DNA of 64,000 bases from Halosolutus halophilus (GTDB lineage Archaea > Halobacteriota > Halobacteria > Halobacteriales > Natrialbaceae), in the NCBI RefSeq assembly GCF_022869805.1, contig NZ_CP094974.1:2108001-2172000 (forward strand). The letters are read 5' to 3'. Of the stretch, positions 1 through 64,000 are shown piece after piece. The position numbers were made by a program, and so were the translations under genes. The notes below the pieces were generated by a model, which was not told the origin of the DNA, ran no database searches, and saw only the letters and a program-made list of their open reading frames with translations. How positions within the stretch are numbered: the first letter of the stretch is position 1; each line of letters begins with the position of its first letter.

Positions 1-833
1 AGCGCTTCAACAGTATCTAGATTAGGGCTTGGGATCGGTGGATCATTGAGAAGAGCTGAATCTATGCCCTCAAAGCATGGCGGGTCAAGAAACAAATCAC
101 GTAAGTCATCTACAATTTCCGGCATTGGATCGTCAACACGATCATATACGGCTTCGAGTGATCCATACATTTCAAGTGCATCCATCGCAGATTCGGCACT
201 TACATTCTGAAGTCCATCGTTGTAGTCCGTTCCGACAAGAATGGCTATATCAACTAGTTCCTTTTGTGAAAACCCGGTTTCTGCCTCAAGCGCCCGCCGA
301 TTAGCTAACACTTCTGACCCCTGGCCAGTAAAATCCCGTATCTGGACTTCTGCACCAAATAGAAGCGTATCCCAGTCATTTGATAACACAAAATCAGCAT
401 AACCATCGCGGTTCAAAACGGCTGCGCCCGCTTCTCCGTCGAATGGATAGTCCTTAATAAACGGGATACCAAGAGCATCCAAAATTTTTGCTGTTGATTC
501 TTTGAAAAACCTGCTTTGTGGATAGGGCGTTGCCTCTGTTGACCGACCTGGATCAGTCATCTGCCGTACCGAACTTGAAAATTCTCCGTCATATATAAAT
601 ATCAGCGGAATATCAGATCGAATGTATTTCCTGACACCGCTAATCGTACCAATCACATGCGCTACACCATTTCCATTTGAATTTGACCACATGTGTGACG
701 GAACATTTGATTGAACGCCGGTAGCCATCTTCGTCACCCAATTCAGTGCATCTACAGCACCAACCCGACCAGAGTGCTTGGTAAGTTGTATTTCTGATGT
801 TGGAGCAAACCGCTCAATCCAGGGAGCGCCCAT
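1..833 (-). CDS. FEN-1/XPG-family structure-specific nuclease, 3' end outside the window
   Basis: The minus strand reads open from an ATG at 831-833 to the window edge, giving 277 visible residues. It resembles archaeal flap endonuclease 1, which cuts 5' flaps using two metal ions. Acidic residues fall in the expected order: Asp28 (AVDA), Asp82 (YDGE), Asp132/Glu134 (FDGEA), Asp153/Asp155 (SNDWDT) and Asp203 (GTDYNDG). The usual E-G-E pair is D-G-E here. The segment between Asp82 and Glu134 looks shorter than in standard FEN-1, so the helical arch may be reduced. It is the third gene leftward after the Argonaute and the helicase, with 155 bases before it. Base composition is clearly AT-richer than in neighbouring genes, which fits transfer. 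It is probably an accessory paralogue of the housekeeping FEN-1. The C-terminal PCNA-binding tail cannot be seen. Confidence 0.85.
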   Translation of the reverse strand, partial: MGAPWIERFAPTSEIQLTKHSGRVGAVDALNWVTKMATGVQSNVPSHMWSNSNGNGVAHVIGTISGVRKYIRSDIPLIFIYDGEFSSSVRQMTDPGRSTEATPYPQSRFFKESTAKILDALGIPFIKDYPFDGEAGAAVLNRDGYADFVLSNDWDTLLFGAEVQIRDFTGQGSEVLANRRALEAETGFSQKELVDIAILVGTDYNDGLQNVSAESAMDALEMYGSLEAVYDRVDDPMPEIVDDLRDLFLDPPCFEGIDSALLNDPPIPSPNLDTVEA

Positions 834-988
834 TGCTTTTGATAACGTTGTCCAGCACACAATCAATATTTTGGCTCTAGTGGATAACTGAATGACGCCG
901 ATATCAGATGCTAGGACCGGGAGTAATTCCTCCTTCTGTAGCAATAACGCAGTAGCGATCTTCTCACCGATCGAAACTACAGAGTCGG

Positions 989-3562
989 CTAGTTAAGAAT
1001 AGCGTCTAAGAGATCAACTGAAAGAACTTTGTCGAGATTACGATTCGCATTTCCACAATGCGGCGAATGGATACATGAGGGGCAGCCCTCCTCGCAACTA
1101 CACCCTTTTACAAGCTCCAATGTTTGCTCGAGTAACCCTTCCAACTGTTCATACGCACTTGCAGAATATCCTGCACCTCCAGGATAGATATCATGGACAA
1201 AGATCGTTCCTCGCACCGTCTGTGGATGAGCTACGATCGATAATCCACCGATATCTGCCCGGTCGCAAAGTACCTCACGCGGATACAGCGAAATAAGCGC
1301 ATGTTCGATCGCATGAAGGGCACTCAGGTATTCATCCTGTTCTTCAGTTTGCGCAGTGATGGATGCCTCGACTTCTGAGGGAACAGTGAAGAATAATCCC
1401 GTTGTCTCCACCGTCGCCGGAGGCAACGGCTTGTCGAACGTTTGTTCAGCAGGCGACTCATCATTCGGATGCGTGTAATGGAGGTATCCAGTGACTGAAT
1501 CTGCCACCGTCATTCGAGCAAGCGTCTTTTCGAACGCTACACCACCGTAGTCTACTGTTTCCGTGTTTACCGTATCCTCAATAGTTATCTCTTTTTCACG
1601 GAGCGGCCGAGTGTAAGCTGATGTCTCCACTGATTCAAAGTACGCCCGATCGCGCTCTAGATTCAACTCGGCGACTCTGTAAGACTGCTTCTGGTGGGTA
1701 TAGATGGCGTCAGGGTGAGCATCTCGCAGCGCTGCGCTATATTCGAGCGTCCCAAGGTGTTCGTCACGATTGCGGTCAATAAGCGTAATCTCACGCTCGT
1801 CGATACTTCGAATGTTCGTCTCCCACTGGACATTATCTTCAACAGCATTCCATCGGATCCGATCACCATCAACACGCCGGAGTCGCTCGGTTGCTTCGAG
1901 GTCGGTCACTATAGAAGGAAGATCCGGTCCGAAGTACTCTTCGTCATCTGGCGAGAGATAATGGTCTGAAGCAGCACAAACGACGTGATCGGGAAGGATC
2001 GCATCGTTCGAGGGATTGACCGTAGCTTGTTCAGCTCCGCTCTCGAACAGTTGACTTGGATCACGCAACAGATACTGATCTAATGGATTATCAGCTCCAA
2101 CCAGTACAACCAGACACGAGTCCTCGCCGCGGCCGGCCCGGCCTGCTCGCTGGAATGTACTCATCGACGTTCCCGGGTACCCATCGAGTAACACTACATC
2201 GAGCGTTCCGATGTCGATCCCGAGTTCAAGTGCGTTCGTACTCCAGACTCCACGTGCCTCTCCCTTTCGGAGGGCCATCTCGAGTTCTTGCCGACGTTCG
2301 CCGTCAAGAGCGGCGTGATAAGCGTAGATATCGTCAGCGAGGTCGTGATGACCCCACGACCGGAGTTCCTTGTCGGCCCAGTTCGCGTACTGCTCAGCCC
2401 CCTGTCGGGCCGATGTGAACACGAGCGTCTGATAGCCTCGTGCAACGAGGTCGCAGAACAGCCGTACTGACTCGATATGTTGTGAACGCCGTTCACCGCC
2501 GGCGACTTCGTCGTGGTGAGAAACGGTGCGTTCGTCTGGCCCAACTACAGATTGTCCAGCTGGTGGGGAAATTGGACTGGCCTGTCGGTTGTCGGTGTTC
2601 GATCGTGAGTGACTGTCCTCTTGGGAACCATTCGTCGAAGCCGCGATAGCGATAGGAGACTCTTCATTGTGACCAGCTTGAATCTCTCCATCAGGATCGA
2701 CGGCTGGATCGTCAATTGAGGCAGAGTCATTGGTCTCCTCTTTCAACGGCGGATTCCAGAATAGCCAGTGACGGTCGCCGGACGCACTCCGATCGTCGTT
2801 GACGAGTGTGAACGAATCCTCTGGTTGGGCCGTAACAGCTGCTGCATGTTCAACCGGATTTCCAATCGTCGCCGAACAACAAACGTACTCCGGATCCGTA
2901 TCGTAATGATCCAACAGTCGGTTCAGTCGCCGAAGGACCAGAGAAGCGTGACTTCCGAAGTAGCCCCGATACATATGGACCTCGTCGAGGACAACTGTCT
3001 CTAACTGCTGAAACAGCCACCGCCAGTGATTGTGTCCATGAGCAAACGGGATGAGACTTAGGTGAATCTGGTCGATAGTCGTCAGGAGAACGTCTGGTTG
3101 CCGCTGCTTGATAGCTCGTCGTTCGGACGTTTCTGTTTCGCCGGTCTGGACAGCAATATCAACGCTCTCACCAAACCTAAGTTCGCTAGTGACCTCACGA
3201 AAGGTCTGCTCCTGATCATTGATGAGGGCGCGATAGGGGGCAACGTAGAGTGTTTTTCCCGCTCCTTCGAGGCCGCGTTCGAGCGCTGGTACAGTGTACG
3301 TTAGCGTCTTTCCGGACGCAGTCGGTGTCGCAACTACGGTGTTGTACCCCTCTCGAACTGCCTGGATCGCTCGAACCTGATGCGTGTAAAGATTAGAGAT
3401 ACCCCTCTGCTCGAGTGCAGTCGCTACCGGTGGTTCGATCTCGAGGTCGTCTGTCGTAGCTTCCTGACCGTCAACGATCTCATGGTGAACGATCTGGTCG
3501 GAATAATAGCCTCGATCCTGGAGCCAAGAAATCATCTCCTCAATATCAGGCCGCTGGTCCAT
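989..3562 (-). CDS. Hrq1/MrfA-type DEAD/DEAH-box helicase with C-terminal cysteine cluster
   Basis: This 857-residue superfamily 2 helicase has a Walker A motif around residues 80-86 (Lys85 in PTASGKT), a DEVH box at 193-196, and a RecA2 domain with LVFTSARQ and QRAGRAGR motifs. The C-terminus carries the DUF1998-type cysteine cluster (C821, C823, C827, C830, with C836 nearby), as in bacterial MrfA and eukaryotic Hrq1, which unwind 3' to 5' in DNA repair. Residues of roughly 275-365 form an acidic, low-complexity insert between the two helicase lobes, probably a halophilic loop. The gene lies 215 bases after the Argonaute stop on the same strand and before the FEN-1-like nuclease, so the three may be co-transcribed. 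A role in opening DNA for those nucleases is inferred. Confidence 0.9.
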   Translation of the reverse strand: MDQRPDIEEMISWLQDRGYYSDQIVHHEIVDGQEATTDDLEIEPPVATALEQRGISNLYTHQVRAIQAVREGYNTVVATPTASGKTLTYTVPALERGLEGAGKTLYVAPYRALINDQEQTFREVTSELRFGESVDIAVQTGETETSERRAIKQRQPDVLLTTIDQIHLSLIPFAHGHNHWRWLFQQLETVVLDEVHMYRGYFGSHASLVLRRLNRLLDHYDTDPEYVCCSATIGNPVEHAAAVTAQPEDSFTLVNDDRSASGDRHWLFWNPPLKEETNDSASIDDPAVDPDGEIQAGHNEESPIAIAASTNGSQEDSHSRSNTDNRQASPISPPAGQSVVGPDERTVSHHDEVAGGERRSQHIESVRLFCDLVARGYQTLVFTSARQGAEQYANWADKELRSWGHHDLADDIYAYHAALDGERRQELEMALRKGEARGVWSTNALELGIDIGTLDVVLLDGYPGTSMSTFQRAGRAGRGEDSCLVVLVGADNPLDQYLLRDPSQLFESGAEQATVNPSNDAILPDHVVCAASDHYLSPDDEEYFGPDLPSIVTDLEATERLRRVDGDRIRWNAVEDNVQWETNIRSIDEREITLIDRNRDEHLGTLEYSAALRDAHPDAIYTHQKQSYRVAELNLERDRAYFESVETSAYTRPLREKEITIEDTVNTETVDYGGVAFEKTLARMTVADSVTGYLHYTHPNDESPAEQTFDKPLPPATVETTGLFFTVPSEVEASITAQTEEQDEYLSALHAIEHALISLYPREVLCDRADIGGLSIVAHPQTVRGTIFVHDIYPGGAGYSASAYEQLEGLLEQTLELVKGCSCEEGCPSCIHSPHCGNANRNLDKVLSVDLLDAILN

Positions 3563-3620
3563 TGAGTGTTCGATGGCTTTGTGACATTTTCAATGTTCGC
3601 CTATCGAATCGATGCCCTAC

Positions 3621-3636
3621 GACAGTTTGTACTGTC
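3621..3636. other. Short inverted repeat between Argonaute and helicase genes
   Basis: A 6-base perfect stem with a 4-base loop (GACAGT, TTGT, ACTGTC) lies 140 bases after the Argonaute stop and about 60 bases before the helicase start. It could be a processing or attenuation hairpin or a protein-binding site. No T-tract follows it in the direction of transcription, so it is not a convincing terminator. Confidence 0.3.
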
Positions 3637-3777
3637 AGAGAAGGGTTAGGTTCGGCATGAATTCGATCCTATTGTCCGTTTCGGCGGTGTCGATCGGAAT
3701 GTCAAATTGCATTTGTCGTGGAATGGTTGTCTGAACGTACTGATCCGGGTTGGTTCGAAGCTCACAGCAGCGCTGGC

Positions 3778-6342
3778 TCAGAGGTACGGGACACCGCGAA
3801 TGAGTTCTCCGTTGACGAGATATCCCTCTCGAGCGTGTTCGGCACAGCGATCGGCATAGTACGTCGTGATCGGTAAGCGTGTACTCCGCTGTGCACTCCC
3901 AATGTGGCTCTCGCTCAGCCAGTATACCTGTTCCAGTAACGTCCGCATTGGCGTCTCGCCTGCTCGTCGAACGACTCGAAGCGACCGTGGAGTCCCGAGT
4001 CCGTCGTCGTCATCGAACTCCGGACGTCCGGTCGTCGTGAGGAATCCGTAGTCGCCGCTCTGGGCAACGAAGAGTCGGCCCTTGTGATCGACCTCGAACT
4101 GGTCGTCCCGATAGACTGCCGCTCGCGGAGCACCGCTCTTTCGAACGTCGAGAATATCGATGTCGATGTCCGTTTCGTCGAACGGTTCGAGGATGGTATC
4201 GACGTCCTCGAAGAGGCGGCCATCGCGATGAATCACGATGTTATCGGGGGATTCACCCTCTTCACGTACGAACTCGCGATGGACATCCTTGAGAACGTCG
4301 ACGATAGCGTTCTCGTCGAACGTCTCGCCGGACTGGAGCGATTGCGACTTCGAGACGAAGACGGTCCCATCTGAGAGGACGACGTTTGCACTCGCACCGA
4401 GGAACTGTCCAGTCTCCGGGTCGCGCGTCGCGTCGAGGCCGACGAAGCAGTCAACATCGCCCGGCATCTCGTCGACGCGCCACGGAACGCCGCCGGCACC
4501 CGCGATCACCCCGAGTGCAGTGTTCCGGAGAATCCACCTATCGTCGAGGTTGTCTCCACGGACCATCTGTGACGGGATGGTCTGCTTACCAAGCGATTTC
4601 TTGAACTCGGGATATGGATCGTCGATAGTCCCGTCCCGGATGAAGTCGTTGTTCGGTGCGGGAACGACAGCGAGAACGAGGTCGGCATCGTCGACCGCTG
4701 CGGCCGTCGTATTGTACTCGATCGCGTTCCCTAGTTCGTACTCGTCGTAAGAGATGTCGTCCGGTGCGCAGCCGATGGACGTGAGCTGTCGTTCGAGTTG
4801 CCCTCTGAACGGCTCGAACTTGCCAGCGTAGTGTTCGGGGACGAGATAGTGGAGGTGGAATGACGATGGCCGGCGATAGATCCCGTATCGCTTCAGTCCG
4901 TTCTTTGGCAGGGTCGCAGTCTGATCGTCGCCGAATCGCAGGTTGTCCGAACGGTCGACCTCCGTAGACATGAACGAGATGTTCGGTCCGACGGGAGTCG
5001 ATTCGACCTGCGCGTCGACCTCGGAAAGCGAACCCAGATGAGCGATGAATTGCGTCGCCTTTCGGAACCGGTCGTCGGGAAGCATCTTGGCGGAACGGTC
5101 CCATTTACGGTGGAACGTCGGCGCGAGTTTCTTGACGATTTCCTTGCGCGGAGCGACCCGGAGTAACTGCGGAACATGAAGATTCGTCTCGTCGGAATTG
5201 GGATTGTACTGTATTTCGACGAGTTGCGGGTCTTCCGATCGAAGCCGATCGAGCATGTCATCGGAGATGCGGCCCTTTTGCTCGTACCAGTCGGCGAGCG
5301 ACTGATTCCCGAAGTCATCGACGGGATCGGTAAACGTTACGTCTGCAAACCCTTTGAGCCGGCCGTTACCCGGTTTTTCGTACGTTTCCGGATCGTGTTC
5401 GACAGGTGTATCGACGAGTTCGTCGACGGACGCATTGATTCGATCAACGTATTCGTCGACGGTGACCTGACTTCGGGCCTGGTGACTAACGTCAATCCCG
5501 GCGAACGCTTTGCCGGACGGGAGAATTTCGAGACGTGCAGTGTACGCGAGACACGCCTCGAAGAGGCCATCCTGCCCTGTGATGACCGGGTCCTGTGTTC
5601 GGATGCGATCGACGCGGCCGGTCTCGTACGTTTCATCGTCGACTGCCGTTTTGAAGGCTTGCTGGAGTAGCCGAATAAGGCGCTCGTTGTCTGCCTCGTT
5701 ATCTGCCTGAAGCGTCACTTGAGACTCGTCCGTTAATTCGAACGGTGTGGGATGCTCGTTCGTCAATCGACTGGTCGCGATAACCGAGAAAACGCCAGCG
5801 TGCGTGACGGCGGCGTTACTACACGATCGAAGATACGCAGCGAGGTTATACGTTACGTCCATCGGATCGTCATCGAACGGTCCGTCAGCCTCGATCCGAT
5901 ACTCGTAGACGTCTACGGTTTCGAAATTACGGTCGATCGGAAACAGTGAGAGGTAGGGCAGCCCATCTTCTAGGCTATCAAATAACTCATCAGTTGGTTC
6001 GACTGTCGTGGACTGCTGTGACTGATCGGAATCTGTCGGATTATCAATCGGGTCTGCATGCAGTCGTGACGAACCGTTCAGGCTCTTTTCGCCACGAAAT
6101 TCGTTGCCGCGCGCGTTCTCGAGTTCGTACCACCGACCGCGTTCCCATGCGAAGTCGCTCAGGGCGTTGTTCTTCCAGATCGTAAGCGGAAACTCGTTGC
6201 CGTCGGTGTCGCGAACGCGAAGTCGCTTTGCCATCTTCTTAGAGGGCCGGTCCAGTTCGGAAAGGACCTTGACCCGCATATCGATTCGTTCCTCGTCCTC
6301 GATATCGGACTGCGTCGGCATCGATTCGAACAAGATGTCCAT
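3778..6342 (-). CDS. Long prokaryotic Argonaute, NgAgo type, with N-terminal OB-fold-like domain
   Basis: This 854-residue protein is a long Argonaute, a nuclease that uses a short guide strand to find and cut nucleic acid. Residues of about 20-95 look like a single-strand-binding OB fold (VRDTDGNE, TIWKNN). NgAgo is reported to have the same arrangement. An acidic linker, N/PAZ-like regions, MID (about 540-625) and PIWI (about 630-854) follow. The PIWI catalytic set is complete: Asp637 (GLDA), Glu673 (SGET), Asp707 (IHRDG) and Asp831 (YYADR). In MID, Tyr577, Lys581 and Gln592 (PSQ) can be matched to guide-5'-end contacts, but the lysine usual just before the GG turn is Gly615, as in NgAgo. 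It heads the leftward gene set and is divergent from the metallo-beta-lactamase/AddAB-like set. Family assignment is firm from the C-terminal half; DNA guiding and target preference are inferred. Confidence 0.95.
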   Translation of the reverse strand: MDILFESMPTQSDIEDEERIDMRVKVLSELDRPSKKMAKRLRVRDTDGNEFPLTIWKNNALSDFAWERGRWYELENARGNEFRGEKSLNGSSRLHADPIDNPTDSDQSQQSTTVEPTDELFDSLEDGLPYLSLFPIDRNFETVDVYEYRIEADGPFDDDPMDVTYNLAAYLRSCSNAAVTHAGVFSVIATSRLTNEHPTPFELTDESQVTLQADNEADNERLIRLLQQAFKTAVDDETYETGRVDRIRTQDPVITGQDGLFEACLAYTARLEILPSGKAFAGIDVSHQARSQVTVDEYVDRINASVDELVDTPVEHDPETYEKPGNGRLKGFADVTFTDPVDDFGNQSLADWYEQKGRISDDMLDRLRSEDPQLVEIQYNPNSDETNLHVPQLLRVAPRKEIVKKLAPTFHRKWDRSAKMLPDDRFRKATQFIAHLGSLSEVDAQVESTPVGPNISFMSTEVDRSDNLRFGDDQTATLPKNGLKRYGIYRRPSSFHLHYLVPEHYAGKFEPFRGQLERQLTSIGCAPDDISYDEYELGNAIEYNTTAAAVDDADLVLAVVPAPNNDFIRDGTIDDPYPEFKKSLGKQTIPSQMVRGDNLDDRWILRNTALGVIAGAGGVPWRVDEMPGDVDCFVGLDATRDPETGQFLGASANVVLSDGTVFVSKSQSLQSGETFDENAIVDVLKDVHREFVREEGESPDNIVIHRDGRLFEDVDTILEPFDETDIDIDILDVRKSGAPRAAVYRDDQFEVDHKGRLFVAQSGDYGFLTTTGRPEFDDDDGLGTPRSLRVVRRAGETPMRTLLEQVYWLSESHIGSAQRSTRLPITTYYADRCAEHAREGYLVNGELIRGVPYL

Positions 6343-6433
6343 AACCCTAAATACTTTTCCATTAGCGTATTTCAGAAAACGCTATCTAGAAAATACCGTT
6401 CTCAAAAATCCTTATTGGGACTCGATATTACAT
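6343..6433. promoter_or_regulatory. AT-rich divergent promoter region with inverted repeat
   Basis: These 91 bases separate the divergent Argonaute and OB-fold genes and are much AT-richer than either. They contain the inverted repeat TAGCGT (6363-6368) and ACGCTA (6379-6384) with a 10-base spacer, a candidate operator. TATA-like A/T runs occur toward both genes, but none sits at a clean distance from the start codons, so promoter positions are not assigned. Confidence 0.45.
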
Positions 6434-6706
6434 ATGGATTCGACATTTTCGACTGCCGATTTCCTCGTCACAGCTGACTGGAAGAGGGAGTACGGGCTTT
6501 CGATTCCGATTCGCATTGATACGATCGAACAGACACCGGAACACGATGCGTGGGGGCAGATCGTCCACTGTTCGGATCTAAACGGAGTCCACGTGAAGGT
6601 CACCGTCTTCGCCGGCGAGGAACTCACTGAGTATTCGTTCGAAGTGGGGGAGTGGCATTTTCCATTTAGCGTGTTTTCAATGTCCCTAGTAGAAACAACT
6701 ATATGA
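6434..6706 (+). CDS. Small OB-fold-like protein related to the Argonaute N-terminus
   Basis: A 90-residue reading frame starts at the ATG at 6434, just past the divergent promoter. By eye its residues of about 25-75 follow the same pattern as the N-terminal OB-like domain of the neighbouring Argonaute: a D-x-N/D-G turn, a strand ending in V/IW-or-VF, a short acidic helix, then G-E/R-W. A single-strand-binding protein is therefore plausible. The last 15 residues do not match, and the DNA there repeats a sequence found near the Argonaute start (see findings), so the gene may be 3'-truncated. It ends 21 bases before the metallo-beta-lactamase gene, on the same strand. It could be a separate Argonaute subunit or a leftover of a partial duplication. 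Confidence 0.55.
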   Translation: MDSTFSTADFLVTADWKREYGLSIPIRIDTIEQTPEHDAWGQIVHCSDLNGVHVKVTVFAGEELTEYSFEVGEWHFPFSVFSMSLVETTI

Positions 6707-6727
6707 CTAGAGCATGTTATCGGTAGT

Positions 6728-9013
6728 ATGGAGATTTCTTATGAGCATGCGAATCCGAGGGCGGGCAACGAGTCGTTTCTTCTTCGGATCGAGCAAGAAT
6801 GCAAGCTGCGGACTCCTTGTATTCTCGTGGATGCGGGAGACGGTGTCGACACATCGACGCTACTCGGTGACGACGAATACTTGGCAGCGATACTCCTCAC
6901 GCACGCGCACCTCGATCACTACCAATCGCTGGACGAAGCCCATCGTGACGGCGCACCGATTTTCACATCTCCCGGAACGGCAGCGATTCTCGAGGACGTC
7001 TTAGCAGAGGGTGCACGGCATCATTCGATGTCAGATACGGACACGATACTCGAGCGCGTCGAAGCGATCGACGACTGGGTCGACGTCGTCGGTGATGACA
7101 TCAGCGTGGCCCCCGTGCCAGCGGGGCATACGCCAGGAGCGTGCGGATTCCTGATTCGAGCCCGTGATAGCCAAGAGAGTTTCCGTGCGCTCGCTACCGG
7201 AGACTTCACACGACGCGAGGCTGGCGGATACGTCGGATTCGATCCAGAGCAGTTCCTCGAGGTCGATGCACTGTTCCTCACGGCCGCGACGAACGATGGC
7301 GTCGACGAGACGATCACGGGTATCGTCGAAACGCTCGCCGCTCGTGCGAACGCCGGATCGAAGACGCTCTGTACGGCAAGCGGGCTGACTGGCGTTCATC
7401 TGGCGACGCTTCTCGGTTCGATCGAGCACGAACTCGATTACGCGATCCCAGTTACCCTCGTCGGACAGGTCGCGAAACTCTACGATGCGCTGGAATACGA
7501 CTATCCGAACGTAGATACCGTCCCAGAGTTTGCGATTCCTCACGACTGCCTCGAGGAAGGGACCGTAACTATCGCTGGGCCGGAGGTTCCAGTCGAAGGA
7601 AGTAGCGAACGACTCTTCGAGGCGATTCGTGACGACGGGAACGCGACGTTGGTACAGGTACAAGGAGGAACCACGACCGCGAAAGACGCTGGCGATTTCG
7701 CTGGAACCGTTTCGTCGTTCGCGTTCTCGAATCATCCGACTGAAGCGATTCTCGACGAGATCGTCGAAACGATCGCTCCGACTCACGTCGTCGTTTCGCA
7801 CCAGCGTGGCCGATCTCTGGAGCGGTACAAGGACAAGTGGGACGCATATACGTGGGCAACCGGCAGTTCCGGGACGGAGCAGCTGTATCTAGATGGAAGC
7901 TTCTGTGCCCCGGGTTGGATCGGCGATGCCACGAAGCGACGCGTGCGCAATCGCGACAAGCAACGAAGTACGATCGACCTCGGAGACGGAGTCCTGCAAG
8001 CAGCAGCGAGTGTTCCGAAACTCGAGCGGCGAGAAACGGCCGACCTCGAACGAGAAGGTGTCGATGTCGCTCGACTCCGTGAAGAACTCCATATCGGGCA
8101 CAGCGAAGAGGCAATGGCGACTACTACCGTGGAGCCCGAAGCGGAGACAGATACCACGCAGAACGCACGCGGCGCTCCTGTTTGTGTGACCGATGGGGGA
8201 TTGTATCGAACCGTTGGCCAGCCATCCAGTGACAATAAACACATCACACCAGATCCGACAGAGGTAGCTGACGAAATCGCTAATCCGACCGTCATCAACG
8301 TGTTGTGCGACTCGGCGTCAGCGGAGAGCGATACCTCCCCGGACGAGACTACTGCCGAACGGACACCGAAAGCCGATACGAAGGAAACCGGCGGAAAAGA
8401 AACCAACGGCGGTGAAGAGGATGAATCCGCTACCGCGACGGAAACCGCCGACGAAACGACGGAGATCTCGTACACGGAACGAACTGGGAGCGAGGCCGAG
8501 GACGAGGAGACGTCAGATTCGGATTCGACAATGAGTGAAACCACGACTGAGGAGGCGACAGGAACGGTGACCGACGAACCAGTAACTGAAACCGTTCGAA
8601 TCGATCCCGCGATTCGAACACTCGCCGAACATCGCGCTAGTAGCGAGGGCGAATCGACCGAATCGTTCGTCGAGTCGGCAGTCAGAACATACCTCGCGGA
8701 AGCGCTGCGCGGCAACGAACCGTGGTCCGAAACGGCAGGAGTCACCGAACGAGAACTCACGATCGATGCCGATCCAGCACTCGAGAAGCTCATCGCAACT
8801 ACTGCTGCGAACGACGACACATCGGACGCGGAGTCCTTCGTCGTCCGGACGCTCTGCGATGCGATCGGTCTCGACGTCGATGATCGCGAGCTACCGGTTC
8901 GTGCCCTCGAGGAAATGGATGAACTCATCGTCGCGACGACCGAGAACGAGAACTGTCCCCACGAAACGACGGACGAAGTCGTTCAGGCGGCTCTCGAGCG
9001 ACGAGTCTTGTAA
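6728..9013 (+). CDS. Beta-CASP-like metallo-beta-lactamase protein with RHH-like tail
   Basis: The 761-residue protein begins with a metallo-beta-lactamase fold: the zinc motif THAHLDH (His59, His61, Asp63, His64), His134 (AGHTPG) and Asp159 (TGDF). A region of about 175-400 resembles the beta-CASP cap of nucleic-acid-cutting members and ends with a VVSHQ motif. A long acidic low-complexity linker (about 470-630) follows. The last 120 residues hold three segments of about 40 residues shaped like ribbon-helix-helix domains: a short strand, a helix with A-L/M-x-x-L, then F-V-x-x-A/T-L. This suggests an RNA or DNA nuclease tethered to DNA or to partners. It is the first large gene of the rightward set, with 90 bases before the ATPase. 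Nuclease activity rests on family features and is not proven; hydrolase-only members exist. Confidence 0.8.
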   Translation: MEISYEHANPRAGNESFLLRIEQECKLRTPCILVDAGDGVDTSTLLGDDEYLAAILLTHAHLDHYQSLDEAHRDGAPIFTSPGTAAILEDVLAEGARHHSMSDTDTILERVEAIDDWVDVVGDDISVAPVPAGHTPGACGFLIRARDSQESFRALATGDFTRREAGGYVGFDPEQFLEVDALFLTAATNDGVDETITGIVETLAARANAGSKTLCTASGLTGVHLATLLGSIEHELDYAIPVTLVGQVAKLYDALEYDYPNVDTVPEFAIPHDCLEEGTVTIAGPEVPVEGSSERLFEAIRDDGNATLVQVQGGTTTAKDAGDFAGTVSSFAFSNHPTEAILDEIVETIAPTHVVVSHQRGRSLERYKDKWDAYTWATGSSGTEQLYLDGSFCAPGWIGDATKRRVRNRDKQRSTIDLGDGVLQAAASVPKLERRETADLEREGVDVARLREELHIGHSEEAMATTTVEPEAETDTTQNARGAPVCVTDGGLYRTVGQPSSDNKHITPDPTEVADEIANPTVINVLCDSASAESDTSPDETTAERTPKADTKETGGKETNGGEEDESATATETADETTEISYTERTGSEAEDEETSDSDSTMSETTTEEATGTVTDEPVTETVRIDPAIRTLAEHRASSEGESTESFVESAVRTYLAEALRGNEPWSETAGVTERELTIDADPALEKLIATTAANDDTSDAESFVVRTLCDAIGLDVDDRELPVRALEEMDELIVATTENENCPHETTDEVVQAALERRVL

Positions 9014-9103
9014 TTGATAGTAGTACAGTCCATCTACAGGAAAATCGAAATAGCGCAATTGAGATGCACGAATATTTATGCTGACCGCTAAAAAGGAGAG
9101 ACA

Positions 9104-10792
9104 ATGACCGACGCAGGTAGTGAAGAGGAGTTTATCGCCGACGCCAAGCGCCACAACGAGTGGTGGAGCGAGGATCGACCGGCGACAGTCGTGGAAGCTG
9201 CCTCACTCACTCCGCGTTCCGACTTTCACCAACTTCTCAAAACGGTTGACGAAGCGCGACAAAACGGCACGGAGAATCTCGTCTACCAGATCTACGGACA
9301 GACCGGGATCGGAAAGACGACGCTCTTCCAGCAGCTCATCGCGGCACTGCTGGACACGACCGACTTTCCGGAAGGCGGACGCGATCACGAAATCGTCGGA
9401 TCGGTATCGCCACGTCAGATACTATATGTCCCACTCGAAGCGTCCCTCTATCACTTAGAGCGCCCAGACGATGCGATTACACGGTTGAAGCAAGTCGTAG
9501 ACTACTTCGACTCACACGTTGCTCCGCGGCGAGGTCGAAAGTACATACTCCTGGACGACGTCGGTGCGCTCAATCTCGAGGAAGACGAACGCGATGAGCT
9601 TCTCGATCTTGTAAACCAACGAACGTATCTGTTTCTCACGGGGATCGTCGCTTCGCAAGTCGATCTCAAGACGGGATCGGATGCCGACGAAATAGACGCG
9701 TTCGAAGGCCCCACACCAGTACTCCCGATGAAATTCGTCGATACGGTTCAACATCGTGCCGCCGAGGGCGGATTCCAGGTAGATTTCGGCTCCGAATTCC
9801 GGGAGCGGCTCGAAGCATATCAGTCGGACGGATTACCCGGACCGGCACCGATCAAGGCTGTTCGACGGTCGCTCGATTTGAGAGACGGTGGAGCCAGTAT
9901 CGATGACGCGATCGCGTCCCTCGACGAGCTCTATTTCGAACACCTCTCACCGAGTCAGCGAGACGATCTCCACGATGCGTCGCGTGAGTACTTGCAGATC
10001 GGTGGGACGGTACACCGCGCTGGTGACGCGTCGGTACGAAATGAACTCACCAAATCACACTTTTTGCTGTATCTATACAAGGAGTTAGCGAAGCACGAAT
10101 CCATTCAAAAGCCCGAAAATCTCCATAAACTCAGTTCGATCGCGGCGAGTCAAGCCGGCGAAGAACTTCGGTACACAGATATCAGTGATCGAATCGGTGT
10201 CGATCGCCGGACGGTCGACAGTTATCTCGAGGCATTGGATGAGGGAATCGCAGTCTCTGAGTCTCACGATTACTCGCTTCGTCGGTATCGGCGAACTCGT
10301 CTCTATCTCCGCAATCCCCGGCACGTTGTTTTGCTCTCACAGCGTCAGGAACACTATGGATTCGAGGAGTACAGTCACGAAAGCACACTCAATCATGAGT
10401 TCGAGTACAAATTAGCCAGAACGGTCGCGTTCGACCATGCGAAGCGTCTCGCGTTCACTGTCGGCGCCTACGACGTCGAATACTGCGAGACGGAGTCCGG
10501 ACTCGTAGATTACGTCCTTCAGCGCGTGGGCCACGTTCTGCCGTTCGTCCTCTCGTACCATCCCTATACAGACGCTGCCGAACAAACCGCGGTCGAATTC
10601 GATCCTTCTGCCGGACAACATACGAAACCCGATAGCGAGGAGCTACAGGACTACAACTACGAAGCACCATGTCGGTTCATCATCACAGATAGTCTTCCGA
10701 AGGACGTACTCGAGCAGGGATCACTACGTGTTTCCCGTGACGATAACGATATCTGCTACCTGCCGTACTGGGTATTCTTACTGATCTGTTGA
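9104..10792 (+). CDS. AAA-type ATPase with winged helix and degenerate nuclease-like tail
   Basis: This 562-residue protein has Walker A GQTGIGKTT (Lys71) and Walker B YILLDD (Asp151, Asp152). A helical lid and a winged-helix region follow (about 345-385, with IGVDRRTVDSYLEAL). The C-terminal third resembles the DUF4143 fold found in COG1373-type ATPases (EYKLA, then a VDYVL strand). In that family the VD-strand is often followed by an E-x-K nuclease-like motif; here the place is taken by PFVLSYHP, so a catalytic nuclease is unlikely. The gene lies between the metallo-beta-lactamase gene and the AddAB-like pair on the same strand. It may act as an ATP-driven switch or loader for the complex; that is inferred. 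The last residues (VFLLIC) are unusually hydrophobic. Confidence 0.8.
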   Translation: MTDAGSEEEFIADAKRHNEWWSEDRPATVVEAASLTPRSDFHQLLKTVDEARQNGTENLVYQIYGQTGIGKTTLFQQLIAALLDTTDFPEGGRDHEIVGSVSPRQILYVPLEASLYHLERPDDAITRLKQVVDYFDSHVAPRRGRKYILLDDVGALNLEEDERDELLDLVNQRTYLFLTGIVASQVDLKTGSDADEIDAFEGPTPVLPMKFVDTVQHRAAEGGFQVDFGSEFRERLEAYQSDGLPGPAPIKAVRRSLDLRDGGASIDDAIASLDELYFEHLSPSQRDDLHDASREYLQIGGTVHRAGDASVRNELTKSHFLLYLYKELAKHESIQKPENLHKLSSIAASQAGEELRYTDISDRIGVDRRTVDSYLEALDEGIAVSESHDYSLRRYRRTRLYLRNPRHVVLLSQRQEHYGFEEYSHESTLNHEFEYKLARTVAFDHAKRLAFTVGAYDVEYCETESGLVDYVLQRVGHVLPFVLSYHPYTDAAEQTAVEFDPSAGQHTKPDSEELQDYNYEAPCRFIITDSLPKDVLEQGSLRVSRDDNDICYLPYWVFLLIC

Positions 10793-10962
10793 CTATCTCT
10801 ATACCGTCTTCTCTCCGCCTTCTTCGAATAATTACTCATCTCAGATATCGTTCCGAGAATCTCGATCGAACCCACTGAGGGACGAGAGAATTTCTCTGGA
10901 ATACCCGTCTAGGACAGTCGACATACAAACTTATTGTCCGATAATCCAACACGCTATGCATC

Positions 10963-13623
10963 GTGACATTCAAGCAGTCGAAACCGATCGATCGGCTGTA
11001 TCACGAGGTCGCCGACTACGACCTCGTGATCGTCCCCGACTCGCCGCTCGCAGACGCCCTCAATCGACGCCTCCAACGGCCTCATTTCGGCCCGTTCGCG
11101 ATCACACCGCGACGGCTTGCGACGCGGCGTCGGGAGACCGCGGAGGACCGGACTGCGTTCCTCGAGGTGATCGACAGGACCGAGCTGGGCTGGAAGGAAA
11201 TCGCCTACAGCGTCGGCAACGTCCTCCAGTGCTGGGAGTATCGAGGAAGCGCCGACGCAATCCTCGAGTACGAGGCGTTCGACACGCCAGCGACCAGAAC
11301 CGTCGTCGACATCATTACCTCGCTGCAGACGTCTTCGCGGCTCCTTGCAGACTACGAGATCGACGTCGATAGGGACGAATCGGTCGCAGTCGTTGGCGAA
11401 CGTCAGTTGACGAACCTCGAACGCTCGATTCTTCCCGACGAATACGATTCGATCGACCGATTCACCGAGGACCTATTCGAACTGCCTCCGTTTCGAATCT
11501 TCGAGTCGCCGGCGGCGATCGTTGATGCGGTTCTCGACACCGTCACGCGCGACAATGCGAACAATATCGGGATCGTCCTCGATGCGAGCAGCGAGTATTC
11601 ACCGCTCGTCGAGTCGGCGCTCGAAACGGCTGGGGTTCCGTACTACGGCGGCCCTGGCTTCATGGACAAACGTGACCACCGTGCGTTCGTCCAGTTACTT
11701 CGGTGTACGACGGCCGGATCCGATACCCGCGTTCGCTCCGTAAAGCCACTGCTCTCGTGTCTCGATGCAACGGTGCCCGTCGAGCACGACGAAAAGCGAC
11801 TCACCGACGTCGACGAGCCCGAGATCGATTGGCTGCGCGAGTTCAGCGAGCGTGCGGACACGCTCACCTTCGCGAAGGCGCTCAATGCATACGAGGAACG
11901 CACGGGACGAACGCTCGAGGCGTTCCGCGAGGAACTCGAGCGACTCGGACTACTCGCAGAGTCGATCACGGCCGACGGGATCGATCAACTCGTCTTCTAT
12001 CTGGAGACCTACGAGGTGCCGATCGATCGGGACAACGAGGGGGTCCTGCTGGCGGATGCGAAATCAGCGTCGTTCGTCGACCGACCGGTCGTCTTCTATT
12101 TGGGACTCGACGAAGACTGGACCCACGACTCACCGAACCGGCCATGGGTCGATCGCGACGAGGAGTACGAGCGAAACATCGACGGCTTTCAATCGCTCCT
12201 CCAGAGCGGCGTCGAACGGCACTATCTCGTGCAGGATACGGCCGGTGGCTCACCCGTCACACCGTGTCTGTACTTCGACGAATTGCTCGATAGCGAGTTC
12301 GAACGATTCAGCGATCTCGCGTCGATCCGGCACGCGCGGACGGGGCGAACGACTGGTGACGGCTTTGAACGGGAGCCGCTGGATACAGCCGTCGAACCCG
12401 AACCTGTCGAGACGGTCAGTCAGTCGAGTCTGAACACCTACGCGAACTCTCCGCGAGACTACTGCTTCGGACGACTCGTCGAGACGCCGGATAAGCACTA
12501 TTTCGTCGAAGGGAACATCTTTCACGACTTCGCCGAGTTCGTCGTCAATCATCCCGGGTTCGTCGATGAGACGCGACTCGAGGAAGTTGTCGAGGTCATG
12601 ATTGAAGAAACGCGCGCGTTTCATCGGAGTACCGACCTTGAGACGCAGCGAACGCGATATCGAATCGGCCTCGAGACGATCTGCGAGTACCTCGCGGAAC
12701 ACGCGCCAGTCGACACGGCGTTCCTGACGCCGTCGAGCGGCTGGGGAGCGAATTTCTTCGCGGAATACTTCGATCGACCAGTCGACTCGCCGGTGACCGA
12801 ACGGTGGTTCGAAGACGACGAGCTTCGGCTCAAGGGGAAGATCGATCTCGTGCAGTCACCGACGCAGTTAGTCGATTTCAAGAGCGGGAGTCGAAACGCC
12901 GCGACACAGGTAACGAAACACGCCTCGATCGACGACCCGAGCGACAAGCCGGATTTTCAGGCGTTGTGCTACCTCACGCACTGGCGGCAGCACCAGCCCG
13001 ACGAGGGCCTCGAGTTCACGTTCTGCCACTTCCTCGAAACGCTCGACGACGTCGTTACCGGCAACGGCTCCCTCGAGGACTGTTTGACGACGGTGACGTA
13101 CCATCCGATTGCGTTCGACGAGTTCGTCCAGTCCCGAACGGTCTTCGACGAACTCCGGGACGATGCCGCCAACAAGTGCAATAAGACGTTCTCGAAGACC
13201 GATTACGAGACGTATCTGACCGTCTTCGATACCCACGAGGTTCCGAGAACGCGGGACGCTGACGAGATGACCGACTCCCCCTTCGGCGAGGCGCTCCTCG
13301 AACGACTGATCGACGACGTTGGAGACTACAAGTACGTCAGGAAGGGCTGTACGCAAGCGTTCAGACATCTCTGCAGCTATCGGAAAGAGGGATACTTCGT
13401 CGAAGATCTCGATGAATTCGAACGCTTCGTCGACGAGCAACTCGGGGAATTGAACCGCTACCGTCGCGGCGACGGCCGATTCCCGGTCGAAGGCCGTGCC
13501 GGCGAACCGAACTACCGCTACGTGGACAACCGCGATATGCTTCTCACCGAACCCCGCTCCGCGCGAAACGACTCACAGAATCCGACTGCGACCGGAGCTG
13601 AAGACGCGGAGGTGCAGCGATGA
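10963..13623 (+). CDS. AddB-like protein: inactive helicase fold plus PD-(D/E)XK nuclease
   Basis: The 886-residue protein starts with GTG at 10963. No Walker A motif is seen, yet the middle follows the superfamily 1 helicase order seen in AddB: a strand-helix motif at about 200-235 (GIVLDASSEY, then GVPYYGGP) and a VVFYLGLDEDW segment near 385. The C-terminal part is a RecB/Cas4-type nuclease: His521 (GNIFHDF), Asp628 (GKIDLV), Asp638 and Lys640 (VDFKSG), then a QALCY segment. I did not see the iron-sulphur cysteine pattern of AddB clearly. The gene overlaps the next one by four bases (ATGA), so the products are probably made together as a heterodimer. AddAB/RecBCD-type enzymes unwind and digest DNA from double-strand ends. 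Confidence 0.85.
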   Translation: MTFKQSKPIDRLYHEVADYDLVIVPDSPLADALNRRLQRPHFGPFAITPRRLATRRRETAEDRTAFLEVIDRTELGWKEIAYSVGNVLQCWEYRGSADAILEYEAFDTPATRTVVDIITSLQTSSRLLADYEIDVDRDESVAVVGERQLTNLERSILPDEYDSIDRFTEDLFELPPFRIFESPAAIVDAVLDTVTRDNANNIGIVLDASSEYSPLVESALETAGVPYYGGPGFMDKRDHRAFVQLLRCTTAGSDTRVRSVKPLLSCLDATVPVEHDEKRLTDVDEPEIDWLREFSERADTLTFAKALNAYEERTGRTLEAFREELERLGLLAESITADGIDQLVFYLETYEVPIDRDNEGVLLADAKSASFVDRPVVFYLGLDEDWTHDSPNRPWVDRDEEYERNIDGFQSLLQSGVERHYLVQDTAGGSPVTPCLYFDELLDSEFERFSDLASIRHARTGRTTGDGFEREPLDTAVEPEPVETVSQSSLNTYANSPRDYCFGRLVETPDKHYFVEGNIFHDFAEFVVNHPGFVDETRLEEVVEVMIEETRAFHRSTDLETQRTRYRIGLETICEYLAEHAPVDTAFLTPSSGWGANFFAEYFDRPVDSPVTERWFEDDELRLKGKIDLVQSPTQLVDFKSGSRNAATQVTKHASIDDPSDKPDFQALCYLTHWRQHQPDEGLEFTFCHFLETLDDVVTGNGSLEDCLTTVTYHPIAFDEFVQSRTVFDELRDDAANKCNKTFSKTDYETYLTVFDTHEVPRTRDADEMTDSPFGEALLERLIDDVGDYKYVRKGCTQAFRHLCSYRKEGYFVEDLDEFERFVDEQLGELNRYRRGDGRFPVEGRAGEPNYRYVDNRDMLLTEPRSARNDSQNPTATGAEDAEVQR

Positions 13624-16499
13624 CGACACCGATCGAAGAGCGGTCAGCAACCGAGACGCCGTCGCCGAACGACCACCAGCGGGAACTCATCGAGAGTACG
13701 GACGGACTGTATCTCGTCGACGCCGGCGCCGGGACCGGGAAGACGTTCACCGTGACCCGGCGCTACGCGAATATCGTCACACAACCCGACGTCGAACCTG
13801 ACGATATCCTCCTGATCACGTTCACGCGCAACGCGGCGACGGAGATGAAAGATCGGATCGTCGCCGAGTGTGACTACGATATGCGGGCACTCAACGACGC
13901 GCCGATTCAGACGTTCCACAGCCTGTGTAACGACATCCTCGATCAACACGGCTTCTATGCGCCCACCTATCTCGGGATCGACGACGCAATCACCGGCTCG
14001 ACGCGGATCCTCGAGAACGAGACCATCGAAGGGGAGTACTTTCAGGAGTTCGTCGATCAGTTCAGCGACGATCACGACGAATACGCCGACCTCCTCCGGT
14101 GTCTCTCCGATCCGACCGAACTGCTCGATCTACTCAACAATCTCGCGTCGAAGGGGATCTTTCCGACCGCAGACGGCTGGTATCGCGATGGCAGGGAGGC
14201 TCTCGAGGGAGATTTCGAGGCGTTCAAGGAGGCATTCGACGAGGTGAATCAGCCGCGAAACGGCGGTAGCAAGCAGTCGACACTACGTTCCCGTCTCGGT
14301 CGCTACGGGAGGAACAAGTGCTACCTGCCCGACGCTCCTGATCGGAGCGAACTCCGCGGCGAGTACGGCTCGAAGGCCGTCCCCGAGGACGTCGCCGAAC
14401 GAGTCTTCACCGAGGACCGCGACCACCTCATCGCGTTCGTCCACGATGTCTACTTCGAGTATCTCGAGTTCGCACTCGGACGGAACTACCTGAACTTCTC
14501 GTTCCTCCAGCTGTTCGCGTTCGTCCTGTGCTGTGAGGACGGCGAGCTCCGCGAGGACCTCGAGTTCGAGTACGTGATGATCGACGAGTTCCAGGACTCG
14601 AGCGAGATCCAGTTCAAACTCGCGTTGCTCCTGTCGGGGACGGACAATTTCTGCGTCGTCGGCGACTGGAAACAGAGCATCTACTCCTTCCAGTACGCGG
14701 CGGTCGAGAACATCACCGAGTTCGAGTCCCGCTTGGAGCGCTTCGCCGGCGAGTTGAATGATGACGCCGACCGGGTAACGTTCCCGCTCGAGCCCGTGAC
14801 GACGATCGAACTCGAGCGGAACTACCGCTCGACGCAGTCGATCCTGGATTTCTCCGAGCACGCGCTCGTGACTCCAGGGAGCAGCAACGAGTCGGTCGAT
14901 CGGGAGTCGGTCCTCGAGGACGTCGTCTCGCTGACCGCGAACACCGACCGTGATCACTCACAGATCGAGGCTCTTCAGCACACCGACGAGCACGAGGCGA
15001 TCCTCACGAAGATCCAAGAGATCGTCGACAACGCCGAGTACGCGGTCGAAGATGACGGCGAGTTGCGGCCGCCGACGTACGGGGATATCGCTGTTCTCAC
15101 TCGAACCCGTGATTTCGGCCGCGAGTTGCTCTCGACGGCCGAGGCGTACGAGTTCCCGATGGCCTACGAGGGCGGGATCGAACTCTTCCGGACCGATCAA
15201 GCCAAACTCCTGCTCGCATGGCTGCGCATCCTCGAGGACGGGTCGGACGCCGAACGGGGCTGGGCAGTCGTGCTCGAGCGCGCCGGCTATACGCTCGACG
15301 AGATCGATCACATCCTCGAACACGCCGCCTATCCCGACGAGATGGAGGCATTTCGCGCCGAACTGTCGACACTCGAGACCCACACGGCGGTCGCTCGGCG
15401 CGTGTTCGATCGCTACGGCTACGACGGGGCGACGGCGGACGTCGTCCTCACGACGGTCCAGTCGATCTATGGGTCGACGACGATGACGCGTGGAGACCTG
15501 ATTTGGATCATCGAACGGGGGACCGAGGACGGATACACCGAGGAAGTACAGGCAGCTGCGGGCGCCGATTCGGTCACCGTCCAGACGGTCCACTCTGTCA
15601 AAGGCCTCGAGTATCCGATCGTGATCTTCGGGAACATGAACAACGGAAAGTTCCCGCCCGGCGGCGGCTCCGAGGGCACGATCATGTACTCCGAGACGAC
15701 TGGGCTCCGCCAGCGGAAGTGTTACGACGACGCCCACGGCGACCCGTACGTCTACGACAACTGGCGAGCCGACGTCCTCCGCAAATGCCGACCAACCGAG
15801 CACGACGAAGAACGGCGCCTCCTCTACGTCGCAATGACGCGGGCGGAAAACCACCTCCTGTTCACAGGGGGCGACGAACCGAACACCTTCCTCGAGGAGT
15901 TGCCAGTTGACGTTGAGTCGCTCGAGCCGGTCGTCTCAGCAGTAGATGTCGATGAGACGAATCAGACGCAACTCGATGTCGACATTCCTGATCCAGCGGG
16001 GCCAGAAGGGTATTCGCCGCACTCGCTGATGGACGACAGTATCTTCGAGGATGTGTCGGGCGGAAGAGGGATGGATTTCGGCTCGCAGGTTCACGAGTTC
16101 GCCGAGGACTACGCACTTGACAAGGACGTAACTCCCGACAGTGACGACGAGAAACACATCGAGGCGTTCCTCGACAGTCTTCCGGGAGAACTGCGCGTCG
16201 AGGAGCGAGCCTACCTCCCGCTCGAAATCGATGGTAAGCAGGTCACGCTCTCAGGTGTGATCGATCTGGTTCACGTGACGGACGACACCGTCGAGATCGT
16301 CGACTTCAAAACGGACCTCACTCGGCATGCTGAGACCGAGTACCGGATCCAACTCAGCGTCTACTACCACGTCCTCGAAGACTGGTTCAGTAATCGGACC
16401 GTCACTGCATCGATCTTCTATACGGCCGAAGACGCTCAAGTAGAGATTGACCCATTATCGGAGGCAGAACTCGCGGCACTCGCTAGCGACCAACGATAA
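13620..16499 (+). CDS. AddA-like UvrD-family helicase with PD-(D/E)XK nuclease
   Basis: The 959-residue protein is a full superfamily 1A helicase: Walker A GAGTGKT (Lys41), TFTRNAATEM, DEFQDSS (Asp322, Glu323), GDWKQSIYSFQ, ERNYRST, TVHSVKGLEYP and LLYVAMTRAENH. A C-terminal RecB-like nuclease follows, with Asp882 (GVIDLV), Asp895 and Lys897 (VDFKTD), and a QLSVYY segment. It is shorter than bacterial AddA (about 1,200 residues). Together with the overlapping AddB-like gene it should form an end-resecting helicase with two nuclease sites. Haloarchaea normally rely on Mre11/Rad50 and HerA/NurA for resection, so this looks like an accessory machine. Only 34 bases separate it from the HNH pseudogene downstream. 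Confidence 0.92.
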   Translation: MTTPIEERSATETPSPNDHQRELIESTDGLYLVDAGAGTGKTFTVTRRYANIVTQPDVEPDDILLITFTRNAATEMKDRIVAECDYDMRALNDAPIQTFHSLCNDILDQHGFYAPTYLGIDDAITGSTRILENETIEGEYFQEFVDQFSDDHDEYADLLRCLSDPTELLDLLNNLASKGIFPTADGWYRDGREALEGDFEAFKEAFDEVNQPRNGGSKQSTLRSRLGRYGRNKCYLPDAPDRSELRGEYGSKAVPEDVAERVFTEDRDHLIAFVHDVYFEYLEFALGRNYLNFSFLQLFAFVLCCEDGELREDLEFEYVMIDEFQDSSEIQFKLALLLSGTDNFCVVGDWKQSIYSFQYAAVENITEFESRLERFAGELNDDADRVTFPLEPVTTIELERNYRSTQSILDFSEHALVTPGSSNESVDRESVLEDVVSLTANTDRDHSQIEALQHTDEHEAILTKIQEIVDNAEYAVEDDGELRPPTYGDIAVLTRTRDFGRELLSTAEAYEFPMAYEGGIELFRTDQAKLLLAWLRILEDGSDAERGWAVVLERAGYTLDEIDHILEHAAYPDEMEAFRAELSTLETHTAVARRVFDRYGYDGATADVVLTTVQSIYGSTTMTRGDLIWIIERGTEDGYTEEVQAAAGADSVTVQTVHSVKGLEYPIVIFGNMNNGKFPPGGGSEGTIMYSETTGLRQRKCYDDAHGDPYVYDNWRADVLRKCRPTEHDEERRLLYVAMTRAENHLLFTGGDEPNTFLEELPVDVESLEPVVSAVDVDETNQTQLDVDIPDPAGPEGYSPHSLMDDSIFEDVSGGRGMDFGSQVHEFAEDYALDKDVTPDSDDEKHIEAFLDSLPGELRVEERAYLPLEIDGKQVTLSGVIDLVHVTDDTVEIVDFKTDLTRHAETEYRIQLSVYYHVLEDWFSNRTVTASIFYTAEDAQVEIDPLSEAELAALASDQR

Positions 16500-16533
16500 G
16501 CTCGTGTAATCTGACGAACATTCTGAACCATCG

Positions 16534-17523
16534 ATGCCTCTAGGTCGCCTCCGCTCGATCGCCCCGATGTTCGGTTGGGCAACAAGCTATGTCGACACAC
16601 TCGATACAATCATCGACTACGTCGACGAACAGCACCCTACGATGGACGAACTCGTTGGCTGGCATCGCGGGAGTTTCGCCCACGTCTCGAGCCGGGACTC
16701 AATCATGCGCCGCGTCGAGTACCTCGAGGATGTCGGATTTCTCACTGGTGAGAACGGCGTCTGGACACTCGGTCCCGAGGGTGAGCGATACCTCACTGAC
16801 CGCTCGACAGAGACGCTCCTCGAAATCATGTGCCGGTGAAATGTCGGCCTGCGAAGCCTGCTCCATGCGCTCTCAGTTGGGCCGATGCCGATCGACGAAA
16901 TCAGCCGCCAGCAACTCAATACACATCCCGAGATCGGTTGGAATACGGAGAACCCCGACATGGCACTCCAGCGCGTTAACTGGCTGCGAAGTCTCGGCCG
17001 TGTCCAGGAAGACGGCGATCAGTATCGACTCACCGAGGACGGGAGACAGTTCACCGACAACGCTGTCGAGACGTGGGCAGAGACTGCTGCATCAACTGCA
17101 TCCAGTACAGCGGATCCAATGACTGCGGGAACCTACAAGTCGACGGTCAATGCACGAGCTATCGATCCGGAGTTCAGGGCAACTGCATTAGCGAGGTTCG
17201 ACCATACGTGTCCGATCTCAGATGTGGATCATCCAGGGCTACTGGACGTCGCGCACGTCCTCTCGTGGAGCGACTATCCGGAGCACCGAGCTGACTTATC
17301 GAACGTACTGGCACTCAGTAAGACGCATCACGCAGCCTTCGACCAAGAACTCTTCACCATCGATCGGGGCAACCGGCTGCGAGTGAACCCGAATTTCGAT
17401 ACGGAGAGTGACCTGCTACGGCAGACGATTCTTGATCAAGCCGGGGAGCGACTCCCGCTACCAGATGGGTGCGTCGACACGGATTACGTCGCAAAGCATA
17501 ACGCGGCGCTTGCGTGGGTGTAG
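16534..17523 (+). pseudogene. HNH endonuclease with two winged helices, interrupted by in-frame TGA
   Basis: One reading frame runs from the ATG at 16534 to the TAG at 17521, broken only by TGA at 16837-16839. The first part (101 residues) is one winged-helix unit. The part after the stop continues in the same frame with sensible protein sequence, a second winged helix, and a C-terminal HNH nuclease (TCPISD, LLDVAHVLSW, HHAAFD). The two winged helices share a D-E-L/I opening and an R-V-x-x-L-x-x-x-G pattern, so they look duplicated. A single change such as CGA or TGG to TGA explains the break. An internal ATG at 16885 could restart translation and give a 212-residue nuclease. The gene lies 34 bases after the AddA-like gene. 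C-terminal relatives occur at 22.5 and 27.4 kb. Confidence 0.75.
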
Positions 17524-17626
17524 ATATCGGTCGAAACGACAAAGCGACGTGGTCTGCGTCAGCGTGCATAATAATTCCAAAATCCTGGTTGCCTTTGGAC
17601 TCGTGGACCTAGTCCTAGCAGTCAAG

Positions 17627-18643
17627 TCATTTCTCGAACGCTAATTCGTCAGCCGAGTACGTGTAGCATTTGATTCCGTTTTCTTCACAGTGTTCTGCTA
17701 GTTTCGACGGCCACACTCCCTCGTCGTCAAAGTCGCCGAGGTACGCAACTGTAACTGAACCTTCGTCGCCGTCGTTACCGCGTTCGACGACTACAGCCGT
17801 GTTCGGATCAGAGTGACTCGTTTTGATGACGTGGTCGCCCGGTACGTACGGGTTGTCGGCGAATTCAAGATTCTCGTGTTTGTAGGTCCAGAGTTTGATG
17901 TCCGTGTCGACGCAGTACGATGCGAGGATTCCTGGGTGGTACTCGCGCCAGTCAGCGGGTCCCTGATCGAGTGCACTCGGGAATGCTACTCGAACAGCCT
18001 CACCGTCCAGTTCCTGCCCGAAGGCACCGGTATTCTTCTCCGGCGGCATCACTTCGATGACGACGCCGACTGACGCGTCCTCGTCACCAGTCTTGACGAC
18101 GCGGTCTCCGGGCTTGAACGGGTTCTCCGGCTTCTGATTCATGTACGCCGTGTTCGGCCCTAACTCCTGTAACTCGTTCATCGGCCGCGCTGCGAGGTGT
18201 GCCAACTTCTCTGGTTCTTCTCCCGAGTACGCCTCTTGCGTCTCAACCTTCGATTTGAGCGTTTCAGTACGCTCCCATCCCAACATGATCAGGGCGTCTT
18301 CGTTGTCTCGATGCTAGACCATCACGATGATATCGTCGTCAGGGTCGTTCTCCAGCAGGTTCGCCGGACGAAACGCCGAGACGTCCCGGGACGTCTTCAC
18401 ATCCACCTCGTACCCGAACACCTCGAAATCGTGCCCGGAGAAACTCTCGGAATTACACCGCCGAATCGCCTCTTCGTTCTCCCACTCCCACATCTCAACT
18501 GGAAGGTACTCTCGACAGAACTGCTCGAACGCGAACTCACCGAGATTTCCAATTCGTTTCACGTCGATGTCGTCTGCACCTTGTATGACCGCTTGAGGAT
18601 TCGCTCGCTCACGGTCGATCTCGCCCGGCGAATACAGATACAT
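17627..18643 (-). pseudogene. PD-(D/E)XK nuclease with two C-terminal beta-domain repeats, interrupted by in-frame TAG
   Basis: The frame runs from the ATG at 18643 to the TGA at 17627, broken by TAG at 18314-18316. The 109 residues before the stop hold a restriction-type nuclease core: GNLGEFAFEQF helix, then EVDVKTS with the Asp/Lys pair. After the stop the frame continues as HRDNEDALIMLGWE, the expected next strand of such a fold, so the TAG very probably replaces TGG (Trp). The rest contains two similar units of about 85 residues, each starting NP-x-x-PGD-x-V-x-KT and ending in L-W/C-Y/T-T-Y-x-x-x-L-E/A-F; they may be SH3/KOW-like small beta domains. An ATG at 18286 could still give the 219-residue C-terminal part. 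No convincing partner gene is seen. Confidence 0.7.
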
Positions 18644-18925
18644 TACACGCAGATCATCTATTAGTCAAATATACTTTGTGTACTGGTTATCGCTACGGAG
18701 TCGGGAACCGTAACGAATCGTCTGTCTTGTACTAGCCCAAGCACCTCACGAAGATGAAAAGTCCACGAGTCGCTTGGTAGGATAGGTGGATCTCGAAACG
18801 ACGATCAAACGTAGTAGTTGTCTGATTTATGAATTAGTGTTTGCAATGTCTACAAGAAATTGGCCTATCTTCAGGCTCTACAAGAACAAGTTGGGCGTTT
18901 ACCAGTAGTTGGTAACGCGATTACT

Positions 18926-19354
18926 TTATCCAGGGGTTAAATTGGAAGAAAGAATTGACATGATTTCCCATGAGAGCTGCGCTGGGTTTTGTGCGTGGAA
19001 CGTATGTGGTTCGTATGTATATCCGGCGTCACCAGCGCGTTCCTGAAAATGGCCCCACCCATCGACATGCTCTTGCTCATGATGGTGCCATCCGAAATCG
19101 GTCTCCTCATCGCTGTAATGAAACTCGAACTCAGGGCGTGCGTCCGGTGTCTCTCCCGCAAACCAGTGAACAGTCAATGTTGTATTCTCACGTTCGATCC
19201 CCCATCGCTCTACCGCTAGGTCTGCCCGTAGCTCTGTGAAATCGCCATCTGGGAACCCCTGTACGGCAGTAACTATTGGATGCCGTTCGAGCTCTTGCTG
19301 GATTGCACGAAGTGCTCGATGAGACGCTTCAGATGAATTGTATGAGTCAGCCAT
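18926..19354 (-). CDS. Small His-rich protein, possible TumE/DUF6516-like toxin
   Basis: This 142-residue protein has a beta-rich middle with a WHHHEQEH cluster and a following Y-x-Y-x-P-H motif, recalling the His-rich core of TumE/DUF6516 RNase toxins. It begins nine bases after the stop of a winged-helix gene on the same strand, an order typical of toxin-antitoxin pairs. The resemblance is by eye and moderate. About 280 bases without a gene separate it from the nuclease pseudogene to the left; that stretch holds AT-rich sequence that may be the promoter of the pseudogene. Confidence 0.6.
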   Translation of the reverse strand: MADSYNSSEASHRALRAIQQELERHPIVTAVQGFPDGDFTELRADLAVERWGIERENTTLTVHWFAGETPDARPEFEFHYSDEETDFGWHHHEQEHVDGWGHFQERAGDAGYTYEPHTFHAQNPAQLSWEIMSILSSNLTPG

Positions 19355-19363
19355 TTGCCGGCG

Positions 19364-19885
19364 CTACGCGGATGCCCGAAAGTCCTTGGTGTACGTTGCG
19401 TAGTTTTCGATCGCGTCCTCAAGGACTGAGAGACGATATAGTGCGAGTTCCCAGTCACTTGCGGTTTTCTTGAGATCCCGCGTCTGCGAAGCGGTATCCG
19501 TCTCTGCGGCACGAGTACGGAGTTCGTCGGGGGAGTCCACGCTATAGTCAGTTTCCCAGTCTTCGATTTTGGACTGTAACTCAATCTTCAGATCGATCAA
19601 CCCGTCGCGGTCATGCTCTTCGAGAAGGTCCCGAAGTGTTTGTATCCGTGTGTGGAGTGGGTCAGGGGAATAGAGTGCGCCATCGTCGCGTTCTGTCTTC
19701 AGTAGTACGTTCAGGTTGACAAGTCGTTCAAGATGGTCTCGTGCTGTATTCTCCGCGACGTGGGCCTCATCCGCGATATACGATGCTGGACGTGGTTTGG
19801 AGACTGTAGTGGCGACTGATTGAACACGGTCGAACGCTGTTGTGTGTTCTTTCCAGGCTTCGACACCCGGGCTCTGGTCGGCCAT
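19364..19885 (-). CDS. Haloarchaeal winged-helix protein, possible antitoxin
   Basis: The 173-residue protein has an N-terminal winged helix (about 15-70; SYIADEAHVAENTARDHLER as recognition segment) followed by charged helices that probably dimerise. Such proteins are common in haloarchaeal genomes next to the small His-rich protein found just downstream here, nine bases away. The pair probably forms one operon in which this protein binds DNA and perhaps neutralises its partner. Antitoxin function is inferred from the order and size of the genes. Confidence 0.7.
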   Translation of the reverse strand: MADQSPGVEAWKEHTTAFDRVQSVATTVSKPRPASYIADEAHVAENTARDHLERLVNLNVLLKTERDDGALYSPDPLHTRIQTLRDLLEEHDRDGLIDLKIELQSKIEDWETDYSVDSPDELRTRAAETDTASQTRDLKKTASDWELALYRLSVLEDAIENYATYTKDFRASA

Positions 19886-20047
19886 GGCTCCCTGTAATAG
19901 ATACAGCGCAATAAATCTACCTTTGAGTAAAATAATTGACCTCGGTCTTTTCGACTGCAGAACTGAATAAAGAAATCATATTACCAACTACTGATATTGT
20001 TACTCCACGATATATACAAGTCAGTTAGCCATAGAGTCGAGTTACGG

Positions 20048-20842
20048 ATGTGTTCACAGTACGTTGGGGTTGACTGGTCGTCCGGCGAGTGGGTTTCTAT
20101 AGCGTATACAGACGAGTCGGAGGCCCCATCAGTTGAGGTATTCGAGGCGATCGCGGGAGTTTGGGATCACTACGGCACATCCGCACGCCGCATCGTGGTC
20201 GATGTCCCGATCGGCCTCTGTGAGTCGCTTGAATCAGATGCGTGTTCGTGCGTCGAAGAAGACGGAGAGCTTACCCGACAATGTGACGATCTCGCCAGAA
20301 GCGTCATTGGATCGCAATACAGGTCGGTGTTTACCGCACCGGCACGAGAGGCTGCGACGTTAGCTGTAGCCGGTGCAGATCATAGCGAAATAAGCGACAA
20401 GAACGAAGAACTGACCGGAAAACGGCTGACGCAACAGGCAGCCGGTATCGCAGAGGGAATCGTCGAAGTAGACAACCTGCTCCGGGGCGATGGCGATCCG
20501 GAGGTTCTGGTCGAAGGACATCCGGAAGTGTGCTTTCGTGCACTGAGCGGAACACCACTCGAACACAGCAAACGCACGGCAGCTGGAGTTGCAGAACGAT
20601 TGGCTGTACTCAGGAACGTCGATGAATACACACGTGGCGACTGGCACACGGTTGCTCGAGATCTTGGAAGCAAGGGGCACAGAGTCGCTCTCGATGATGT
20701 GCTAGATGCATTTGCGCTCGCACTCACAGCGTATGCGCCGAAAGAGGAGTTGCATCGACTCCCATCGGACCCCCCTCATGATGCGAAAGGGCTACCGATG
20801 CAAATGGTCTACCGTAGTAAGAGCGAACTCAGTTGTGAGTAG
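20048..20842 (+). CDS. DUF429 family protein
   Basis: The preferred start is the ATG at 20048, which gives MCSQYVGVDW, the usual opening of this RNase H-like family (V-G-V/I-D strand). An upstream in-frame start at 19997 would add 17 residues lacking family features. The protein is about 264 residues, with a second strand VVDVPIGL, an EGHPEVCF motif near the middle, and a final DDVLDAFALALTAY helix. All are typical of DUF429. The family has an RNase H-like fold with conserved acids but no firmly known reaction. It stands alone on the plus strand beside the toxin-antitoxin-like pair. Confidence 0.85.
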   Translation: MCSQYVGVDWSSGEWVSIAYTDESEAPSVEVFEAIAGVWDHYGTSARRIVVDVPIGLCESLESDACSCVEEDGELTRQCDDLARSVIGSQYRSVFTAPAREAATLAVAGADHSEISDKNEELTGKRLTQQAAGIAEGIVEVDNLLRGDGDPEVLVEGHPEVCFRALSGTPLEHSKRTAAGVAERLAVLRNVDEYTRGDWHTVARDLGSKGHRVALDDVLDAFALALTAYAPKEELHRLPSDPPHDAKGLPMQMVYRSKSELSCE

Positions 20843-20988
20843 ACAACGGTTCCGTGTGAGGCTAAGTTAGATTCATGGGACTATGGTCACGGCTGTGAGA
20901 CTAACACTCGATATTCCCGTGGGCTCGGTCTGATCGCTTCTTTTGAGAGAATTGGTGTTGAGTGGCTGCTTAGAGTGAACACGGCGAG

Positions 20989-21543
20989 TCAGCTGTCTAT
21001 ATTGGGAGACTGGGCGAGCCCAATCTCCGTATCCTCAACGGGATCGACGATGCTCCGCATTATCTGTGCGACTGTTCTAGTACGATCAGTCGTCGACACT
21101 TCGTCAGCCTCTGCATCGTACTCGATGACGCCGTAGTCGTCGAGCTTTAGCAGATGTGTATGATGAAGCCCGACCTTCGATGACCGCTGGACCGTGCGGC
21201 CGACCGTCGCAGAATCGACATCTGCTTCGATTGCCGCCACCTGTCGAACCAGATCCGGTACCTGAACGGTTACCTGATCATTCTCTTGCACACATTGTAG
21301 CGCGTAGAGCAACTCGAAGACGTTGGGTTCCTCGAAGATCTTGAGGCCGCTCTCGCCGATCCCGCTGGCAGCGCTCGAGAACTCGTCGCCGACGAACAGC
21401 TTTGGGCGTGGACGTTCTCGACGGGATCGCTGTCTTGTGCCACCCACTCTTTGAGCAGCGGGCAGTGAGGAATTCAGCCGTTCTCGACGCTGCCGACATC
21501 GTGGATTCGTCGTTTCGCTTGAGACTGTCGAAGGTATCGACAA
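20989..21543 (-). CDS. Haloarchaeal DUF7344-like winged-helix regulator
   Basis: Residues of about 65-170 form a haloarchaeal winged-helix domain with the hallmark LHHTHLLKLDDYGVIEYD. Such domains are found in many small regulators. The first 60 residues are Arg/Ser-rich and unlike the usual acidic start, so the true N-terminus may be altered by a frameshift; no better ATG is present in the frame. No target is evident. Confidence 0.65.
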   Translation of the reverse strand: MSIPSTVSSETTNPRCRQRRERLNSSLPAAQRVGGTRQRSRRERPRPKLFVGDEFSSAASGIGESGLKIFEEPNVFELLYALQCVQENDQVTVQVPDLVRQVAAIEADVDSATVGRTVQRSSKVGLHHTHLLKLDDYGVIEYDAEADEVSTTDRTRTVAQIMRSIVDPVEDTEIGLAQSPNIDS

Positions 21544-21657
21544 ATGAACCCAGTCTGAATGTCTACAGAGCTATTGTCTCGTATTACCAAACGAAGTGAC
21601 ACTCTCCGTCACCGTGACAGCATTTGAAGTAAATTCCTGATGGCAGGAAGAGGTGCT

Positions 21658-22476
21658 ATGCGACGCAGAGATTATCTCGTTGCCGCGGGAGCAGGCGCAG
21701 TCGCGGTTGTGGGGAGCATAGGGGAGGTACCAAGGGTATCGGCACAGGAGAGTCAATTCGAACTTGTCGAAATAAATTCACCTTCCGAGGTTGGTGTGAT
21801 GGATTCGTTCACGTATTCGTATACGGTAGCGAATACAGGTGACCAAGATGGCACTTTTTGGACGTACTTCACCATCGATGCGTGGGGCGAGAGCGAGGTC
21901 ACATCAGAACGACATGCGTTAGCGATTCCAGCGGGCGAGGAAGAAACAGTAGAAGTCAATACCGCCTACTCGCCGTATCTCGGGACACTTAGGTACCAAA
22001 TTCAGGCATTTGAAGAATCATTTTCCATTGAGGCGATTCCAGCATCTCATGAATTAGGGGAGGCATGGTGATCGCCCAACGACATCCGTTTGATAATCGA
22101 CAATCTCGAGTTCACAGAAATATATGAATACGAGGATTACGATGGCACGACGAGCGAAGAATCTGCTCCCTCTGGTTCACAATGGGCGTTCCTCGATGTA
22201 TATGCGGAGAATGTCGGAGATGAATCCGAATATATCCCACATAGTATCGATATTAGTATCATCGCCGATGACCAGCAGTTTGAAAATACGTTCATTAGTA
22301 GAGAGGAAGGAAGATACGAAAGTAGCCAAATCCGCCCTGAGATCTCACGTGAGGGATGGATTGTGTACGAAATACCTGCGGAACTAGACCCGGAAAACGT
22401 AGAAGTTAGCTATACGGGTGAGGGATATCAAGGGGGAATATCAGGAGAGTGGGATGCCCGCTGGGCGATCAACTGA
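21658..22476 (+). pseudogene. Secreted beta-sandwich protein with Tat-like signal, interrupted by in-frame TGA
   Basis: The start at 21658 has a GAGGTG ribosome-binding sequence and gives MRRRDYLVAAGAGAVAVVG, a twin-arginine-like signal followed by a hydrophobic stretch. The first part (about 137 residues) is a CARDB-like beta-sandwich. TGA at 22069-22071 interrupts the frame, which then continues (SPNDIRLIIDNLEFTEIYEY) into a second beta domain resembling DUF4352-type surface proteins, ending at 22476. In related haloarchaeal proteins the second domain follows directly, so the stop is most simply a nonsense change at a Trp or Arg codon. The secreted first domain could still be made. Confidence 0.65.
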
Positions 22477-22510
22477 GAGATAGAGAGCGAAGGTGGTAAT
22501 CGAGAGACCG

Positions 22511-22680
22511 AGAGCTATTTACCATCGATCAAGAGTATCGGCTGCAGGCAACTCCAAACGGAAAGCAATCTACTTCAGCGGAAGATCGTCGATCAGGCTG
22601 GAGAGCGGTTTCCGTTACCGGACGGGAGCATCGATTCGGACGACGTCGCAACGCATAACGCGGCGATCGAGTGGGTGTGA
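22511..22680 (+). pseudogene. C-terminal fragment of an HNH nuclease gene
   Basis: The fragment begins with ELFTIDQEYRLQ, shifts frame near 22556, and continues ESNLLQRKIVDQAGERFP to the end NAAIEWV and TGA. It matches the last 60 residues of the HNH gene at 17.3-17.5 kb (ELFTIDRGNRL, DQAGERLPLPDG, NAALAWV). Nothing of the HNH motif itself remains. Confidence 0.7.
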
Positions 22681-23328
22681 TTACTCCAAGAACTCGAGTA
22701 AGAGGGCGTTCACACAGGCCGGCCATACTTGCCCCGACGATCACGGCATGCTCTCCCAATTGAGAGACCCGACTGCCGTTATACCGCGGGAGGGCGCTAG
22801 ATATCATACTCTGCGGTCTCTACTAACCCGTATTCGAATCAGTAGTGAAGACAGTTACTTATCTAGACGAGATCTTCGGTTCCGGCTAGCGTGTTTTGCC
22901 CCGAGACTTCCGTTCGAAGAGTCATATATATCGAGGGGCTCGGTCCACGCCAAACGGCGCTTCTGGAGGACAGGCAGAACATGCCCAGGCAACGACGACT
23001 GGTTCAGGAGTGACTCGATCATGCGCCGCGAGCCAGGTATCTCGCATCGACGAGGAGGAAGCGATCTGGAAGGATGTCATTCGACCCAACGTGCTGTTCA
23101 ATTTTGTCCAGCAGGTCAAACACATCGGAGTGCTCGCCCCGGAGACACGTAGTCACAGCGGGAAAATCAGTGAATATGAGGCAGATTCGAAACCGTAGTT
23201 GTTGCGGGAGGGGCTGACGCCCCAAGAATCGTAATTCGGCGTATGAGACGATCCTGAGGGGCACATGAGAAGACCTACTCGGTAAGATGAATGTGTGGGA
23301 TAGGTCATATAATTATAAAAAGTGATGG
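22681..23328. other. 650-base stretch without a recognisable gene
   Basis: Only short broken frames occur here. A plus-strand segment near 23038-23190 (VSRIDEEEAIWKDV) looks protein-like but has no start or recognisable family and is probably a gene relic. The AT-rich run at 23307-23322 may be the promoter of the hydrolase gene that follows. Confidence 0.4.
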
Positions 23329-24252
23329 ATGGTAGCTACAGACGTAATGCGAGAAGATATCGAATTTGAGGCGGAAGGGGATACGCTTCGCGGCTGGCTC
23401 TACACGCCACAGGACGCAACGGGACCAGTCCCAACGATCGTGATGGCCCATGGATTTTCGGCGGTGAAGGAGATGTACCTCGACAAGTATGCCGAGGTGT
23501 TCAGTGACGCCGGACTCGGGGCACTCGTTTTTGATAACCGGAATTTCGGTGACAGCGAGGGGGAGCCGCGCTACGAGATCGATCCGTGGCAGCAGGTCCG
23601 CGACTACCGCCATGCGATCACCTACGCGATCACGCGAGACGAAGTCGATGGTGATCGCATCGGAGTCTGGGGCTCAAGTTACAGCGGTGGCCACGTCCTC
23701 ACCGTCGGCGCGCTTGATCATCGGGTTAGCGCTGTTGTCTCACAGGTTCCGCTGACCGATGGCTACCATAACGTCCGCCGACTTGTCCGGTCGGACATCA
23801 TGGACCAGTATCGGGAGCAATTCGATCAGGACCGACTGGCCCGGTTCCAGGGCGAGGAGCCCGAGACGGTGCCCGTCGTCTCCGAAGAACTGCTCGGCGA
23901 GGCAGCATTACCGACTCAGGATGCCTACGAGTGGTTCATGGAGACGGAAGAAGAACGCGCTCCGAACTGGGAGAACAAGGTCACGCTCAAAACCGTCGAG
24001 ATGCTGAGCGAGTATGCGCCGATCGATTATATTGACCGCATCAGTCCGACACCCCTGCTGATGATCATCGCGGAGGGTGATCATCTCGCAGTCGCCGACA
24101 AGGCCTTCGAAGCGTATGAGAAGGCACGTGAACCGAAGCGGCTCGTGACGCTTGACGGTGGACATTTCGATGCCTACGTCAACAAGTTCGACGAATCGAG
24201 CGGTCCTGCACGCGAGTGGTTTGTTGACCACCTGGCGGAAGCAGACGGCTAA
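23329..24252 (+). CDS. Alpha/beta hydrolase (peptidase S15/dienelactone-hydrolase-like)
   Basis: The 307-residue protein has an oxyanion-hole HGF motif (MAHGFSAVKE), the nucleophile elbow GSSYSGG (Ser119), an acid in EGDHL and a catalytic His in DGGHFDAY near the end, so the triad is complete. Such cytosolic enzymes hydrolyse small esters or related bonds. An ATG at 23347 (MREDIEF) is an alternative start. No neighbours suggest a substrate. Confidence 0.88.
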   Translation: MVATDVMREDIEFEAEGDTLRGWLYTPQDATGPVPTIVMAHGFSAVKEMYLDKYAEVFSDAGLGALVFDNRNFGDSEGEPRYEIDPWQQVRDYRHAITYAITRDEVDGDRIGVWGSSYSGGHVLTVGALDHRVSAVVSQVPLTDGYHNVRRLVRSDIMDQYREQFDQDRLARFQGEEPETVPVVSEELLGEAALPTQDAYEWFMETEEERAPNWENKVTLKTVEMLSEYAPIDYIDRISPTPLLMIIAEGDHLAVADKAFEAYEKAREPKRLVTLDGGHFDAYVNKFDESSGPAREWFVDHLAEADG

Positions 24253-24713
24253 AGAACGATCGATAAAGGAGGAGTTGGGACAGACCTGGCGCAAATGAAG
24301 GTCGGCTGGGCCGACTGGATCGGCTGACCGGCCCGCAGCCACCGAAGTCCCTCGTCGAAGTCCTAGTACTGTTGGCGGCAGCGTTCGCGCATACCGACTT
24401 CCCAGGCGCGCTGTTCACCGCGGCTGTAGACCGTATCGATGGGAATGCCGACTTGCCCGGCTTTCGCACTTGCCAGCTCGGTCTCTGGAGTATCTTGTTC
24501 TCGGCTCTGTTGAAATCCTATTCTTTAGACAAAACGCAGTATGAAACTGCTGTACGCTGAAGACTGCAGACTCACTGCTTTCCCTTGTTGAAGATGGTTT
24601 TATTATCTCCAGTTTCCTCCCGTGATGATCTCGTGCCGTGTTAATAGAGCAGCTCTCCCTTTCGATTTCTAAGAGAAATCCGTATGAAGGAGTCGAGCGT
24701 ATCTTTAGTCATG
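24253..24713. other. 460-base stretch with possible gene relic
   Basis: No complete gene is seen. The minus strand between 24530 and 24380 carries a short protein-like frame (ELASAKAGQVGIPIDTVYS) ending at 24366 that I cannot assign. The right part is AT-rich and probably holds the promoter of the membrane protein gene. Confidence 0.35.
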
Positions 24714-25010
24714 AGCACTGATACCACAAACCAAGATGCGTACGAAATGGACTCCACCGCCAGTGGGATGCGCCTCGATGCGCTGGCGCTCGCCGGAGCT
24801 GCAGCTGTACTCTCCGCCGTCGTGATGCTCCTGCTCGGTGTGTTCGGAGCGACCGGTGTCTATGAGGGTGCAGTCGAAGCGATGGAACAGTGGCACCTGT
24901 TCTTCGAACCGACTGTCGTCGGGACCGTGGCGGGCATGGTAGAGGCAGCTGTCATTAGTTTCGTTCTCGTGTACGCCTTTGCGTGGTTGTACAACGCGTT
25001 CGCACGATGA
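24714..25010 (+). CDS. Small membrane protein with two transmembrane helices
   Basis: The likely start is the ATG at 24714 (MSTDTTNQ); a start at 24684 is possible. About 98 residues contain two hydrophobic helices (about 25-45 and 70-90), with a final positive Arg. It lies 27 bases before an SRPBCC-domain gene on the same strand, so the two may form an operon. Function unknown. Confidence 0.65.
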   Translation, partial: STDTTNQDAYEMDSTASGMRLDALALAGAAAVLSAVVMLLLGVFGATGVYEGAVEAMEQWHLFFEPTVVGTVAGMVEAAVISFVLVYAFAWLYNAFAR

Positions 25011-25037
25011 GAGCAGAGTAAGATTGGAGACGCTACC

Positions 25038-25661
25038 ATGTACGTTACCGACAGAGCGGAAATCGTCATCGACGCTAGTCCCGAAGAGATCTGGGAGTAC
25101 GTGACTGACCCGGTCCACTGGACGGCATCGAACCCCGAGGAACACTACGGGCTCGAATACGACACGCCCGACAACCGGCCCCGTGAGGGCGCGACGTTCC
25201 ACCAGGCCGAAGAGGTCGCCGGGATGTACGCCGACCTGCACGGTCGCTTCCCTTACATCGACTATCCGAACGTGGCAGTCTGGACGGGATCGGCGTACTA
25301 TCCGCTCCTTCGCGGGCTCATCACTGTTCGGATTCCCGAAGGTGGCACCATTCGACTGGAGGAGACCGAAGACGGAACGCGGATGTCACACGCCGTCTGG
25401 ATGGACTTCCCGAACAACCGGCGTGGCCGAGCGTTGAAGTGGATGTTCACGACCGTCCTCGACGGGAAGGCGAAACTCTACGACCACACGAACAAGGAAC
25501 TCGTATTCTTCAAGGATCGTATCGAATCGGCGCCGCCTGCGGAACCAAAGCCATCGATTGGTCACTGGATTCGACGCCTTTCTTATGATGGTACTTTTCT
25601 CGTGGAACGTTATTATTCAAATTTACCTGATTTGATTTCGTTTGCTGTTCAACCTCGGTAA
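25038..25661 (+). CDS. SRPBCC/START-like ligand-binding protein
   Basis: The N-terminal 150 residues follow the SRPBCC pattern: ID-A-SPEEIWEYVTDPVHW, a beta sheet, then a long C-terminal helix around FTTVLDGKAKL. This fold binds hydrophobic ligands in a deep cavity. The last 50 residues (from about 160) look different and may be an added tail or altered by a frameshift. It follows the small membrane protein. Confidence 0.75.
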   Translation: MYVTDRAEIVIDASPEEIWEYVTDPVHWTASNPEEHYGLEYDTPDNRPREGATFHQAEEVAGMYADLHGRFPYIDYPNVAVWTGSAYYPLLRGLITVRIPEGGTIRLEETEDGTRMSHAVWMDFPNNRRGRALKWMFTTVLDGKAKLYDHTNKELVFFKDRIESAPPAEPKPSIGHWIRRLSYDGTFLVERYYSNLPDLISFAVQPR

Positions 25662-25701
25662 CGAACATTTCAGTCACCTGACGATCGTTTTTGGCCGCTT
25701 C

Positions 25702-26448
25702 CTATCGGAACATCCCTCGGACGGGTTCGTCCTGTTGGTCCTGTGCCTGTTGTAGTTGTTGTGCGACTTGCTGTTTCTGGCGCTGAATCTCCTCAGCCTG
25801 CTCACGAAGCTTGGTAGTATCGATATCGAACTCGACGAGCGGCTCAAGCGCCGTTTCGATTACGGATCGTGCTGCGGCTGGATCCGGAAGCCGAGGATCT
25901 GCACGGACAAGCAGCAATGCTGCCGGAACATCTGCCTGATAACAGGCATTGATGAGCGCACCGGTCACACCGCTCACGGCACCGGACTCCGCCGCCACCT
26001 CAATCCCGGCATCTTCGAGTTCCGTCTTCAATTCCTCGGTTGTCGCAACGCCAACGACATCGCCCTGCTGCTCCTCAGATTGGGCCGGCGCACCGGCAAG
26101 GAAAATTGCCTGGCTGAAATCATCGGCCAATTCCTCTAGAACGCACTGACTCAGATCGGTGAACGCGTCTTCCGGGATCGGAACATCACTCTGTAGCGTC
26201 ATGATATCCGGATCTGTTCCGCCATTGACCCGTACCGTATCCTGAACTAGCCCATCTGTGAATGACGCAACGGGCGGGAAGGAATCGGACCGGATCGATC
26301 CATATTCCTCAAGTCCGAGCTGATCGGTGATCTGATCGACGGCGATCGACGCAACCAGCCCGTGACCCGGTAATCCTTCGATCAGCGTCGGTGACTCCGC
26401 TTCAAGATCGGTCGACCGATGAAATTGCACGTCAGATGTATCTGGCAT
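25702..26448 (-). CDS. PAC2-family (proteasome assembly chaperone-like) protein
   Basis: The ATG at 26448 gives MPDTSDVQF and about 248 residues. The PAC2 hallmark GLPGHGLVASIA appears at about 22-35, followed by LAGAPAQS, SGVTGALINAC and a DPAAARSVIETALEPL helix. The C-terminus is a Gln-rich coiled coil of about 40 residues. Archaeal members resemble proteasome assembly chaperones; function in haloarchaea is not established. It is a single-gene unit. Confidence 0.9.
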   Translation of the reverse strand: MPDTSDVQFHRSTDLEAESPTLIEGLPGHGLVASIAVDQITDQLGLEEYGSIRSDSFPPVASFTDGLVQDTVRVNGGTDPDIMTLQSDVPIPEDAFTDLSQCVLEELADDFSQAIFLAGAPAQSEEQQGDVVGVATTEELKTELEDAGIEVAAESGAVSGVTGALINACYQADVPAALLLVRADPRLPDPAAARSVIETALEPLVEFDIDTTKLREQAEEIQRQKQQVAQQLQQAQDQQDEPVRGMFR

Positions 26449-26651
26449 GATTCTCATCGGACTACACCGACTCATCACATATGTTTACGGGACACTGTCA
26501 AATTCGGTTTCTGAGTGGACTCTGTCATCAAAGCATGACGAGCGATCAGAATGTGTGTCCTATGATATGCTACTGGCCCCGAGGTAGATGTTCCCTTTAT
26601 CGAACAGTCGGACAATCCGTGGTCAACACAGAACGCCTTTGAGGTAGTTCG

Positions 26652-27251
26652 CTACTCGTCAGTTTGGTCCGTGCTCGAGGATTCGTCGGACTTTTCGAGG
26701 GCCTGTTCGAAGGCTGCTTCACCAGTTTCCGTCATTCGATACTCGTTCTGGCGCTTATCCTCTTCGTACGGGCGTTTTTCTAGTAAACCACGATCAGCGA
26801 GATTCCACAGATTCGTTCCGATTGAGTCAGTGGCGACGTCCACTTCGTCAGGAATGCCCTCTCGGATTTCCTTGGTTCGGACCCACGTATCCAGTGTATC
26901 GATCGTCCGCATGATCTGGAACGGATCACCGTCGGTCTGAAGCTGTGGTACTGAGGATTGATCAGGAGAGTCGTCCTCTTTGGCATCGACAGCAGAGGCA
27001 TCTGGGTGCTCCGATCGACGCTCACTGCCTTCGTCGGTGGTCTCTTCCAGTCCAGCATCGGCCTCGGGTTCTGCACTTAACACCGAGAGGGCAGCCGGAT
27101 TATCGGCGGCGATTCCGATCTGGAAAGAGCGGATTTCGACAGCAGGATTGAGTTGATCGATCACGTTTTGCAGGTCATCTGCGTGTAATTCCCCGTTCAG
27201 TTCGACAACCAGTTCGTTCGCTTCGCTGGTCTCAGATAATTCAATACTCAT
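26652..27251 (-). CDS. Winged-helix protein with acidic linker
   Basis: The 199-residue protein has an N-terminal beta region (1-60), an acidic linker (65-115) and a C-terminal winged helix (118-190: NLWNLADRGLLEKRPYEED, then YRMTETGEAAF). It is probably a DNA-binding regulator. No operon partner is seen, and the target is unknown. Confidence 0.7.
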   Translation of the reverse strand: MSIELSETSEANELVVELNGELHADDLQNVIDQLNPAVEIRSFQIGIAADNPAALSVLSAEPEADAGLEETTDEGSERRSEHPDASAVDAKEDDSPDQSSVPQLQTDGDPFQIMRTIDTLDTWVRTKEIREGIPDEVDVATDSIGTNLWNLADRGLLEKRPYEEDKRQNEYRMTETGEAAFEQALEKSDESSSTDQTDE

Positions 27252-27418
27252 GGACCAGATAGTACTTTCAACATCCGTTATATAAATACAAAGTACCTAA
27301 AGAAAGTGGCCGATGGAAGAATGACCTGGGAAGATGTTAATATTATTACTGTATGGGTGAGATAGCTGATCCACTCTGATATCCTTTCACTTCGGGTATG
27401 CTCCATAGTGGAGAGGAA

Positions 27419-28165
27419 ATGGCTCAACAAGGCTGACTCGTAGTTAGACCGTCACAATTCTTCGAACTGTTCGATGAGGCCGAGATCACGTTCGAGATGT
27501 GGCTCGACGACAGGACTTCGAATGCTAACGTCGAGTTGCTCACGCTGCCACTCTAATCCCGACTTCCCGGCCCAGACGCCGTACAACAGATCCCGAACTA
27601 CCTCTTCCACTTCTCGATCCTCAACACTCAGGCTGTTCCCGTCTCGTGGCTACACGATCCCGCTCGGATGAACGACGACGCCCAAGCGCCGGACGTCTGG
27701 AAGCGCTGGGTCGAAACCGGCAACGTCGCCCAGTGGCCGACCGGCGAGACCCTCGATCACAGCGGGCGGGTTCGACGCTACGAAACCTCCGAAACCGTCG
27801 TGAGTAATGCCTTCCGGGAAGAAACGTTCGATCGATACGGCCACGCGTGCACTATGACCGGTATTCGAGAAGATGACCTGCTGGATCTGGCCCACATCCT
27901 CCCACGAAGTCAACACCCTGACCTCGCCGAACACCCGGAAAATGTCCTCGTGCTAAACTCACTACACCATCGAGCGTTCGATGCCGCGCTGTTCACGATC
28001 GACAGCAACCACCGTATTCGAACGAGCCCATCGTTCAATCCCGCGCATCCGTTCCTCCGCGAAACCATCCTCGAACGAACGGGCGAACAGCTCACGCTCC
28101 CGCCTAACGTTCAGGTTCGACCATCGTTCCTCGAAGAACTCAACACCGGCCTCTCGTGGCTATAG
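27419..28165 (+). pseudogene. HNH endonuclease gene interrupted by two in-frame stops
   Basis: A GGAG ribosome-binding sequence precedes the ATG at 27419. The same frame runs to the TAG at 28163 but is broken by TGA at 27434-27436 and TAA at 27554-27556. Sequence between and after the stops is protein-like (FFELFDEAEITFEMW; SRLPGPDAVQQIPNYL). The HNH domain (about codons 140-200) is intact: ACTMTG, LLDLAHILPRS, NVLVLNSLHHRAFD. An ATG at 27668 could start a 165-residue product with the HNH core. The TAA could derive from CAA (Gln). It is related to the HNH genes at 16.5 and 22.5 kb but is not a recent copy. Confidence 0.65.
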
Positions 28166-28367
28166 CATCCCCCCGTCTCGATATCGCAGTCACCGCAGGA
28201 TCTAGTAAACCGCAGTCGAGAAGACCAGTGAGTTACCGGTCAAGTCCTCTAACCCGAACTGCATGGCGTCCACACATTATCTATTTAGTACGTCCCCAAT
28301 CAGACGGAGAGTGTTTCAGTAGCACTCTTCCCCGTAAACATTAGAATCCGGTCGTTCTCGATAACAT

Positions 28368-29123
28368 ATGAATTATCACGCTATCGCCGACGAACTCGCA
28401 GACTGGTTCCTCGAAACCGCGCTTGACGTCAGTATGGAGGCCGATATGCAGTGCCGTCTTATCGAATCCCTCCGCACCGAACTTCAGGACGCGGACGCAC
28501 TCTACGCCACGTTCCCAGACCCGACTCTTACGACCGATGGAAACTACGCCGTGTACAAGCGACCGTACATCGACCGCATCGCCGAATGCGGCCAGAACGA
28601 TGGCGTATTATCCCGAGTGCATCCGGAGGTCAATCTCTCTGATCCGGACGGCCCGAACGAACAGATTGACGTGGTCGTCTTTGACGACGAACTCTCGCAT
28701 CCTGTATTTTGGAACGGTGGATCAAAACGATACGATGAGCGCGACGTCGCGGCCGCCTTTGAACTGAAGTTTATCACCAATCAGAACGTACTCTCAAACG
28801 ACTTCGACAACTCAACCCTTCGCTCCGCATCTGAGGCTGAGATGCGCCGTGACAGCGCCGTCGAGAAACTACACACGGCGAACCGGAAACTCGAACACGA
28901 TCTCGACCGACTCAACGACCTGCCGACTGACGAAACGTATCTCGTCGTCTTCTCACACTACAACTACCTCTTCCAACCCACTCTCCTCGACAAGGACAGC
29001 GCCACCCTAAAAAAGAACCGGAAGATCGGATGGACCGTCGACACATGGCTCTCCAACGAAGCGGCTGCTGGCTCAACAGAAATTCTCTATGCACATCCTG
29101 GCGGGAAAACGTGGTGGCAGTAG
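28368..29123 (+). CDS. Putative PD-(D/E)XK-type nuclease, orphan
   Basis: The 251-residue protein contains EQIDVVVFDDE (about 108-118) followed by AAFELKFI (about 139-146), which matches the D-x(n)-E-x-K core of restriction-type nucleases. A long helix precedes and an alpha/beta region follows. No methylase or helicase partner is next to it, so a stand-alone restriction system is not supported. Family otherwise unrecognised. About 260 bases without a gene follow before the HEAT gene end. Confidence 0.6.
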   Translation: MNYHAIADELADWFLETALDVSMEADMQCRLIESLRTELQDADALYATFPDPTLTTDGNYAVYKRPYIDRIAECGQNDGVLSRVHPEVNLSDPDGPNEQIDVVVFDDELSHPVFWNGGSKRYDERDVAAAFELKFITNQNVLSNDFDNSTLRSASEAEMRRDSAVEKLHTANRKLEHDLDRLNDLPTDETYLVVFSHYNYLFQPTLLDKDSATLKKNRKIGWTVDTWLSNEAAAGSTEILYAHPGGKTWWQ

Positions 29124-29387
29124 AGTACGTCGCTCGCACTCTTCGCGATGGAGCAGAACCCACATGATGTGATCTCAAACCATCTTGTGTCATTACTTCA
29201 CACTGGATCTACGGTGAACCGCTGATTCTCCTTCTTGCTCGATATTCCAGAACTTGACGTGCATACCGGGAACTGCGCCGATCTCCTTCTGTGGCGTCTT
29301 CAAAGTGAGAGAATAGGAATCATCTTCCGCTGCGGACTTCAGCAGAGCCTCCAGACTCTGAACCTGCGATCTGGTTCGATGTAGCTC

Positions 29388-31100
29388 TCAAGACAGGCGT
29401 GTAATCGCCCAAGCTGCACGCTCGCGGACTGTCTCGTCCAAGTCGTTCGCTTTCAATTCCTGGAGTTCCTCGATCGGAATCGGTACATTCGCGTTCCCGA
29501 TGAGTGAGCACGCGTTTGCTCGAACTTCCGGGCTCGCATCCTCCAGCGCGCTCTCCAGGTGATTCTGTTGGGCCCGAATCGCGCTCGGATCCGCCTCGCC
29601 TGCTCGAAGCAATGCGAGCGACGCATTCACGCGCGCCTGAATGTTGTTGTCCTCAAGCCGAGCAGCAATCGGGTCGGCGTGCTCGATCACAATGTCGGGA
29701 TGTTCTTGCGCGATATCTCCCAGCAACCCGACCGCATTATTCCGAACGCGCTTCGCCTCATCATCCAGCAACGCGACTAACTCGTCTACGATCGGTTCAG
29801 CAGCGTCCGGATAGTTCGACGCGATCTTCCCAAGTGCCGCTAACGCGTTCGTCTGCGTCGTCTCATTTTTGCTCTGCAACGCCTCGATCAGGACACTGAC
29901 CGCTGGAAACACCTCTTCAGGGTACTCCTCTGCAACAGCGGAGAGTGTGTATACTGCGTAGCTCTGCGTCGTTCCAGTATCAGCTGCCACGGCAGTCTCC
30001 AGGGCTGGTACCGCATCAAGAACACTACCCGGATCAGCTTCAGCTAACTCCATTAAACAGGCAGCCGGCTGGTACATCGACTCTTGACTCGTATAACTCG
30101 CCAACTCATATACGTATCCTTTCAGCATTAACGGGTCATCCTTCGTGGAGTCCCAGAGTGCTTGAAACGCCGCCCGATCGAGCGCCGTTGGCTCGTCAGC
30201 CAATAACTCGAACACGGCCTCGATAGCCGTCTCACGTACATCGTCCCGGTGTTGCAGTGTACTCATCGCAAGGCGAAGCGCTTCACGCCGATCCACGCTA
30301 GTTGACTCTGCCACCGCATCAGCCAGCATCGTGCGAATCGTTTCACCGTCCACTGTCTCCGGGTCATCTTCGAGTTGTGATCGAACCGCGGCGAACGCCG
30401 CCCCTACGAACGGGTCAGCGAGTCGTTCGTACGAAACGGGGTGTACTGACTCGATATCTGGCAGTCGAACAGAGAACTTCTCGCCGGTCCCCACGGTCTC
30501 GAACCAAAACACCGGCGGGCCTTTCAACGGCGTCATCGATGGGCGCTCCGGCTCAAAATGCGTGACCAGATGCGTCTTCGTCTCACCGTCCGTCCGATAC
30601 GTGAGTTCGAACACGTACCCGTCGTTTAGGATGTCTCGTACCTCGTCCGCTGACTCGAATCCGCCGTCTGGAATCAGATCGCTCGAGGGCGTCGATAACT
30701 CCATTTCTCCCTCCTGGAGGAGATCGACGAAGTCCCACGCGTGGTAATGGTCCCACCCATCAACGTGGCTCAAGTCGAGATCGTCAACGACTACGTGCCC
30801 ATCTGCTCCGGGAAATAGTTCCGCGAGTATTCGAAGCCGCTCCTCCCGCTCTGGCCACCACTCGTAGTTCCCGAACTCGTCGCGGTCACCTAACGTATCG
30901 ATGTCCCCATCACGCCGCCGAACGGATTCAACTGTCCCCGGAATGTCGGCCTCGTCAACAAGGTCCTGATTCCCGATCGCCCAGACCTCGTGATCGGTCT
31001 CGTGTGCCCAATACTGAACCCACTCAAGCGGCACCGCCTCCCGTCGCGGATGCGGATTCACATCGACCGTCCAGTCCCGATCGAACGCGAGAACGTACAT
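29388..31100 (-). CDS. HAD-like N-terminus fused to HEAT repeats
   Basis: The start at 31100 overlaps the stop of the ADP-ribosylglycohydrolase gene (TGATG). About 570 residues. Residues 1-140 resemble a HAD phosphatase core: DRDWT (Asp7, Asp9) and a VVVDDLDLSHVDGW segment. The usual motif-II Ser/Thr place reads AIGNQ. A middle beta-rich region follows, and residues of about 245-570 are HEAT repeats (ALAALGKIA, NAVGLLGDIA, NASLALLRAG), a protein-binding solenoid. Translational coupling to the ADP-ribosylglycohydrolase suggests they act together, for example on ADP-ribosylated or phosphorylated targets; this is inferred. Confidence 0.8.
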   Translation of the reverse strand: MYVLAFDRDWTVDVNPHPRREAVPLEWVQYWAHETDHEVWAIGNQDLVDEADIPGTVESVRRRDGDIDTLGDRDEFGNYEWWPEREERLRILAELFPGADGHVVVDDLDLSHVDGWDHYHAWDFVDLLQEGEMELSTPSSDLIPDGGFESADEVRDILNDGYVFELTYRTDGETKTHLVTHFEPERPSMTPLKGPPVFWFETVGTGEKFSVRLPDIESVHPVSYERLADPFVGAAFAAVRSQLEDDPETVDGETIRTMLADAVAESTSVDRREALRLAMSTLQHRDDVRETAIEAVFELLADEPTALDRAAFQALWDSTKDDPLMLKGYVYELASYTSQESMYQPAACLMELAEADPGSVLDAVPALETAVAADTGTTQSYAVYTLSAVAEEYPEEVFPAVSVLIEALQSKNETTQTNALAALGKIASNYPDAAEPIVDELVALLDDEAKRVRNNAVGLLGDIAQEHPDIVIEHADPIAARLEDNNIQARVNASLALLRAGEADPSAIRAQQNHLESALEDASPEVRANACSLIGNANVPIPIEELQELKANDLDETVRERAAWAITRLS

Positions 31101-32008
31101 CACACTACCTCCAAGAGATCATCCGCCAGCGATTCGAGTTCGTCCGTCTCGTCAATGGCGGAGAGCCATCGGTCTGGGAGTTGTGACGCACCGAACCGTG
31201 CACCCGCAACTGCTCCGGCAATCGCACCGATCGTATCAGTGTCACCACCACGGTTGACAGCGGTCACGATCGCTTCTCCAGCACTCTCGGAGCCTAAGCC
31301 GTCGTGAAGCGCCGTTTGAAGCGAGTGAACAACGTACCCCGATGTTTCGAGCGAGCTGGGCGAGTTGCCTTGGGCGATCGGTCTGAGCGCGGTCGTAAGT
31401 TCATCTGGTACACCCGCATCGACGTAGTCGAGCGCGTCCTGTAGTGGAGTGTTGACGTCATCGAGGAGGCCAGCCAGCGTGAGGTTGAGAATCGCGCAGC
31501 CATAGGTACACCGCGGATCAGCGTGCGTAATCTGCGAGGATTGCTGGCTCACCTCGACGAGTCGATCCCAGTTAGTCGCATACGAGATGGCAAGCGGCGG
31601 GCATCGCATCACACTCCCGTTCCCAGCGTTCTGGCCTTCCTGACTGTTCTCCCAGACCTGCTGGCCTGCCTCGTCCCACGTCGAGCCGCGTTTGAACTCA
31701 CGCAGCGACCGTGCGGTCATCTGACCGATGTCAAACGGGTCACTATCGTACCACGCGACGAACCGATCAGCAACATCCGCTGGATCGAACCCCTGTTGCT
31801 CGGCGAGACTTCTTGCGATACACAGCGCCTGCTCGGTGTCGTCAGTGATCGTTCCCGCCGGCTGATTCCACGTTCCATACCCGACCATCTCGTCGAGTTT
31901 CCCGTACTCTGCGGCGATCCCCGAAGCCGATGCGAACTCAACCGGTCGTCCAAGCGCATCCCCACACGCAAGCCCCAGTAGAACACCGCGTGTTCGATCT
32001 GAATTCAT
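31100..32008 (-). CDS. ADP-ribosylglycohydrolase family protein
   Basis: The ATG at 32008 gives MNSDRTRGVLLGLACGDALG, the normal opening; a TTG at 32014 is possible. The di-magnesium site is complete: TDDT near 55-58 and RGGDTDT near 253-258. The family removes ADP-ribose from proteins or other acceptors. At 302 residues it is a standard length. It overlaps the HAD-HEAT gene downstream and lies 42 bases after a small gene upstream, so a four-gene leftward operon (32733 to 29388) is likely. Confidence 0.93.
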   Translation of the reverse strand: MNSDRTRGVLLGLACGDALGRPVEFASASGIAAEYGKLDEMVGYGTWNQPAGTITDDTEQALCIARSLAEQQGFDPADVADRFVAWYDSDPFDIGQMTARSLREFKRGSTWDEAGQQVWENSQEGQNAGNGSVMRCPPLAISYATNWDRLVEVSQQSSQITHADPRCTYGCAILNLTLAGLLDDVNTPLQDALDYVDAGVPDELTTALRPIAQGNSPSSLETSGYVVHSLQTALHDGLGSESAGEAIVTAVNRGGDTDTIGAIAGAVAGARFGASQLPDRWLSAIDETDELESLADDLLEVV

Positions 32009-32050
32009 ACGCAACCAACGAATACGTTCAAGAAAAATGTACGGTGACAG

Positions 32051-32320
32051 TCACCCGTCAGGTTTCGCTCCTGTATGGAGATTCTCCCGATACTTACTCC
32101 ACGCCTGATACATCTCCACCCGTTCATCTTCTGTCATCGTCTCGTGTTCCGTGTCATCGTAGAACGGGAGTTCGTCTTTCTCCGGCATATCCATCAGTAC
32201 ACCAAGTGGGTAGAGTTCCTCATAGTAATGTTCCAGAACCCAGTCTTCGCCGTGTTCGGCGACTGTTTGCTGAATATACGGTGCTGCCTCGGGGTAGTCT
32301 TCCTCAAGTGACTCGGTCAT
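32051..32320 (-). CDS. Small acidic protein in the ADP-ribosylglycohydrolase operon
   Basis: The 89-residue protein is helical and very acidic, with aromatic residues (EDWVLEHYYEELYPLG). No family is recognised. Its place between the 32.4 kb gene and the ADP-ribosylglycohydrolase gene with short gaps supports a real co-transcribed gene. Confidence 0.6.
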   Translation of the reverse strand: MTESLEEDYPEAAPYIQQTVAEHGEDWVLEHYYEELYPLGVLMDMPEKDELPFYDDTEHETMTEDERVEMYQAWSKYRENLHTGAKPDG

Positions 32321-32376
32321 TGTTCGGGGTTGGATGTTGCTTGGTGTTCAATGCCGGCTCGTCACAGTAATGACGG

Positions 32377-32733
32377 TCAGGCGTCCGTGAACTCAACGAG
32401 GGAGTGGTTCGGGCTATCTGTGGTCCACTTGCCGATCTGGATGACCTCAAAGGTCTCAATAGGCTCGTCAAGCGCATCGGCGACCTGTTCGCGGGTTTCA
32501 GGTGAGAGACTGTCGACGGGAATCGCAGTGAGGGCGTGCTGAGTGAGTCGGTAACTGGTTGCCAGGCTCGTCGGCGCGATGACGATGACATCTGATCCGT
32601 CGGTGTCTGTGAGTGTCCGTTGGGCATCTCGGTACTGGTGGACAACCGCATCAAGGTCACCAATAGGGAAGAGGACACTTGCATCCCCGTACTCGATACT
32701 CGTCCCCGCAGACGTGAAATGCCCTTTGAGCAT
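32377..32733 (-). CDS. Hypothetical alpha/beta protein heading the ADP-ribosylglycohydrolase operon
   Basis: The ATG at 32733 (MLKGHFTSAG) is preferred because an AT-rich TATA-like run (ATATATTTC) lies just upstream; in-frame ATGs at 32757 and 32760 would place it inside the gene. About 118 residues with alternating strands and helices (ASVLFPIG, DVIVIAPTS). No family recognised. It is divergent from the CBS-HEPN gene, with a shared promoter region of about 120 bases. Confidence 0.6.
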   Translation of the reverse strand: MLKGHFTSAGTSIEYGDASVLFPIGDLDAVVHQYRDAQRTLTDTDGSDVIVIAPTSLATSYRLTQHALTAIPVDSLSPETREQVADALDEPIETFEVIQIGKWTTDSPNHSLVEFTDA

Positions 32734-32854
32734 AACTACAGAGAAATATATTCCCATCATGCATTAGTTTTATGATTAGACTCTCCACCTCATCCATCAC
32801 TTCAACAAATCGCATTCCCATAAGTTGACTATCCCTGCTTCCAATCGATCCAAT

Positions 32855-33691
32855 ATGCCTCGCGATCTCTACAACTGCACAGCAGCAGAACTCGCCACTC
32901 AACCCGTCGAACACCGCCCTCATGACACCCCACCGAGCGATGTTGCAGCTTGGCTAGACGCAAACGGGTACGACGCCGCTCCAGTCTACCAAGATGACGA
33001 CCCCGTCGGCTTCGTCCACAAAGATGACGTCACCACTGACACCGACGGCGACACGCTTGCCGACCACCTCACCCCACTTACTATCGACCACCTGATTAGC
33101 GGCGACGCCGCGTTCACCACTGTCCTCTCCGCACTCATCGAAACCCCCGTCTACTTCCTCGGCGGCCATAATAACGTCGCCGGCATCCTCACCCGCGCCG
33201 ATCTCAACACCGCTCCCGCACGCATCTACCTCTTCGATCGCATCACGTACCTCGAAGAACACCTCCGCGAACTCATCCTCGACAAAGCACCAAACTGGAG
33301 ACAAACACCAGTCACTCCAGACGAACTCAACGATATCGAAGAACGGCATGCAGACGCGCAAGCAGCTAACGTCGCCTTAGAGGAGATTCACTACGCCCAG
33401 TTCTCGACGCTCGAAACCATCGTCACCAGCGTCGAAGCCTGCTGGCAGACCTGCGGTTTCTCAACCAAAGGCGCTGCCGGTACTAGCCTGCACGAGATCA
33501 CTGACCTTCGGAACGACGTAGCGCACGCAAACCTCGTCGTTGAAAACACAGACAGCAACGAGTTCCTCAGCAGTGGCCGCACAACAGAAAACCTCCACAA
33601 CACCCTCGAAACCATCGACGATGTCCTCACGAACCTCCAAAACGCAGGGTACGACCCAGGCGCGTCAGCGACATCGTCACCCCGAGCTTAA
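32855..33691 (+). CDS. CBS-domain protein with C-terminal HEPN-like domain
   Basis: The ATG at 32855 (MPRDLYN) is preferred over the upstream TTG. About 278 residues. Residues of about 25-130 look like a CBS pair (AAPVYQDDDPVGFVHKDD; GILTRADLNT), a module that binds adenine nucleotides. The C-terminal helical part contains RNDVAH (Arg219 to His224), the R-x4-H motif of HEPN ribonucleases. A nucleotide-regulated RNase is plausible. It is divergent from the ADP-ribosylglycohydrolase operon. The HEPN call rests on this motif and the helical context only. Confidence 0.7.
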   Translation: MPRDLYNCTAAELATQPVEHRPHDTPPSDVAAWLDANGYDAAPVYQDDDPVGFVHKDDVTTDTDGDTLADHLTPLTIDHLISGDAAFTTVLSALIETPVYFLGGHNNVAGILTRADLNTAPARIYLFDRITYLEEHLRELILDKAPNWRQTPVTPDELNDIEERHADAQAANVALEEIHYAQFSTLETIVTSVEACWQTCGFSTKGAAGTSLHEITDLRNDVAHANLVVENTDSNEFLSSGRTTENLHNTLETIDDVLTNLQNAGYDPGASATSSPRA

Positions 33692-33711
33692 TCAGCTCCT
33701 CTTAGAAGCAA

Positions 33712-33907
33712 TCCTGAAATTGCCTTCGTGACGTTACCAGCGTATTCGCCTAAACTGAACCCGGTCGAAGAATGCTGGAGATAACTGCGATCGGCTCTCA
33801 GCAGCCAATTTTTCGACTCATTTACCGAACTTACGACAGCGATCGATACCGCTCTTGATCAACTCTCGATTCCAAAAGTGAACAATTGCTTCTAATGACT
33901 CCTATAG
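33712..33907 (+). mobile_element. IS630-type transposase 3' fragment (copy a)
   Basis: The plus strand encodes the transposase end AFVTLPAYSPKLNPVEECWR, an in-frame TAA, then the tail to NNCF. The D-x-x-E region (NPVEECW) is typical of IS630/Tc1 DDE enzymes. An imperfect terminal repeat (33885-33907) matches the ends of the copy at 34.1-35.2 kb. Everything upstream is missing. Confidence 0.8.
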
Positions 33908-35350
33908 CGGCGACCTGTCGCTGGCCTTTCTGGACCAGCAACCGACACGACTCATCGAGATACACGTCGATCTCGTCGACGAAGGATGACATCGATCCCC
34001 GAGGGTGGAGATATCCTATGACTCGTTCGATCGCGTAGTCGCCACGTAGAATGATCGCCGTTCCTCGGCCGTCGTGACGGTCTCGACGTCCTGTACAGGA
34101 GCAGTTATAGTAGTCGCTAGAAATAATTACTCACCTTTGGAAGCGAAAGCTGGTCAAGAGCGGTATCGATCGCTGTCGTAAGTTCGGTAAATGAGTCGAA
34201 GAACCGGTTGCTAAGTGCTGATTGGAGTTGTCTCCAGCACTCTTCGACCAGATTTAGCTCAGGCAAATACGCCGGCAACGTCACGAAAGCGAGGTCGTCA
34301 CGGGCCGCTAGGTCCGTGACTGCTGACGCATGAAAATCCGGCGCTCTATCTAGTACAATGATCAAGTTATCTTCGAACTCTTAGCATAATGTGAGAATGA
34401 AATGTTTGCGTGATCGGCAGTCACATATTCTTCGAATCGAGAAAAAAGCGATCACTGTCTTCGGTGATCGCGCCCAACAGACACGTCCAGTCGCGTTGTC
34501 CAGACAATTCGTCGGACGGCCGCGTGCCGCGTGGTTTTCGCGCGGCACGCGGCTCAACTTGCACGGATTTCTTGGTTTGATCGAGACAAACTACTGTGGC
34601 GTCCATTTCCCGCCGCTTTTTTTGAGTTCCTCGCAGAACGTTTCTTGCTCGTCAGCGTCAGATTCGGTGGCTGTACGGCGAGGTTTTTGATAGCTTAATC
34701 CCGCTTCGTTGAGCAACCGCCGACAACTCGGGATTGAGTACTCGACATCGTACGTCTCGGCAAGATACTGCTGAACGAGCGCCGGCGTCCACGCCGGCGC
34801 GTCAACCCCAACTTCTTCGGGTGACTCGTGGACCGTTTCTTTGAATTCTTTTTGCTGTGTTTCTGAGAGCTTCCGTTTTCTCCCAGATCGATGAGCATCG
34901 GTTACGGCCTGTTCAAGCGACTCGTCGGTGTCAAGTCGCGTGAGCCAGCTATAGATTGTTCGTCGCTGAACGCCGTACCACTCGGATAGTTCAGTCTGTG
35001 TGACGCCGTTTTTGTATGCAATCGCTGCTAACAGTCGTTTTGTCGGCTTCTTTCCGTCCACGTTGTCGAGGGCGTTTTGCAAATCCTCGATAGAGATCTC
35101 GTTGAGGTGATCCACTACATGTAGCAACAATATTCGAGTGAATAATTCTAACGGTTACTATAGTTCGTCATCTGTATAGGACCGATCTTTGAGTTTCACA
35201 CTTCGCAGCCGCCACTGACGACTCAGTTCCGGCTCGCTCTCGGGACCGACGCGCGCGCCGTGAGTTCTGAAGAACGCCCCGTCGCGGCCAAGTGATTTCC
35301 CCTCGTACGTATGCTGGTCGAACACGATATCGTACGTTCCGCCTGGTTCG
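33908..35350 (-). pseudogene. Helicase-like gene remnant split by an IS630 insertion
   Basis: On both sides of the IS630 element the minus strand carries pieces of one gene. Right side (35345 to 35164): a 60-codon frame with YDIVFDQHTYEGKSLGRDG. Left side (34105 to 33910): VQDVETVTTAEERRSFYVATTR, which matches superfamily 1 helicase motif VI, then after a frameshift ERVIGYLHPRGSMSSFVDE, the usual strand after that motif. The C-terminus of a UvrD-type helicase is the best reading. The right-hand piece alone would not identify it. Confidence 0.5.
34106..35163 (-). mobile_element. Decayed IS630-family insertion sequence (copy b)
   Basis: The element is about 1.06 kb with imperfect terminal repeats (TATAGTAGTCGCTAGAA on the left; TATAGTAACCGTTAGAA inverted on the right) and TA at the ends, as expected for IS630. 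The first open part (35130 to 34591) is the helix-turn-helix N-terminus of 179 residues. A run of seven A's (minus strand; 34617-34623) then allows a -1 shift into the DDE frame (MDATVVCLDQTKK). That frame is damaged near 34440 by a single-base loss and by an in-frame TAA before LIIVLDRAPDFHASA. The C-terminal end (34365 to 34117) is intact. The element is therefore probably inactive. Confidence 0.85.
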
Positions 35351-35548
35351 GTTCGCTGCTATATCGATACCCTCAAATCCTACCCGAACGCAGATACGGG
35401 TGTAAGCGTTTTACGATCGTTCGTCCACAATTTTGCGGTCCGAGGCGCAACGATCACGTAACGAAGTACCTGTTTCCACATTGTGGGATGGGGTATGATC
35501 ACGCTGGTAGTCGGACTGGGTATGATTTTCGTGTATTTGCCATCTGTG

Positions 35549-35617
35549 GGCGATCGATACTGCGCTTGATCAACTCTCTGTACCAAATGTGAGTAATTAT
35601 TTCTAGTTTCTACTATA
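35549..35617 (+). mobile_element. IS630-type 3' fragment (copy c)
   Basis: The plus strand ends with DTALDQLSVPNVSNYF and a stop, then a terminal repeat (35595-35617) matching 20 of 23 bases of the inverted left end of copy b. Only about 70 bases survive. The preceding bases 35351-35548 hold no recognisable gene. Confidence 0.7.
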
Positions 35618-35625
35618 GAGTGTTG

Positions 35626-37560
35626 TTATATTTCTGTAACCCGATTGTAATTACCGTCCAGACTTGCAGCGTCTTCCGGAAGTAGCGCGACTAAGAGGTA
35701 GTCATTGTATTCCGAGAGGTATTCAACCAGATTCGCAATGCGTTCAGAGTCGATCGCTTCCAGAGAGTCCAGTGTCATCAGGGGGACGATGTCATAGACC
35801 TCGTGTGCCAGATACCCCGCGAGAGCGAAGATTAGGCCAGTCACCTCGCGCTCGCTCTCACTCAGGTGATCGATGCTATCCTCGTAAGTCGCGTTATTCT
35901 CGGTCTGACGGATCACGTGGAGATCGAACTGACTCTTCGCTACTTTTTTCCTTCCTTCGCGAACTTCCCGTTCAACTCGCTCGATCCAGATTCGATCGAG
36001 GTTCTCGTACTCAAGCAGATTCAACACAGTAGCCATGTGCTCGTTGAACTCGTCGACGGCTTGTTGTTCGATCCGATCGATTTTCGTGCGCAGGTCCGAG
36101 ATTTGCTCGGTGAGGTCCTCTCGATCGGCCTTGAGTTCGTCATCTCTGGAGATCTGGTCCTCGATTTCCACTATTTCTGTCTCGATCCGTTCTAGGTCCC
36201 CTTCGAGTTTTCCGAGGTCATACTCTAACTGGTTCGCTTCCTTATGGAGATCGAGAATTTCTTCGTAGGAATCGTCTTCGAGGTCTTCGACTGCAGTTTC
36301 GATCTCGGCAATTTCGTCCCGCAACGCCTCCTTCTGATCGGAAAGCTCATCGATATTCTCTTCAGTGGATTCGATCTCGTCTTCGATCTCTGCAAGTCGC
36401 TCCTGGACGTTTTCACGACGACGCTGCTGTTGCTCGAGTTCGCGCTGTTTCTCCTTTAACTCGTCCAGTTCGTCTTGAATCTCTTTCGACTCTCGGACCT
36501 TCTGTTGGGAGTATTCCCGAAGGCGATCGACCGTCGCTTCGATCTGATCGATATCGACTTCGGTCCCGCAGGTCCAGCAGGTCGTCGTCTCTTCGGGTAG
36601 GAGTTGGTCCGTAACCGCCTCGTCCGAGCCGAGTACGGCCATAATTTCGTTGTTTGTCTCTTCCATCATTTCTTCGTTGAACTGGATCACACTCCGACAC
36701 TCGCTGATCTCGGAATTGAGTTGCTGGTGCTGTGTCCGGAGGCGATCGATACGGGTGTCCAGTTCTTCGATCTCGCCGACGGGGGCCTCCGGGAGTTTCG
36801 ACAGCTCCTCGTCGAGTTCCTGTTTCTCGCTGCGGAGCGAGCCGAGGCTGTCACGCTCAGTCTCGATATCGAATCGGATATCTTCGAGTTCGGATCGCTT
36901 CTCGCGGAGAGACGAGAGTTTCTCTTCGAGTTCCGCCTTCTCCTCGCGTGTCTGTTTGAGGTCTGCGTCTTTGGAGTCCAGTTCGGCCTCTGTCTCGGCG
37001 AGTTCCGACTCGACCTTGTCGATTCGATCCCGGAGTCTCGTTCGCTCCTCTTCGAGCGACGGGAGCTGTTTTTTTAGCGACTCGATCTCCTCGAGTTCCT
37101 GATCGACGTTCCGCCGCTGTTGGACCAACCGTTCGATTTCTGCTTGAATTTCTTCTGTGTCGACCGGCCGCATTATGATCTCCCGAAGATCATCACTATT
37201 TGCAACGGCTCGGCGAGCCTCATTCGATTCGAGTAAGAATGCGAAGAGATCTGCGAGGGTCGAGTCCTCCAGATATGGGTCACCGCTAGCCGTGATATGG
37301 CCGTTCACTCGATTGAGGGTTCGCGTATATGTTTCACCATCAACAGTCATCTCGACTGTTGCTTCATCGGCGTCTCCTTTGACCGACACATTGTCGCTGC
37401 CGAGTGCCGCAATTATTGCTTGCAGGAGGGACGTTCGATTCGTCGCATTCCGGCCAACGAGGAGAGTCACACCAGGTGAGAACGTTACCGACGTTTTCTC
37501 GATTCCACCGATGTTCTCGACGTTGAGCTGAACCTTCTGCTTTGATTGTTCAACGCTCAT
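35626..37560 (-). CDS. Archaea-specific SMC-related protein with zinc hook
   Basis: This 644-residue protein has an ATPase half at each end and two long coiled coils around a zinc-hook motif CWTC (Cys328, Cys331), like Rad50. The Walker A loop reads GRNATNRTS (36-44), with Arg42 at the usual lysine position; this is typical of the haloarchaeal SMC-related group as I know it. Near the end are LSESEREVTGLIF (signature) and LMTLDSLEAID (Walker B region). It lies 84 bases downstream of an RdfA-like gene on the same strand, a recurrent pair in haloarchaea. A role in cell shape or DNA organisation is inferred. Confidence 0.88.
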   Translation of the reverse strand: MSVEQSKQKVQLNVENIGGIEKTSVTFSPGVTLLVGRNATNRTSLLQAIIAALGSDNVSVKGDADEATVEMTVDGETYTRTLNRVNGHITASGDPYLEDSTLADLFAFLLESNEARRAVANSDDLREIIMRPVDTEEIQAEIERLVQQRRNVDQELEEIESLKKQLPSLEEERTRLRDRIDKVESELAETEAELDSKDADLKQTREEKAELEEKLSSLREKRSELEDIRFDIETERDSLGSLRSEKQELDEELSKLPEAPVGEIEELDTRIDRLRTQHQQLNSEISECRSVIQFNEEMMEETNNEIMAVLGSDEAVTDQLLPEETTTCWTCGTEVDIDQIEATVDRLREYSQQKVRESKEIQDELDELKEKQRELEQQQRRRENVQERLAEIEDEIESTEENIDELSDQKEALRDEIAEIETAVEDLEDDSYEEILDLHKEANQLEYDLGKLEGDLERIETEIVEIEDQISRDDELKADREDLTEQISDLRTKIDRIEQQAVDEFNEHMATVLNLLEYENLDRIWIERVEREVREGRKKVAKSQFDLHVIRQTENNATYEDSIDHLSESEREVTGLIFALAGYLAHEVYDIVPLMTLDSLEAIDSERIANLVEYLSEYNDYLLVALLPEDAASLDGNYNRVTEI

Positions 37561-37644
37561 TCAAATGTGATTCAGCTTCGGAAATATATAAATGCCTTGC
37601 TTGAATCCCCAGAGAGGATATTGACGAGACTTATGACTTAAAGG

Positions 37645-38256
37645 TTATTCCGCGCATCCACAGCCTTTCTGATCCAGGATTTCGGTCACGTCGAACTGTC
37701 GTCCACAATTCTCACAGAACACGTTAATGTCGACCGTTACCTGATGTGGTCCCAGCTCGATCTGATCGGCTTTATCGAGTCCCTCAAGCTTCGTTTCGGT
37801 CACTGCCGCCGTCCGGTTGCGGAGCTGTTGAATGCTCGTTTTGTCTCGTTCGATCGGATCGTCTGCTGGTTCGTACTCAGCGTTTCGTTCCTTCTTCAGG
37901 TACGATCTGATAGCCTGATACGTGACGAAATCTGACTCTACTGATTCAACTACGACTCCGTCCCGTTCGAGTTGCCGTCGGGTGCGTGTCTGGTCGGCTG
38001 GCGAGCCTTTTTCTCCCTGAATTTGCTGATAAATGCTGTCTAATTCTCCGCTAACGGTTTCGAATTCTGAATCTTCTATTGCAGATCGAAGAAGGCGCTT
38101 ATTAAATAAGGTTGATAATTGTCGTAAACTTCTGCGCTCATTGCCCTCTGCAGTCCACATATGTTCGAGTTCTTCGCCTAAATTCCCGAGATCATATTTG
38201 TCAATGAGTCGGCTAACTTTAGTCCGGTGTTCAGTTTTGTCCTCTAAAGTTCCCAT
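37645..38256 (-). CDS. rdfA: RdfA-like protein (rod-determining factor family)
   Basis: The 203-residue protein has the family opening KVSRLIDKYDLGNLGEELEH, the middle RRQLERDGVVVESVESDF and TYQAIRSYL, and a C-terminal zinc-finger-like CENCGRQFDV plus CGC. RdfA is required for rod-shaped cells in Haloferax volcanii; many haloarchaea carry extra RdfA-like genes beside an SMC-related gene, as here. This copy sits among mobile elements, so it may be an accessory paralogue and not the shape regulator itself. A TTTATT element about 24 bases upstream of the start is a plausible promoter. Confidence 0.8.
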   Translation of the reverse strand: MGTLEDKTEHRTKVSRLIDKYDLGNLGEELEHMWTAEGNERRSLRQLSTLFNKRLLRSAIEDSEFETVSGELDSIYQQIQGEKGSPADQTRTRRQLERDGVVVESVESDFVTYQAIRSYLKKERNAEYEPADDPIERDKTSIQQLRNRTAAVTETKLEGLDKADQIELGPHQVTVDINVFCENCGRQFDVTEILDQKGCGCAE

Positions 38257-40280
38257 ATTGGGATGGACGAACTAGGGAATAAAGAGTGTTGCCATCAGTC
38301 AATCGGGGGCCAGTTCATTGGGATAACAACCGTACCATTGTTACGTAAAAAGATAGAAGTCTGTAGATATAACCGGATTGTCATATTCCGTTTTGATAGC
38401 CGGGTATGAACCGGGGTCGGGAGCGGACTGGTGCTGCTCGGTGCGGTTTGCTGCTCTTGACCGAACGCTACGATTCCGGCATATAGTCCCCCAGTAGTTC
38501 CGGTAAAGCGACCCAAATCGCAATTTCAGAGTACGTGTGGAGAGGCAGTGGCAAACCTAGAAGTTCTATCGTAGAGAAGTCTGTTCGTTTGAATGCCAAA
38601 CAGCCGCTCAGAATAAGGTTTCTCGCTACTCGCTGACGAGGCAATCTGCGGCAGCGTGCCCGACCTCTGCGTCCCTTTGCTAGTGGACCTACCGAATCCT
38701 GGAAAGTAGCTTTTCGGCCGATACGAGCCGATTGGATGATCAGCCACAGTGTCCGTGTGTGGCTGGCCTCACCTACGGGTGCGTCCAATACTATATTCCG
38801 AACTCACAAATATACTATATTGTTACCACGTCTTCAGCCGACTGGTCAGTGTCGGTAACTGTGTGATTTCCGGGTCAGTTCCGCCGACCGGCAGTAGTTC
38901 GTGGAACCCGATCGGAGACTTTCCAGAAGCGGGGCGTATAGTGAACAGACGATTATTTCTCGTTCGCCGATTCGGTGAGTGCCAAGCACTGTGACGAGAT
39001 ACTGAGCGGGAAACCGGATCGCTGGTAAGTCGAATGTTCCGACCTCAAACCCGTGATCGGACGTTCCCGAGCGTTTCTCGACGGTGTTCATACTGTCGAT
39101 CGTATGGTCGAGCACCGATTCTCCCGTGATTCGCGTAGTGATCGCGGCACCCGGTCAATACCCTGGGATGATTCGGAGGAACAGAAATGCGTCAATGGAG
39201 GTCTGAAAATATGTCGATCGCTTCGAACGAGTCCACGCCGATCGCTACGTGGGCGCAGTTCCGCTCCTGCCAACGGTATCTTCTCTCGCTGTCCACCACA
39301 GTCAGGCGTTGCTAGGATCGGGATCAACAAATTAGCTGGTCAATGAACCCATGCTGTACCGTCTCATACGAATGTCTGAGTGTATCACCGATGTGCCGCT
39401 CGGTTGCCGAACTCGACCGAAAACAGCACTTATACGCGAATTCCGGCTGGACACCCTCCCGATAGTTCGATTATCGGCCCAGGTTCGAGTGACGAGTGAT
39501 TGATCGCCGTCAACCACCTCTCGAGAGTTCGTCATTGTGCTTTCGCGGATGTGGTCTCGGGACGGACGGGGCGTTGAGAGTCACTAGTCAGCCCACCTTA
39601 CAATGTGGGTTCCAACGATAGTACTCTCCTTCAGCGAGTGTCTCAGGAATGATCAGCGTACGTGGTTTCAACGCAGTTCGCGTTCCCTCATGAACTCCCC
39701 CTGTTCTGGAACCATTCCATAACAACCGTACCTCTATTATTGAATTGTCAAAGACGTATTTCCGTTCTCACAGTAGGACCAGTCGGATCCATCACTGTCA
39801 CCCTCTGCTGCAGGGTCCGTTTCTTAATATAGAACCGCTCGACGGCTCCCGTACGCTATCACCCGGGAAAAACACTCGTGTTCGGTATATCCGTAAATGT
39901 GAGTACTACTCAGAGCAAGAAAATAGCCTAAAAGCCTGTGGAAAGCGATTGTCGATGGCTTAGAACTCCTCTGAGAATACCGGAAATATCTCACCACATA
40001 TCACGTCGTACATTCGACCTCAAACTGCTTTGCTGCTGTTGGGCTGTCCCGGGCTGTCTACATTGGCAATCAAGCTTGCTATCGGCTATACCGGAAAACT
40101 TTCCTCGGCACGTATCGACATTGAAAGCTCTGAAGCGGCCATAAGCTGACTCTGAACCTATTGACTAGTTGTATTCCTCCTATCGGCTACGGTGGCTCTC
40201 TGCGTGTATAGTCTCGTATCACTGCTGCTAGAGACAACCATATTCGACACCGATCGATTGGTCCAGTTATACCGGATAGA
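38257..40280. other. About 2 kb without a recognisable gene
   Basis: Only short broken frames are found on either strand. A minus-strand stretch near 39150-38940 (DHTIDSMNTVEK, then FDLPAIRFPAQYLVTVLG) looks like eroded coding sequence but I cannot assign it. Base composition is AT-richer than in the catabolic cluster to the right. No tRNA, CRISPR or clear repeat is seen. Confidence 0.5.
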
Positions 40281-40287
40281 TTTAATA
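40281..40287 (+). promoter_or_regulatory. TATA box of the IclR-family regulator gene
   Basis: TTTAATA is centred 29 bases upstream of the ATG at 40313, the right distance for a leaderless or nearly leaderless haloarchaeal transcript. Confidence 0.55.
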
Positions 40288-40312
40288 TCGTTCAGTCCCA
40301 ACCCATGGTAGT

Positions 40313-41068
40313 ATGGGACAAGATGTATCGGTCAATACGGCCAAGCGGACGCTTGATCTCCTTGAGCACGTCGGACGGTACGACGGCGTGACGTTCTCTG
40401 AGGTGATGGAGGCAATGGATATGCCGAAAAGTACTGCACACGACTATCTCCAGACGCTGCTCACGCTGGGATATCTCATCGAATCCGACGGCAAGTATCA
40501 TCTGAGCACAAAGTTTCTTGACCTCGGCGAACAGCGCCGCCGAGACATGGCAATATATCAGGCGGCACGTCCAAATATCCGAAAACTCGCCCGCGAAACC
40601 GGGGAGCACTCGTCGTTGATGATCGAAGAAAATGGACGTGGCGTGTTGCTCGACACCGCCATCGGCGATGAGGCGGTAAGTCTCAATGTCCGACCCGGTC
40701 AGCGACTTCCTCTCACTACCACCGCGCCAGGGAAAGCGATCCTGGCCCACCTCCCCGACCAACGTATTGAAGACATCCTTGACAAGCACGGACTTCCGAT
40801 AGCGACGCCGAACACGATAATCGACCGCGAAGATCTCTTTGACGAACTCGACAGCATCGAACAACGTGGCTACGCACTGGATCTAGAAGAACACGTCGAG
40901 GGCATCCGATCTATCGGCGCTCCGATAGTGGTTCGAGGGACCGTCGTCGGCGCAATCGGCCTCGGGGGCCCCGTCAGAAGGTTCTCAGACGAACGTCTCG
41001 CCGACGAGTTCCCGGAGTTGCTGTTGGAGGCGGCCAACGTGATCGAGGTCAACTATCTGCACTCTTGA
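40313..41068 (+). CDS. IclR-family transcriptional regulator
   Basis: The 251-residue protein has an N-terminal winged helix (about 10-65: TFSEVMEAMDMPKSTAHDYL) and the IclR effector-binding domain (about 85-250; APGKAILAHLP, YALDLEEHVEGIRSIGAPI, AIGLGGP). Such proteins sense small acids or related metabolites and usually control adjacent catabolic genes. It lies at the left edge of the CoA-dependent catabolic cluster, so it is the likely regulator of that cluster, though an IS6 remnant and a broken HalOD1 gene separate it from the enzymes. Confidence 0.93.
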   Translation: MGQDVSVNTAKRTLDLLEHVGRYDGVTFSEVMEAMDMPKSTAHDYLQTLLTLGYLIESDGKYHLSTKFLDLGEQRRRDMAIYQAARPNIRKLARETGEHSSLMIEENGRGVLLDTAIGDEAVSLNVRPGQRLPLTTTAPGKAILAHLPDQRIEDILDKHGLPIATPNTIIDREDLFDELDSIEQRGYALDLEEHVEGIRSIGAPIVVRGTVVGAIGLGGPVRRFSDERLADEFPELLLEAANVIEVNYLHS

Positions 41069-41101
41069 CCGGTGTGCGAGTGCCTCTGTACAATCGCCTA
41101 G

Positions 41102-41690
41102 TTGGAACTTATGAAGCGAGAAGTGACACCCGAGTCGGCGATGAAGCTTGGTATCCAACTCCATCTGGCGGGACTGTCGCTGGCGGATACCGTCTTGGTC
41201 CTCGCTGGCATAGATGTCGAGCGGTGTCCCACTCCCGTGCACAACTGGATTCAGAGGCCGATCTACGCCTTCGAGAGGATGTAGCCCAAATCATGTGGCG
41301 GTTGACGAGACGGTGATTCAGGTGAATGACTATCCCTATTGGCTGTACGCGGTAATTGATCCCGACACGAATCACTTCCTACACGTGCGGTTGTTTCCGA
41401 CCAGAACGATCACGCTGACCGAGATGTTCCTCGCAGAACTCCGCGAGGAACATCTCGTCAACGACGCGCTCATTCTGGTTGACGAAGCGCTGTTGCTGAA
41501 AGCGACATGCTACCACCACATCCTCCGATTCCTCCATGTCTCCCACCGGGAATCGGAGTAGAGTCGAACGGGCGTTTAAAGAGCTGAAACGCCGAACTGA
41601 ATCGTTCGCCAACCATTTCCAATACGCTGAGCCGGAAATCGCAGAAACGTAGCTTCAATCGTTTGCGGTTTGCCGGAACCAGCTAATCTG
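41102..41690 (+). mobile_element. IS6-family transposase remnant
   Basis: Pieces of an IS6-type transposase appear in order with frameshifts and stops: the helix-turn-helix part (MKLGIQLHLAGLSLADTV), the first catalytic Asp segment (NHVAVDETVIQVNDYPYWLY), the second (LILVDEALLL), and the Glu region (VERAFKELKRRTESF), then TAG before LQSFAVCRNQL. The deletion between 41270 and 41290 removes the middle of the N-terminal domain. Inactive. Confidence 0.85.
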
Positions 41691-41694
41691 AATA

Positions 41695-42057
41695 ATGACG
41701 ATGAACGTTGTCCAACGTGTTGCAGCGGTCACGGGCCAAGAGGTAACCCAGTGACCGCCCTTGTATGATGCGATTGATCCCGAGGCGCTGGATTCGCTTA
41801 TCAAGCCCGTCGCGACGGGCCCGTCGTCTCTGGAAATCCGATTCACATACGCAGGACAGCGAATTATAATCGAGGGAAGAGGGGCTATTAGTGTCGAAAA
41901 TTATCGAATGGGGCAGGGAGTGATCGTAGTAGCTGATACTGACGATAGCATGGATTGGTTCTCCCGCAGATACCGTTATATCCTGTTCTCCCTCGCTTTT
42001 CGTTATCTGAACACTGCCGACCGCCGGAGACCGAATGTATTTACGGTCTCCGGATAA
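41695..42057 (+). pseudogene. HalOD1-like domain gene with in-frame TGA
   Basis: From the ATG at 41695 the frame reads MTMNVVQRVAAVTGQEVTQ, TGA (41752-41754), then PPLYDAIDPEALDSLI and a beta domain, ending at 42055-42057. The PPLY-x-x-IDP-x-ALD segment and following strands match the haloarchaeal HalOD1 output domain, where a Leu usually precedes PPL. The start lies directly after the IS6 remnant. The C-terminus from about codon 75 is less typical. Probably a relic. Confidence 0.6.
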
Positions 42058-42072
42058 TCACTTACCGAAGCG

Positions 42073-42468
42073 ATGTACACTAAACTCAACCTCGACGACG
42101 CGGAGTGGCGCACACGGACCGACCGCGAACCTGCCGTGAAGACCCTCGGCTACGAAATGAAGCAAGCCGACGGAGAGCGGCCGGTCCAAATGCGATTCAA
42201 CTACTTTCATTACGATGCCGGCGACGTCGTGCGCCGACATAAACAAGTGGAACAGGAGGAGGTATTCTACTTCGAGCAGGGACGTGGTGTGGTGGAGGTC
42301 GACGGCGAGGAGTTCCCGTATGAAGCCGGAGACGTTGTCGTGATCGATCCTGGTCCGTGGCGTCAGATCACTGCCAAAGAAGAGACGCGAATATTCGCAG
42401 TCGGCGCACCGAACGTCGCCGACGACGCAATCTTCGAAGACGAACTGGACAAGACGGACGACGTCTGA
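42073..42468 (+). CDS. Cupin-domain protein
   Basis: The 131-residue protein is a single cupin barrel: motif 1 is approximated by RRHKQVEQEEVFYFEQGRG and motif 2 by YEAGDVVVIDPGPWRQI. Only part of the usual metal ligand set (His, Glu) is evident. Such proteins may be small-molecule isomerases or metal-dependent oxygenases. It lies at the start of the catabolic cluster and converges on the luciferase-like gene. Confidence 0.85.
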   Translation: MYTKLNLDDAEWRTRTDREPAVKTLGYEMKQADGERPVQMRFNYFHYDAGDVVRRHKQVEQEEVFYFEQGRGVVEVDGEEFPYEAGDVVVIDPGPWRQITAKEETRIFAVGAPNVADDAIFEDELDKTDDV

Positions 42469-42565
42469 GACGAACCAGTTCTCTCTCGTCGATGAGTGTG
42501 ACGATTTCTACTAGACATCCAAGGTAACCGCGAACGAGTTACGTCTCTGGAGACGGAGTATGCCC

Positions 42566-43501
42566 TCAAAACGAGGGAATTACGTCGTCGCCGACTGCTT
42601 CGATCTGTTCATGCTGTTCGTCGACGTCGGTAGTGAAGAAGTCGACGATGATCCGCGTGACGCCGGCGTCGACGTACGCCTCCACATCCTCAATGATGTC
42701 GTCGGGCGAACCAGAAAGGAGATGGTTGCTATCGCCGCCGACGTTCACCGGACGCAAGACGGCGATTTCGGGGTCACCGGATCGGTTGTAGTCGGTCCAC
42801 GCGTTCATGATCCGTTCGCGGGCGGACTCAACTTCGTCCGGGCTATCCCATAGAGTCGACCAGCCGGTCCCGTACTCGGCAACCCGACGGAACGTCGCCC
42901 CGGAGTGGCCTCCGATCCAGACGGGGATGTCGCGGTCGGGCGCCGGATAGAAGCCGATCTCGTCGAAGGAAACGTGCCGACCGTCGTATGCGAACTTCCC
43001 CTCCGAACAGGCCCGCGAGAAGACCTCGAGAAACTCGTCGGTCCGTGAACCACGTTCGTCGAACGGGACGCCGAGAGCGTCGAACTCGGTACTGAGCCAG
43101 CCTGGTGCGACGCCGAGGTCGGCCCGGCCGTTCGAGAGCGACTCGAGCGTGAGGACGTGCTTCGTCAGTGTGATCGGGTGTCGGTAGGGCGCTGCCACCA
43201 CGTTCGTCCCGAGCGCGAGGTCATCGGTGACCGCCGCGAGGTGGGAGAGAACCTGGAATACCTCGTAGACGCTCGTTTCGGAGGTGAAGGGCGGTTCACC
43301 GGACTTCGAGAACTCGTAGTCGGTCGGAATCTCGTCGGGATAGGCGATGTGGTCGCCGGCGACGACCACGTCGAAGTCGTTATTCTCGAGCGTTCGCGCC
43401 GTTTCCCGGAATACACCAGGAAGGTCCGCATCGGCGATCCCGTAGTCGTTACTGGTGGCCGACAGCATTACGCCAAACTCGACGTCGGATTGGTTGACCA
43501 T
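42566..43501 (-). CDS. Luciferase-like (LLM class) F420/flavin-dependent oxidoreductase
   Basis: The 311-residue TIM-barrel protein has the typical opening VEFGVMLSAT, the VVAGDHIAYP motif, APYRHPITLTKHVLTLESLSNGR and GVAPGWLSTEFDALG. In archaea these enzymes usually use coenzyme F420 for hydride transfer to carbonyls or alkenes; some bacterial relatives are flavin monooxygenases. Which one applies cannot be told. It is a single gene between the cupin and an acyl-CoA dehydrogenase, and fits a redox step in the same pathway. Confidence 0.9.
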   Translation of the reverse strand: MVNQSDVEFGVMLSATSNDYGIADADLPGVFRETARTLENNDFDVVVAGDHIAYPDEIPTDYEFSKSGEPPFTSETSVYEVFQVLSHLAAVTDDLALGTNVVAAPYRHPITLTKHVLTLESLSNGRADLGVAPGWLSTEFDALGVPFDERGSRTDEFLEVFSRACSEGKFAYDGRHVSFDEIGFYPAPDRDIPVWIGGHSGATFRRVAEYGTGWSTLWDSPDEVESARERIMNAWTDYNRSGDPEIAVLRPVNVGGDSNHLLSGSPDDIIEDVEAYVDAGVTRIIVDFFTTDVDEQHEQIEAVGDDVIPSF

Positions 43502-43677
43502 CGTTACTCAAGTGATTTCGCGGGGAGTGCAAATCAGTTTCGACTGTCCAACAGTCGGCCAGTAGGTCTTAACCTCACCGCGCGGTCGAGGGCAGGTCTC
43601 GTCGAACGGGATGTCTGCTGGGCTCCGTCGGCGCGAACCGATTTCATTGACATAACTTCTACCGCGACCGTTGACGG

Positions 43678-44832
43678 TCAATCGTCGTAGAGGTGCTGTG
43701 CAATGACCTGCCGATTGACCTCGTTGGTTCCCTCGTAGATCTGGGTTCCCTTAGCCTCGCGCATATACCGTTCAACTGGGTAATCCTTCGAGTAGCCGCG
43801 TGAGCCGTGGATCTGGACGGCTTCGGTGGTCACGTCCATCGCGACGTCCGTGGCGAACGTTTTAGCCATCGCCGCCTGCTGGCTGACTCGGTGACCGGCG
43901 TCTAGGTTCTGGGCGGCCCAGATCGTCAGCAGACGGGCTGCCTGAACGGAGGACGCCATGTCCGCGAGCTTGAACGAAACGCCCTGGAACTCACGGATCG
44001 GCTGACCGAACTGCTCGCGTTCGTCGGCGAACGCGATGCTCTCGTCCATCGCGCCTTGGGCGATACCGACGCCCTGTGAGGCAGCGCCGATACGTCCGAT
44101 GTCGAGAGCGCTCATGATGTACTTGAATCCACGGCCTTCCTCACCAACAACGTTCTCGACCGGTACGCGCGCACCCTCGTACTTGATCTCGTTCTCGACC
44201 ACGGCATCTCCCTCCATGCAGGGGATGTCCCGGACGAACTCAACGCCGTCGACCTCCTGGGGGTTGGGAATTCCGATGAGACTCACGTCACCGTGTTCTC
44301 CGTCGTTGTCGGTCCGTGCAACCACGATCAGGAAGTCGGCCACCTCGCCATGAGAGGTCCATACCTTGTGGCCGTCGATGACGTACTCGTCGCCGTCTCG
44401 CCGTGCGCTAGTTTCGAGGGCCGCCGCGTCGCTGCCGGCCTCAGGTTCAGTCAGCGAGAGCGCGGTCACCTGGCCCGTCTCGACGATTTCTCGGAGCCAC
44501 TCCTCGCGTTGCCAATCCGCACCGAATTTCGCGAGGGACGTGCCGACCAGCGAGCAGGTAACCGAGACGATCCCAGCCGGAATCTTCCAGACGCGGGAGA
44601 GTTCCTCGACGGCGATCTGGAATGACCGGTTGTCGAGGCCTTCACCACCGTACTCCTCGGGGATCGTGATCCCGTACAGCCCGGCATCGACAAGGTCGTC
44701 GACCAAGTCGACCGGAAAACGCCCCTCGCGCTCGTGTTCCTCGACGACGGGACGAACCGTCTCATCGGCGAACTCTTGCACGCGCGTTCGAAACTCCTCG
44801 TGGTGCGGCTCCAGTCCAGGAAGACTCGTCAT
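43678..44832 (-). CDS. Acyl-CoA dehydrogenase
   Basis: The 384-residue flavoprotein contains the FAD motif LTEPEAGSDA, GHKVWTSHGEVADF, REQFGQPIREFQGV and the C-terminal YEGTNEVNRQVIA, with the family's normal length. It introduces an alpha-beta double bond in an acyl-CoA and passes electrons to ETF. A GGTATAAGC element about 30 bases upstream suits a leaderless start at 44832. It is divergent from the thiolase gene at 44969. Confidence 0.95.
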   Translation of the reverse strand: MTSLPGLEPHHEEFRTRVQEFADETVRPVVEEHEREGRFPVDLVDDLVDAGLYGITIPEEYGGEGLDNRSFQIAVEELSRVWKIPAGIVSVTCSLVGTSLAKFGADWQREEWLREIVETGQVTALSLTEPEAGSDAAALETSARRDGDEYVIDGHKVWTSHGEVADFLIVVARTDNDGEHGDVSLIGIPNPQEVDGVEFVRDIPCMEGDAVVENEIKYEGARVPVENVVGEEGRGFKYIMSALDIGRIGAASQGVGIAQGAMDESIAFADEREQFGQPIREFQGVSFKLADMASSVQAARLLTIWAAQNLDAGHRVSQQAAMAKTFATDVAMDVTTEAVQIHGSRGYSKDYPVERYMREAKGTQIYEGTNEVNRQVIAQHLYDD

Positions 44833-44951
44833 ACTCGACTGACCGGTTATGCTGGGACATGCTTATACCTTGTCGTGCACCAATTCGGCCCGGGTTCGGT
44901 AGGTCTCGCCGGTCCCACTGATTGTCGTCCGGGCACACTTATGCGCGTGGA

Positions 44952-44968
44952 GTCCAGATACTCTGGAC
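44952..44968. promoter_or_regulatory. Perfect 17-base palindrome before the thiolase gene
   Basis: GTCCAGA-TAC-TCTGGAC (7-base arms, 3-base centre) ends immediately before the ATG at 44969. Its place over the probable transcript start suggests an operator, perhaps for the IclR-family protein at 40.3 kb. I found no second exact copy by eye. Confidence 0.5.
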
Positions 44969-46153
44969 ATGCGTGACGCATACCTCATCGGAACTGGGCA
45001 GAGTCCGTACGGCTCATACCCGAACGAGAGCTATCGATCGCTGTTCCAGACCGCCTACGAAGCGGCGACAGACAGCGTCGACAACGGCATTGACTCCGAC
45101 GAGATCGACGAGGCGTTCGTCGGCATGATCAGCATCGGCGGGCGCCAGTTGGGTCTCTCCGCGCCGGCGGTCACCGAGCACGTCGGCCTGCATGGAATTC
45201 CGACGACCCGTGTCGAGAATGCCTGTGCGGCCAGCGGATCAGCGGTTCGTCATGCGGTTCAAGCAGTCCAATCGGGGATGGCCGATGTCGCCCTTGCTGG
45301 CGGCGTCGAGTCAATGACCGACCTCAGCAGCGACACGACTCGCTATTGGTTCGGCGTCTCTGGGGAGACTGAGTGGGAGCGCATGGCCGGGACCACGTTC
45401 TCCGGCGTCTACGCCCAGATCGCCAGTGCCCACATGGAGGCCTACGGAACGACCCGCGAGCAACTCTCCCAGGTCGCCGTCAAGAGCCACTCAAATGGAG
45501 CGAAGAATCCCAAGGCCCACCTCGGGTTCGAGTGTTCGCTCGAGCAGGCCGAGGGCGCGCCGACGATCGCAGATCCGTTAACGTTGTACCACTGTTGTCC
45601 GACGAGCGACGGAGCGGCCGCAGTCCTCGTCGCGAGCGAGGATGTCGCCGCCGAGTACACTGATCGACCGGTCAGGATCGCGGGTGTCGGGGCGGCCGGC
45701 GACGGCGTCGGACTCTTCCAGCGCGAGTCCTACACCAACCTCCCGGCGACGCGTAAGGCCGGTCAGCAGGCCTACAAGATGGCGGGGGTCGGCCCAGACG
45801 ACGTTGACTTCGCCGAAGTGCACGACTGCTTCTCGATCGCTGAGATTCTCGCCTACGAGGACCTCGGCTTCTGTGAGCCTGGAGAGGGCGGGCAGTTGAT
45901 CGCCGACGGCGTCACCACGCTGGAGGGCGATCTGCCTGTGAACACCTCTGGCGGTCTGAAATCGAAGGGTCACCCAATCGGCGCGACCGGTGCCGGCCAA
46001 CTCGTCGAGGCGTTCGACCAACTTCGCGGCGAGGCTGATGACCGCCAGGTTGAGGACGCCAGATGCGGCCTGACACACAACGTCGGCGGGAGCGGTGGCG
46101 CGGCGGTAGTCCATGTCCTGGAATCACCCGAGGAAATGGAGGTGAGCGCATGA
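44969..46153 (+). CDS. Thiolase-family acyl-CoA acyltransferase (SCP2-thiolase-like)
   Basis: The 394-residue protein retains the nucleophile Cys (VENACAASGSA) and the His of GHPIGATGAG. The last motif is HNVGGSGG in place of the Cys-bearing C-x-GGG of classical thiolases, which is the pattern of SCP2/SCPx-like thiolases. It probably cleaves 3-ketoacyl-CoA. It overlaps by four bases (ATGA) the HMG-CoA synthase-like/DUF35 gene, so the two form a unit, comparable to the archaeal thiolase-DUF35-HMGCS complex. Confidence 0.9.
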   Translation: MRDAYLIGTGQSPYGSYPNESYRSLFQTAYEAATDSVDNGIDSDEIDEAFVGMISIGGRQLGLSAPAVTEHVGLHGIPTTRVENACAASGSAVRHAVQAVQSGMADVALAGGVESMTDLSSDTTRYWFGVSGETEWERMAGTTFSGVYAQIASAHMEAYGTTREQLSQVAVKSHSNGAKNPKAHLGFECSLEQAEGAPTIADPLTLYHCCPTSDGAAAVLVASEDVAAEYTDRPVRIAGVGAAGDGVGLFQRESYTNLPATRKAGQQAYKMAGVGPDDVDFAEVHDCFSIAEILAYEDLGFCEPGEGGQLIADGVTTLEGDLPVNTSGGLKSKGHPIGATGAGQLVEAFDQLRGEADDRQVEDARCGLTHNVGGSGGAAVVHVLESPEEMEVSA

Positions 46154-47580
46154 GCGACAATCCCGGAATCGCGGCTGTCGGTACGTATATCCCGTCGATC
46201 AGGCTCACTGCCGAGGCGGTCGATGAGGCCTGGAACCGTTTCGACGGCCCTGGAATTCAGCAGACGGCCGTCCCGGATGCCGACGAGGACACGCTTACGA
46301 TGGCGGCGGCGGCCGCCCGGCGGGCGCTCGACGCAAGTGCCGTCGATGCTGGGGACGTCGCATCGGTTACGCTCGCGACGACCACGCCGCCACTGGAGGA
46401 GACGGATCTCTCGGTCCGACTCGCCGAGTTCCTCGCGCTCCCGGACGACGTTTCCCACGCGATGCGAACCCAGAGTACGAACGCGGGCATCGATGCCCTC
46501 GCTGAGGCGCACACGGACGACGGTCCGGCGCTCGTAGTCGCGAGCGACGCACCGCGGGGAGACCCGTCGAGCGCGATCGACCACGCTGCCGGCACCGGAG
46601 CGGCCGCGTTCGTCCTCACCGACGGCGGGGCCGCGGCGATCCGAGAGTCGTCGACCTACGCAACAGACTACCCCGGAACGCGCTTTCGGGAACCGGGCTC
46701 GCGAACCGTCGATTCCCTCGATATCGGAACCTACGAGCGGTCTGCGTACACGGACGTCATCGCCGGCGCGGTCGACGGTCTCGACGCCGATCCGGCTTCG
46801 TTCTCGGCGATCGCGCTCCAGGCACCGGACGGCAGGAGCCCCGGCCGCGCGGCTGGAGCGATCGGTGCTGATACGGACGCGGTGCAGAACTATGCGGTCG
46901 TCCACGATATCGGCGACGTCGGTGCGGCGAGCGTTCCGCTCTCCCTGGCAGCGGCGCTGGTCGATGACGCCGACGCGGTGTTGGCCGTCGGGCACGGAAG
47001 CGGCGCGACGGCGACTGCCCTGATCGTGGACCGGGAGGACACAATCCCCGGCTCGCCCGACTCGCTCGACTTGACGGGCAAGCGCACGGTCTCCTACAGC
47101 GAATACCTGCGGCTTCGCGGCGAGGTCACGCCCGGCGAACCGGCTGGCGGCGGCGCCTACGTGAGTGTTCCGTCGTGGAAGCGCTCGATCCCACAGCGAT
47201 ACCGGCTCGAGGCCGGTCGGTGTCCGTCCTGTGAGGCACTCAACTTCCTGCCAGACGGGGCCTGTCGCCGCTGTCACGAACTCGTTGAGTACGACTCCGT
47301 CCAGCTCGATCGCCGCGGGACCGTCGAGGCCGTCTCGGTCATCTCTCAAGGCGGTGCGCCACCCGAGTTCGCGGAGCTACAGGCTCGGTCGGGCGACTAT
47401 GCGACTGCTATCGTCGCCTTCGACGGTCCAGACGGTGACACGGCGAGCGCACCGTTGCTCGTCACCGATACCGAACCGACGACCGTCGAGGTCGGTGACC
47501 GAGTCGAAGCCACGATCCGACAGATCTACACCCAAGAGGGCGTGACGCGGTACGGCGTGAAGGTGCGACCGATCGACTGA
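46150..47580 (+). CDS. HMG-CoA synthase-like protein fused to a DUF35 zinc-ribbon/OB domain
   Basis: The start at 46150 overlaps the thiolase stop and gives MSDNPGIAAVGTYIPSIRL, a typical HMG-CoA synthase/KAS III opening. About 476 residues. The first 325 residues form a thiolase-like fold, but where the nucleophile Cys is expected the sequence reads MRTQSTNAGIDAL, with no Cys, so condensing activity is doubtful. From about 350 a DUF35 unit follows: zinc ribbon CPSCEALNF/CRRC and an OB-fold. DUF35 proteins bridge thiolase-fold enzymes. The protein may be a structural subunit of the thiolase made just before it. Confidence 0.85.
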   Translation: MSDNPGIAAVGTYIPSIRLTAEAVDEAWNRFDGPGIQQTAVPDADEDTLTMAAAAARRALDASAVDAGDVASVTLATTTPPLEETDLSVRLAEFLALPDDVSHAMRTQSTNAGIDALAEAHTDDGPALVVASDAPRGDPSSAIDHAAGTGAAAFVLTDGGAAAIRESSTYATDYPGTRFREPGSRTVDSLDIGTYERSAYTDVIAGAVDGLDADPASFSAIALQAPDGRSPGRAAGAIGADTDAVQNYAVVHDIGDVGAASVPLSLAAALVDDADAVLAVGHGSGATATALIVDREDTIPGSPDSLDLTGKRTVSYSEYLRLRGEVTPGEPAGGGAYVSVPSWKRSIPQRYRLEAGRCPSCEALNFLPDGACRRCHELVEYDSVQLDRRGTVEAVSVISQGGAPPEFAELQARSGDYATAIVAFDGPDGDTASAPLLVTDTEPTTVEVGDRVEATIRQIYTQEGVTRYGVKVRPID

Positions 47581-47692
47581 TCAGCCAACCAGGATATCGA
47601 CGGTCGATCGAACCGAACTTTATCTCGAAATGGATAGTTAAGAGCCCCAGTGGCGCGGCGGGCGTTGCCTCGAGCGTTTCTCTTTGTTTCGA

Positions 47693-48478
47693 CTACTCCT
47701 GGTGATGTCTCGTCCGTGCGATCCGGGGGACGCCCTCGACAGTGATTGTCTCGCCCTGAATGTACTGGGCAGCTGGACTCGCGAGGAACTGTGCGACGCG
47801 TGCGATCTCGTCCGGGACGCCGATCTGGCGGTCGGTCTTCTCAAGGTCGATGTCGTCCACCGAGATCCCCATCTGACTCTCAACTCCCTCCGTGGCGATC
47901 AGGCCGGGGGCGATACAGTTGACCTGGATTCCGTACTCCGCCCATTCATAAGCCAGCGTTCGGGTGAGGTTGTTCATCCCGGCCTTCGAGGCGGCGTAGT
48001 GGGCCATGTCCGGGGCGCCGTCGCGACCCGCGACCGACGAGATGTTGATGATGGTCCCGTCGCCGGCCTCTCGCATATACTCGCCGACGACTTGGATGCA
48101 GTTGAACGTCCCGTTCAGGTTAATGTCGACGATGGTCGACCAGGCGTTCTGGCTGAACTCCTCGAACGGGGCTCGGAAGCTCGCGCCGGCGTTATTGACT
48201 AGCACGTCGATGCTCCCGAACTCCTCGATGGTCGCCTCCGCGACGCTCTCGACCATGTCCCAGTCGGTGATGTCACACTCGACCGCGAGCGCCTTGCCCG
48301 GCCGGTCGCTCTCGTTGATGCCGTCAGCGACCGCCTCGAGGTCGTCTACTGATCGTGCACAGACGACGACGTTCACGCCGTTGTCCGCGTACCGTTCGGC
48401 GATCGCTCGGCCGATGCCGCTCGATGCCCCGGTCACGATCGCTGCCTCGCCGTCGATGTCGAACTCAGTTCCTGCCAT
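47693..48478 (-). CDS. Short-chain dehydrogenase/reductase
   Basis: The ATG at 48478 gives MAGTEFDIDGEAAIVTGAS; the frame is open upstream but without family features. About 261 residues. Cofactor motif GASSGIGRAIA, NNAGAS, catalytic Ser in NISSVAG and YAASK (Tyr, Lys) are all present. Likely NAD(P)-dependent 3-hydroxyacyl-CoA or alcohol oxidation within the cluster; exact substrate unknown. It converges on the HMG-CoA synthase-like gene. Confidence 0.93.
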   Translation of the reverse strand: MAGTEFDIDGEAAIVTGASSGIGRAIAERYADNGVNVVVCARSVDDLEAVADGINESDRPGKALAVECDITDWDMVESVAEATIEEFGSIDVLVNNAGASFRAPFEEFSQNAWSTIVDINLNGTFNCIQVVGEYMREAGDGTIINISSVAGRDGAPDMAHYAASKAGMNNLTRTLAYEWAEYGIQVNCIAPGLIATEGVESQMGISVDDIDLEKTDRQIGVPDEIARVAQFLASPAAQYIQGETITVEGVPRIARTRHHQE

Positions 48479-48637
48479 TGCTACGCCGGTGGTACGTAGA
48501 AGGCGCTTGTAAATCCGATTGGTTTCGAACTGATAGGACGGCGGCACTGACGGCGGGTTCGGATTACAGATCGTCCCCCACGAGCCTCGGTTTCGAGTCG
48601 AGTGTGAAACGGGAGCCGCCTGGGTCGGCGCGCCTGG

Positions 48638-49807
48638 TTACTGTTCGGTGGAGAAGATAGCCATCTGGTGGAATTGCCCGAGGTTGGCACCCCAGGAATG
48701 TGAGAGCCCCTTCTCGGCGCCCTCGATCTGGCGCTCGCCCGCCTCGCCCATCAGCTGCAAGACGACTTCCGAGTGGCGCGCGAGCGACGCACAGATCCCT
48801 GAGTTCGTCGTGAACGTCCCGCCGGAGGGGTTAACCGGAATGTCGCCGTCGACGTCGGTTACCCCCTCACGGACGAGGTGCTTGGCCTCCCCCTTCTCGC
48901 AGAATCCGAGCGCCTCGTACTCGATCATCTCGAACGGGATGTAGGGGTTGAACGTCTCCGCGACATCGAACTCCTCGCGCGGGTCCTCGATCCCGGCGTC
49001 TGCGTAGACCTCCTCTGAGAGTTCCTTCAGTTTCGGGAACCAGTCGTACGTCCGATACCCGCTCCAGAACGTGTTACTGGTGCTGCCGATCTCGTCGATC
49101 CAGACTGGGTTATCCCGGACCTCGTGGGCGACGTCCTCGCTCACGACGACCATCGCTGCGGCCCCGGAGGAGACAGGACAGGTCATCGCCCGACGGAGCG
49201 GCCAGCAGACCATCGGCGAATCGAGGATCTCCTCGACAGTCCGCTCTTCGTTCCGGTGGGCGTAGGGGTTCCGAGCGGCTGCACGGTAGTTCTTCGCCGC
49301 GACCTCGGCGAAGTCCTCTTCGGTCGCCCCCGAGATCTCCATGTACCCCGAACTCGGCAGCGCGCCCATCTGGATCGCCGTGACGAAGTTGCGCTCGAAC
49401 AGCGGGTCGGCGTTCGTGTTCATCACGGGCTGGGCCTCGACGACCGAGTCGAACGACGGGGAGCCGTAGACAACCGCGACGTCGTACTTGCCGGAGGCAA
49501 CGTACTCGTGGGCGACCTTGACGCCGCTCCCACCGGCCGTCCCACCGGTGTTGATGCTCAGGACGGGCACGTCGTCGCCCATTCCAAGCACCTCGAGCGT
49601 TCGCTCGACGCGGAAGGTCCCCTCGAAGCCGTCGACGGTACAGAACATCGTCGCGTCTACGTCGTCCGCCTCGATAGAGGCGTGATCGAGGGCATTGCTC
49701 ACCGCGGTGAATGCCTGTTCCTCCTTTGACTGGGTCGAGTGGCGGTAGTCCGTGAAACTCTCGGGTTCGGAATACCCGACTCCGGCCACGGCGACGTCGC
49801 GACTCAT
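48638..49807 (-). CDS. Thiolase-fold protein lacking catalytic Cys and His (possible Ltp2-type aldolase)
   Basis: The 389-residue protein has the thiolase fold and opening (VAVAGVGYSE), but the nucleophile position reads INTGGTAGGSG with no Cys, and the GHP-x-GATG motif is replaced by FTTNSGICAS. A thiolase reaction is therefore unlikely. Ltp2-type steroid side-chain aldolases are thiolase-fold proteins with a remodelled active site that need a DUF35 partner; a DUF35 gene lies two genes upstream. It overlaps the next thiolase-like gene by four bases. Retro-aldol activity is inferred. Confidence 0.85.
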   Translation of the reverse strand: MSRDVAVAGVGYSEPESFTDYRHSTQSKEEQAFTAVSNALDHASIEADDVDATMFCTVDGFEGTFRVERTLEVLGMGDDVPVLSINTGGTAGGSGVKVAHEYVASGKYDVAVVYGSPSFDSVVEAQPVMNTNADPLFERNFVTAIQMGALPSSGYMEISGATEEDFAEVAAKNYRAAARNPYAHRNEERTVEEILDSPMVCWPLRRAMTCPVSSGAAAMVVVSEDVAHEVRDNPVWIDEIGSTSNTFWSGYRTYDWFPKLKELSEEVYADAGIEDPREEFDVAETFNPYIPFEMIEYEALGFCEKGEAKHLVREGVTDVDGDIPVNPSGGTFTTNSGICASLARHSEVVLQLMGEAGERQIEGAEKGLSHSWGANLGQFHQMAIFSTEQ

Positions 49808-50946
49808 GCTGCACCTCCTTCGAGGACCAACACGGCGTCCGTCCGACCCGGCTCGCCCAGGTGCATATCGTTGTCGGCGAGGAGAACTCGATCGGCGTCG
49901 ACGTCTCCCAGCTCGCCTTCGATGACCTGCGAGGCGGCGATCGCCCGGTAAATACCGCCCGCGTTGGGCGGGCTGGTTGCCAGCGGTCCGCCCGAGAGAT
50001 TCACCGGGAAGGAACCGCCGGCGGCGGTGACGCCGTCTTCGACCAGTGAGACGCTCGCTCCTTCCTCACAGAGGCCCAGCGCCTCGTAACTCGTCAACTC
50101 GAGGGTGGGCGAGTAGGCGGCGATCTCGGCGGCGTCGACGTCGTCGATGGAGACGCCGGCCTCATCGAACGCGGCCGCTGCGGCCTTCTCCAGCGTGGGC
50201 TGTTCGAGCCGTCGGCTCATCTCGCGGTACCAGTACCGGTCCGTGCTGAGACCGGTTCCGCTGATCCAGGAGCGGGCGTTGCCCTTCGCTTCGGCGACCT
50301 CTTCGCTGACGAGGACGCAGACCGCCGCCCCGAAGGAGTTCGGTCGGAGCATCAGTTCGGTGAGGGGCCCGACCACCCGCTCGGCGTCGAGGATCTCGTC
50401 GACCGAGTAGGCCTCTTGCCGGTGCGCGACGTCGTTTTCTGCCGCCGCTTCGTAGTTCTTCGCCGCCACGCGTGCAAGCTCGTCGACAGTGACGCCTCGT
50501 TCCTCCTGGTGGGCCGTCGCCAGTAGTCCGAAGGACTGGTCGTTGCTCTGCCCGAACGGCCGGTGGTACAGCGCCTCGTGAGACGTCCAGCTGAGCTTTC
50601 GGGGGTCTGCACGAACGGAATCCGTCGCGACGATCGAGACGATGTCCGCTTTCCCAGAGAGGATCTTCGCCGTCGCCTGGTGAATCGCGCTGCCGCCGCC
50701 GTTCTGGACACGCATGAAGGGCTTTCGGTAACCACCCGCGGCGGACACCCGCTGTCCGTCACTGATAGCGGCACCGTCGTAGGTGTCCTGTCCAGTATAG
50801 ATGACCGAATCGAGCTCTTCGTGCGTCACGTCCGCGTTCTCGAGCGCGGCCATCGACGCCTCCAACATCATCTCCGTGTCGGAACGCTGGCCGGTGTCTC
50901 CCTCGAAGCCGTACGTTGCGTGACCGGCGATCGCTACTCTATCCAT
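49804..50946 (-). CDS. Second thiolase-fold protein lacking catalytic Cys and His
   Basis: The 380-residue protein resembles the preceding entry. The nucleophile region is VQNGGGSAIHQ and the GHP region is LATSPPNAGG, so both catalytic residues are missing. The two overlapping genes probably encode a heteromeric pair. An upstream DUF35 gene (51034-51531) with an 87-base gap is the likely third subunit. A role as scaffold or aldolase subunit is inferred from steroid-degrading systems. Confidence 0.85.
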   Translation of the reverse strand: MDRVAIAGHATYGFEGDTGQRSDTEMMLEASMAALENADVTHEELDSVIYTGQDTYDGAAISDGQRVSAAGGYRKPFMRVQNGGGSAIHQATAKILSGKADIVSIVATDSVRADPRKLSWTSHEALYHRPFGQSNDQSFGLLATAHQEERGVTVDELARVAAKNYEAAAENDVAHRQEAYSVDEILDAERVVGPLTELMLRPNSFGAAVCVLVSEEVAEAKGNARSWISGTGLSTDRYWYREMSRRLEQPTLEKAAAAAFDEAGVSIDDVDAAEIAAYSPTLELTSYEALGLCEEGASVSLVEDGVTAAGGSFPVNLSGGPLATSPPNAGGIYRAIAASQVIEGELGDVDADRVLLADNDMHLGEPGRTDAVLVLEGGAA

Positions 50947-51033
50947 CTGTTTGTGCCTCCACTTGTTGGTTCTCGTTCATTGTGTGTTTTGGTATTCTGT
51001 CCGTGTTTAGCTGCGATACCGTTCGATGCGTGC

Positions 51034-51531
51034 TCATTCTACTGGTCGCCAGTGGCTGATGTCACGGATGTGGCCCTCGCGCTCGTCCGCCCAGACCGGT
51101 TCGACCTCGGTCCCCTTGTGGAGTTTCTCGACCAGTTCGTAGTGGTCGTCGTACTCGATGTCGTCAATAAAGTGTAACAGACAGATATCGGAGTCGTCGA
51201 TCCGTATCGCTGCGGTGATGTACGGCGGTTCCGGGAGGTTCTCGAACTCGAAGAAACACGCCGTGTAACTCTCGACGATGCCGCGTTGTTCGACCTCTAC
51301 CCACTCGTCAGTCTCGACGTAACACTCGACACAGACCGATTGTGGCGGGACGAACGTCGCACCACACTCGGGACACCGTTTCCCGAGGAGCTTCTTGTCT
51401 TCGATTGCGTCGAAGAATTTCCGATTGTCCTCGCCGATATTCAGCGAGAAGTCGAGGTCCCAGTGAAACGGATACTTATATTCTGGATTCACATCGCCAG
51501 TTTGAACTGATGGGTCTGGTTCGTCGGCCAT
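51034..51531 (-). CDS. DUF35 zinc-ribbon/OB-fold protein
   Basis: The ATG at 51531 gives MADEPDPSV; the upstream frame lacks family features. About 165 residues: an N-terminal helix (NRKFFDAIEDKKLLGKRC), a zinc ribbon (CPECGATF, CVECY) and an OB-fold (GIVESYTACFFEFENL). DUF35 proteins join thiolase-fold enzymes and can channel acyl-CoA. It heads the leftward set with the two Cys-less thiolase-fold genes. About 225 bases without a gene lie upstream. Confidence 0.9.
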   Translation of the reverse strand: MADEPDPSVQTGDVNPEYKYPFHWDLDFSLNIGEDNRKFFDAIEDKKLLGKRCPECGATFVPPQSVCVECYVETDEWVEVEQRGIVESYTACFFEFENLPEPPYITAAIRIDDSDICLLHFIDDIEYDDHYELVEKLHKGTEVEPVWADEREGHIRDISHWRPVE

Positions 51532-51756
51532 ATTGTCAAGTGACACCTCGGAGTCGATGTATAAAAAACTTCCCTCGGGCGATGTTCCAGGGACCTCAAG
51601 GGCGCTGTTGCGAATTCGCCGAGATCGGTGCATGATACGATGGACACTCGATTCGCCACGGTTGAACGTCAGTGAGCACGGCGTTGCTGGTGGATCGCCG
51701 GACCGTCGAGACAAACGGGTAGGAGCGATAGAACAGTCGGCCCGAGAACGAGGTAG

Positions 51757-52143
51757 TTACCGCAACTCGAAGGCGACGAACGACTCGTCACCGACACTAC
51801 TCGCGGTGGCCGATACCAGTGCACCCGATTCCACCGTGTCGTCGTCCGGATCGATATTGAGGAGCCGACCGGTGAGCCTGACCGGGCCAAACTTGGCGAC
51901 AGCGAGCACGTACGGGGCCGCCTCGGCGAACGCGGGTGCTGGAACCCTGATCGTCGTCATCGCGACGATCTCGCCGACGTCGGGCAGGGGCTGGCGCTCG
52001 AGGTCCGTCGCCCCGCAATCCGGACAGCCGTACCGCGGCGGCAGTGACGCGTGACCATTCATGCACTTGAGGTAGTAGCCCTTCCCGTCGGCCAGTGCAT
52101 TGAGGAACGTGTCGAACGCCGTCTCGACGGATTCGTCGCTCAT
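51757..52143 (-). CDS. DUF35 zinc-ribbon/OB-fold protein paired with a thiolase
   Basis: The 128-residue protein has a zinc-ribbon with one half altered (CMNGH in place of a Cys pair; CPDCGATD intact) and an OB-fold (GEIVAMTTIRVPAPAF). Its start overlaps the stop of the thiolase gene upstream by four bases, so it is almost certainly that enzyme's partner. Confidence 0.9.
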   Translation of the reverse strand: MSDESVETAFDTFLNALADGKGYYLKCMNGHASLPPRYGCPDCGATDLERQPLPDVGEIVAMTTIRVPAPAFAEAAPYVLAVAKFGPVRLTGRLLNIDPDDDTVESGALVSATASSVGDESFVAFELR

Positions 52144-53306
52144 TCGACCACCTCCAAGACATGGACGACAGCACTCGCGACGGTCGCCCCCGCGTTGTGC
52201 GTGACGGCTGTCTCGGCGTCGGCCACGGCGTCGCTGTTGACGTGCTCGCCGCGGAGCAACTTCGTTAGTTCGACGAGCTGGGCTGCGCCAGTCGCCCCGA
52301 CTGGATGACCCTTCGCTTTCAGGCCACCCGAGAGGTTCACCGGCAGGTCGCCGTCACGGGTTGTCTCGCCGTCGCGGGCGGCACGGTACCCAGTGCCCGG
52401 CTCGTAGAAGCCTAGGGATTCGATGGCGAGCACCTCTGCGATGGTGAAGCAGTCATGAACCTCGGCGACGTCGATGTCGTCAGGGCCGACGTTGGCGTCG
52501 GTGTAGGCGTCCTCGGCCGCCTGCTCCGCGGCCGGTGTCCGCGTCAGCGACTCGCGGCCCTGAAGCGAGAGGCTGTCGGTGCCCTGGCCGCTGCCGGTGA
52601 CGGCAATGGACGCGTCAAGGTCGTTTGCCTCGGCATAGTCCTCGCCGGTCAGGACCAGCGCACTCGCCCCGTCGGTGATTGGGCTGGCATCGTAGAGCCC
52701 CACGGGGTCGGCGACCATGGGGGCCTCAAGCACGTCATCGATGTCGATGGCCTGCTGGTACTGAGCCAACTCGTTCTCGACGGCGTTGGCATGATTCTTC
52801 ACGGCGATGTGGGCCAAGTCGGTCCGGTCGGCGTCGTGAGCCGCGAAGTAGGCGTCGGTCATCATGGCATAGGCACCGGGGAAGGTCAGGCCGGCCCGCC
52901 CCTCGTACAGTTCGTCTCCAGCGGTGGCGAGTGCCTCTGTGGTGCTCGCAGTCGATAGGTTCGTCATCCGTTCCATCCCACCGACGAGTATCACGTCCGC
53001 TTGCCCGGCACGGATTTTTGAAACCGCCTCACGTACAGCAACTCCGCTTGAGGCACATGCGCTCTCGAATCGTGTCGCCGGAGCGGTGACTCCGGCGGCG
53101 TCGGCCATCAACGGTCCATGGTGGTTCTGTTTCTCGGCAAATGCTCCCATGAAGTTCCCATAGAACAGTGCATCCACGTCGTCGCAAGGGACGCCGGCGT
53201 CGTCCAGCGCGACGCAACTGGCTTCGCCGAACAGTTCGCGCCCGGTCGTCTCGGGGTGGCTTCCGAACGGCGTCATTCCGACGCCCGCTATTCTCACAGC
53301 TGTCAT
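52140..53306 (-). CDS. Thiolase-family acyl-CoA acyltransferase
   Basis: The 388-residue protein keeps the nucleophile Cys (FESACASSGVA) and GHPVGATGAAQ; the final motif is HNAGATV, again the SCP2-thiolase pattern. It probably performs thiolytic cleavage and is coupled to the small DUF35 protein downstream. It is divergent from the second acyl-CoA dehydrogenase. Confidence 0.92.
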   Translation of the reverse strand: MTAVRIAGVGMTPFGSHPETTGRELFGEASCVALDDAGVPCDDVDALFYGNFMGAFAEKQNHHGPLMADAAGVTAPATRFESACASSGVAVREAVSKIRAGQADVILVGGMERMTNLSTASTTEALATAGDELYEGRAGLTFPGAYAMMTDAYFAAHDADRTDLAHIAVKNHANAVENELAQYQQAIDIDDVLEAPMVADPVGLYDASPITDGASALVLTGEDYAEANDLDASIAVTGSGQGTDSLSLQGRESLTRTPAAEQAAEDAYTDANVGPDDIDVAEVHDCFTIAEVLAIESLGFYEPGTGYRAARDGETTRDGDLPVNLSGGLKAKGHPVGATGAAQLVELTKLLRGEHVNSDAVADAETAVTHNAGATVASAVVHVLEVVE

Positions 53307-53462
53307 TACTGTGGCTACCGATGAGCGTTGCTCATTCTTCAGCGTTCCGCATGGCCCTCCTATTGGACTTCCTATGGCGGTTGCACGGGGGGCAATCGAC
53401 GATTCATCACTATTCCAGGTCGGACGAGAAGTCTTAACTTGGCGCGCCCGAATCAGGGAGAT

Positions 53463-54605
53463 ATGCTCGCACTCTCAGACGAACAGCGGCTGGTGGTATC
53501 TTCACTGGAACAACTCGCCGAGGAGGAGTTCGCTGACGACGCGTTCACTTGGGAGGGAGACTTGCCGACCGAGAACGTCGAATTGCTCGCCGAGCAGGGC
53601 TTCCTAGGAATCAACATAGCCGAGGAGTACGGCGGCGGCGGCATGTCCGAGTTTGAGGCCATGCTCAGTATCGAGGCTGTCGGTCGAATCTGTCCGGATA
53701 CGGCCGAGTACCTATACAATCAGCAGATGGTTGCCCCACGCGCGATTGAGATGTTCGGCTCCGAGGCGGTCAAAGAACGGTATCTCCCCGGCGTCACCTC
53801 GGGAGAGAAGAGCATCGCAGTCGCCATCTCTGAACCAGAAGCCGGCTCGGATGTCGGTTCAATGTCAACAACGGTTGAGGAGGTCGACGACGACCTCGTG
53901 CTCAACGGCGAGAAGATCTGGGTCAGCCACGTTGAACATGCCAGCGCGGCCGTCGTCTGGGCGAAGTTCCCCGAGGGGCTTGGCTCGCTTGTACTCGATT
54001 TTGATGATCACGCTGACGGCATCGAGATTGCCCAGGACTACACGAACATGGCCGACCACGTACAGACACAGTTCTATATGGAGGACATCGTTATTCCCGA
54101 AGAGAACGTCCTCACCCGTGGCCCAGATGGGTTCAAGAATCAGCTCAAAGCGCTCAACTGGGAACGGCTAGGCAGCGCAACCCTCTCGAACGCCATCGCT
54201 GGCTGTGCGATCGACCATGCTCTCGACTACGCTGACCAGCGTGAACAGTTCGGCCAGTCCATCGGTGACTTCCAGGGCATCGAGTGGAAGCTTGCGGACA
54301 TGGTGAAAGAACTCGAACAGTCGCGCGCCCTCACCTACCGCGCGGCGACCAACGCCCACGAGCAGGGCCGGATTCCGGACCGCCTCGACGCTTCACTCGC
54401 CAAACTCACCTCCGGCGAGATGGTGGAGTCCGTTGTCAGCGAGGCCCTCCAGATCCATGGCGCCAACGGCTACCAGCGGGAACATCCCCTCGAGTACCTC
54501 TACCGACTCGCCCGCGGCCGGCGGCTGGCCGCCGGCACCGACGAAATCCAAAAGAACACGATCGCGAGCGTCCTGAAGAAGGACGGCCGACCCTCCCTAA
54601 CCTGA
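53463..54605 (+). CDS. Acyl-CoA dehydrogenase
   Basis: The ATG at 53463 gives MLALSDEQRLVVSSLEQLA, a normal opening; the frame is open upstream without family sequence. About 380 residues with ISEPEAGSDVG, REQFGQSIGDFQGIEWKLAD and the C-terminal AAGTDEIQKN. Its sequence differs clearly from the copy at 43.7 kb, so the two may act on different intermediates or pair as a heterotetramer, as known for steroid side-chain dehydrogenases. Confidence 0.94.
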   Translation: MLALSDEQRLVVSSLEQLAEEEFADDAFTWEGDLPTENVELLAEQGFLGINIAEEYGGGGMSEFEAMLSIEAVGRICPDTAEYLYNQQMVAPRAIEMFGSEAVKERYLPGVTSGEKSIAVAISEPEAGSDVGSMSTTVEEVDDDLVLNGEKIWVSHVEHASAAVVWAKFPEGLGSLVLDFDDHADGIEIAQDYTNMADHVQTQFYMEDIVIPEENVLTRGPDGFKNQLKALNWERLGSATLSNAIAGCAIDHALDYADQREQFGQSIGDFQGIEWKLADMVKELEQSRALTYRAATNAHEQGRIPDRLDASLAKLTSGEMVESVVSEALQIHGANGYQREHPLEYLYRLARGRRLAAGTDEIQKNTIASVLKKDGRPSLT

Positions 54606-54825
54606 GTCGCTCGACGACTACTGGAATCGCTCGACATCTTCGTTTCATTCGAAGCCTGTCAGCTCCGCTCTCGACGTGGAACTACCGAGCGGTACATCCG
54701 TCCGTGCGCGCTCTCTGCTAGTCGAACACGGTTGTAACTCGCGGGACATCAGTAACAACTCAAGGGGCGATAGAACGATTCACCTGCCAGCTTCCGGTCC
54801 CGACACCAACGACGAACCGGGCTCG

Positions 54826-55605
54826 TCAGGAGTAGTCCCGGTCGTACTCGGGTTCACGCCGCTCGCTGAACGCGGCGATAGCCTCCTCGTGTTCCTCATC
54901 GTTCACGCATTCCCACTGATACTCGATCGCCCGCTCGCAGTACTCTTCGAACGACAGGGATGGGTCGATCAGTGCCTTCGTCTTCCGAACTGCGTGGGCG
55001 GGATTGTCGAGCAGTTCGTCGACCAGGTCGTACGCGCCGTCGAGCGGATCCTCGTCGACGTCGACAGCAAGGCCGAGGTCAAGGGCATCGTCGGAGGTGA
55101 TGTCTCGGCCGGTCAGCAGGTACTCGCGGGCCTTCGACTCGCCGATGAGCTTCGGCAGGAGCCAGGCGCCGCCATCGCCGGGGACCAGACCGACCGTCAC
55201 GAATCCCTGTCGCAGTTTCACATCGGGGCTGACCACGCGCAGGTCACACCCCAATGTGAAGTCGCAGCCAGCGCCGATCGCGGCCCCGGAGACGGCGGCG
55301 ACTGTCGGCAGTTCGATCGAACGGAGCTGGCGAACCACGTTCTGGGCCTTCCAGAGGAACCCGGCATACTCCTCCTTCGATCCGTCGCTCCAGTCAGGCA
55401 TCGAGCGTACGTCGGCGCCGGCACAGAACGCGTCGCCGGCACCCGTCAGAACGAGCGCGTAGACGCCGTCGTCCTCGTCGGCCCGACGGATGGCGTCGTT
55501 CAGTTCGTCAAGCGTCGTCTCTCGGAACGCGTTCTTGACGTCCGGGCGGTCGATCGTCAGCGTCGCGACGCCCTCGTCGACGGCATAGTCGATGTCGTCG
55601 TACAT
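54826..55605 (-). CDS. Enoyl-CoA hydratase/isomerase
   Basis: The ATG at 55605 is preceded by GGAGG at a good distance, which decides it over the GTG at 55623. About 259 residues. The oxyanion-hole segments GAGDAFCAGADVRSM and SGAAIGAGCDFTLGCDLRV are clear. Of the two catalytic acids usual for hydratases, the second region (GLVPGDGGAWLLPKLIGE) has Asp where Glu is common. It adds water to, or isomerises, an enoyl-CoA. Confidence 0.93.
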   Translation of the reverse strand: MYDDIDYAVDEGVATLTIDRPDVKNAFRETTLDELNDAIRRADEDDGVYALVLTGAGDAFCAGADVRSMPDWSDGSKEEYAGFLWKAQNVVRQLRSIELPTVAAVSGAAIGAGCDFTLGCDLRVVSPDVKLRQGFVTVGLVPGDGGAWLLPKLIGESKAREYLLTGRDITSDDALDLGLAVDVDEDPLDGAYDLVDELLDNPAHAVRKTKALIDPSLSFEEYCERAIEYQWECVNDEEHEEAIAAFSERREPEYDRDYS

Positions 55606-55791
55606 TTTCAAGCCTCCCACCAATTGCCACCAGTGTTCCAGACCGCGCGGCTCAATGGACTCTCGCCGGCAGCGTTCCTCAAGGGGCTCGTGCGTGTAGA
55701 CATGCTTTCATACGTGGATTACGCGCTGGCAAAAGCGTTTTGCTCGATGATGTCGAGCGGCGTCCCAAGAGCCGTCCAGCCCCGTAGACGC

Positions 55792-56733
55792 TCAATCGAG
55801 GCGGAAGAGTCTGGCCGCGTTTTCGCCTAAGAGGGCGTCGATCTCGTCGTCAGTGAATCGCGGTCCGCTCTTCCGTTCGCCCAGCGCGCGGACATTATCG
55901 AGCCACTCCTCTTTGGGGTGCACCGGATCGAATGCCGGGTCGTCGGTTCCCCACAGAATCCGGTCGGACCCGACGGCGTCCATGAGTCGGCGGACTGCGG
56001 TGGCGAACTCCTCCGGGTGTTGTTTCGCACGTTCCTGCCACGCACTGATGTCGACGTGCAGCCCACAGTTGGGTTTGCTGTCAGCGATTGCGTAGAGATC
56101 GCGCCACCAGCCAAAGGACATGTGGGCGGCGATGATGTCGAGGTTCGGGAAGTCGGCCAATGCACGGTCGAGGTGGTTCGGATGGGAGCACTCGCTATAC
56201 AGCGGGGCGAAGATCGGCCCGGTATCGGTGAGGACGATCTTGTCGTGATCTTGAACGACCTCGAGGAGTTCGTATGTTTCCTCGTCGTGGAGATAGAAGC
56301 CAGCCGTCGGATGGAGTTTAAGCCCGTCCATGTCCCAGTCGCCAAGAGCAGTGTCGATATGCTCGACGGCGTTCTCGCGTCGGGGATCGATCGTCGCGAG
56401 GACAGAGATGCGATCCGGGTTCTCGTCGCGGAAGTCGGCGATCGTTCGATTGACTTCCTCGATCGGCGTCTCCGGTTCACCGAGTGCCAGCCCGAAGTCG
56501 ACGCCGAAGACGACTTGGTGGTCGATCCCGGCCTCGTCCATCCGCTGGAGCAACCTCTCGCCGGTCGGGTCCCAGTAGGTCGGGAGGTACGATTCACGGA
56601 TCCGCTCGGGGTCAACGCTTTTGCCTTTCTTCTCGTTCTGCCTGACCGCGATATTCACGAAGGCCTCCCAGAACCGTTCCGGGAGCCAGTCTTCTGCCCA
56701 GAGGTGTGAGTGGACGTCAATGATCGATGCCAT
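55792..56733 (-). CDS. Amidohydrolase-2 family metal-dependent hydrolase (ACMSD-like)
   Basis: The ATG at 56733 gives MASIIDVHSHLW, with the metal-binding HxH at residues 8-10; longer upstream frame has no family features. About 313 residues. Further ligands lie in GLKLHPTAG, AAHMSFGWWRD and GTDDPAFDP. This family includes decarboxylases and C-C hydrolases acting on ring-cleavage products. It converges from the right on the enoyl-CoA hydratase end and may remove CO2 or open a ring product in the pathway. Confidence 0.9.
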   Translation of the reverse strand: MASIIDVHSHLWAEDWLPERFWEAFVNIAVRQNEKKGKSVDPERIRESYLPTYWDPTGERLLQRMDEAGIDHQVVFGVDFGLALGEPETPIEEVNRTIADFRDENPDRISVLATIDPRRENAVEHIDTALGDWDMDGLKLHPTAGFYLHDEETYELLEVVQDHDKIVLTDTGPIFAPLYSECSHPNHLDRALADFPNLDIIAAHMSFGWWRDLYAIADSKPNCGLHVDISAWQERAKQHPEEFATAVRRLMDAVGSDRILWGTDDPAFDPVHPKEEWLDNVRALGERKSGPRFTDDEIDALLGENAARLFRLD

Positions 56734-56868
56734 ACCTGTCGTTGTGGCGAACGCACCGAATAACTTGCGGTGAGGCCACCTCGGCGGACCCCGCGGAGAA
56801 CGCATCGGGTTTGCCGCCCGAATCGTCGATATCTTTTTAGCTCGATTGGTCAAATTCTGCCATATCGC

Positions 56869-57327
56869 ATGTCATCCGACGATTCGAACGCACGACTCGC
56901 TGATCGAATGGAGATACAGGATCTCCGATACCGGTACTGCTATCTGATCGACGATGGCGAACTCGACGCACTCCCGGAACTGTTCACTGAGGATATCTCC
57001 CTCGACTACGGCGGGATGGGATCCTATGAGGGCCACGAGGGCGTCGCCGCCTTCGCTGATTTCGTCGAATCCGAACTCGAGCGTACCACACACTTGGTAA
57101 CTAACTCGCTTATTGATATCGACGGCGAGCGGGCCACCGGTCGCCACTACGTCATCTCCTCGATCACCTATGCGGACGGCACCGGTGGCTGGCGGATCGG
57201 CCAGTATGACGACGAGTACCGCTGCGTCGACGGCGAGTGGTTGATCAGCGACGCTCAGATGCGATTCACCCACTCCATGGACTACGAGCCCGAGTCGGGG
57301 TGGCCGGACTTCACACCTCACCGCTGA
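56869..57327 (+). CDS. SnoaL/NTF2-like protein
   Basis: The ATG at 56869 gives MSSDDSNARLADRMEIQDLRYRYCY, the typical opening of SnoaL-like domains. About 152 residues. Family members are small cone-shaped isomerases, dehydratases or hydroxylating-enzyme subunits. The fold is shared with ketosteroid isomerase. It is divergent from the amidohydrolase gene. Confidence 0.88.
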   Translation: MSSDDSNARLADRMEIQDLRYRYCYLIDDGELDALPELFTEDISLDYGGMGSYEGHEGVAAFADFVESELERTTHLVTNSLIDIDGERATGRHYVISSITYADGTGGWRIGQYDDEYRCVDGEWLISDAQMRFTHSMDYEPESGWPDFTPHR

Positions 57328-57438
57328 GACTGTGGGTGGCGGCGAGAGAAACCTGACGCTGCTATCCACCGTTTCCGACAGAATCTCGGTCGACCGGGTC
57401 GCGGCGACGTCACGGCGTCGTCGCGGCTCGGACGAAGA

Positions 57439-58293
57439 TCAGTCGTCGTCCCAGTCGTAGAAGCCCTGCCCGGTTTTGACGCCGTAGTCGCCCGCCCGAA
57501 CCATCTTCTTGACGTTCTGCGGCGGCCGATACACCTCGTGGCCGAGTTCGTCGGCGAGGTATTCGCCGACCTCGACTCGAACGTCCCAGCCGTTGTGGTC
57601 GCCCAGCTTCAACGGACCGACGGGGAAGTTATATCCCATCTCCATCGCCGTGTCGATGTCCTCTGCCGAAGCGACGCCCTCCTGGACCATCCGGGCAGCT
57701 TCCATCCCGAGGACGAGGCCGAGCCGCGACGTGGCGAAGCCGGGATAATCCTCGACGAGGATCGACTCACGCCCGACGTCCTCGGCGAATTCCTCGACGC
57801 GCTCGATCGTCTCCTCGCTCGTGTGGTGGCCCGTGATCACCTCGAGCAGCTTCATTTTCACCGGCGGGTTGAAAAAGTGCGTTCCGATCACGCGCTCGGG
57901 TTCCTCGGTGACGCTCGCGATCTCCGTGACCGACAGCGACGAGGTGTTCGACCCGAGGATCACGTCGGAGTCGGTGTTGGCGTCGAGTTCCTCGAACACC
58001 GACTGCTTCAGGTCCATCTGCTCCGGGACGGCCTCGACGATGAACGTCGCGTCGGCGGTCAACCGATCGATTTCCGTTGTTCCCTCCAGCAGATCGAACG
58101 CCGCGTCGGCGTCGTCGATGATGTCGCGCTCGGCGGCCTCGTCGAGCCCCTCCCGTACGTGGGCGAGACCGTCCTCCACGAGGTCGTCCTCAATGTCACG
58201 AAGGACGACTTCGTATCCGTTCTGTACCGCGAGCTGTGCGATTCCACTGCCCATCGTACCGGCACCAACGATGCCGATGACACCTTCTGCCAT
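57439..58293 (-). CDS. 3-hydroxyacyl-CoA dehydrogenase
   Basis: The ATG at 58293 gives MAEGVIGIVGAGTMGSGIA, the NAD-binding start. About 284 residues. The catalytic region HFFNPPVKMKLLEVI and the C-terminal domain (YPGFATSRLGLVLGMEAARMV, NFPVGPLKLGD) are complete. It oxidises the 3-hydroxyl to the keto group before thiolysis. It is divergent from the hot-dog pair. Confidence 0.95.
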   Translation of the reverse strand: MAEGVIGIVGAGTMGSGIAQLAVQNGYEVVLRDIEDDLVEDGLAHVREGLDEAAERDIIDDADAAFDLLEGTTEIDRLTADATFIVEAVPEQMDLKQSVFEELDANTDSDVILGSNTSSLSVTEIASVTEEPERVIGTHFFNPPVKMKLLEVITGHHTSEETIERVEEFAEDVGRESILVEDYPGFATSRLGLVLGMEAARMVQEGVASAEDIDTAMEMGYNFPVGPLKLGDHNGWDVRVEVGEYLADELGHEVYRPPQNVKKMVRAGDYGVKTGQGFYDWDDD

Positions 58294-58498
58294 ACAGATC
58301 CAATACGCGATAATCGTAATAAGACTGGTGATCGCCCCACCGCCTGGAACGCCGTATGCATGCCGTCGCGAGTTGGTCGAGGCACGAGCACGTTGTGGAC
58401 CCGAGGTAACGGGTGTTCGGACGCTTGCCGGATCGCTCTTTCCCGCCAGATCGACCGATCGTTTAATTAGGTGAACTTCGTTTATGCGAACGAACCGC

Positions 58499-58954
58499 AT
58501 GGATATCGACGAACTGGAAGGCCAACCGTTGCCCGACGGAACGTTCACCGTCGAGAGCTGGAAAGCATTCCTCTGGGCAGACGCCACGCGAAACGACGAG
58601 GACGCGTATCGCTACCCCGAGCAGGGCGAGGAACTCGGCGCCGACGGACAACTCGTCCCGCCGTCGCTGTGTCAACATATCGCCTTCGAGGCGAGCGGTG
58701 GAATCGATGAGACGCTCGGACGTGTCAGCGATAACTGGGCGTCAGGCGCCGCACTGGGCGGGCTCCGTACGAATCTGCACGCGCCGATCGTCGTCGACGA
58801 ACCGCTCCAAGTGAGCGGCGAGATCGCTTCGGTCGAGCAGAAGGACGGCTCTTCGGGGCGACTCAGCATCATCACGTTCGACTACGAGGTGACCGACAGC
58901 GCGGACGAACCGGTATACGACATGGAAGCAGATCTCATTTTACTGGGCCAATGA
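58499..58954 (+). CDS. Hot-dog (MaoC-like) dehydratase, subunit A
   Basis: A TTTAATT element centred near 58465 lies about 34 bases before the ATG at 58499, which supports this start over the in-frame ATG at 58484. About 151 residues of hot-dog fold (FLWADATRNDED, APIVVDEPLQVSGEI). The canonical MaoC Asp/His pair is not clear. It overlaps the second hot-dog gene by four bases, so the two probably form a heteromeric hydratase similar to ChsH1/ChsH2-type pairs. Confidence 0.8.
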   Translation: MDIDELEGQPLPDGTFTVESWKAFLWADATRNDEDAYRYPEQGEELGADGQLVPPSLCQHIAFEASGGIDETLGRVSDNWASGAALGGLRTNLHAPIVVDEPLQVSGEIASVEQKDGSSGRLSIITFDYEVTDSADEPVYDMEADLILLGQ

Positions 58955-59385
58955 CAGGGGAAACGCTCTCGGAAGGCGATTCCATTCCACCGAAGACGAT
59001 CGACGAGGTACGGGAATCGGACACGAAGCTACTGGCGGCGATCTTACAGGACCCGTACCCGCCACACTTCAACCCGAAACGGGCCGACGAACTCGGCTAC
59101 CCTGACCTACTCCACCAGGGTCCGGCGAACCTCTCGTACCTCCTGCAGGCGGTGACGGCAGCCCTCGAATCGCCTACGGATGTCCGGTCGTTCGATGTCC
59201 GGTACGACGACATGGTGTTCGTCGGACAGACCGTCAGAGCGACCGCAACGGTCGAGGAGACTCGCGTCGAAAACGGGGAGGGCGTCGTCACGTTCGCCGT
59301 CGCCCTCGAGAACGACGAGGGCGATGTTGCCGTCGGCGGAACGGTGGAGGCGGCCGTTCCGCTCGACCGGATCGACGCGGATTGA
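58951..59385 (+). CDS. Hot-dog (MaoC-like) hydratase, subunit B
   Basis: The 144-residue protein shows PYPPHFNPKRADELGYPDLLHQGP, the place of the MaoC catalytic Asp-His pair (N-P-x-H-F order altered), and a second half typical of the fold (DMVFVGQTVRATATVEE). It is translationally coupled to subunit A. Likely hydrates an unusual enoyl-CoA. Confidence 0.85.
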   Translation: MTGETLSEGDSIPPKTIDEVRESDTKLLAAILQDPYPPHFNPKRADELGYPDLLHQGPANLSYLLQAVTAALESPTDVRSFDVRYDDMVFVGQTVRATATVEETRVENGEGVVTFAVALENDEGDVAVGGTVEAAVPLDRIDAD

Positions 59386-59500
59386 TCCGGTCGGCCGAAT
59401 CGAAATCGGACTGGCCGCGCTCTTCACTGGCTCGCTCCCTCGTGATCCGGCTCGCCGACGAGCGTTGGTTATATGTATCACAGACGTATTTAATGACCTG

Positions 59501-61162
59501 ATGGAGACATACGAGGACTACGACAGCTTCGACCTTGAGTGGGAGGACCAGGAAGACTGGTTGTTGCCACAGGTGCTCGAGCATCAGGCCGAGGCGCGCG
59601 CCGACGAGACGTTCCTGCAGTGGGAGACGACCGACCGCACCGTGACGTTCGCCGAGACGAACCGGATCGTGAACCGACTCGCGCACGGATTCACGGAGTG
59701 GGGCGTCGAGAAGGGCGATCACGTCCTCATCATGGCCCCGAACTCCCTCGAGTACCTGTACATTTGGTTCGCCCTAAGCAAACTTGGGGCGGTCGAAGTG
59801 CCGGTCAACACGAGTTACAAGCGCGATACGCTGGCCCACGTCGCGAACATCTCCGAATCGACGTACGGATTCTTCGCCGAGGAATACGTCGAGCGCGTTG
59901 CGGAGATCGAAGACGACTTCGACCATCTGGAAGCGATCGCAATCCTGGGCGAGGACGACGAACCGGAGACGGACGTTGATCTCGATCTCGACGTCAGATC
60001 CTACGAGAGCCTCGAGTCCGACGACGAGTCGAACCCCGACACGGACATCGCCTACCATGATATTGCCTCGATCATCATGACCTCGGGGACGACGGGCCCC
60101 TCGAAAGCCATCCAGAAGACCTACTCTCACCAGTACTTTTTTGCCGAGCAGTGTGTGAACCTGACGCAACTCAGCGACGACGACGTCTACATGACCGGAA
60201 ACCCGCTCTTTCACAGTAACGGCCAGGTACTCGTCGTCTTCCCAGCGTTGATCGCCGGCGCCAAACTCTGTCTCTTCGAGAAGTTCAGCGCTTCTGGGTG
60301 GGTCGACCGGCTTCACGAGACCGGAGCGACGGTCTGTAACTTCCTCGGATCGATGATGGACTTTGTCTACCAGCAGCCGGAGCGCAACGTCGACGACCAA
60401 AACGATCTTCGCTGTCTGTTCGCCGCGCCCACCGCCTACGGCATCCAGAAGGAGTTCGAGGAGCGCTACGGTATCGAGTACACGACCGAGGTGATCGGCA
60501 CCACCGAGACCTGCATGCCGGTCATGGCGCCATACGGCGTCGACCGACCCGAGGGGGCCGCTGGACTCCTCCTCTCGGAGTACTATGACGTCCAGCTGGT
60601 CGACCCGGAGACCGACCAACCCGTTGATACCGGCGAAATGGGCGAGTACGCGATTCGGCCGAGGATCCCGTGGATTATGACGCCCGGCTACCTCGGCATG
60701 CCTGAGAAGACTGTGGATGCGCTGCGAAACGGCTGGTTCCACACCGGCGATGGGCTGCGCCGCGACGAGGACGGCTGGTTCTACTTCGTCGACCGGATGG
60801 GCGACACACTTCGTCGACGTGGAGAGAACATCTCGACCTATGAGGTCGAACAGCCAATCATCGACCACCCAGCTGTCGACGCCTGTGCGGTCGTCGGCGA
60901 GGACGCGACTGAGGAGGGGGGCGAGGATGAGGTCAAGGCGTGGGTCGTCACCAAGGAGGGAGAATCCGTGACGCCTGCAGAACTCATCGAGTGGTGTGAT
61001 GACCGTATGCCGTATTTCATGATCCCGAGGTTCCTCGAATTCGTCGAAGAGTTGCCGACGACTGAGAACGAGAAGATCCAGAAGGCAAAGCTGCGCGAGT
61101 GGGGCAACTCCACGGACACGTGGGATCGAATGGAGTCGGACGTCACCATTACCAAGGAGTAG
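59501..61162 (+). CDS. AMP-forming acyl-CoA synthetase (CaiC/FadD-like)
   Basis: A TTATATG element centred 29 bases upstream supports a leaderless start at the ATG at 59501; the frame is open further upstream inside the hot-dog gene but without family features. About 553 residues with TSGTTGPSKA, the VIGTTETCMP region, GDGLRRDEDGWFYFVDR and the C-terminal NEKIQKAKLRE (Lys). It activates the pathway acid to its CoA thioester with ATP. Closest in style to crotonobetaine/carnitine-CoA ligase-type enzymes. Confidence 0.93.
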   Translation: METYEDYDSFDLEWEDQEDWLLPQVLEHQAEARADETFLQWETTDRTVTFAETNRIVNRLAHGFTEWGVEKGDHVLIMAPNSLEYLYIWFALSKLGAVEVPVNTSYKRDTLAHVANISESTYGFFAEEYVERVAEIEDDFDHLEAIAILGEDDEPETDVDLDLDVRSYESLESDDESNPDTDIAYHDIASIIMTSGTTGPSKAIQKTYSHQYFFAEQCVNLTQLSDDDVYMTGNPLFHSNGQVLVVFPALIAGAKLCLFEKFSASGWVDRLHETGATVCNFLGSMMDFVYQQPERNVDDQNDLRCLFAAPTAYGIQKEFEERYGIEYTTEVIGTTETCMPVMAPYGVDRPEGAAGLLLSEYYDVQLVDPETDQPVDTGEMGEYAIRPRIPWIMTPGYLGMPEKTVDALRNGWFHTGDGLRRDEDGWFYFVDRMGDTLRRRGENISTYEVEQPIIDHPAVDACAVVGEDATEEGGEDEVKAWVVTKEGESVTPAELIEWCDDRMPYFMIPRFLEFVEELPTTENEKIQKAKLREWGNSTDTWDRMESDVTITKE

Positions 61163-61345
61163 CACTCGGCGTCTCCGTCACGACGACCGACTCACGGTCA
61201 TCTTCTTCGCTGCTAGTCATCGAGTGAGCTTACGCGCCGGTACGAGTTTTTATATAGTCGGTCGACCAAACATGTACCGACATCGACCCATGATACCACT
61301 TCACTCCCTCCGATCGAGCGCGATCGACCCTGTACCATTCCAATC

Positions 61346-62548
61346 ATGACGCTGTACGACCTGTACCCCGACGAGACGTTCGAACAGCTCCAAAACCAGC
61401 TCGACCGCATCGCGTCGATCGACCTCTACGAGGATCACTACGCCAATGCCGACGTCGATCCGACGGCGATCGAGTCTTGGGAGGAATTTCGGAATCTCCC
61501 GTTCACGACCACTGACGACCTGCTCGCGGACCTCGAGGAGAACGGTCCCGAGGGGTCGCTCCACGTCGAGGGCTCGATGATCACGTTCACACCGGCGAAA
61601 GATCAGCAGCTGCCAGTCTACGAGACGCCTTACGACCTTGAGCAGCTCAGTGCGATTCACGAGACCGTCTTCGAGCGTCTGGGAATCGAACCCGGCGACC
61701 GGGCGGTCATCACCTTTGGGTACCACGGCTTCGGTACCGGATTCCTCTTGCACCGCACGCTGGAAAACTACGGTTGTGAGGTTATCCCGTCGGGACCGGG
61801 CGACTCCGAGGAGACCGCCCAGCTCATCGACGACTTCGAAGTCGACGTGCTCTGGGGAAACCCGAGTTTCGCCCTCGAGATCGCCGAACACGGCGGCGAC
61901 TCGCTCGATGTGTTTCTCGGCGGCGGCGAACCGTTTACCAGCGTCCCAGGTCGTCGCGAGCAGGTGCACGAAGCTTTCGGCGATCTCGAGTGTGCGGTCG
62001 ACGTCTTCGGCCTCCGTCAGGCCTGGCCGGTTTCGCTCGAGTGTGCCGGCGAGGCAGGGCTCCACGTTGTTGACGATTACATGCTCGTCGAGATCATCGA
62101 TCCGGAGACCGGCGAGGTCCTCGAACCAGGGGAACGCGGCGAGGTCGTCCTCACGCATCTCGATCGCGAGGGCACCCCGCTCGTCCGATATCGCACAGGC
62201 GACCTCAGCGTCCTCGACAAATCTGCCTGCGACCACTGCGGCGCGACAGTCACGATGCCCCGCGGCGTCTTCGGGCGCACCGACGAGCGCCACAAAGTAA
62301 AGGGGATGAAGCTCTACCCCGAGGGCGTCGCGCTCGTGCTCGCCGGCTTCCCGGACCTCTCGATGAACCACCGGATCGAGATCGATCGCGATGGCAACAC
62401 CGACGAACTCACTGTCGTCGTCGAAGGAGAGGCCGACCGAGAGGAACTCCACGAGGAGCTCACCGCCCAGCTGCAGATCCAACCCGACCATATCGAGTTT
62501 GTCGACGAGCTTGAGGAGGGTCCAACGGTCGTCGATAGCCGGTACTAA
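61346..62548 (+). CDS. Phenylacetate-CoA ligase-like AMP-binding protein (PaaK family)
   Basis: The 400-residue protein has the PaaK layout: FTTTDDLLADL opening, FGYHGFGTG loop, LGGGEPF, RYRTGDLS and GRTDERHKVKGMKLYP. The nucleotide-binding glycine loop is present but less Ser/Thr-rich than in PaaK. It activates aromatic or other ring acids. A TATA-like TTTTATATAG lies at 61248-61257, with a GTCGGT/ACCGAC inverted repeat (61257-61281) just after it. It is followed by a small gene on the same strand. Confidence 0.87.
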   Translation: MTLYDLYPDETFEQLQNQLDRIASIDLYEDHYANADVDPTAIESWEEFRNLPFTTTDDLLADLEENGPEGSLHVEGSMITFTPAKDQQLPVYETPYDLEQLSAIHETVFERLGIEPGDRAVITFGYHGFGTGFLLHRTLENYGCEVIPSGPGDSEETAQLIDDFEVDVLWGNPSFALEIAEHGGDSLDVFLGGGEPFTSVPGRREQVHEAFGDLECAVDVFGLRQAWPVSLECAGEAGLHVVDDYMLVEIIDPETGEVLEPGERGEVVLTHLDREGTPLVRYRTGDLSVLDKSACDHCGATVTMPRGVFGRTDERHKVKGMKLYPEGVALVLAGFPDLSMNHRIEIDRDGNTDELTVVVEGEADREELHEELTAQLQIQPDHIEFVDELEEGPTVVDSRY

Positions 62549-62589
62549 ACGTCGAATCCACCTCTCACCCCATACAGACACTGACACCA

Positions 62590-62820
62590 ATGGCATCCAA
62601 CGCGAACCCGACCGCCATTCGTATCGATCCAAGCCAGATTTCCGCAGAGACAACCGTCCGCCACGTCGACGAACTCACGGACTCCGAACGTGAGCTTCTG
62701 CTGGAACTCCTCGACGAGCACGCCTCTGCCGTGCCCGCAGATCCACCGGTGATCGGGCCGCCGTTGGCGGAGGTCGTTGTCAAGTTCGACGACTACTATT
62801 ACATTTCGACCGCCGAGTGA
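62590..62820 (+). CDS. Small haloarchaeal protein next to the PaaK-like gene
   Basis: The 76-residue protein has a helix (DELTDSERELLLELLDEH) and a final strand (AEVVVKFDDYYYIST). It starts 41 bases after the PaaK-like gene and is probably co-transcribed. Family and function not recognised. Confidence 0.6.
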   Translation: MASNANPTAIRIDPSQISAETTVRHVDELTDSERELLLELLDEHASAVPADPPVIGPPLAEVVVKFDDYYYISTAE

Positions 62821-62966
62821 CCGAGTTAGTCCGATCGCGTTCCGGTCGACACACTCCGATATCATTCGGGTCTCATTGACTACACCACCCGACGGAAAAC
62901 TGAACTCGGCCAGTCGACTACGATCGGCCGGGGTTTCGCCCGCGGTTCTCGCACCGTCGTCGACCG

Positions 62967-64000
62967 TCACTGACCCCGAAACTCGGGATCGCGGTCGTCT
63001 TCGAACGCGGCCATCCCTTCGATTACGTCGTCCGTCGACGTGAGCGCGCCGAACGCCTGGGTCTCCAGTTCGAGGCCGGCCTCGACGTCGTGGCGGCCGA
63101 GGTCCATCGCAGTCTTGGTGAACGCTTGGGCGATCGGGGCCTTCGCGGCGATCATGTCGGCCAGTTCCACGGCACGGTCGATGGCCGCCGTATCGTCGAC
63201 CAGTTCATTGACAAAGCCGTACTCAACCATGGCCTCAGCGTCGAAAATCTCGGCGGTGAAGATGACCTCCTTCGCGCGGCTCGCGCCGATCAGCCACTGC
63301 AACCGCTGAGTACCTCCCCAACCGGGTAACAGACCAAGGTCGTGCTCGGGCTGTCCGAAGCGGCTGGATGCGCTCGCGATGCGGATGTCGGCACAGGTCG
63401 CCAATTCCATTCCGCCACCCAGGCAGTGGCCGTCGATCGCCGCGACGACCGGCAGCGTCGTTGATTCGAGACGACCAAAGACGCGCTGTCCCATTCGGGC
63501 CGTCTCGATCATCTCCACTTGCGTGGCGTCGGTGTCGACGATCTTGTCGACCTGCGCACCGCCGGAGAACGCCCGGTCACCCCGACCGGAGATGACCAGT
63601 GCTCGGGCGTCACTCTCCTCGACGCGGTCGATCGCGGCGTCGAGTTCTTCGAGCACGGTCGGATTGATGGTGTTCAGGCGGTCGGGTCGGTCGATCACGA
63701 TGTGGACGACTCGCTCGGTTGGGTGTTCGATCGCGATCGTTTCAAAGTCTCCACCGTCGCGGAACGTGCCGACCGCCGCCCGCTCGCGGAGATACGCGGC
63801 CGGGACATAGCGGGCGTGCCCGCTCAATGTCAGGGCGGTCTCGAGCACCGTCCCAAGCGTGTCGACACCATAGTCGTCAGCGAGCGCGACTGGACCGGTC
63901 GGGAAGCCGCCACCGAGTTCGACGGCTTCGTCGATGGTGTCCGCGTCCGCGACGTCGCCGCCGACGAGCTTCGCGGCTTCGTTGGCCATCACCGCGGCAA
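62967..64000 (-). CDS. 3-hydroxyacyl-CoA dehydrogenase/enoyl-CoA hydratase fusion, 5' end outside the window
   Basis: The frame is open to the window edge. The visible N-terminal part (ANEAAKLVGGDVADADTIDEAVELGGGFPTGP, broken here by no stop) is the C-terminal domain of a 3-hydroxyacyl-CoA dehydrogenase. From about residue 90 an enoyl-CoA hydratase follows: GRGDRAFSGGAQV and DGHCLGGGMELATCAD oxyanion motifs, LGLLPGWGGTQRL. The order dehydrogenase then hydratase is that of haloarchaeal FadB-like fusions, and it gives the cluster a second hydratase and dehydrogenase. Confidence 0.9.
   Translation of the reverse strand, partial: AAVMANEAAKLVGGDVADADTIDEAVELGGGFPTGPVALADDYGVDTLGTVLETALTLSGHARYVPAAYLRERAAVGTFRDGGDFETIAIEHPTERVVHIVIDRPDRLNTINPTVLEELDAAIDRVEESDARALVISGRGDRAFSGGAQVDKIVDTDATQVEMIETARMGQRVFGRLESTTLPVVAAIDGHCLGGGMELATCADIRIASASSRFGQPEHDLGLLPGWGGTQRLQWLIGASRAKEVIFTAEIFDAEAMVEYGFVNELVDDTAAIDRAVELADMIAAKAPIAQAFTKTAMDLGRHDVEAGLELETQAFGALTSTDDVIEGMAAFEDDRDPEFRGQ

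Follow-up and report, generated by a model that had tools for sequence, protein, structure and literature searches.

Does the Argonaute of this haloarchaeal island work with a DNA resection machine of its own, and is the AddAB-like gene pair encoded in the same island that machine? The window, a 64,000-nucleotide stretch of the Halosolutus halophilus genome (5.06 Mb, single contig), begins with genes for an Argonaute, an MrfA-like helicase and a FEN-like nuclease, which are divergent from those for an OB protein, a metallo-beta-lactamase protein, an AAA ATPase and an AddB-like/AddA-like pair. Open reading frames and profile matches bear out this gene set, with its strands and order, as given in the initial annotation, where the AddAB-like pair had also been proposed as the dedicated partner of the Argonaute.

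The Argonaute (3778..6342, minus strand, 854 aa) is of the long-A, NgAgo type. The PADLOC pAgo profile covers residues 84-854 with 1052 bits, a match that indicates the full-length pAgo domain set, PAZ not being scored separately. CbAgo aligns with residues 326-835 (E 4e-46), the nearest PDB entries are CbAgo and CpAgo, and the motif alignment has the catalytic DEDD tetrad of the PIWI domain intact (D637, E673, D707, D831). The protein is a new member of a known Argonaute group, with about 37% identity to a set of 890-aa Argonautes that we take to be the NgAgo-like group. The N-terminus of NgAgo is of the OB/repA type. In the window protein an N-terminal OB domain occupies residues 8-119 (5986..6321, minus strand), and the profile of this region also matches the OB-exonuclease proteins of related loci and a stand-alone OB protein of 90 aa (6434..6706, plus strand; E 6e-10), which itself shares 52-55% identity with the N-terminal part of the OB-exonuclease from loci without Argonaute. 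As a long-A haloarchaeal Argonaute with an OB domain, the window protein resembles NgAgo of Natronobacterium gregoryi (PMC9040764), although the identity given above sets it at some distance from the presumed NgAgo-like group.

On the same strand are the two other genes of the left-hand arm. The FEN-1/XPG-family nuclease (344 aa; XPG_I E 2e-15, Sulfolobus FEN-1 E 1e-21), with acidic motifs visible by eye, runs past the left edge of the window (1..944; whole gene L002:9910-10944), and outside the window, beyond it, a 1629-aa Sacsin/TmtA-like protein is encoded. The MrfA/Hrq1-like DEAD helicase (989..3562) has Pfam DEAD, Helicase_C, WHD_HRQ1 and MZB zinc domains. The MZB domain makes it similar to the helicase of the MrfA-MrfB (YprA-YprB) repair pair, but a FEN/XPG nuclease is found where an RNase_H_2 exonuclease would stand. 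On the plus strand, the protein initially described as beta-CASP-like (6728..9013) is a metallo-beta-lactamase (Lactamase_B_2, HxHxDH present); the beta-CASP part of that description is unsupported because the alignments to beta-CASP RNases are confined to the metallo-beta-lactamase part. The AAA ATPase (9104..10792, plus strand; AAA_14 and DUF4143-like) is modelled (pLDDT 75) with an AAA domain and a winged helix, its C-terminal part being PD-(D/E)XK-like, and a fold search with it returned generic AAA+/ORC/Apaf-like matches only. A protein cluster initially read as an IS is an HNH_2 protein.

The overlapping pair was correctly recognised in the initial annotation: the genes for the AddB-like nuclease (10963..13623) and the AddA-like helicase (13620..16499), both on the plus strand, overlap by 4 bases. 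Both proteins have a PD-(D/E)XK nuclease, in the first identified by the Pfam nuclease domain and intact by motif check, in the second C-terminal to a UvrD helicase. The AddA-like protein (UvrD-helicase E 2e-48, PDDEXK_1 E 3e-9) has invariant motifs, matches the profile of solved AddA (3u44, E 7e-20), and combines a UvrD/SF1A helicase with a C-terminal RecB-type nuclease as bacterial AddA does. The likeness to bacterial AddAB is less clear for the AddB-like protein, beyond its nuclease domain. A four-cysteine iron-sulphur pattern would be expected in AddB, whereas across eight homologues only C90, C435 and C739, far apart, are invariant; no Walker A motif was seen in the N-terminal half, and the PDB search found no solved AddB matching by sequence. 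The AlphaFold model of the protein (pLDDT 43) is too poor to use. Kinship with AddB2, an AddB-like family linked to Argonautes in other genomes, was considered and rejected, as no homology between the two could be detected with profiles that are both shallow.

Is this pair the machine of the Argonaute? DNA comparison with eight other genomes places the start of the shared sequence at ~10,907-10,922 and its end at ~16,463-16,483, with unrelated flanks on either side. Borders so sharp and so widely shared, between flanks that differ, identify AddAB as a cassette of 5.56 kb (10907..16476, plus strand), which has an upstream stretch of its own. The neighbouring sequence is shared with other genomes in blocks of its own: Argonaute, OB protein, metallo-beta-lactamase and AAA ATPase (3,669-10,792) with genome G091 at 87-92%, and metallo-beta-lactamase and AAA ATPase alone (6,664-10,792) with G085. 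Members of the window's AddB family occur in 128 of 292 Halobacteria genomes, mostly without Argonaute; of 40 Argonaute loci one, that of the window itself, has a member no more than 15 kb away (0.16 expected, P 0.14). The family is found within 15 kb of BREX PglZ at 6 or more of 61 PglZ loci, a lower bound since the coordinate comparison used part of the AddB list. Conservation of AddAB by descent as a partner of the Argonaute is rejected on the genome count, the locus count, the cassette borders and the BREX comparison. A co-occurrence check of the haloarchaeal genomes had been set beforehand, and as the homologues of the Argonaute and of the window-type AddAB are mostly apart, the claim that the two form a dedicated unit fails.

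These observations, including a proximity to Argonaute no better than chance and the more frequent company of BREX, would fit a cassette that suffices by itself for defence or repair, shares the island by accident and does no joint work with the Argonaute. Against this, two related cassettes bear scars directly beside them, a 23-aa Argonaute piece ~106 bp upstream of AddB and divergent from it as in the window (G251; weak by itself, E 0.001) and, 56 bp beyond AddA and the cassette, 84 bp from the end of MrfA (G255); for AddAB-like families other than this one, moreover, the tie to Argonaute and AAA ATPase is clear. This rival reading is put at about an even chance. On the preferred reading, too, AddAB of the window is probably a defence cassette in its own right, which came to lie next to the AAA gene.

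Whether haloarchaeal Argonautes have resection machines at all is a separate matter, and was addressed with 39 Argonaute loci and one Argonaute remnant (G290) from the 292 Halobacteria genomes, scored within 15 kb of the Argonaute with profiles of neighbour families; these were built from the same loci, to which their sensitivity is therefore tuned. A complete end-processing machine is present at 30 of the 40 loci, compared with one of twenty random 20-kb windows from the same genomes (p 1.7e-7), a small control and not exactly matched in that the Argonaute windows are somewhat longer (as much as 30 kb in addition to the gene itself); the single positive random window has an MrfA-exonuclease pair. 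For a complete AddAB-like or Mre11-Rad50-NurA-HerA (MRNH) set the figures are 28/40 and 0/20 (p 1e-7). An AddB-like/UvrD-nuclease pair is found at 17/40 loci, its AddB-like member belonging to one of three families, AddB2 (accompanied by a Cas4-like protein), AddB3 or that of the window, and all four of the Mre11-, Rad50-, NurA- and HerA-like proteins at 13/40. Seven Argonaute loci, the window's not among them, have MrfA next to an RNase_H_2 exonuclease. Linkage of metallo-beta-lactamase and Rad50-like proteins to Argonaute was counted inside mapped loci only. Among the ten loci without a complete machine, three are at contig ends and another (G238) encodes an SF1 helicase fused with a PD-(D/E)XK domain.

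Further haloarchaeal loci from the GTDB r220 collection, a fairer check than the loci from which the profiles came, have a full AddAB or MRNH set in 8 of 13 cases, and the same families were found at none of 14 non-haloarchaeal Argonaute loci. AddB2 is near Argonaute at 11/40 loci and near BREX PglZ, the control for defence islands, at 0/61 (p 1.5e-5). In nine genomes of five families there is an operon-like order of Ago, PLD, AddB2, Cas4-like and UvrD genes, with four-base overlaps inside the AddB2-Cas4-like-UvrD part. Relatives with this arrangement, in which the link in the genome is strongest, include Halorussus marinus and Halostella pelagica. The idea of a built-in resection machine, raised initially from this one locus, is therefore well supported for haloarchaeal Argonautes in general, but not for the AddAB of the window specifically.

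The machines come from unrelated families and have been recruited repeatedly beside these Argonautes, with at least four changes for AddAB and at least four for MRNH on the Argonaute tree. Within the clade of the window's Argonaute, G000 has AddAB and G141 has MRNH, while G091, G240 and G186 lack a complete set inside the 15-kb limit; in G091, the closest relative (91% Argonaute identity), AddAB is 22 kb away. The NurA linked to Argonaute is of a defence type distinct from the housekeeping NurA seen in nearly every genome surveyed; two NurA copies are present in each of G003, G065 and G083. AddB2, the AAA ATPase and defence-type NurA are also found without Argonaute. That machines of unrelated origin but equal function were taken up again and again suggests that it is the function, not the family, that is under selection.

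The AAA ATPase adjoins OB-type Argonautes and is their closest constant partner, its gene being within 15 kb of the Argonaute at 21/40 loci and of BREX PglZ at 0/61. It is also present at loci without Argonaute, where an OB-exonuclease can be encoded instead. Eight genomes have it adjacent to AddB2 and away from any Argonaute; in most of these there are Cas4-like and UvrD genes as well, in several the OB-exonuclease and PLD, and in some MrfA-type helicases related to that of the window. From these arrangements, and from the lone OB protein that the window retains, with its resemblance to the OB-exonuclease N-terminus, the constant unit could be taken to be AAA ATPase, resection machine and PLD, the Argonaute being one of several exchangeable add-ons. 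The link of the AAA gene with Argonaute is just as tight, and this reading is judged somewhat less than evenly probable.

The preferred reading of the locus, in which confidence is evenly divided, is an anti-mobile-element island built round the OB-domain long-A Argonaute and the AAA ATPase. Its basis is the intact Argonaute, the linkage to AAA ATPase and helicase-nuclease, and the intact catalytic motifs of AddA and AddB. The AAA ATPase would gate its activity. Invading DNA would be opened, at nicks or at its ends, by a helicase-nuclease (in this case MrfA with FEN, and possibly AddAB too), and on the single strands so exposed the OB domain would keep the Argonaute, as well as the small OB protein. 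The Argonaute, carrying short pieces of that DNA, would then cut complementary strands and so make new ends for the helicase-nuclease. The PLD nuclease (AgaP) usual at loci of this kind is missing in the window; its place may be taken by FEN, by the metallo-beta-lactamase or by AddAB.

Resection would, on this reading, feed guides to the Argonaute. The machines might instead act after it, the Argonaute nicking or cutting and the helicase-nuclease degrading the cut DNA, so that products are cleared and no guides are supplied. The property common to machines as different in make-up as AddAB, Mre11-Rad50-NurA-HerA and MrfA with an exonuclease is the degradation of DNA from ends, and APAP, the published haloarchaeal Argonaute system, relies on an added nuclease against plasmids (PMC11442185); but CbAgo is reported, as cited in PMC9040764, to cooperate with RecBCD, its guide loading being dependent on break-repair machinery. 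Action after the Argonaute is regarded as a little short of an even chance. Other findings tell against the preferred reading of the island. For its DNA interference NgAgo reportedly requires RNAs (PMC9040764), and in one APAP system it is AgaP catalysis that acts against plasmids, that of the Argonaute acting against a virus (PMC11442185). In addition, the AddAB family of the window is mostly without Argonaute, and G091 is without a complete machine within 15 kb.

The nearest described system is APAP, a haloarchaeal long-A pAgo with the PLD protein AgaP (PMC11442185), and the window protein belongs to the same group of catalytically active haloarchaeal Argonautes. A PLD gene is in the operon of its 91% (G091, adjacent) and 73% relatives and at most OB-type loci. 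No PLD gene is present within 15 kb of the window's own Argonaute, outside the APAP definition of PLD in the ago operon, and an own-genome search, run without a positive control, found no AgaP-like gene. The cooperation of CbAgo with RecBCD, so far as it is cited in PMC9040764, is comparable in that an Argonaute works with a host resection machine, but RecBCD is a housekeeping enzyme whereas the haloarchaeal machines are encoded beside the Argonaute.

The link of Argonaute with PLD has thus already been published, and the present survey extends that system. The APAP paper mentions a helicase near some operons, with AddA, UvrD, HerA, Mre11 and ATPase unmentioned (PMC11442185), and a 2018 survey listed, among the proteins of pAgo operons, UvrD helicases that carry nuclease motifs (PMC6299218). 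In mainly open-access literature, bioRxiv preprints excluded, no description was found of a haloarchaeal Argonaute with NurA, HerA, Mre11, AddB or UvrD, nor any account of the AAA ATPase as a partner or of one resection machine being exchanged for another.

For most pAgo groups the 2018 survey found no defined operon composition (PMC6299218), whereas a composition does emerge when the comparison of haloarchaeal loci is based on function instead of orthology. Haloarchaeal Argonautes may tentatively, at rather below even probability, be seen as a modular defence family, each system of which joins an AAA ATPase to a resection machine from any of several unrelated kinds (AddAB-like, Mre11-Rad50-NurA-HerA, or MrfA with a nuclease), to either of two OB-domain effectors acting on single strands (Argonaute or OB-exonuclease) and to a PLD nuclease, the dedicated machine supplying single strands and guides. 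This bears on how prokaryotic Argonautes acquire guides and gain access to double-stranded DNA. If true, an Argonaute family that recruits unrelated resection neighbours, in addition to the housekeeping copies, would show which class of partner matters, and such loci would be natural two-part systems in which to test it.

The G+C content rises from 0.50–0.58 to 0.60–0.67 across positions 42000–44000 of the window, which suggests that the low-G+C island ends at about 42–43 kb. There is a likely insertion sequence of 1.1 kb at 18900–19996, where 34-nt imperfect inverted repeats enclose a 142-aa and a 173-aa ORF. At 29388–32014, the gene for a HEAT-repeat protein overlaps that of an ADP-ribosylglycohydrolase. 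One family of HNH_2 endonuclease-like genes has two members here (16885–17523 and 27668–28165). One of the two directly follows the AddAB cassette, and relatives of these genes are found near several Argonaute loci.

At 35626–38256, RdfA (rod-determining factor A) is paired with an AAA_23 protein that has a coiled coil, and this pair is also close to AddAB in genome G254 (locus L061). BREX PglZ is found no more than 15 kb from AddAB of the window's family in six genomes (G031, G050, G079, G142, G170, G242), and it is possible that this AddAB family is a BREX companion.

Immediately to the left of the window, in the flanking DNA L002, is the gene for a Sacsin/HATPase-NO VEIN protein of 1629 aa (L002:4590–9479, minus strand), which matches PADLOC TmtA. 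In G053, G158 and G262, three further Argonaute loci, Sacsin/TmtA-like relatives adjoin the AAA ATPase gene. Two Argonaute loci, in G052 and G203 (L102 and the G203 locus), have a large helicase in place of a resection machine, accompanied in G052 by a DrmE (DISARM) protein.

Many other haloarchaeal proteins, of ~340–400 and 1500–1700 aa, match the OB domain of the Argonaute with weak scores, and this domain type is perhaps a single-strand-binding module common to them. Several genomes carry a defence locus without an Argonaute (L064–L069, L194–L198), containing AAA, AddB2 (the Argonaute-linked AddB-like family), Cas4-like, UvrD-nuclease, OB-exonuclease, PLD, MrfA, RNase_H_2, and a second MrfA. 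This AAA-AddB2 locus looks like a separate system in its own right.

Follow-up and report, generated by a model that had tools for sequence, protein, structure and literature searches.

A probable compact AddAB-type helicase-nuclease pair near an Argonaute gene in a haloarchaeal genome

A described Argonaute system of haloarchaea is APAP, in which a pAgo has a PLD partner and acts on plasmids and on a single-stranded DNA virus. According to the sections of that study available to us, APAP was tested in Haloarcula hispanica and ago genes are present in 63 of 656 haloarchaeal species (PMC11442185). The accessible part of a 2018 listing includes pAgo operons with UvrD/PD-(D/E)XK proteins (PMC6299218), and in E. 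coli the small DNAs bound by pAgo are shaped by RecBCD and Chi, as stated in the excerpts of the study on which we drew (PMC10269773). Our search of the literature outside subscription journals returned no paper joining haloarchaea, Argonaute, and AddAB. A survey of archaeal defence makes no mention of UvrD, and the available part of a review of H. volcanii repair makes none of AddAB (PMC7776575).

Do two overlapping genes that lie a few kilobases from a haloarchaeal Argonaute gene encode an AddAB-type machine, and do they belong with the Argonaute? On the basis of domains, invariant active sites, per-chain fold similarity, and near-constant pairing, we consider it likely that both genes encode a compact AddAB-type helicase-nuclease. 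We take it to be an accessory DNA-end machine that usually occurs without Argonaute, and the locus to consist of two joined blocks, with functional coupling of the pair to pAgo possible. We infer complex formation, polarity, and resection or degradation.

The overlapping genes and the two encoded chains

The window, that is, the whole stretch of 64,000 nucleotides that was analysed, spans positions 2108001 to 2172000 of a single-contig haloarchaeal genome of 5.06 Mb. An initial annotation had proposed that an AddAB-like pair overlaps by four bases and is placed next to Argonaute. The ORF coordinates confirmed the 4-bp overlap (Table 1). A pAgo gene is indeed present in the window, but the adjacency is loose, with 4.6 kb and two genes, for an MBL-fold protein and an ATPase, lying between pAgo and addAB. 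The MBL-fold, ATPase, addB, and addA genes are co-directional; 90 bp separate the first two and 170 bp the next two, and the last two overlap. Homologues of the ATPase, which has a DUF4143-like part and is PDC-S01-like in PADLOC, recur as divergently oriented neighbours of pAgo, in 24 of 51 haloarchaeal pAgo loci. Downstream of pAgo and on its strand, over window positions 989-3562 and a stretch just left of the window (L265 4594-10945), lie genes for the MrfA/YprA-like helicase, for an XPG-like protein of 344 aa, and for a sacsin/NOV_C protein of 1629 aa.

Table 1. Features of the gene pair and its surroundings (window coordinates).
Feature	Position	Strand	Remarks
MrfA/YprA-like helicase, downstream of pAgo	989..3562	-	DEAD, MZB
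Long pAgo, 854 aa	3778..6342	-	PADLOC pAgo 1052 bits; DEDD residues D637, E673, D707, D831 conserved
MBL-fold protein, divergent from pAgo	6728..9013	+	Lactamase_B_2; also adjoins pAgo in L084
ATPase with DUF4143-like part	9104..10792	+	PDC-S01 E 3.9e-14 (PADLOC)
addB-like gene, 886 aa	10963..13623	+	GTG start; motor-dead SF1-helicase-like part and RecB-family nuclease
AddB helicase-like part, ~residues 4-465	10972..12357	+	aligned with UvrD/PcrA/AdnA/AddB helicase parts; without Walker A
AddB PD-(D/E)XK nuclease domain, residues 484-744	12412..13194	+	PDDEXK_1 E 1.2e-13; invariant residues
addA-like gene, 959 aa	13620..16499	+	ATG start; UvrD-type helicase and C-terminal RecB-family nuclease
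AddA Walker A segment AGAGTGKT, residues 35-42	13722..13745	+	G36, G38-T42 invariant
AddA PD-(D/E)XK nuclease core, residues 847-938	16158..16433	+	PDDEXK_1 E 2.6e-9
Small ORF, 101 aa, after addA	16534..16839	+	no Pfam match; homologue and HNH near addAB in L099/L044
HNH endonuclease	16885..17523	+	HNH_2 E 1.9e-11

Both chains carry the D...D-x-K nuclease core that had been claimed for them. Its residues are invariant in alignments of 49 rows, namely G517, H521, E525, E613, D628, D638, K640, Q666, and Y670 in AddB and G821, H825, E829, E861, D882, D895, K897, Q911, and Y915 in AddA, and we take them to be the RecB-family nuclease motif. Reading of the 886-aa AddB sequence revealed no Walker A motif (G-x4-G-K-[ST]), again as proposed, and the motif is present in AddA.

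Pfam models for UvrD-helicase (2.4e-48), UvrD_C, and PDDEXK_1 matched AddA. Its structural model (pLDDT 84.0) retrieved AddA chains at Foldseek ranks 1 to 4 (best 4cej_A, E 1.6e-37) and aligned with 3u44_A in VIA at Z 25.8 over 814 residues, the whole-chain rmsd being large (14.1). The highest VIA scores went to PcrA/UvrD (Z 31.7) for the helicase part alone, and PcrA was also the best NCBIfam model; the AddA profile matched S. meliloti AddA at an hhalign probability of 99.9%. Neither chain passed the NCBIfam equivalogs addA_Gpos, addA_alphas, addB_Gpos, addB_alphas, or rexB (AddA scored 168 bits against a cut-off of 707.65), and these scores under the cut-offs place the pair as AddAB-type but outside these bacterial equivalogs. 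Haloarchaea have two further AddA-type lineages besides the compact one. We built a tree from 41 proteins, AddA-type sequences plus controls; it has several long branches and unsure joins between groups. Compact AddA and the split type each formed a clade at 100/100, and the type of loci L262 and L091 formed one at 100/99. The L262/L091 type adjoined S. meliloti AddA at 91/87, and the compact clade joined bacterial AddA/RecB and the L262 type at 94/94, an unstarred node on long branches.

The AddB model (pLDDT 79.0, pTM 0.57) retrieved AddB chains at all of Foldseek ranks 1 to 5 (best 3u44_B, E 3.8e-11), and the next ranks went to RecC and AdnA. VIA aligned model residues 5-857 with AddB at Z 17.1 over 669 residues, with a large whole-chain rmsd of 10.1; UvrD tied in Z with a match covering 321 residues. 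The domains, the motor-dead AddB, and best folds to AddB and AddA over nearly full length bear out the proposed AddAB-like pair. For both chains, the Foldseek/VIA matches to DEAD-box helicases and HelD were set aside as reflecting shared fold only.

Direct sequence comparison is weak for AddB. An NCBIfam search gave zero hits, the AddB alignment profile had no PDB match with an E of 1 or less, and hhalign of the profile with single Fusobacterium AddB, S. meliloti AddB, E. coli RecC, and core 740-aa protein sequences yielded nothing credible. Five haloarchaeal AddB sequences of the Fe-S type (alignment A8; lengths 1088-1159 aa) form a bridge from compact to bacterial AddB. The compact profile matched that of the Fe-S type over both the helicase-like part and the nuclease (hhalign 94.5%, E 8.4e-8), the A8 profile matched PDB 3u44_B (E 8.4e-6), and the two Fe-S-type proteins scanned, from L262 and L091, matched addB_alphas (50.9 bits) and addB_Gpos. 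Four cysteines are invariant in A8 (C756, C1075, C1078, and C1084, spaced C-...-C-x2-C-x5-C), presumably an Fe-S set. In the 49-row alignment of compact AddB no cysteine is invariant, and only C90, C435, and C739 are nearly so. The set varies across AddB, and it is likewise not apparent in the AddB ORFs of S. meliloti and Fusobacterium.

In the mechanism that we propose, the AddA-like chain would be the sole motor, starting at a DNA end and moving 3'-5' along one strand, and its C-terminal nuclease would cut the strand on which it travels. The AddB-like chain would act as a motor-dead helicase scaffold; it would receive the second strand, which its nuclease would then cut.

Distribution of the compact pair

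Relatives of compact AddB (P0001) were found in 163 of 391 haloarchaeal genomes and in 56 of the 86 genera of the class; 7 of the 163 genomes had weak matches only (E above 1e-100; G034, G073, G145, G266, G011, G181, and G369). The initial annotation had described such heterodimers as typical of bacteria, with haloarchaea using other machines, a view that this distribution and the two additional AddA-type lineages do not support. On the same count, a rare bacterial import was rejected. Relatives were present in 34 plasmid records, and phage records and IMG/VR viral contigs held none. Among 294 genomes sampled from the phylum, 34 matched, two of them outside the haloarchaeal order. A scan of named genomes yielded 80 loci, all haloarchaeal except for one MAG labelled only Euryarchaeota. 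The AddA gene directly follows the AddB gene in 79 of them, with an overlap of 4 bp in 55 and of 8 bp in 17; in the exception (L172) the AddB frame ends early, and no AddA was found there. PADLOC revealed no clear excess of defence families among 119 flanking ORFs from 20 compact loci compared with 120 ORFs from 20 control stretches.

The compact pair is real, common, and, judged by sequence and predicted structure, well supported as a putative AddAB-type machine. It appears to be a widespread Fe-S-free archaeal AddAB, of which we found no description in the literature searched. We regard it as an accessory, patchily distributed haloarchaeal module of chromosomes and plasmids that usually stands alone. 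In Haloterrigena alkaliphila (L035), addB has an internal stop, and immediately behind addA come a 27-residue remnant of the MrfA/YprA-like helicase (20570-20650) and then an IS1595 transposase.

Argonaute genes and DNA-end machines in haloarchaea

Is the Argonaute a regular partner of the compact lineage? With the window pAgo as BLAST query (E 1e-6), none of 122 other compact-AddAB loci, which include the 80 described above, had a long pAgo nearby. A search for distant remnants revealed a short class I pAgo with an REase partner ~5 kb from the compact pair of Halogeometricum pallidum (L120, 20372-22557), a scrap of 27 residues in L042, and weak matches at three more loci (L118, L128, and L172). 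Compact AddB occurred in 20 of 51 pAgo genomes versus 143 of 340 others (p 0.76; lists intersected by hand, with the weak-match genome G181 among the 20). These data reject a pAgo partner as a general rule for the lineage.

The components of the window also occur apart. In a genome taken as Natrinema pellirubrum (G093), the pAgo-MBL-ATPase block shares 84-93% identity with that of the window, and the 9 kb around it contain no AddAB pair; a compact AddAB lies ~22 kb from pAgo on the same contig. In L084 the block adjoins a PLD gene without AddAB directly beside it, and the nearest relative of the pAgo (91%) has a PLD and a ResIII-type helicase alongside. A Natrarchaeobius locus (L099) holds compact AddAB with an HNH gene and no pAgo. 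Because the pAgo block (G093) and AddAB-HNH (L099) each occur separately, the window gives the appearance of two neighbouring blocks, and the AddAB module would have been brought together with the pAgo-MBL-ATPase block upstream of it.

Other AddAB-like lineages are found near Argonaute. Of 391 genomes, 85 matched in a pAgo search; 51 loci were used, four of them truncated contigs or fragments (L257, L266, L269, and L282), and 34 were left out, mostly N-terminal matches of ~100 residues plus the fragments G319/G292. An AddA-like plus an AddB-like gene is present no further than 9 kb from pAgo at 20 of the 51 loci, or 19 of 50 without the window, and such a pair is present in none of 20 control stretches located ~70-100 kb away on compact-AddAB contigs; a second such pair is likewise present in 0 of the 122 compact-AddAB loci. 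Fisher tests gave p 7e-4 against the control stretches and 3.5e-12 against the compact loci, with 13 of the 19 loci belonging to one cassette clade and so not independent. Three AddA lineages are represented. As to the proposal that placement beside Argonaute suggests a specialised use, the neighbour is not conserved within the pair's own lineage, where the 122 loci contain no long and one short pAgo, but the general idea finds some backing in these other lineages.

Elsewhere in the genome of the window, unlinked to the pair, one locus encodes three proteins: a helicase-nuclease of 1159 aa, a PD-(D/E)XK-like protein whose cysteines are clustered, and a protein of 740 aa. When the pAgo search was crossed with a search for the 1159-aa helicase, the two lay 5 kb apart in five genomes. 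All 12 complete loci of one cassette (L245-L256) share the order ATPase, pAgo, PLD, AddB-N-like, PD-(D/E)XK, AddA-like, with the ATPase divergent; the PLD has ~706 aa (one shorter call), the AddB-N-like protein ~686, the PD-(D/E)XK protein ~301, and the AddA-like protein ~1151 aa, and in three loci the ORF caller chose another frame for the PD-(D/E)XK gene. An annotated example, on Salinigranum marinum plasmid NZ_CP100464.1 (L286), lists an AAA ATPase, Piwi, a phospholipase D protein, a "DNA helicase UvrD", a PD-(D/E)XK protein, and an ATP-dependent helicase. In five loci (L260-L262, L270, and L271) pAgo is accompanied by an AddA-like and an AddB-like gene belonging to the L262 type, the AddB-like ORF of L271 having 310 aa at the edge of its stretch, and in L091 PLD, pAgo, AddB, and AddA all lie on one strand. 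On a Haloarcula litorea plasmid (L192), an ATPase gene, split AddAB, a PLD-like gene, and a methyltransferase gene stand together without pAgo.

Machines other than AddAB were also observed. Mre11- and Rad50-like genes occur together in 7 of the 51 loci, Rad50-like genes with or without Mre11 in 12, and Dna2-like genes in 5; the Rad50- and Mre11-like counts, made by BLAST with E 1e-6 as the limit, contain weak hits of 52-130 bits, may be inflated by coiled coils, and leave out L086, which has Metallophos and AAA_27 genes. Any machine (AddA with AddB, Rad50, or Dna2) is near pAgo in 35 of 51 loci, as scored with reference proteins partly picked from pAgo loci and applied equally to the controls. 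In L086, L088, L089, L274-L276, and L278, Mre11- and Rad50-like genes lie near pAgo as if replacing AddAB. A Dna2-like protein with SF1 helicase motifs directly adjoins pAgo in L094 (851-5401, with a weak PDDEXK_1 match) and L095 (12532-17019).

These data are suggestive of a link for haloarchaeal Argonautes in general. We tentatively propose, as a conjecture held at a little below even confidence, that long haloarchaeal Argonautes are composites whose DNA-end machine can be exchanged (AddAB of the split or Fe-S type, Mre11-Rad50-like, or Dna2-like, and here compact AddAB); this machine would make single strands or guides for pAgo to load, or finish breaking down DNA that has been cut. If this is true, the bacterial Argonaute-RecBCD interplay would be built into a haloarchaeal cassette. 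Cassettes with their own AddAB-like machine bear on guide supply and on the attack of double-stranded DNA by catalytically active Argonautes, and they make this question directly testable in a group of organisms for which APAP experiments exist.

Alternative explanations and known systems

Functional coupling of the window pair to its Argonaute is possible because other pAgo cassettes carry their own AddAB machines. The pair could then be a working part of the pAgo system that opens and chops invading DNA ends, feeds strands or guides, or finishes DNA cut by pAgo. The 20 of 51 loci against 0 of 20 controls (p 7e-4), the lack of a second pair in the 122 compact loci, the involvement of three AddA lineages, and the run of MBL, ATPase, addB, and addA genes in one direction (Table 1) are consistent with it. 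So is the reported coprecipitation of AddAB with TtAgo, alongside the shaping of pAgo small DNAs by RecBCD and Chi, although the same excerpts state that RecBCD is not required for the biogenesis of CbAgo small DNAs (PMC10269773). The absence of long pAgo from the 122 other compact loci, the genome co-occurrence at p 0.76, the single clade behind 13 of the 19 supporting loci, and the nearest pAgo relative, with no AddAB pair within 9 kb, all argue against it, and we regard this role as somewhat doubtful.

It is unlikely that the pair is the normal resection machine for double-strand breaks in these archaea. Its AddAB architecture and wide occurrence would fit such a role, as would the reported lack of HerA and NurA in H. 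volcanii (available part of PMC7776575), but 228 of 391 genomes lack the family, among them the two others of the window's genus; it is often plasmid-borne, and in the window's genome it is accompanied by the unlinked AddA-type locus. We give even less credence to a defence pair of the UvrD-Cas4 type with a first chain unrelated to AddB. UvrD-Cas4-like fusions are published in defence contexts (accessible part of PMC5704561), there are weak Cas4 hits, and the AddB nuclease part resembles the Argonaute-associated Cas4 ACE1 (VIA Z 13.7); yet the AddB fold match is full-length, and a profile link leads to haloarchaeal AddB of the Fe-S type. The initial annotation had named a Cas4-type first gene unrelated to AddB as the outcome that would overturn it, and the whole-model AddB match and the profile link point the other way. 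A compact AddAB-type machine joined to a pAgo block remains our preferred reading.

How does this pair compare with known systems? Gabija was rejected, since GajB-like scores stem from the shared helicase only and none of eight genes scanned matched GajA. AdnA and AdnB each carry a motor. The mycobacterial AdnAB resembles the pair in having two nuclease-bearing chains but differs in that the window AddB has no Walker A, and AdnAB membership, which needs motor motifs in both chains, was therefore rejected. APAP shares the pAgo group, the N. pellirubrum APAP pAgo being 91% identical to that of the window; in contrast, the sections available report a neighbouring helicase in some operons and no AddAB (PMC11442185). 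In the window part within 9 kb of pAgo there is no AgaP (PLD).

The split haloarchaeal AddAB of the pAgo-PLD cassettes (L245-L256; NZ_CP100464.1) likewise has a UvrD-PDDEXK AddA-like chain, but its AddA clade stands apart (100/100) and the AddB role is spread over proteins of ~686 aa and ~301 aa, the latter PD-(D/E)XK. Fe-S-type AddAB beside pAgo (L091, L260-L262, and L270), which was sampled only via pAgo loci, also consists of an AddB-like and an AddA-like gene with related AddB profiles, but has its own AddA clade (100/99) and longer AddB proteins with four invariant cysteines. Compared with bacterial AddAB (B. subtilis; 3u44, 4cej), the window chains are shorter (959 and 886 aa versus 1232 and 1166 in the PDB chains), and the window AddB is without the Fe-S cysteine set. 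Bacterial AddAB is nevertheless the top structural match of each chain and shares with the pair its two-chain plan: an AddA that is a Walker A-bearing SF1 helicase with a C-terminal nuclease, an AddB with a motorless helicase-like fold and a nuclease of its own, and, in the compact family, genes paired in 79 of 80 loci.
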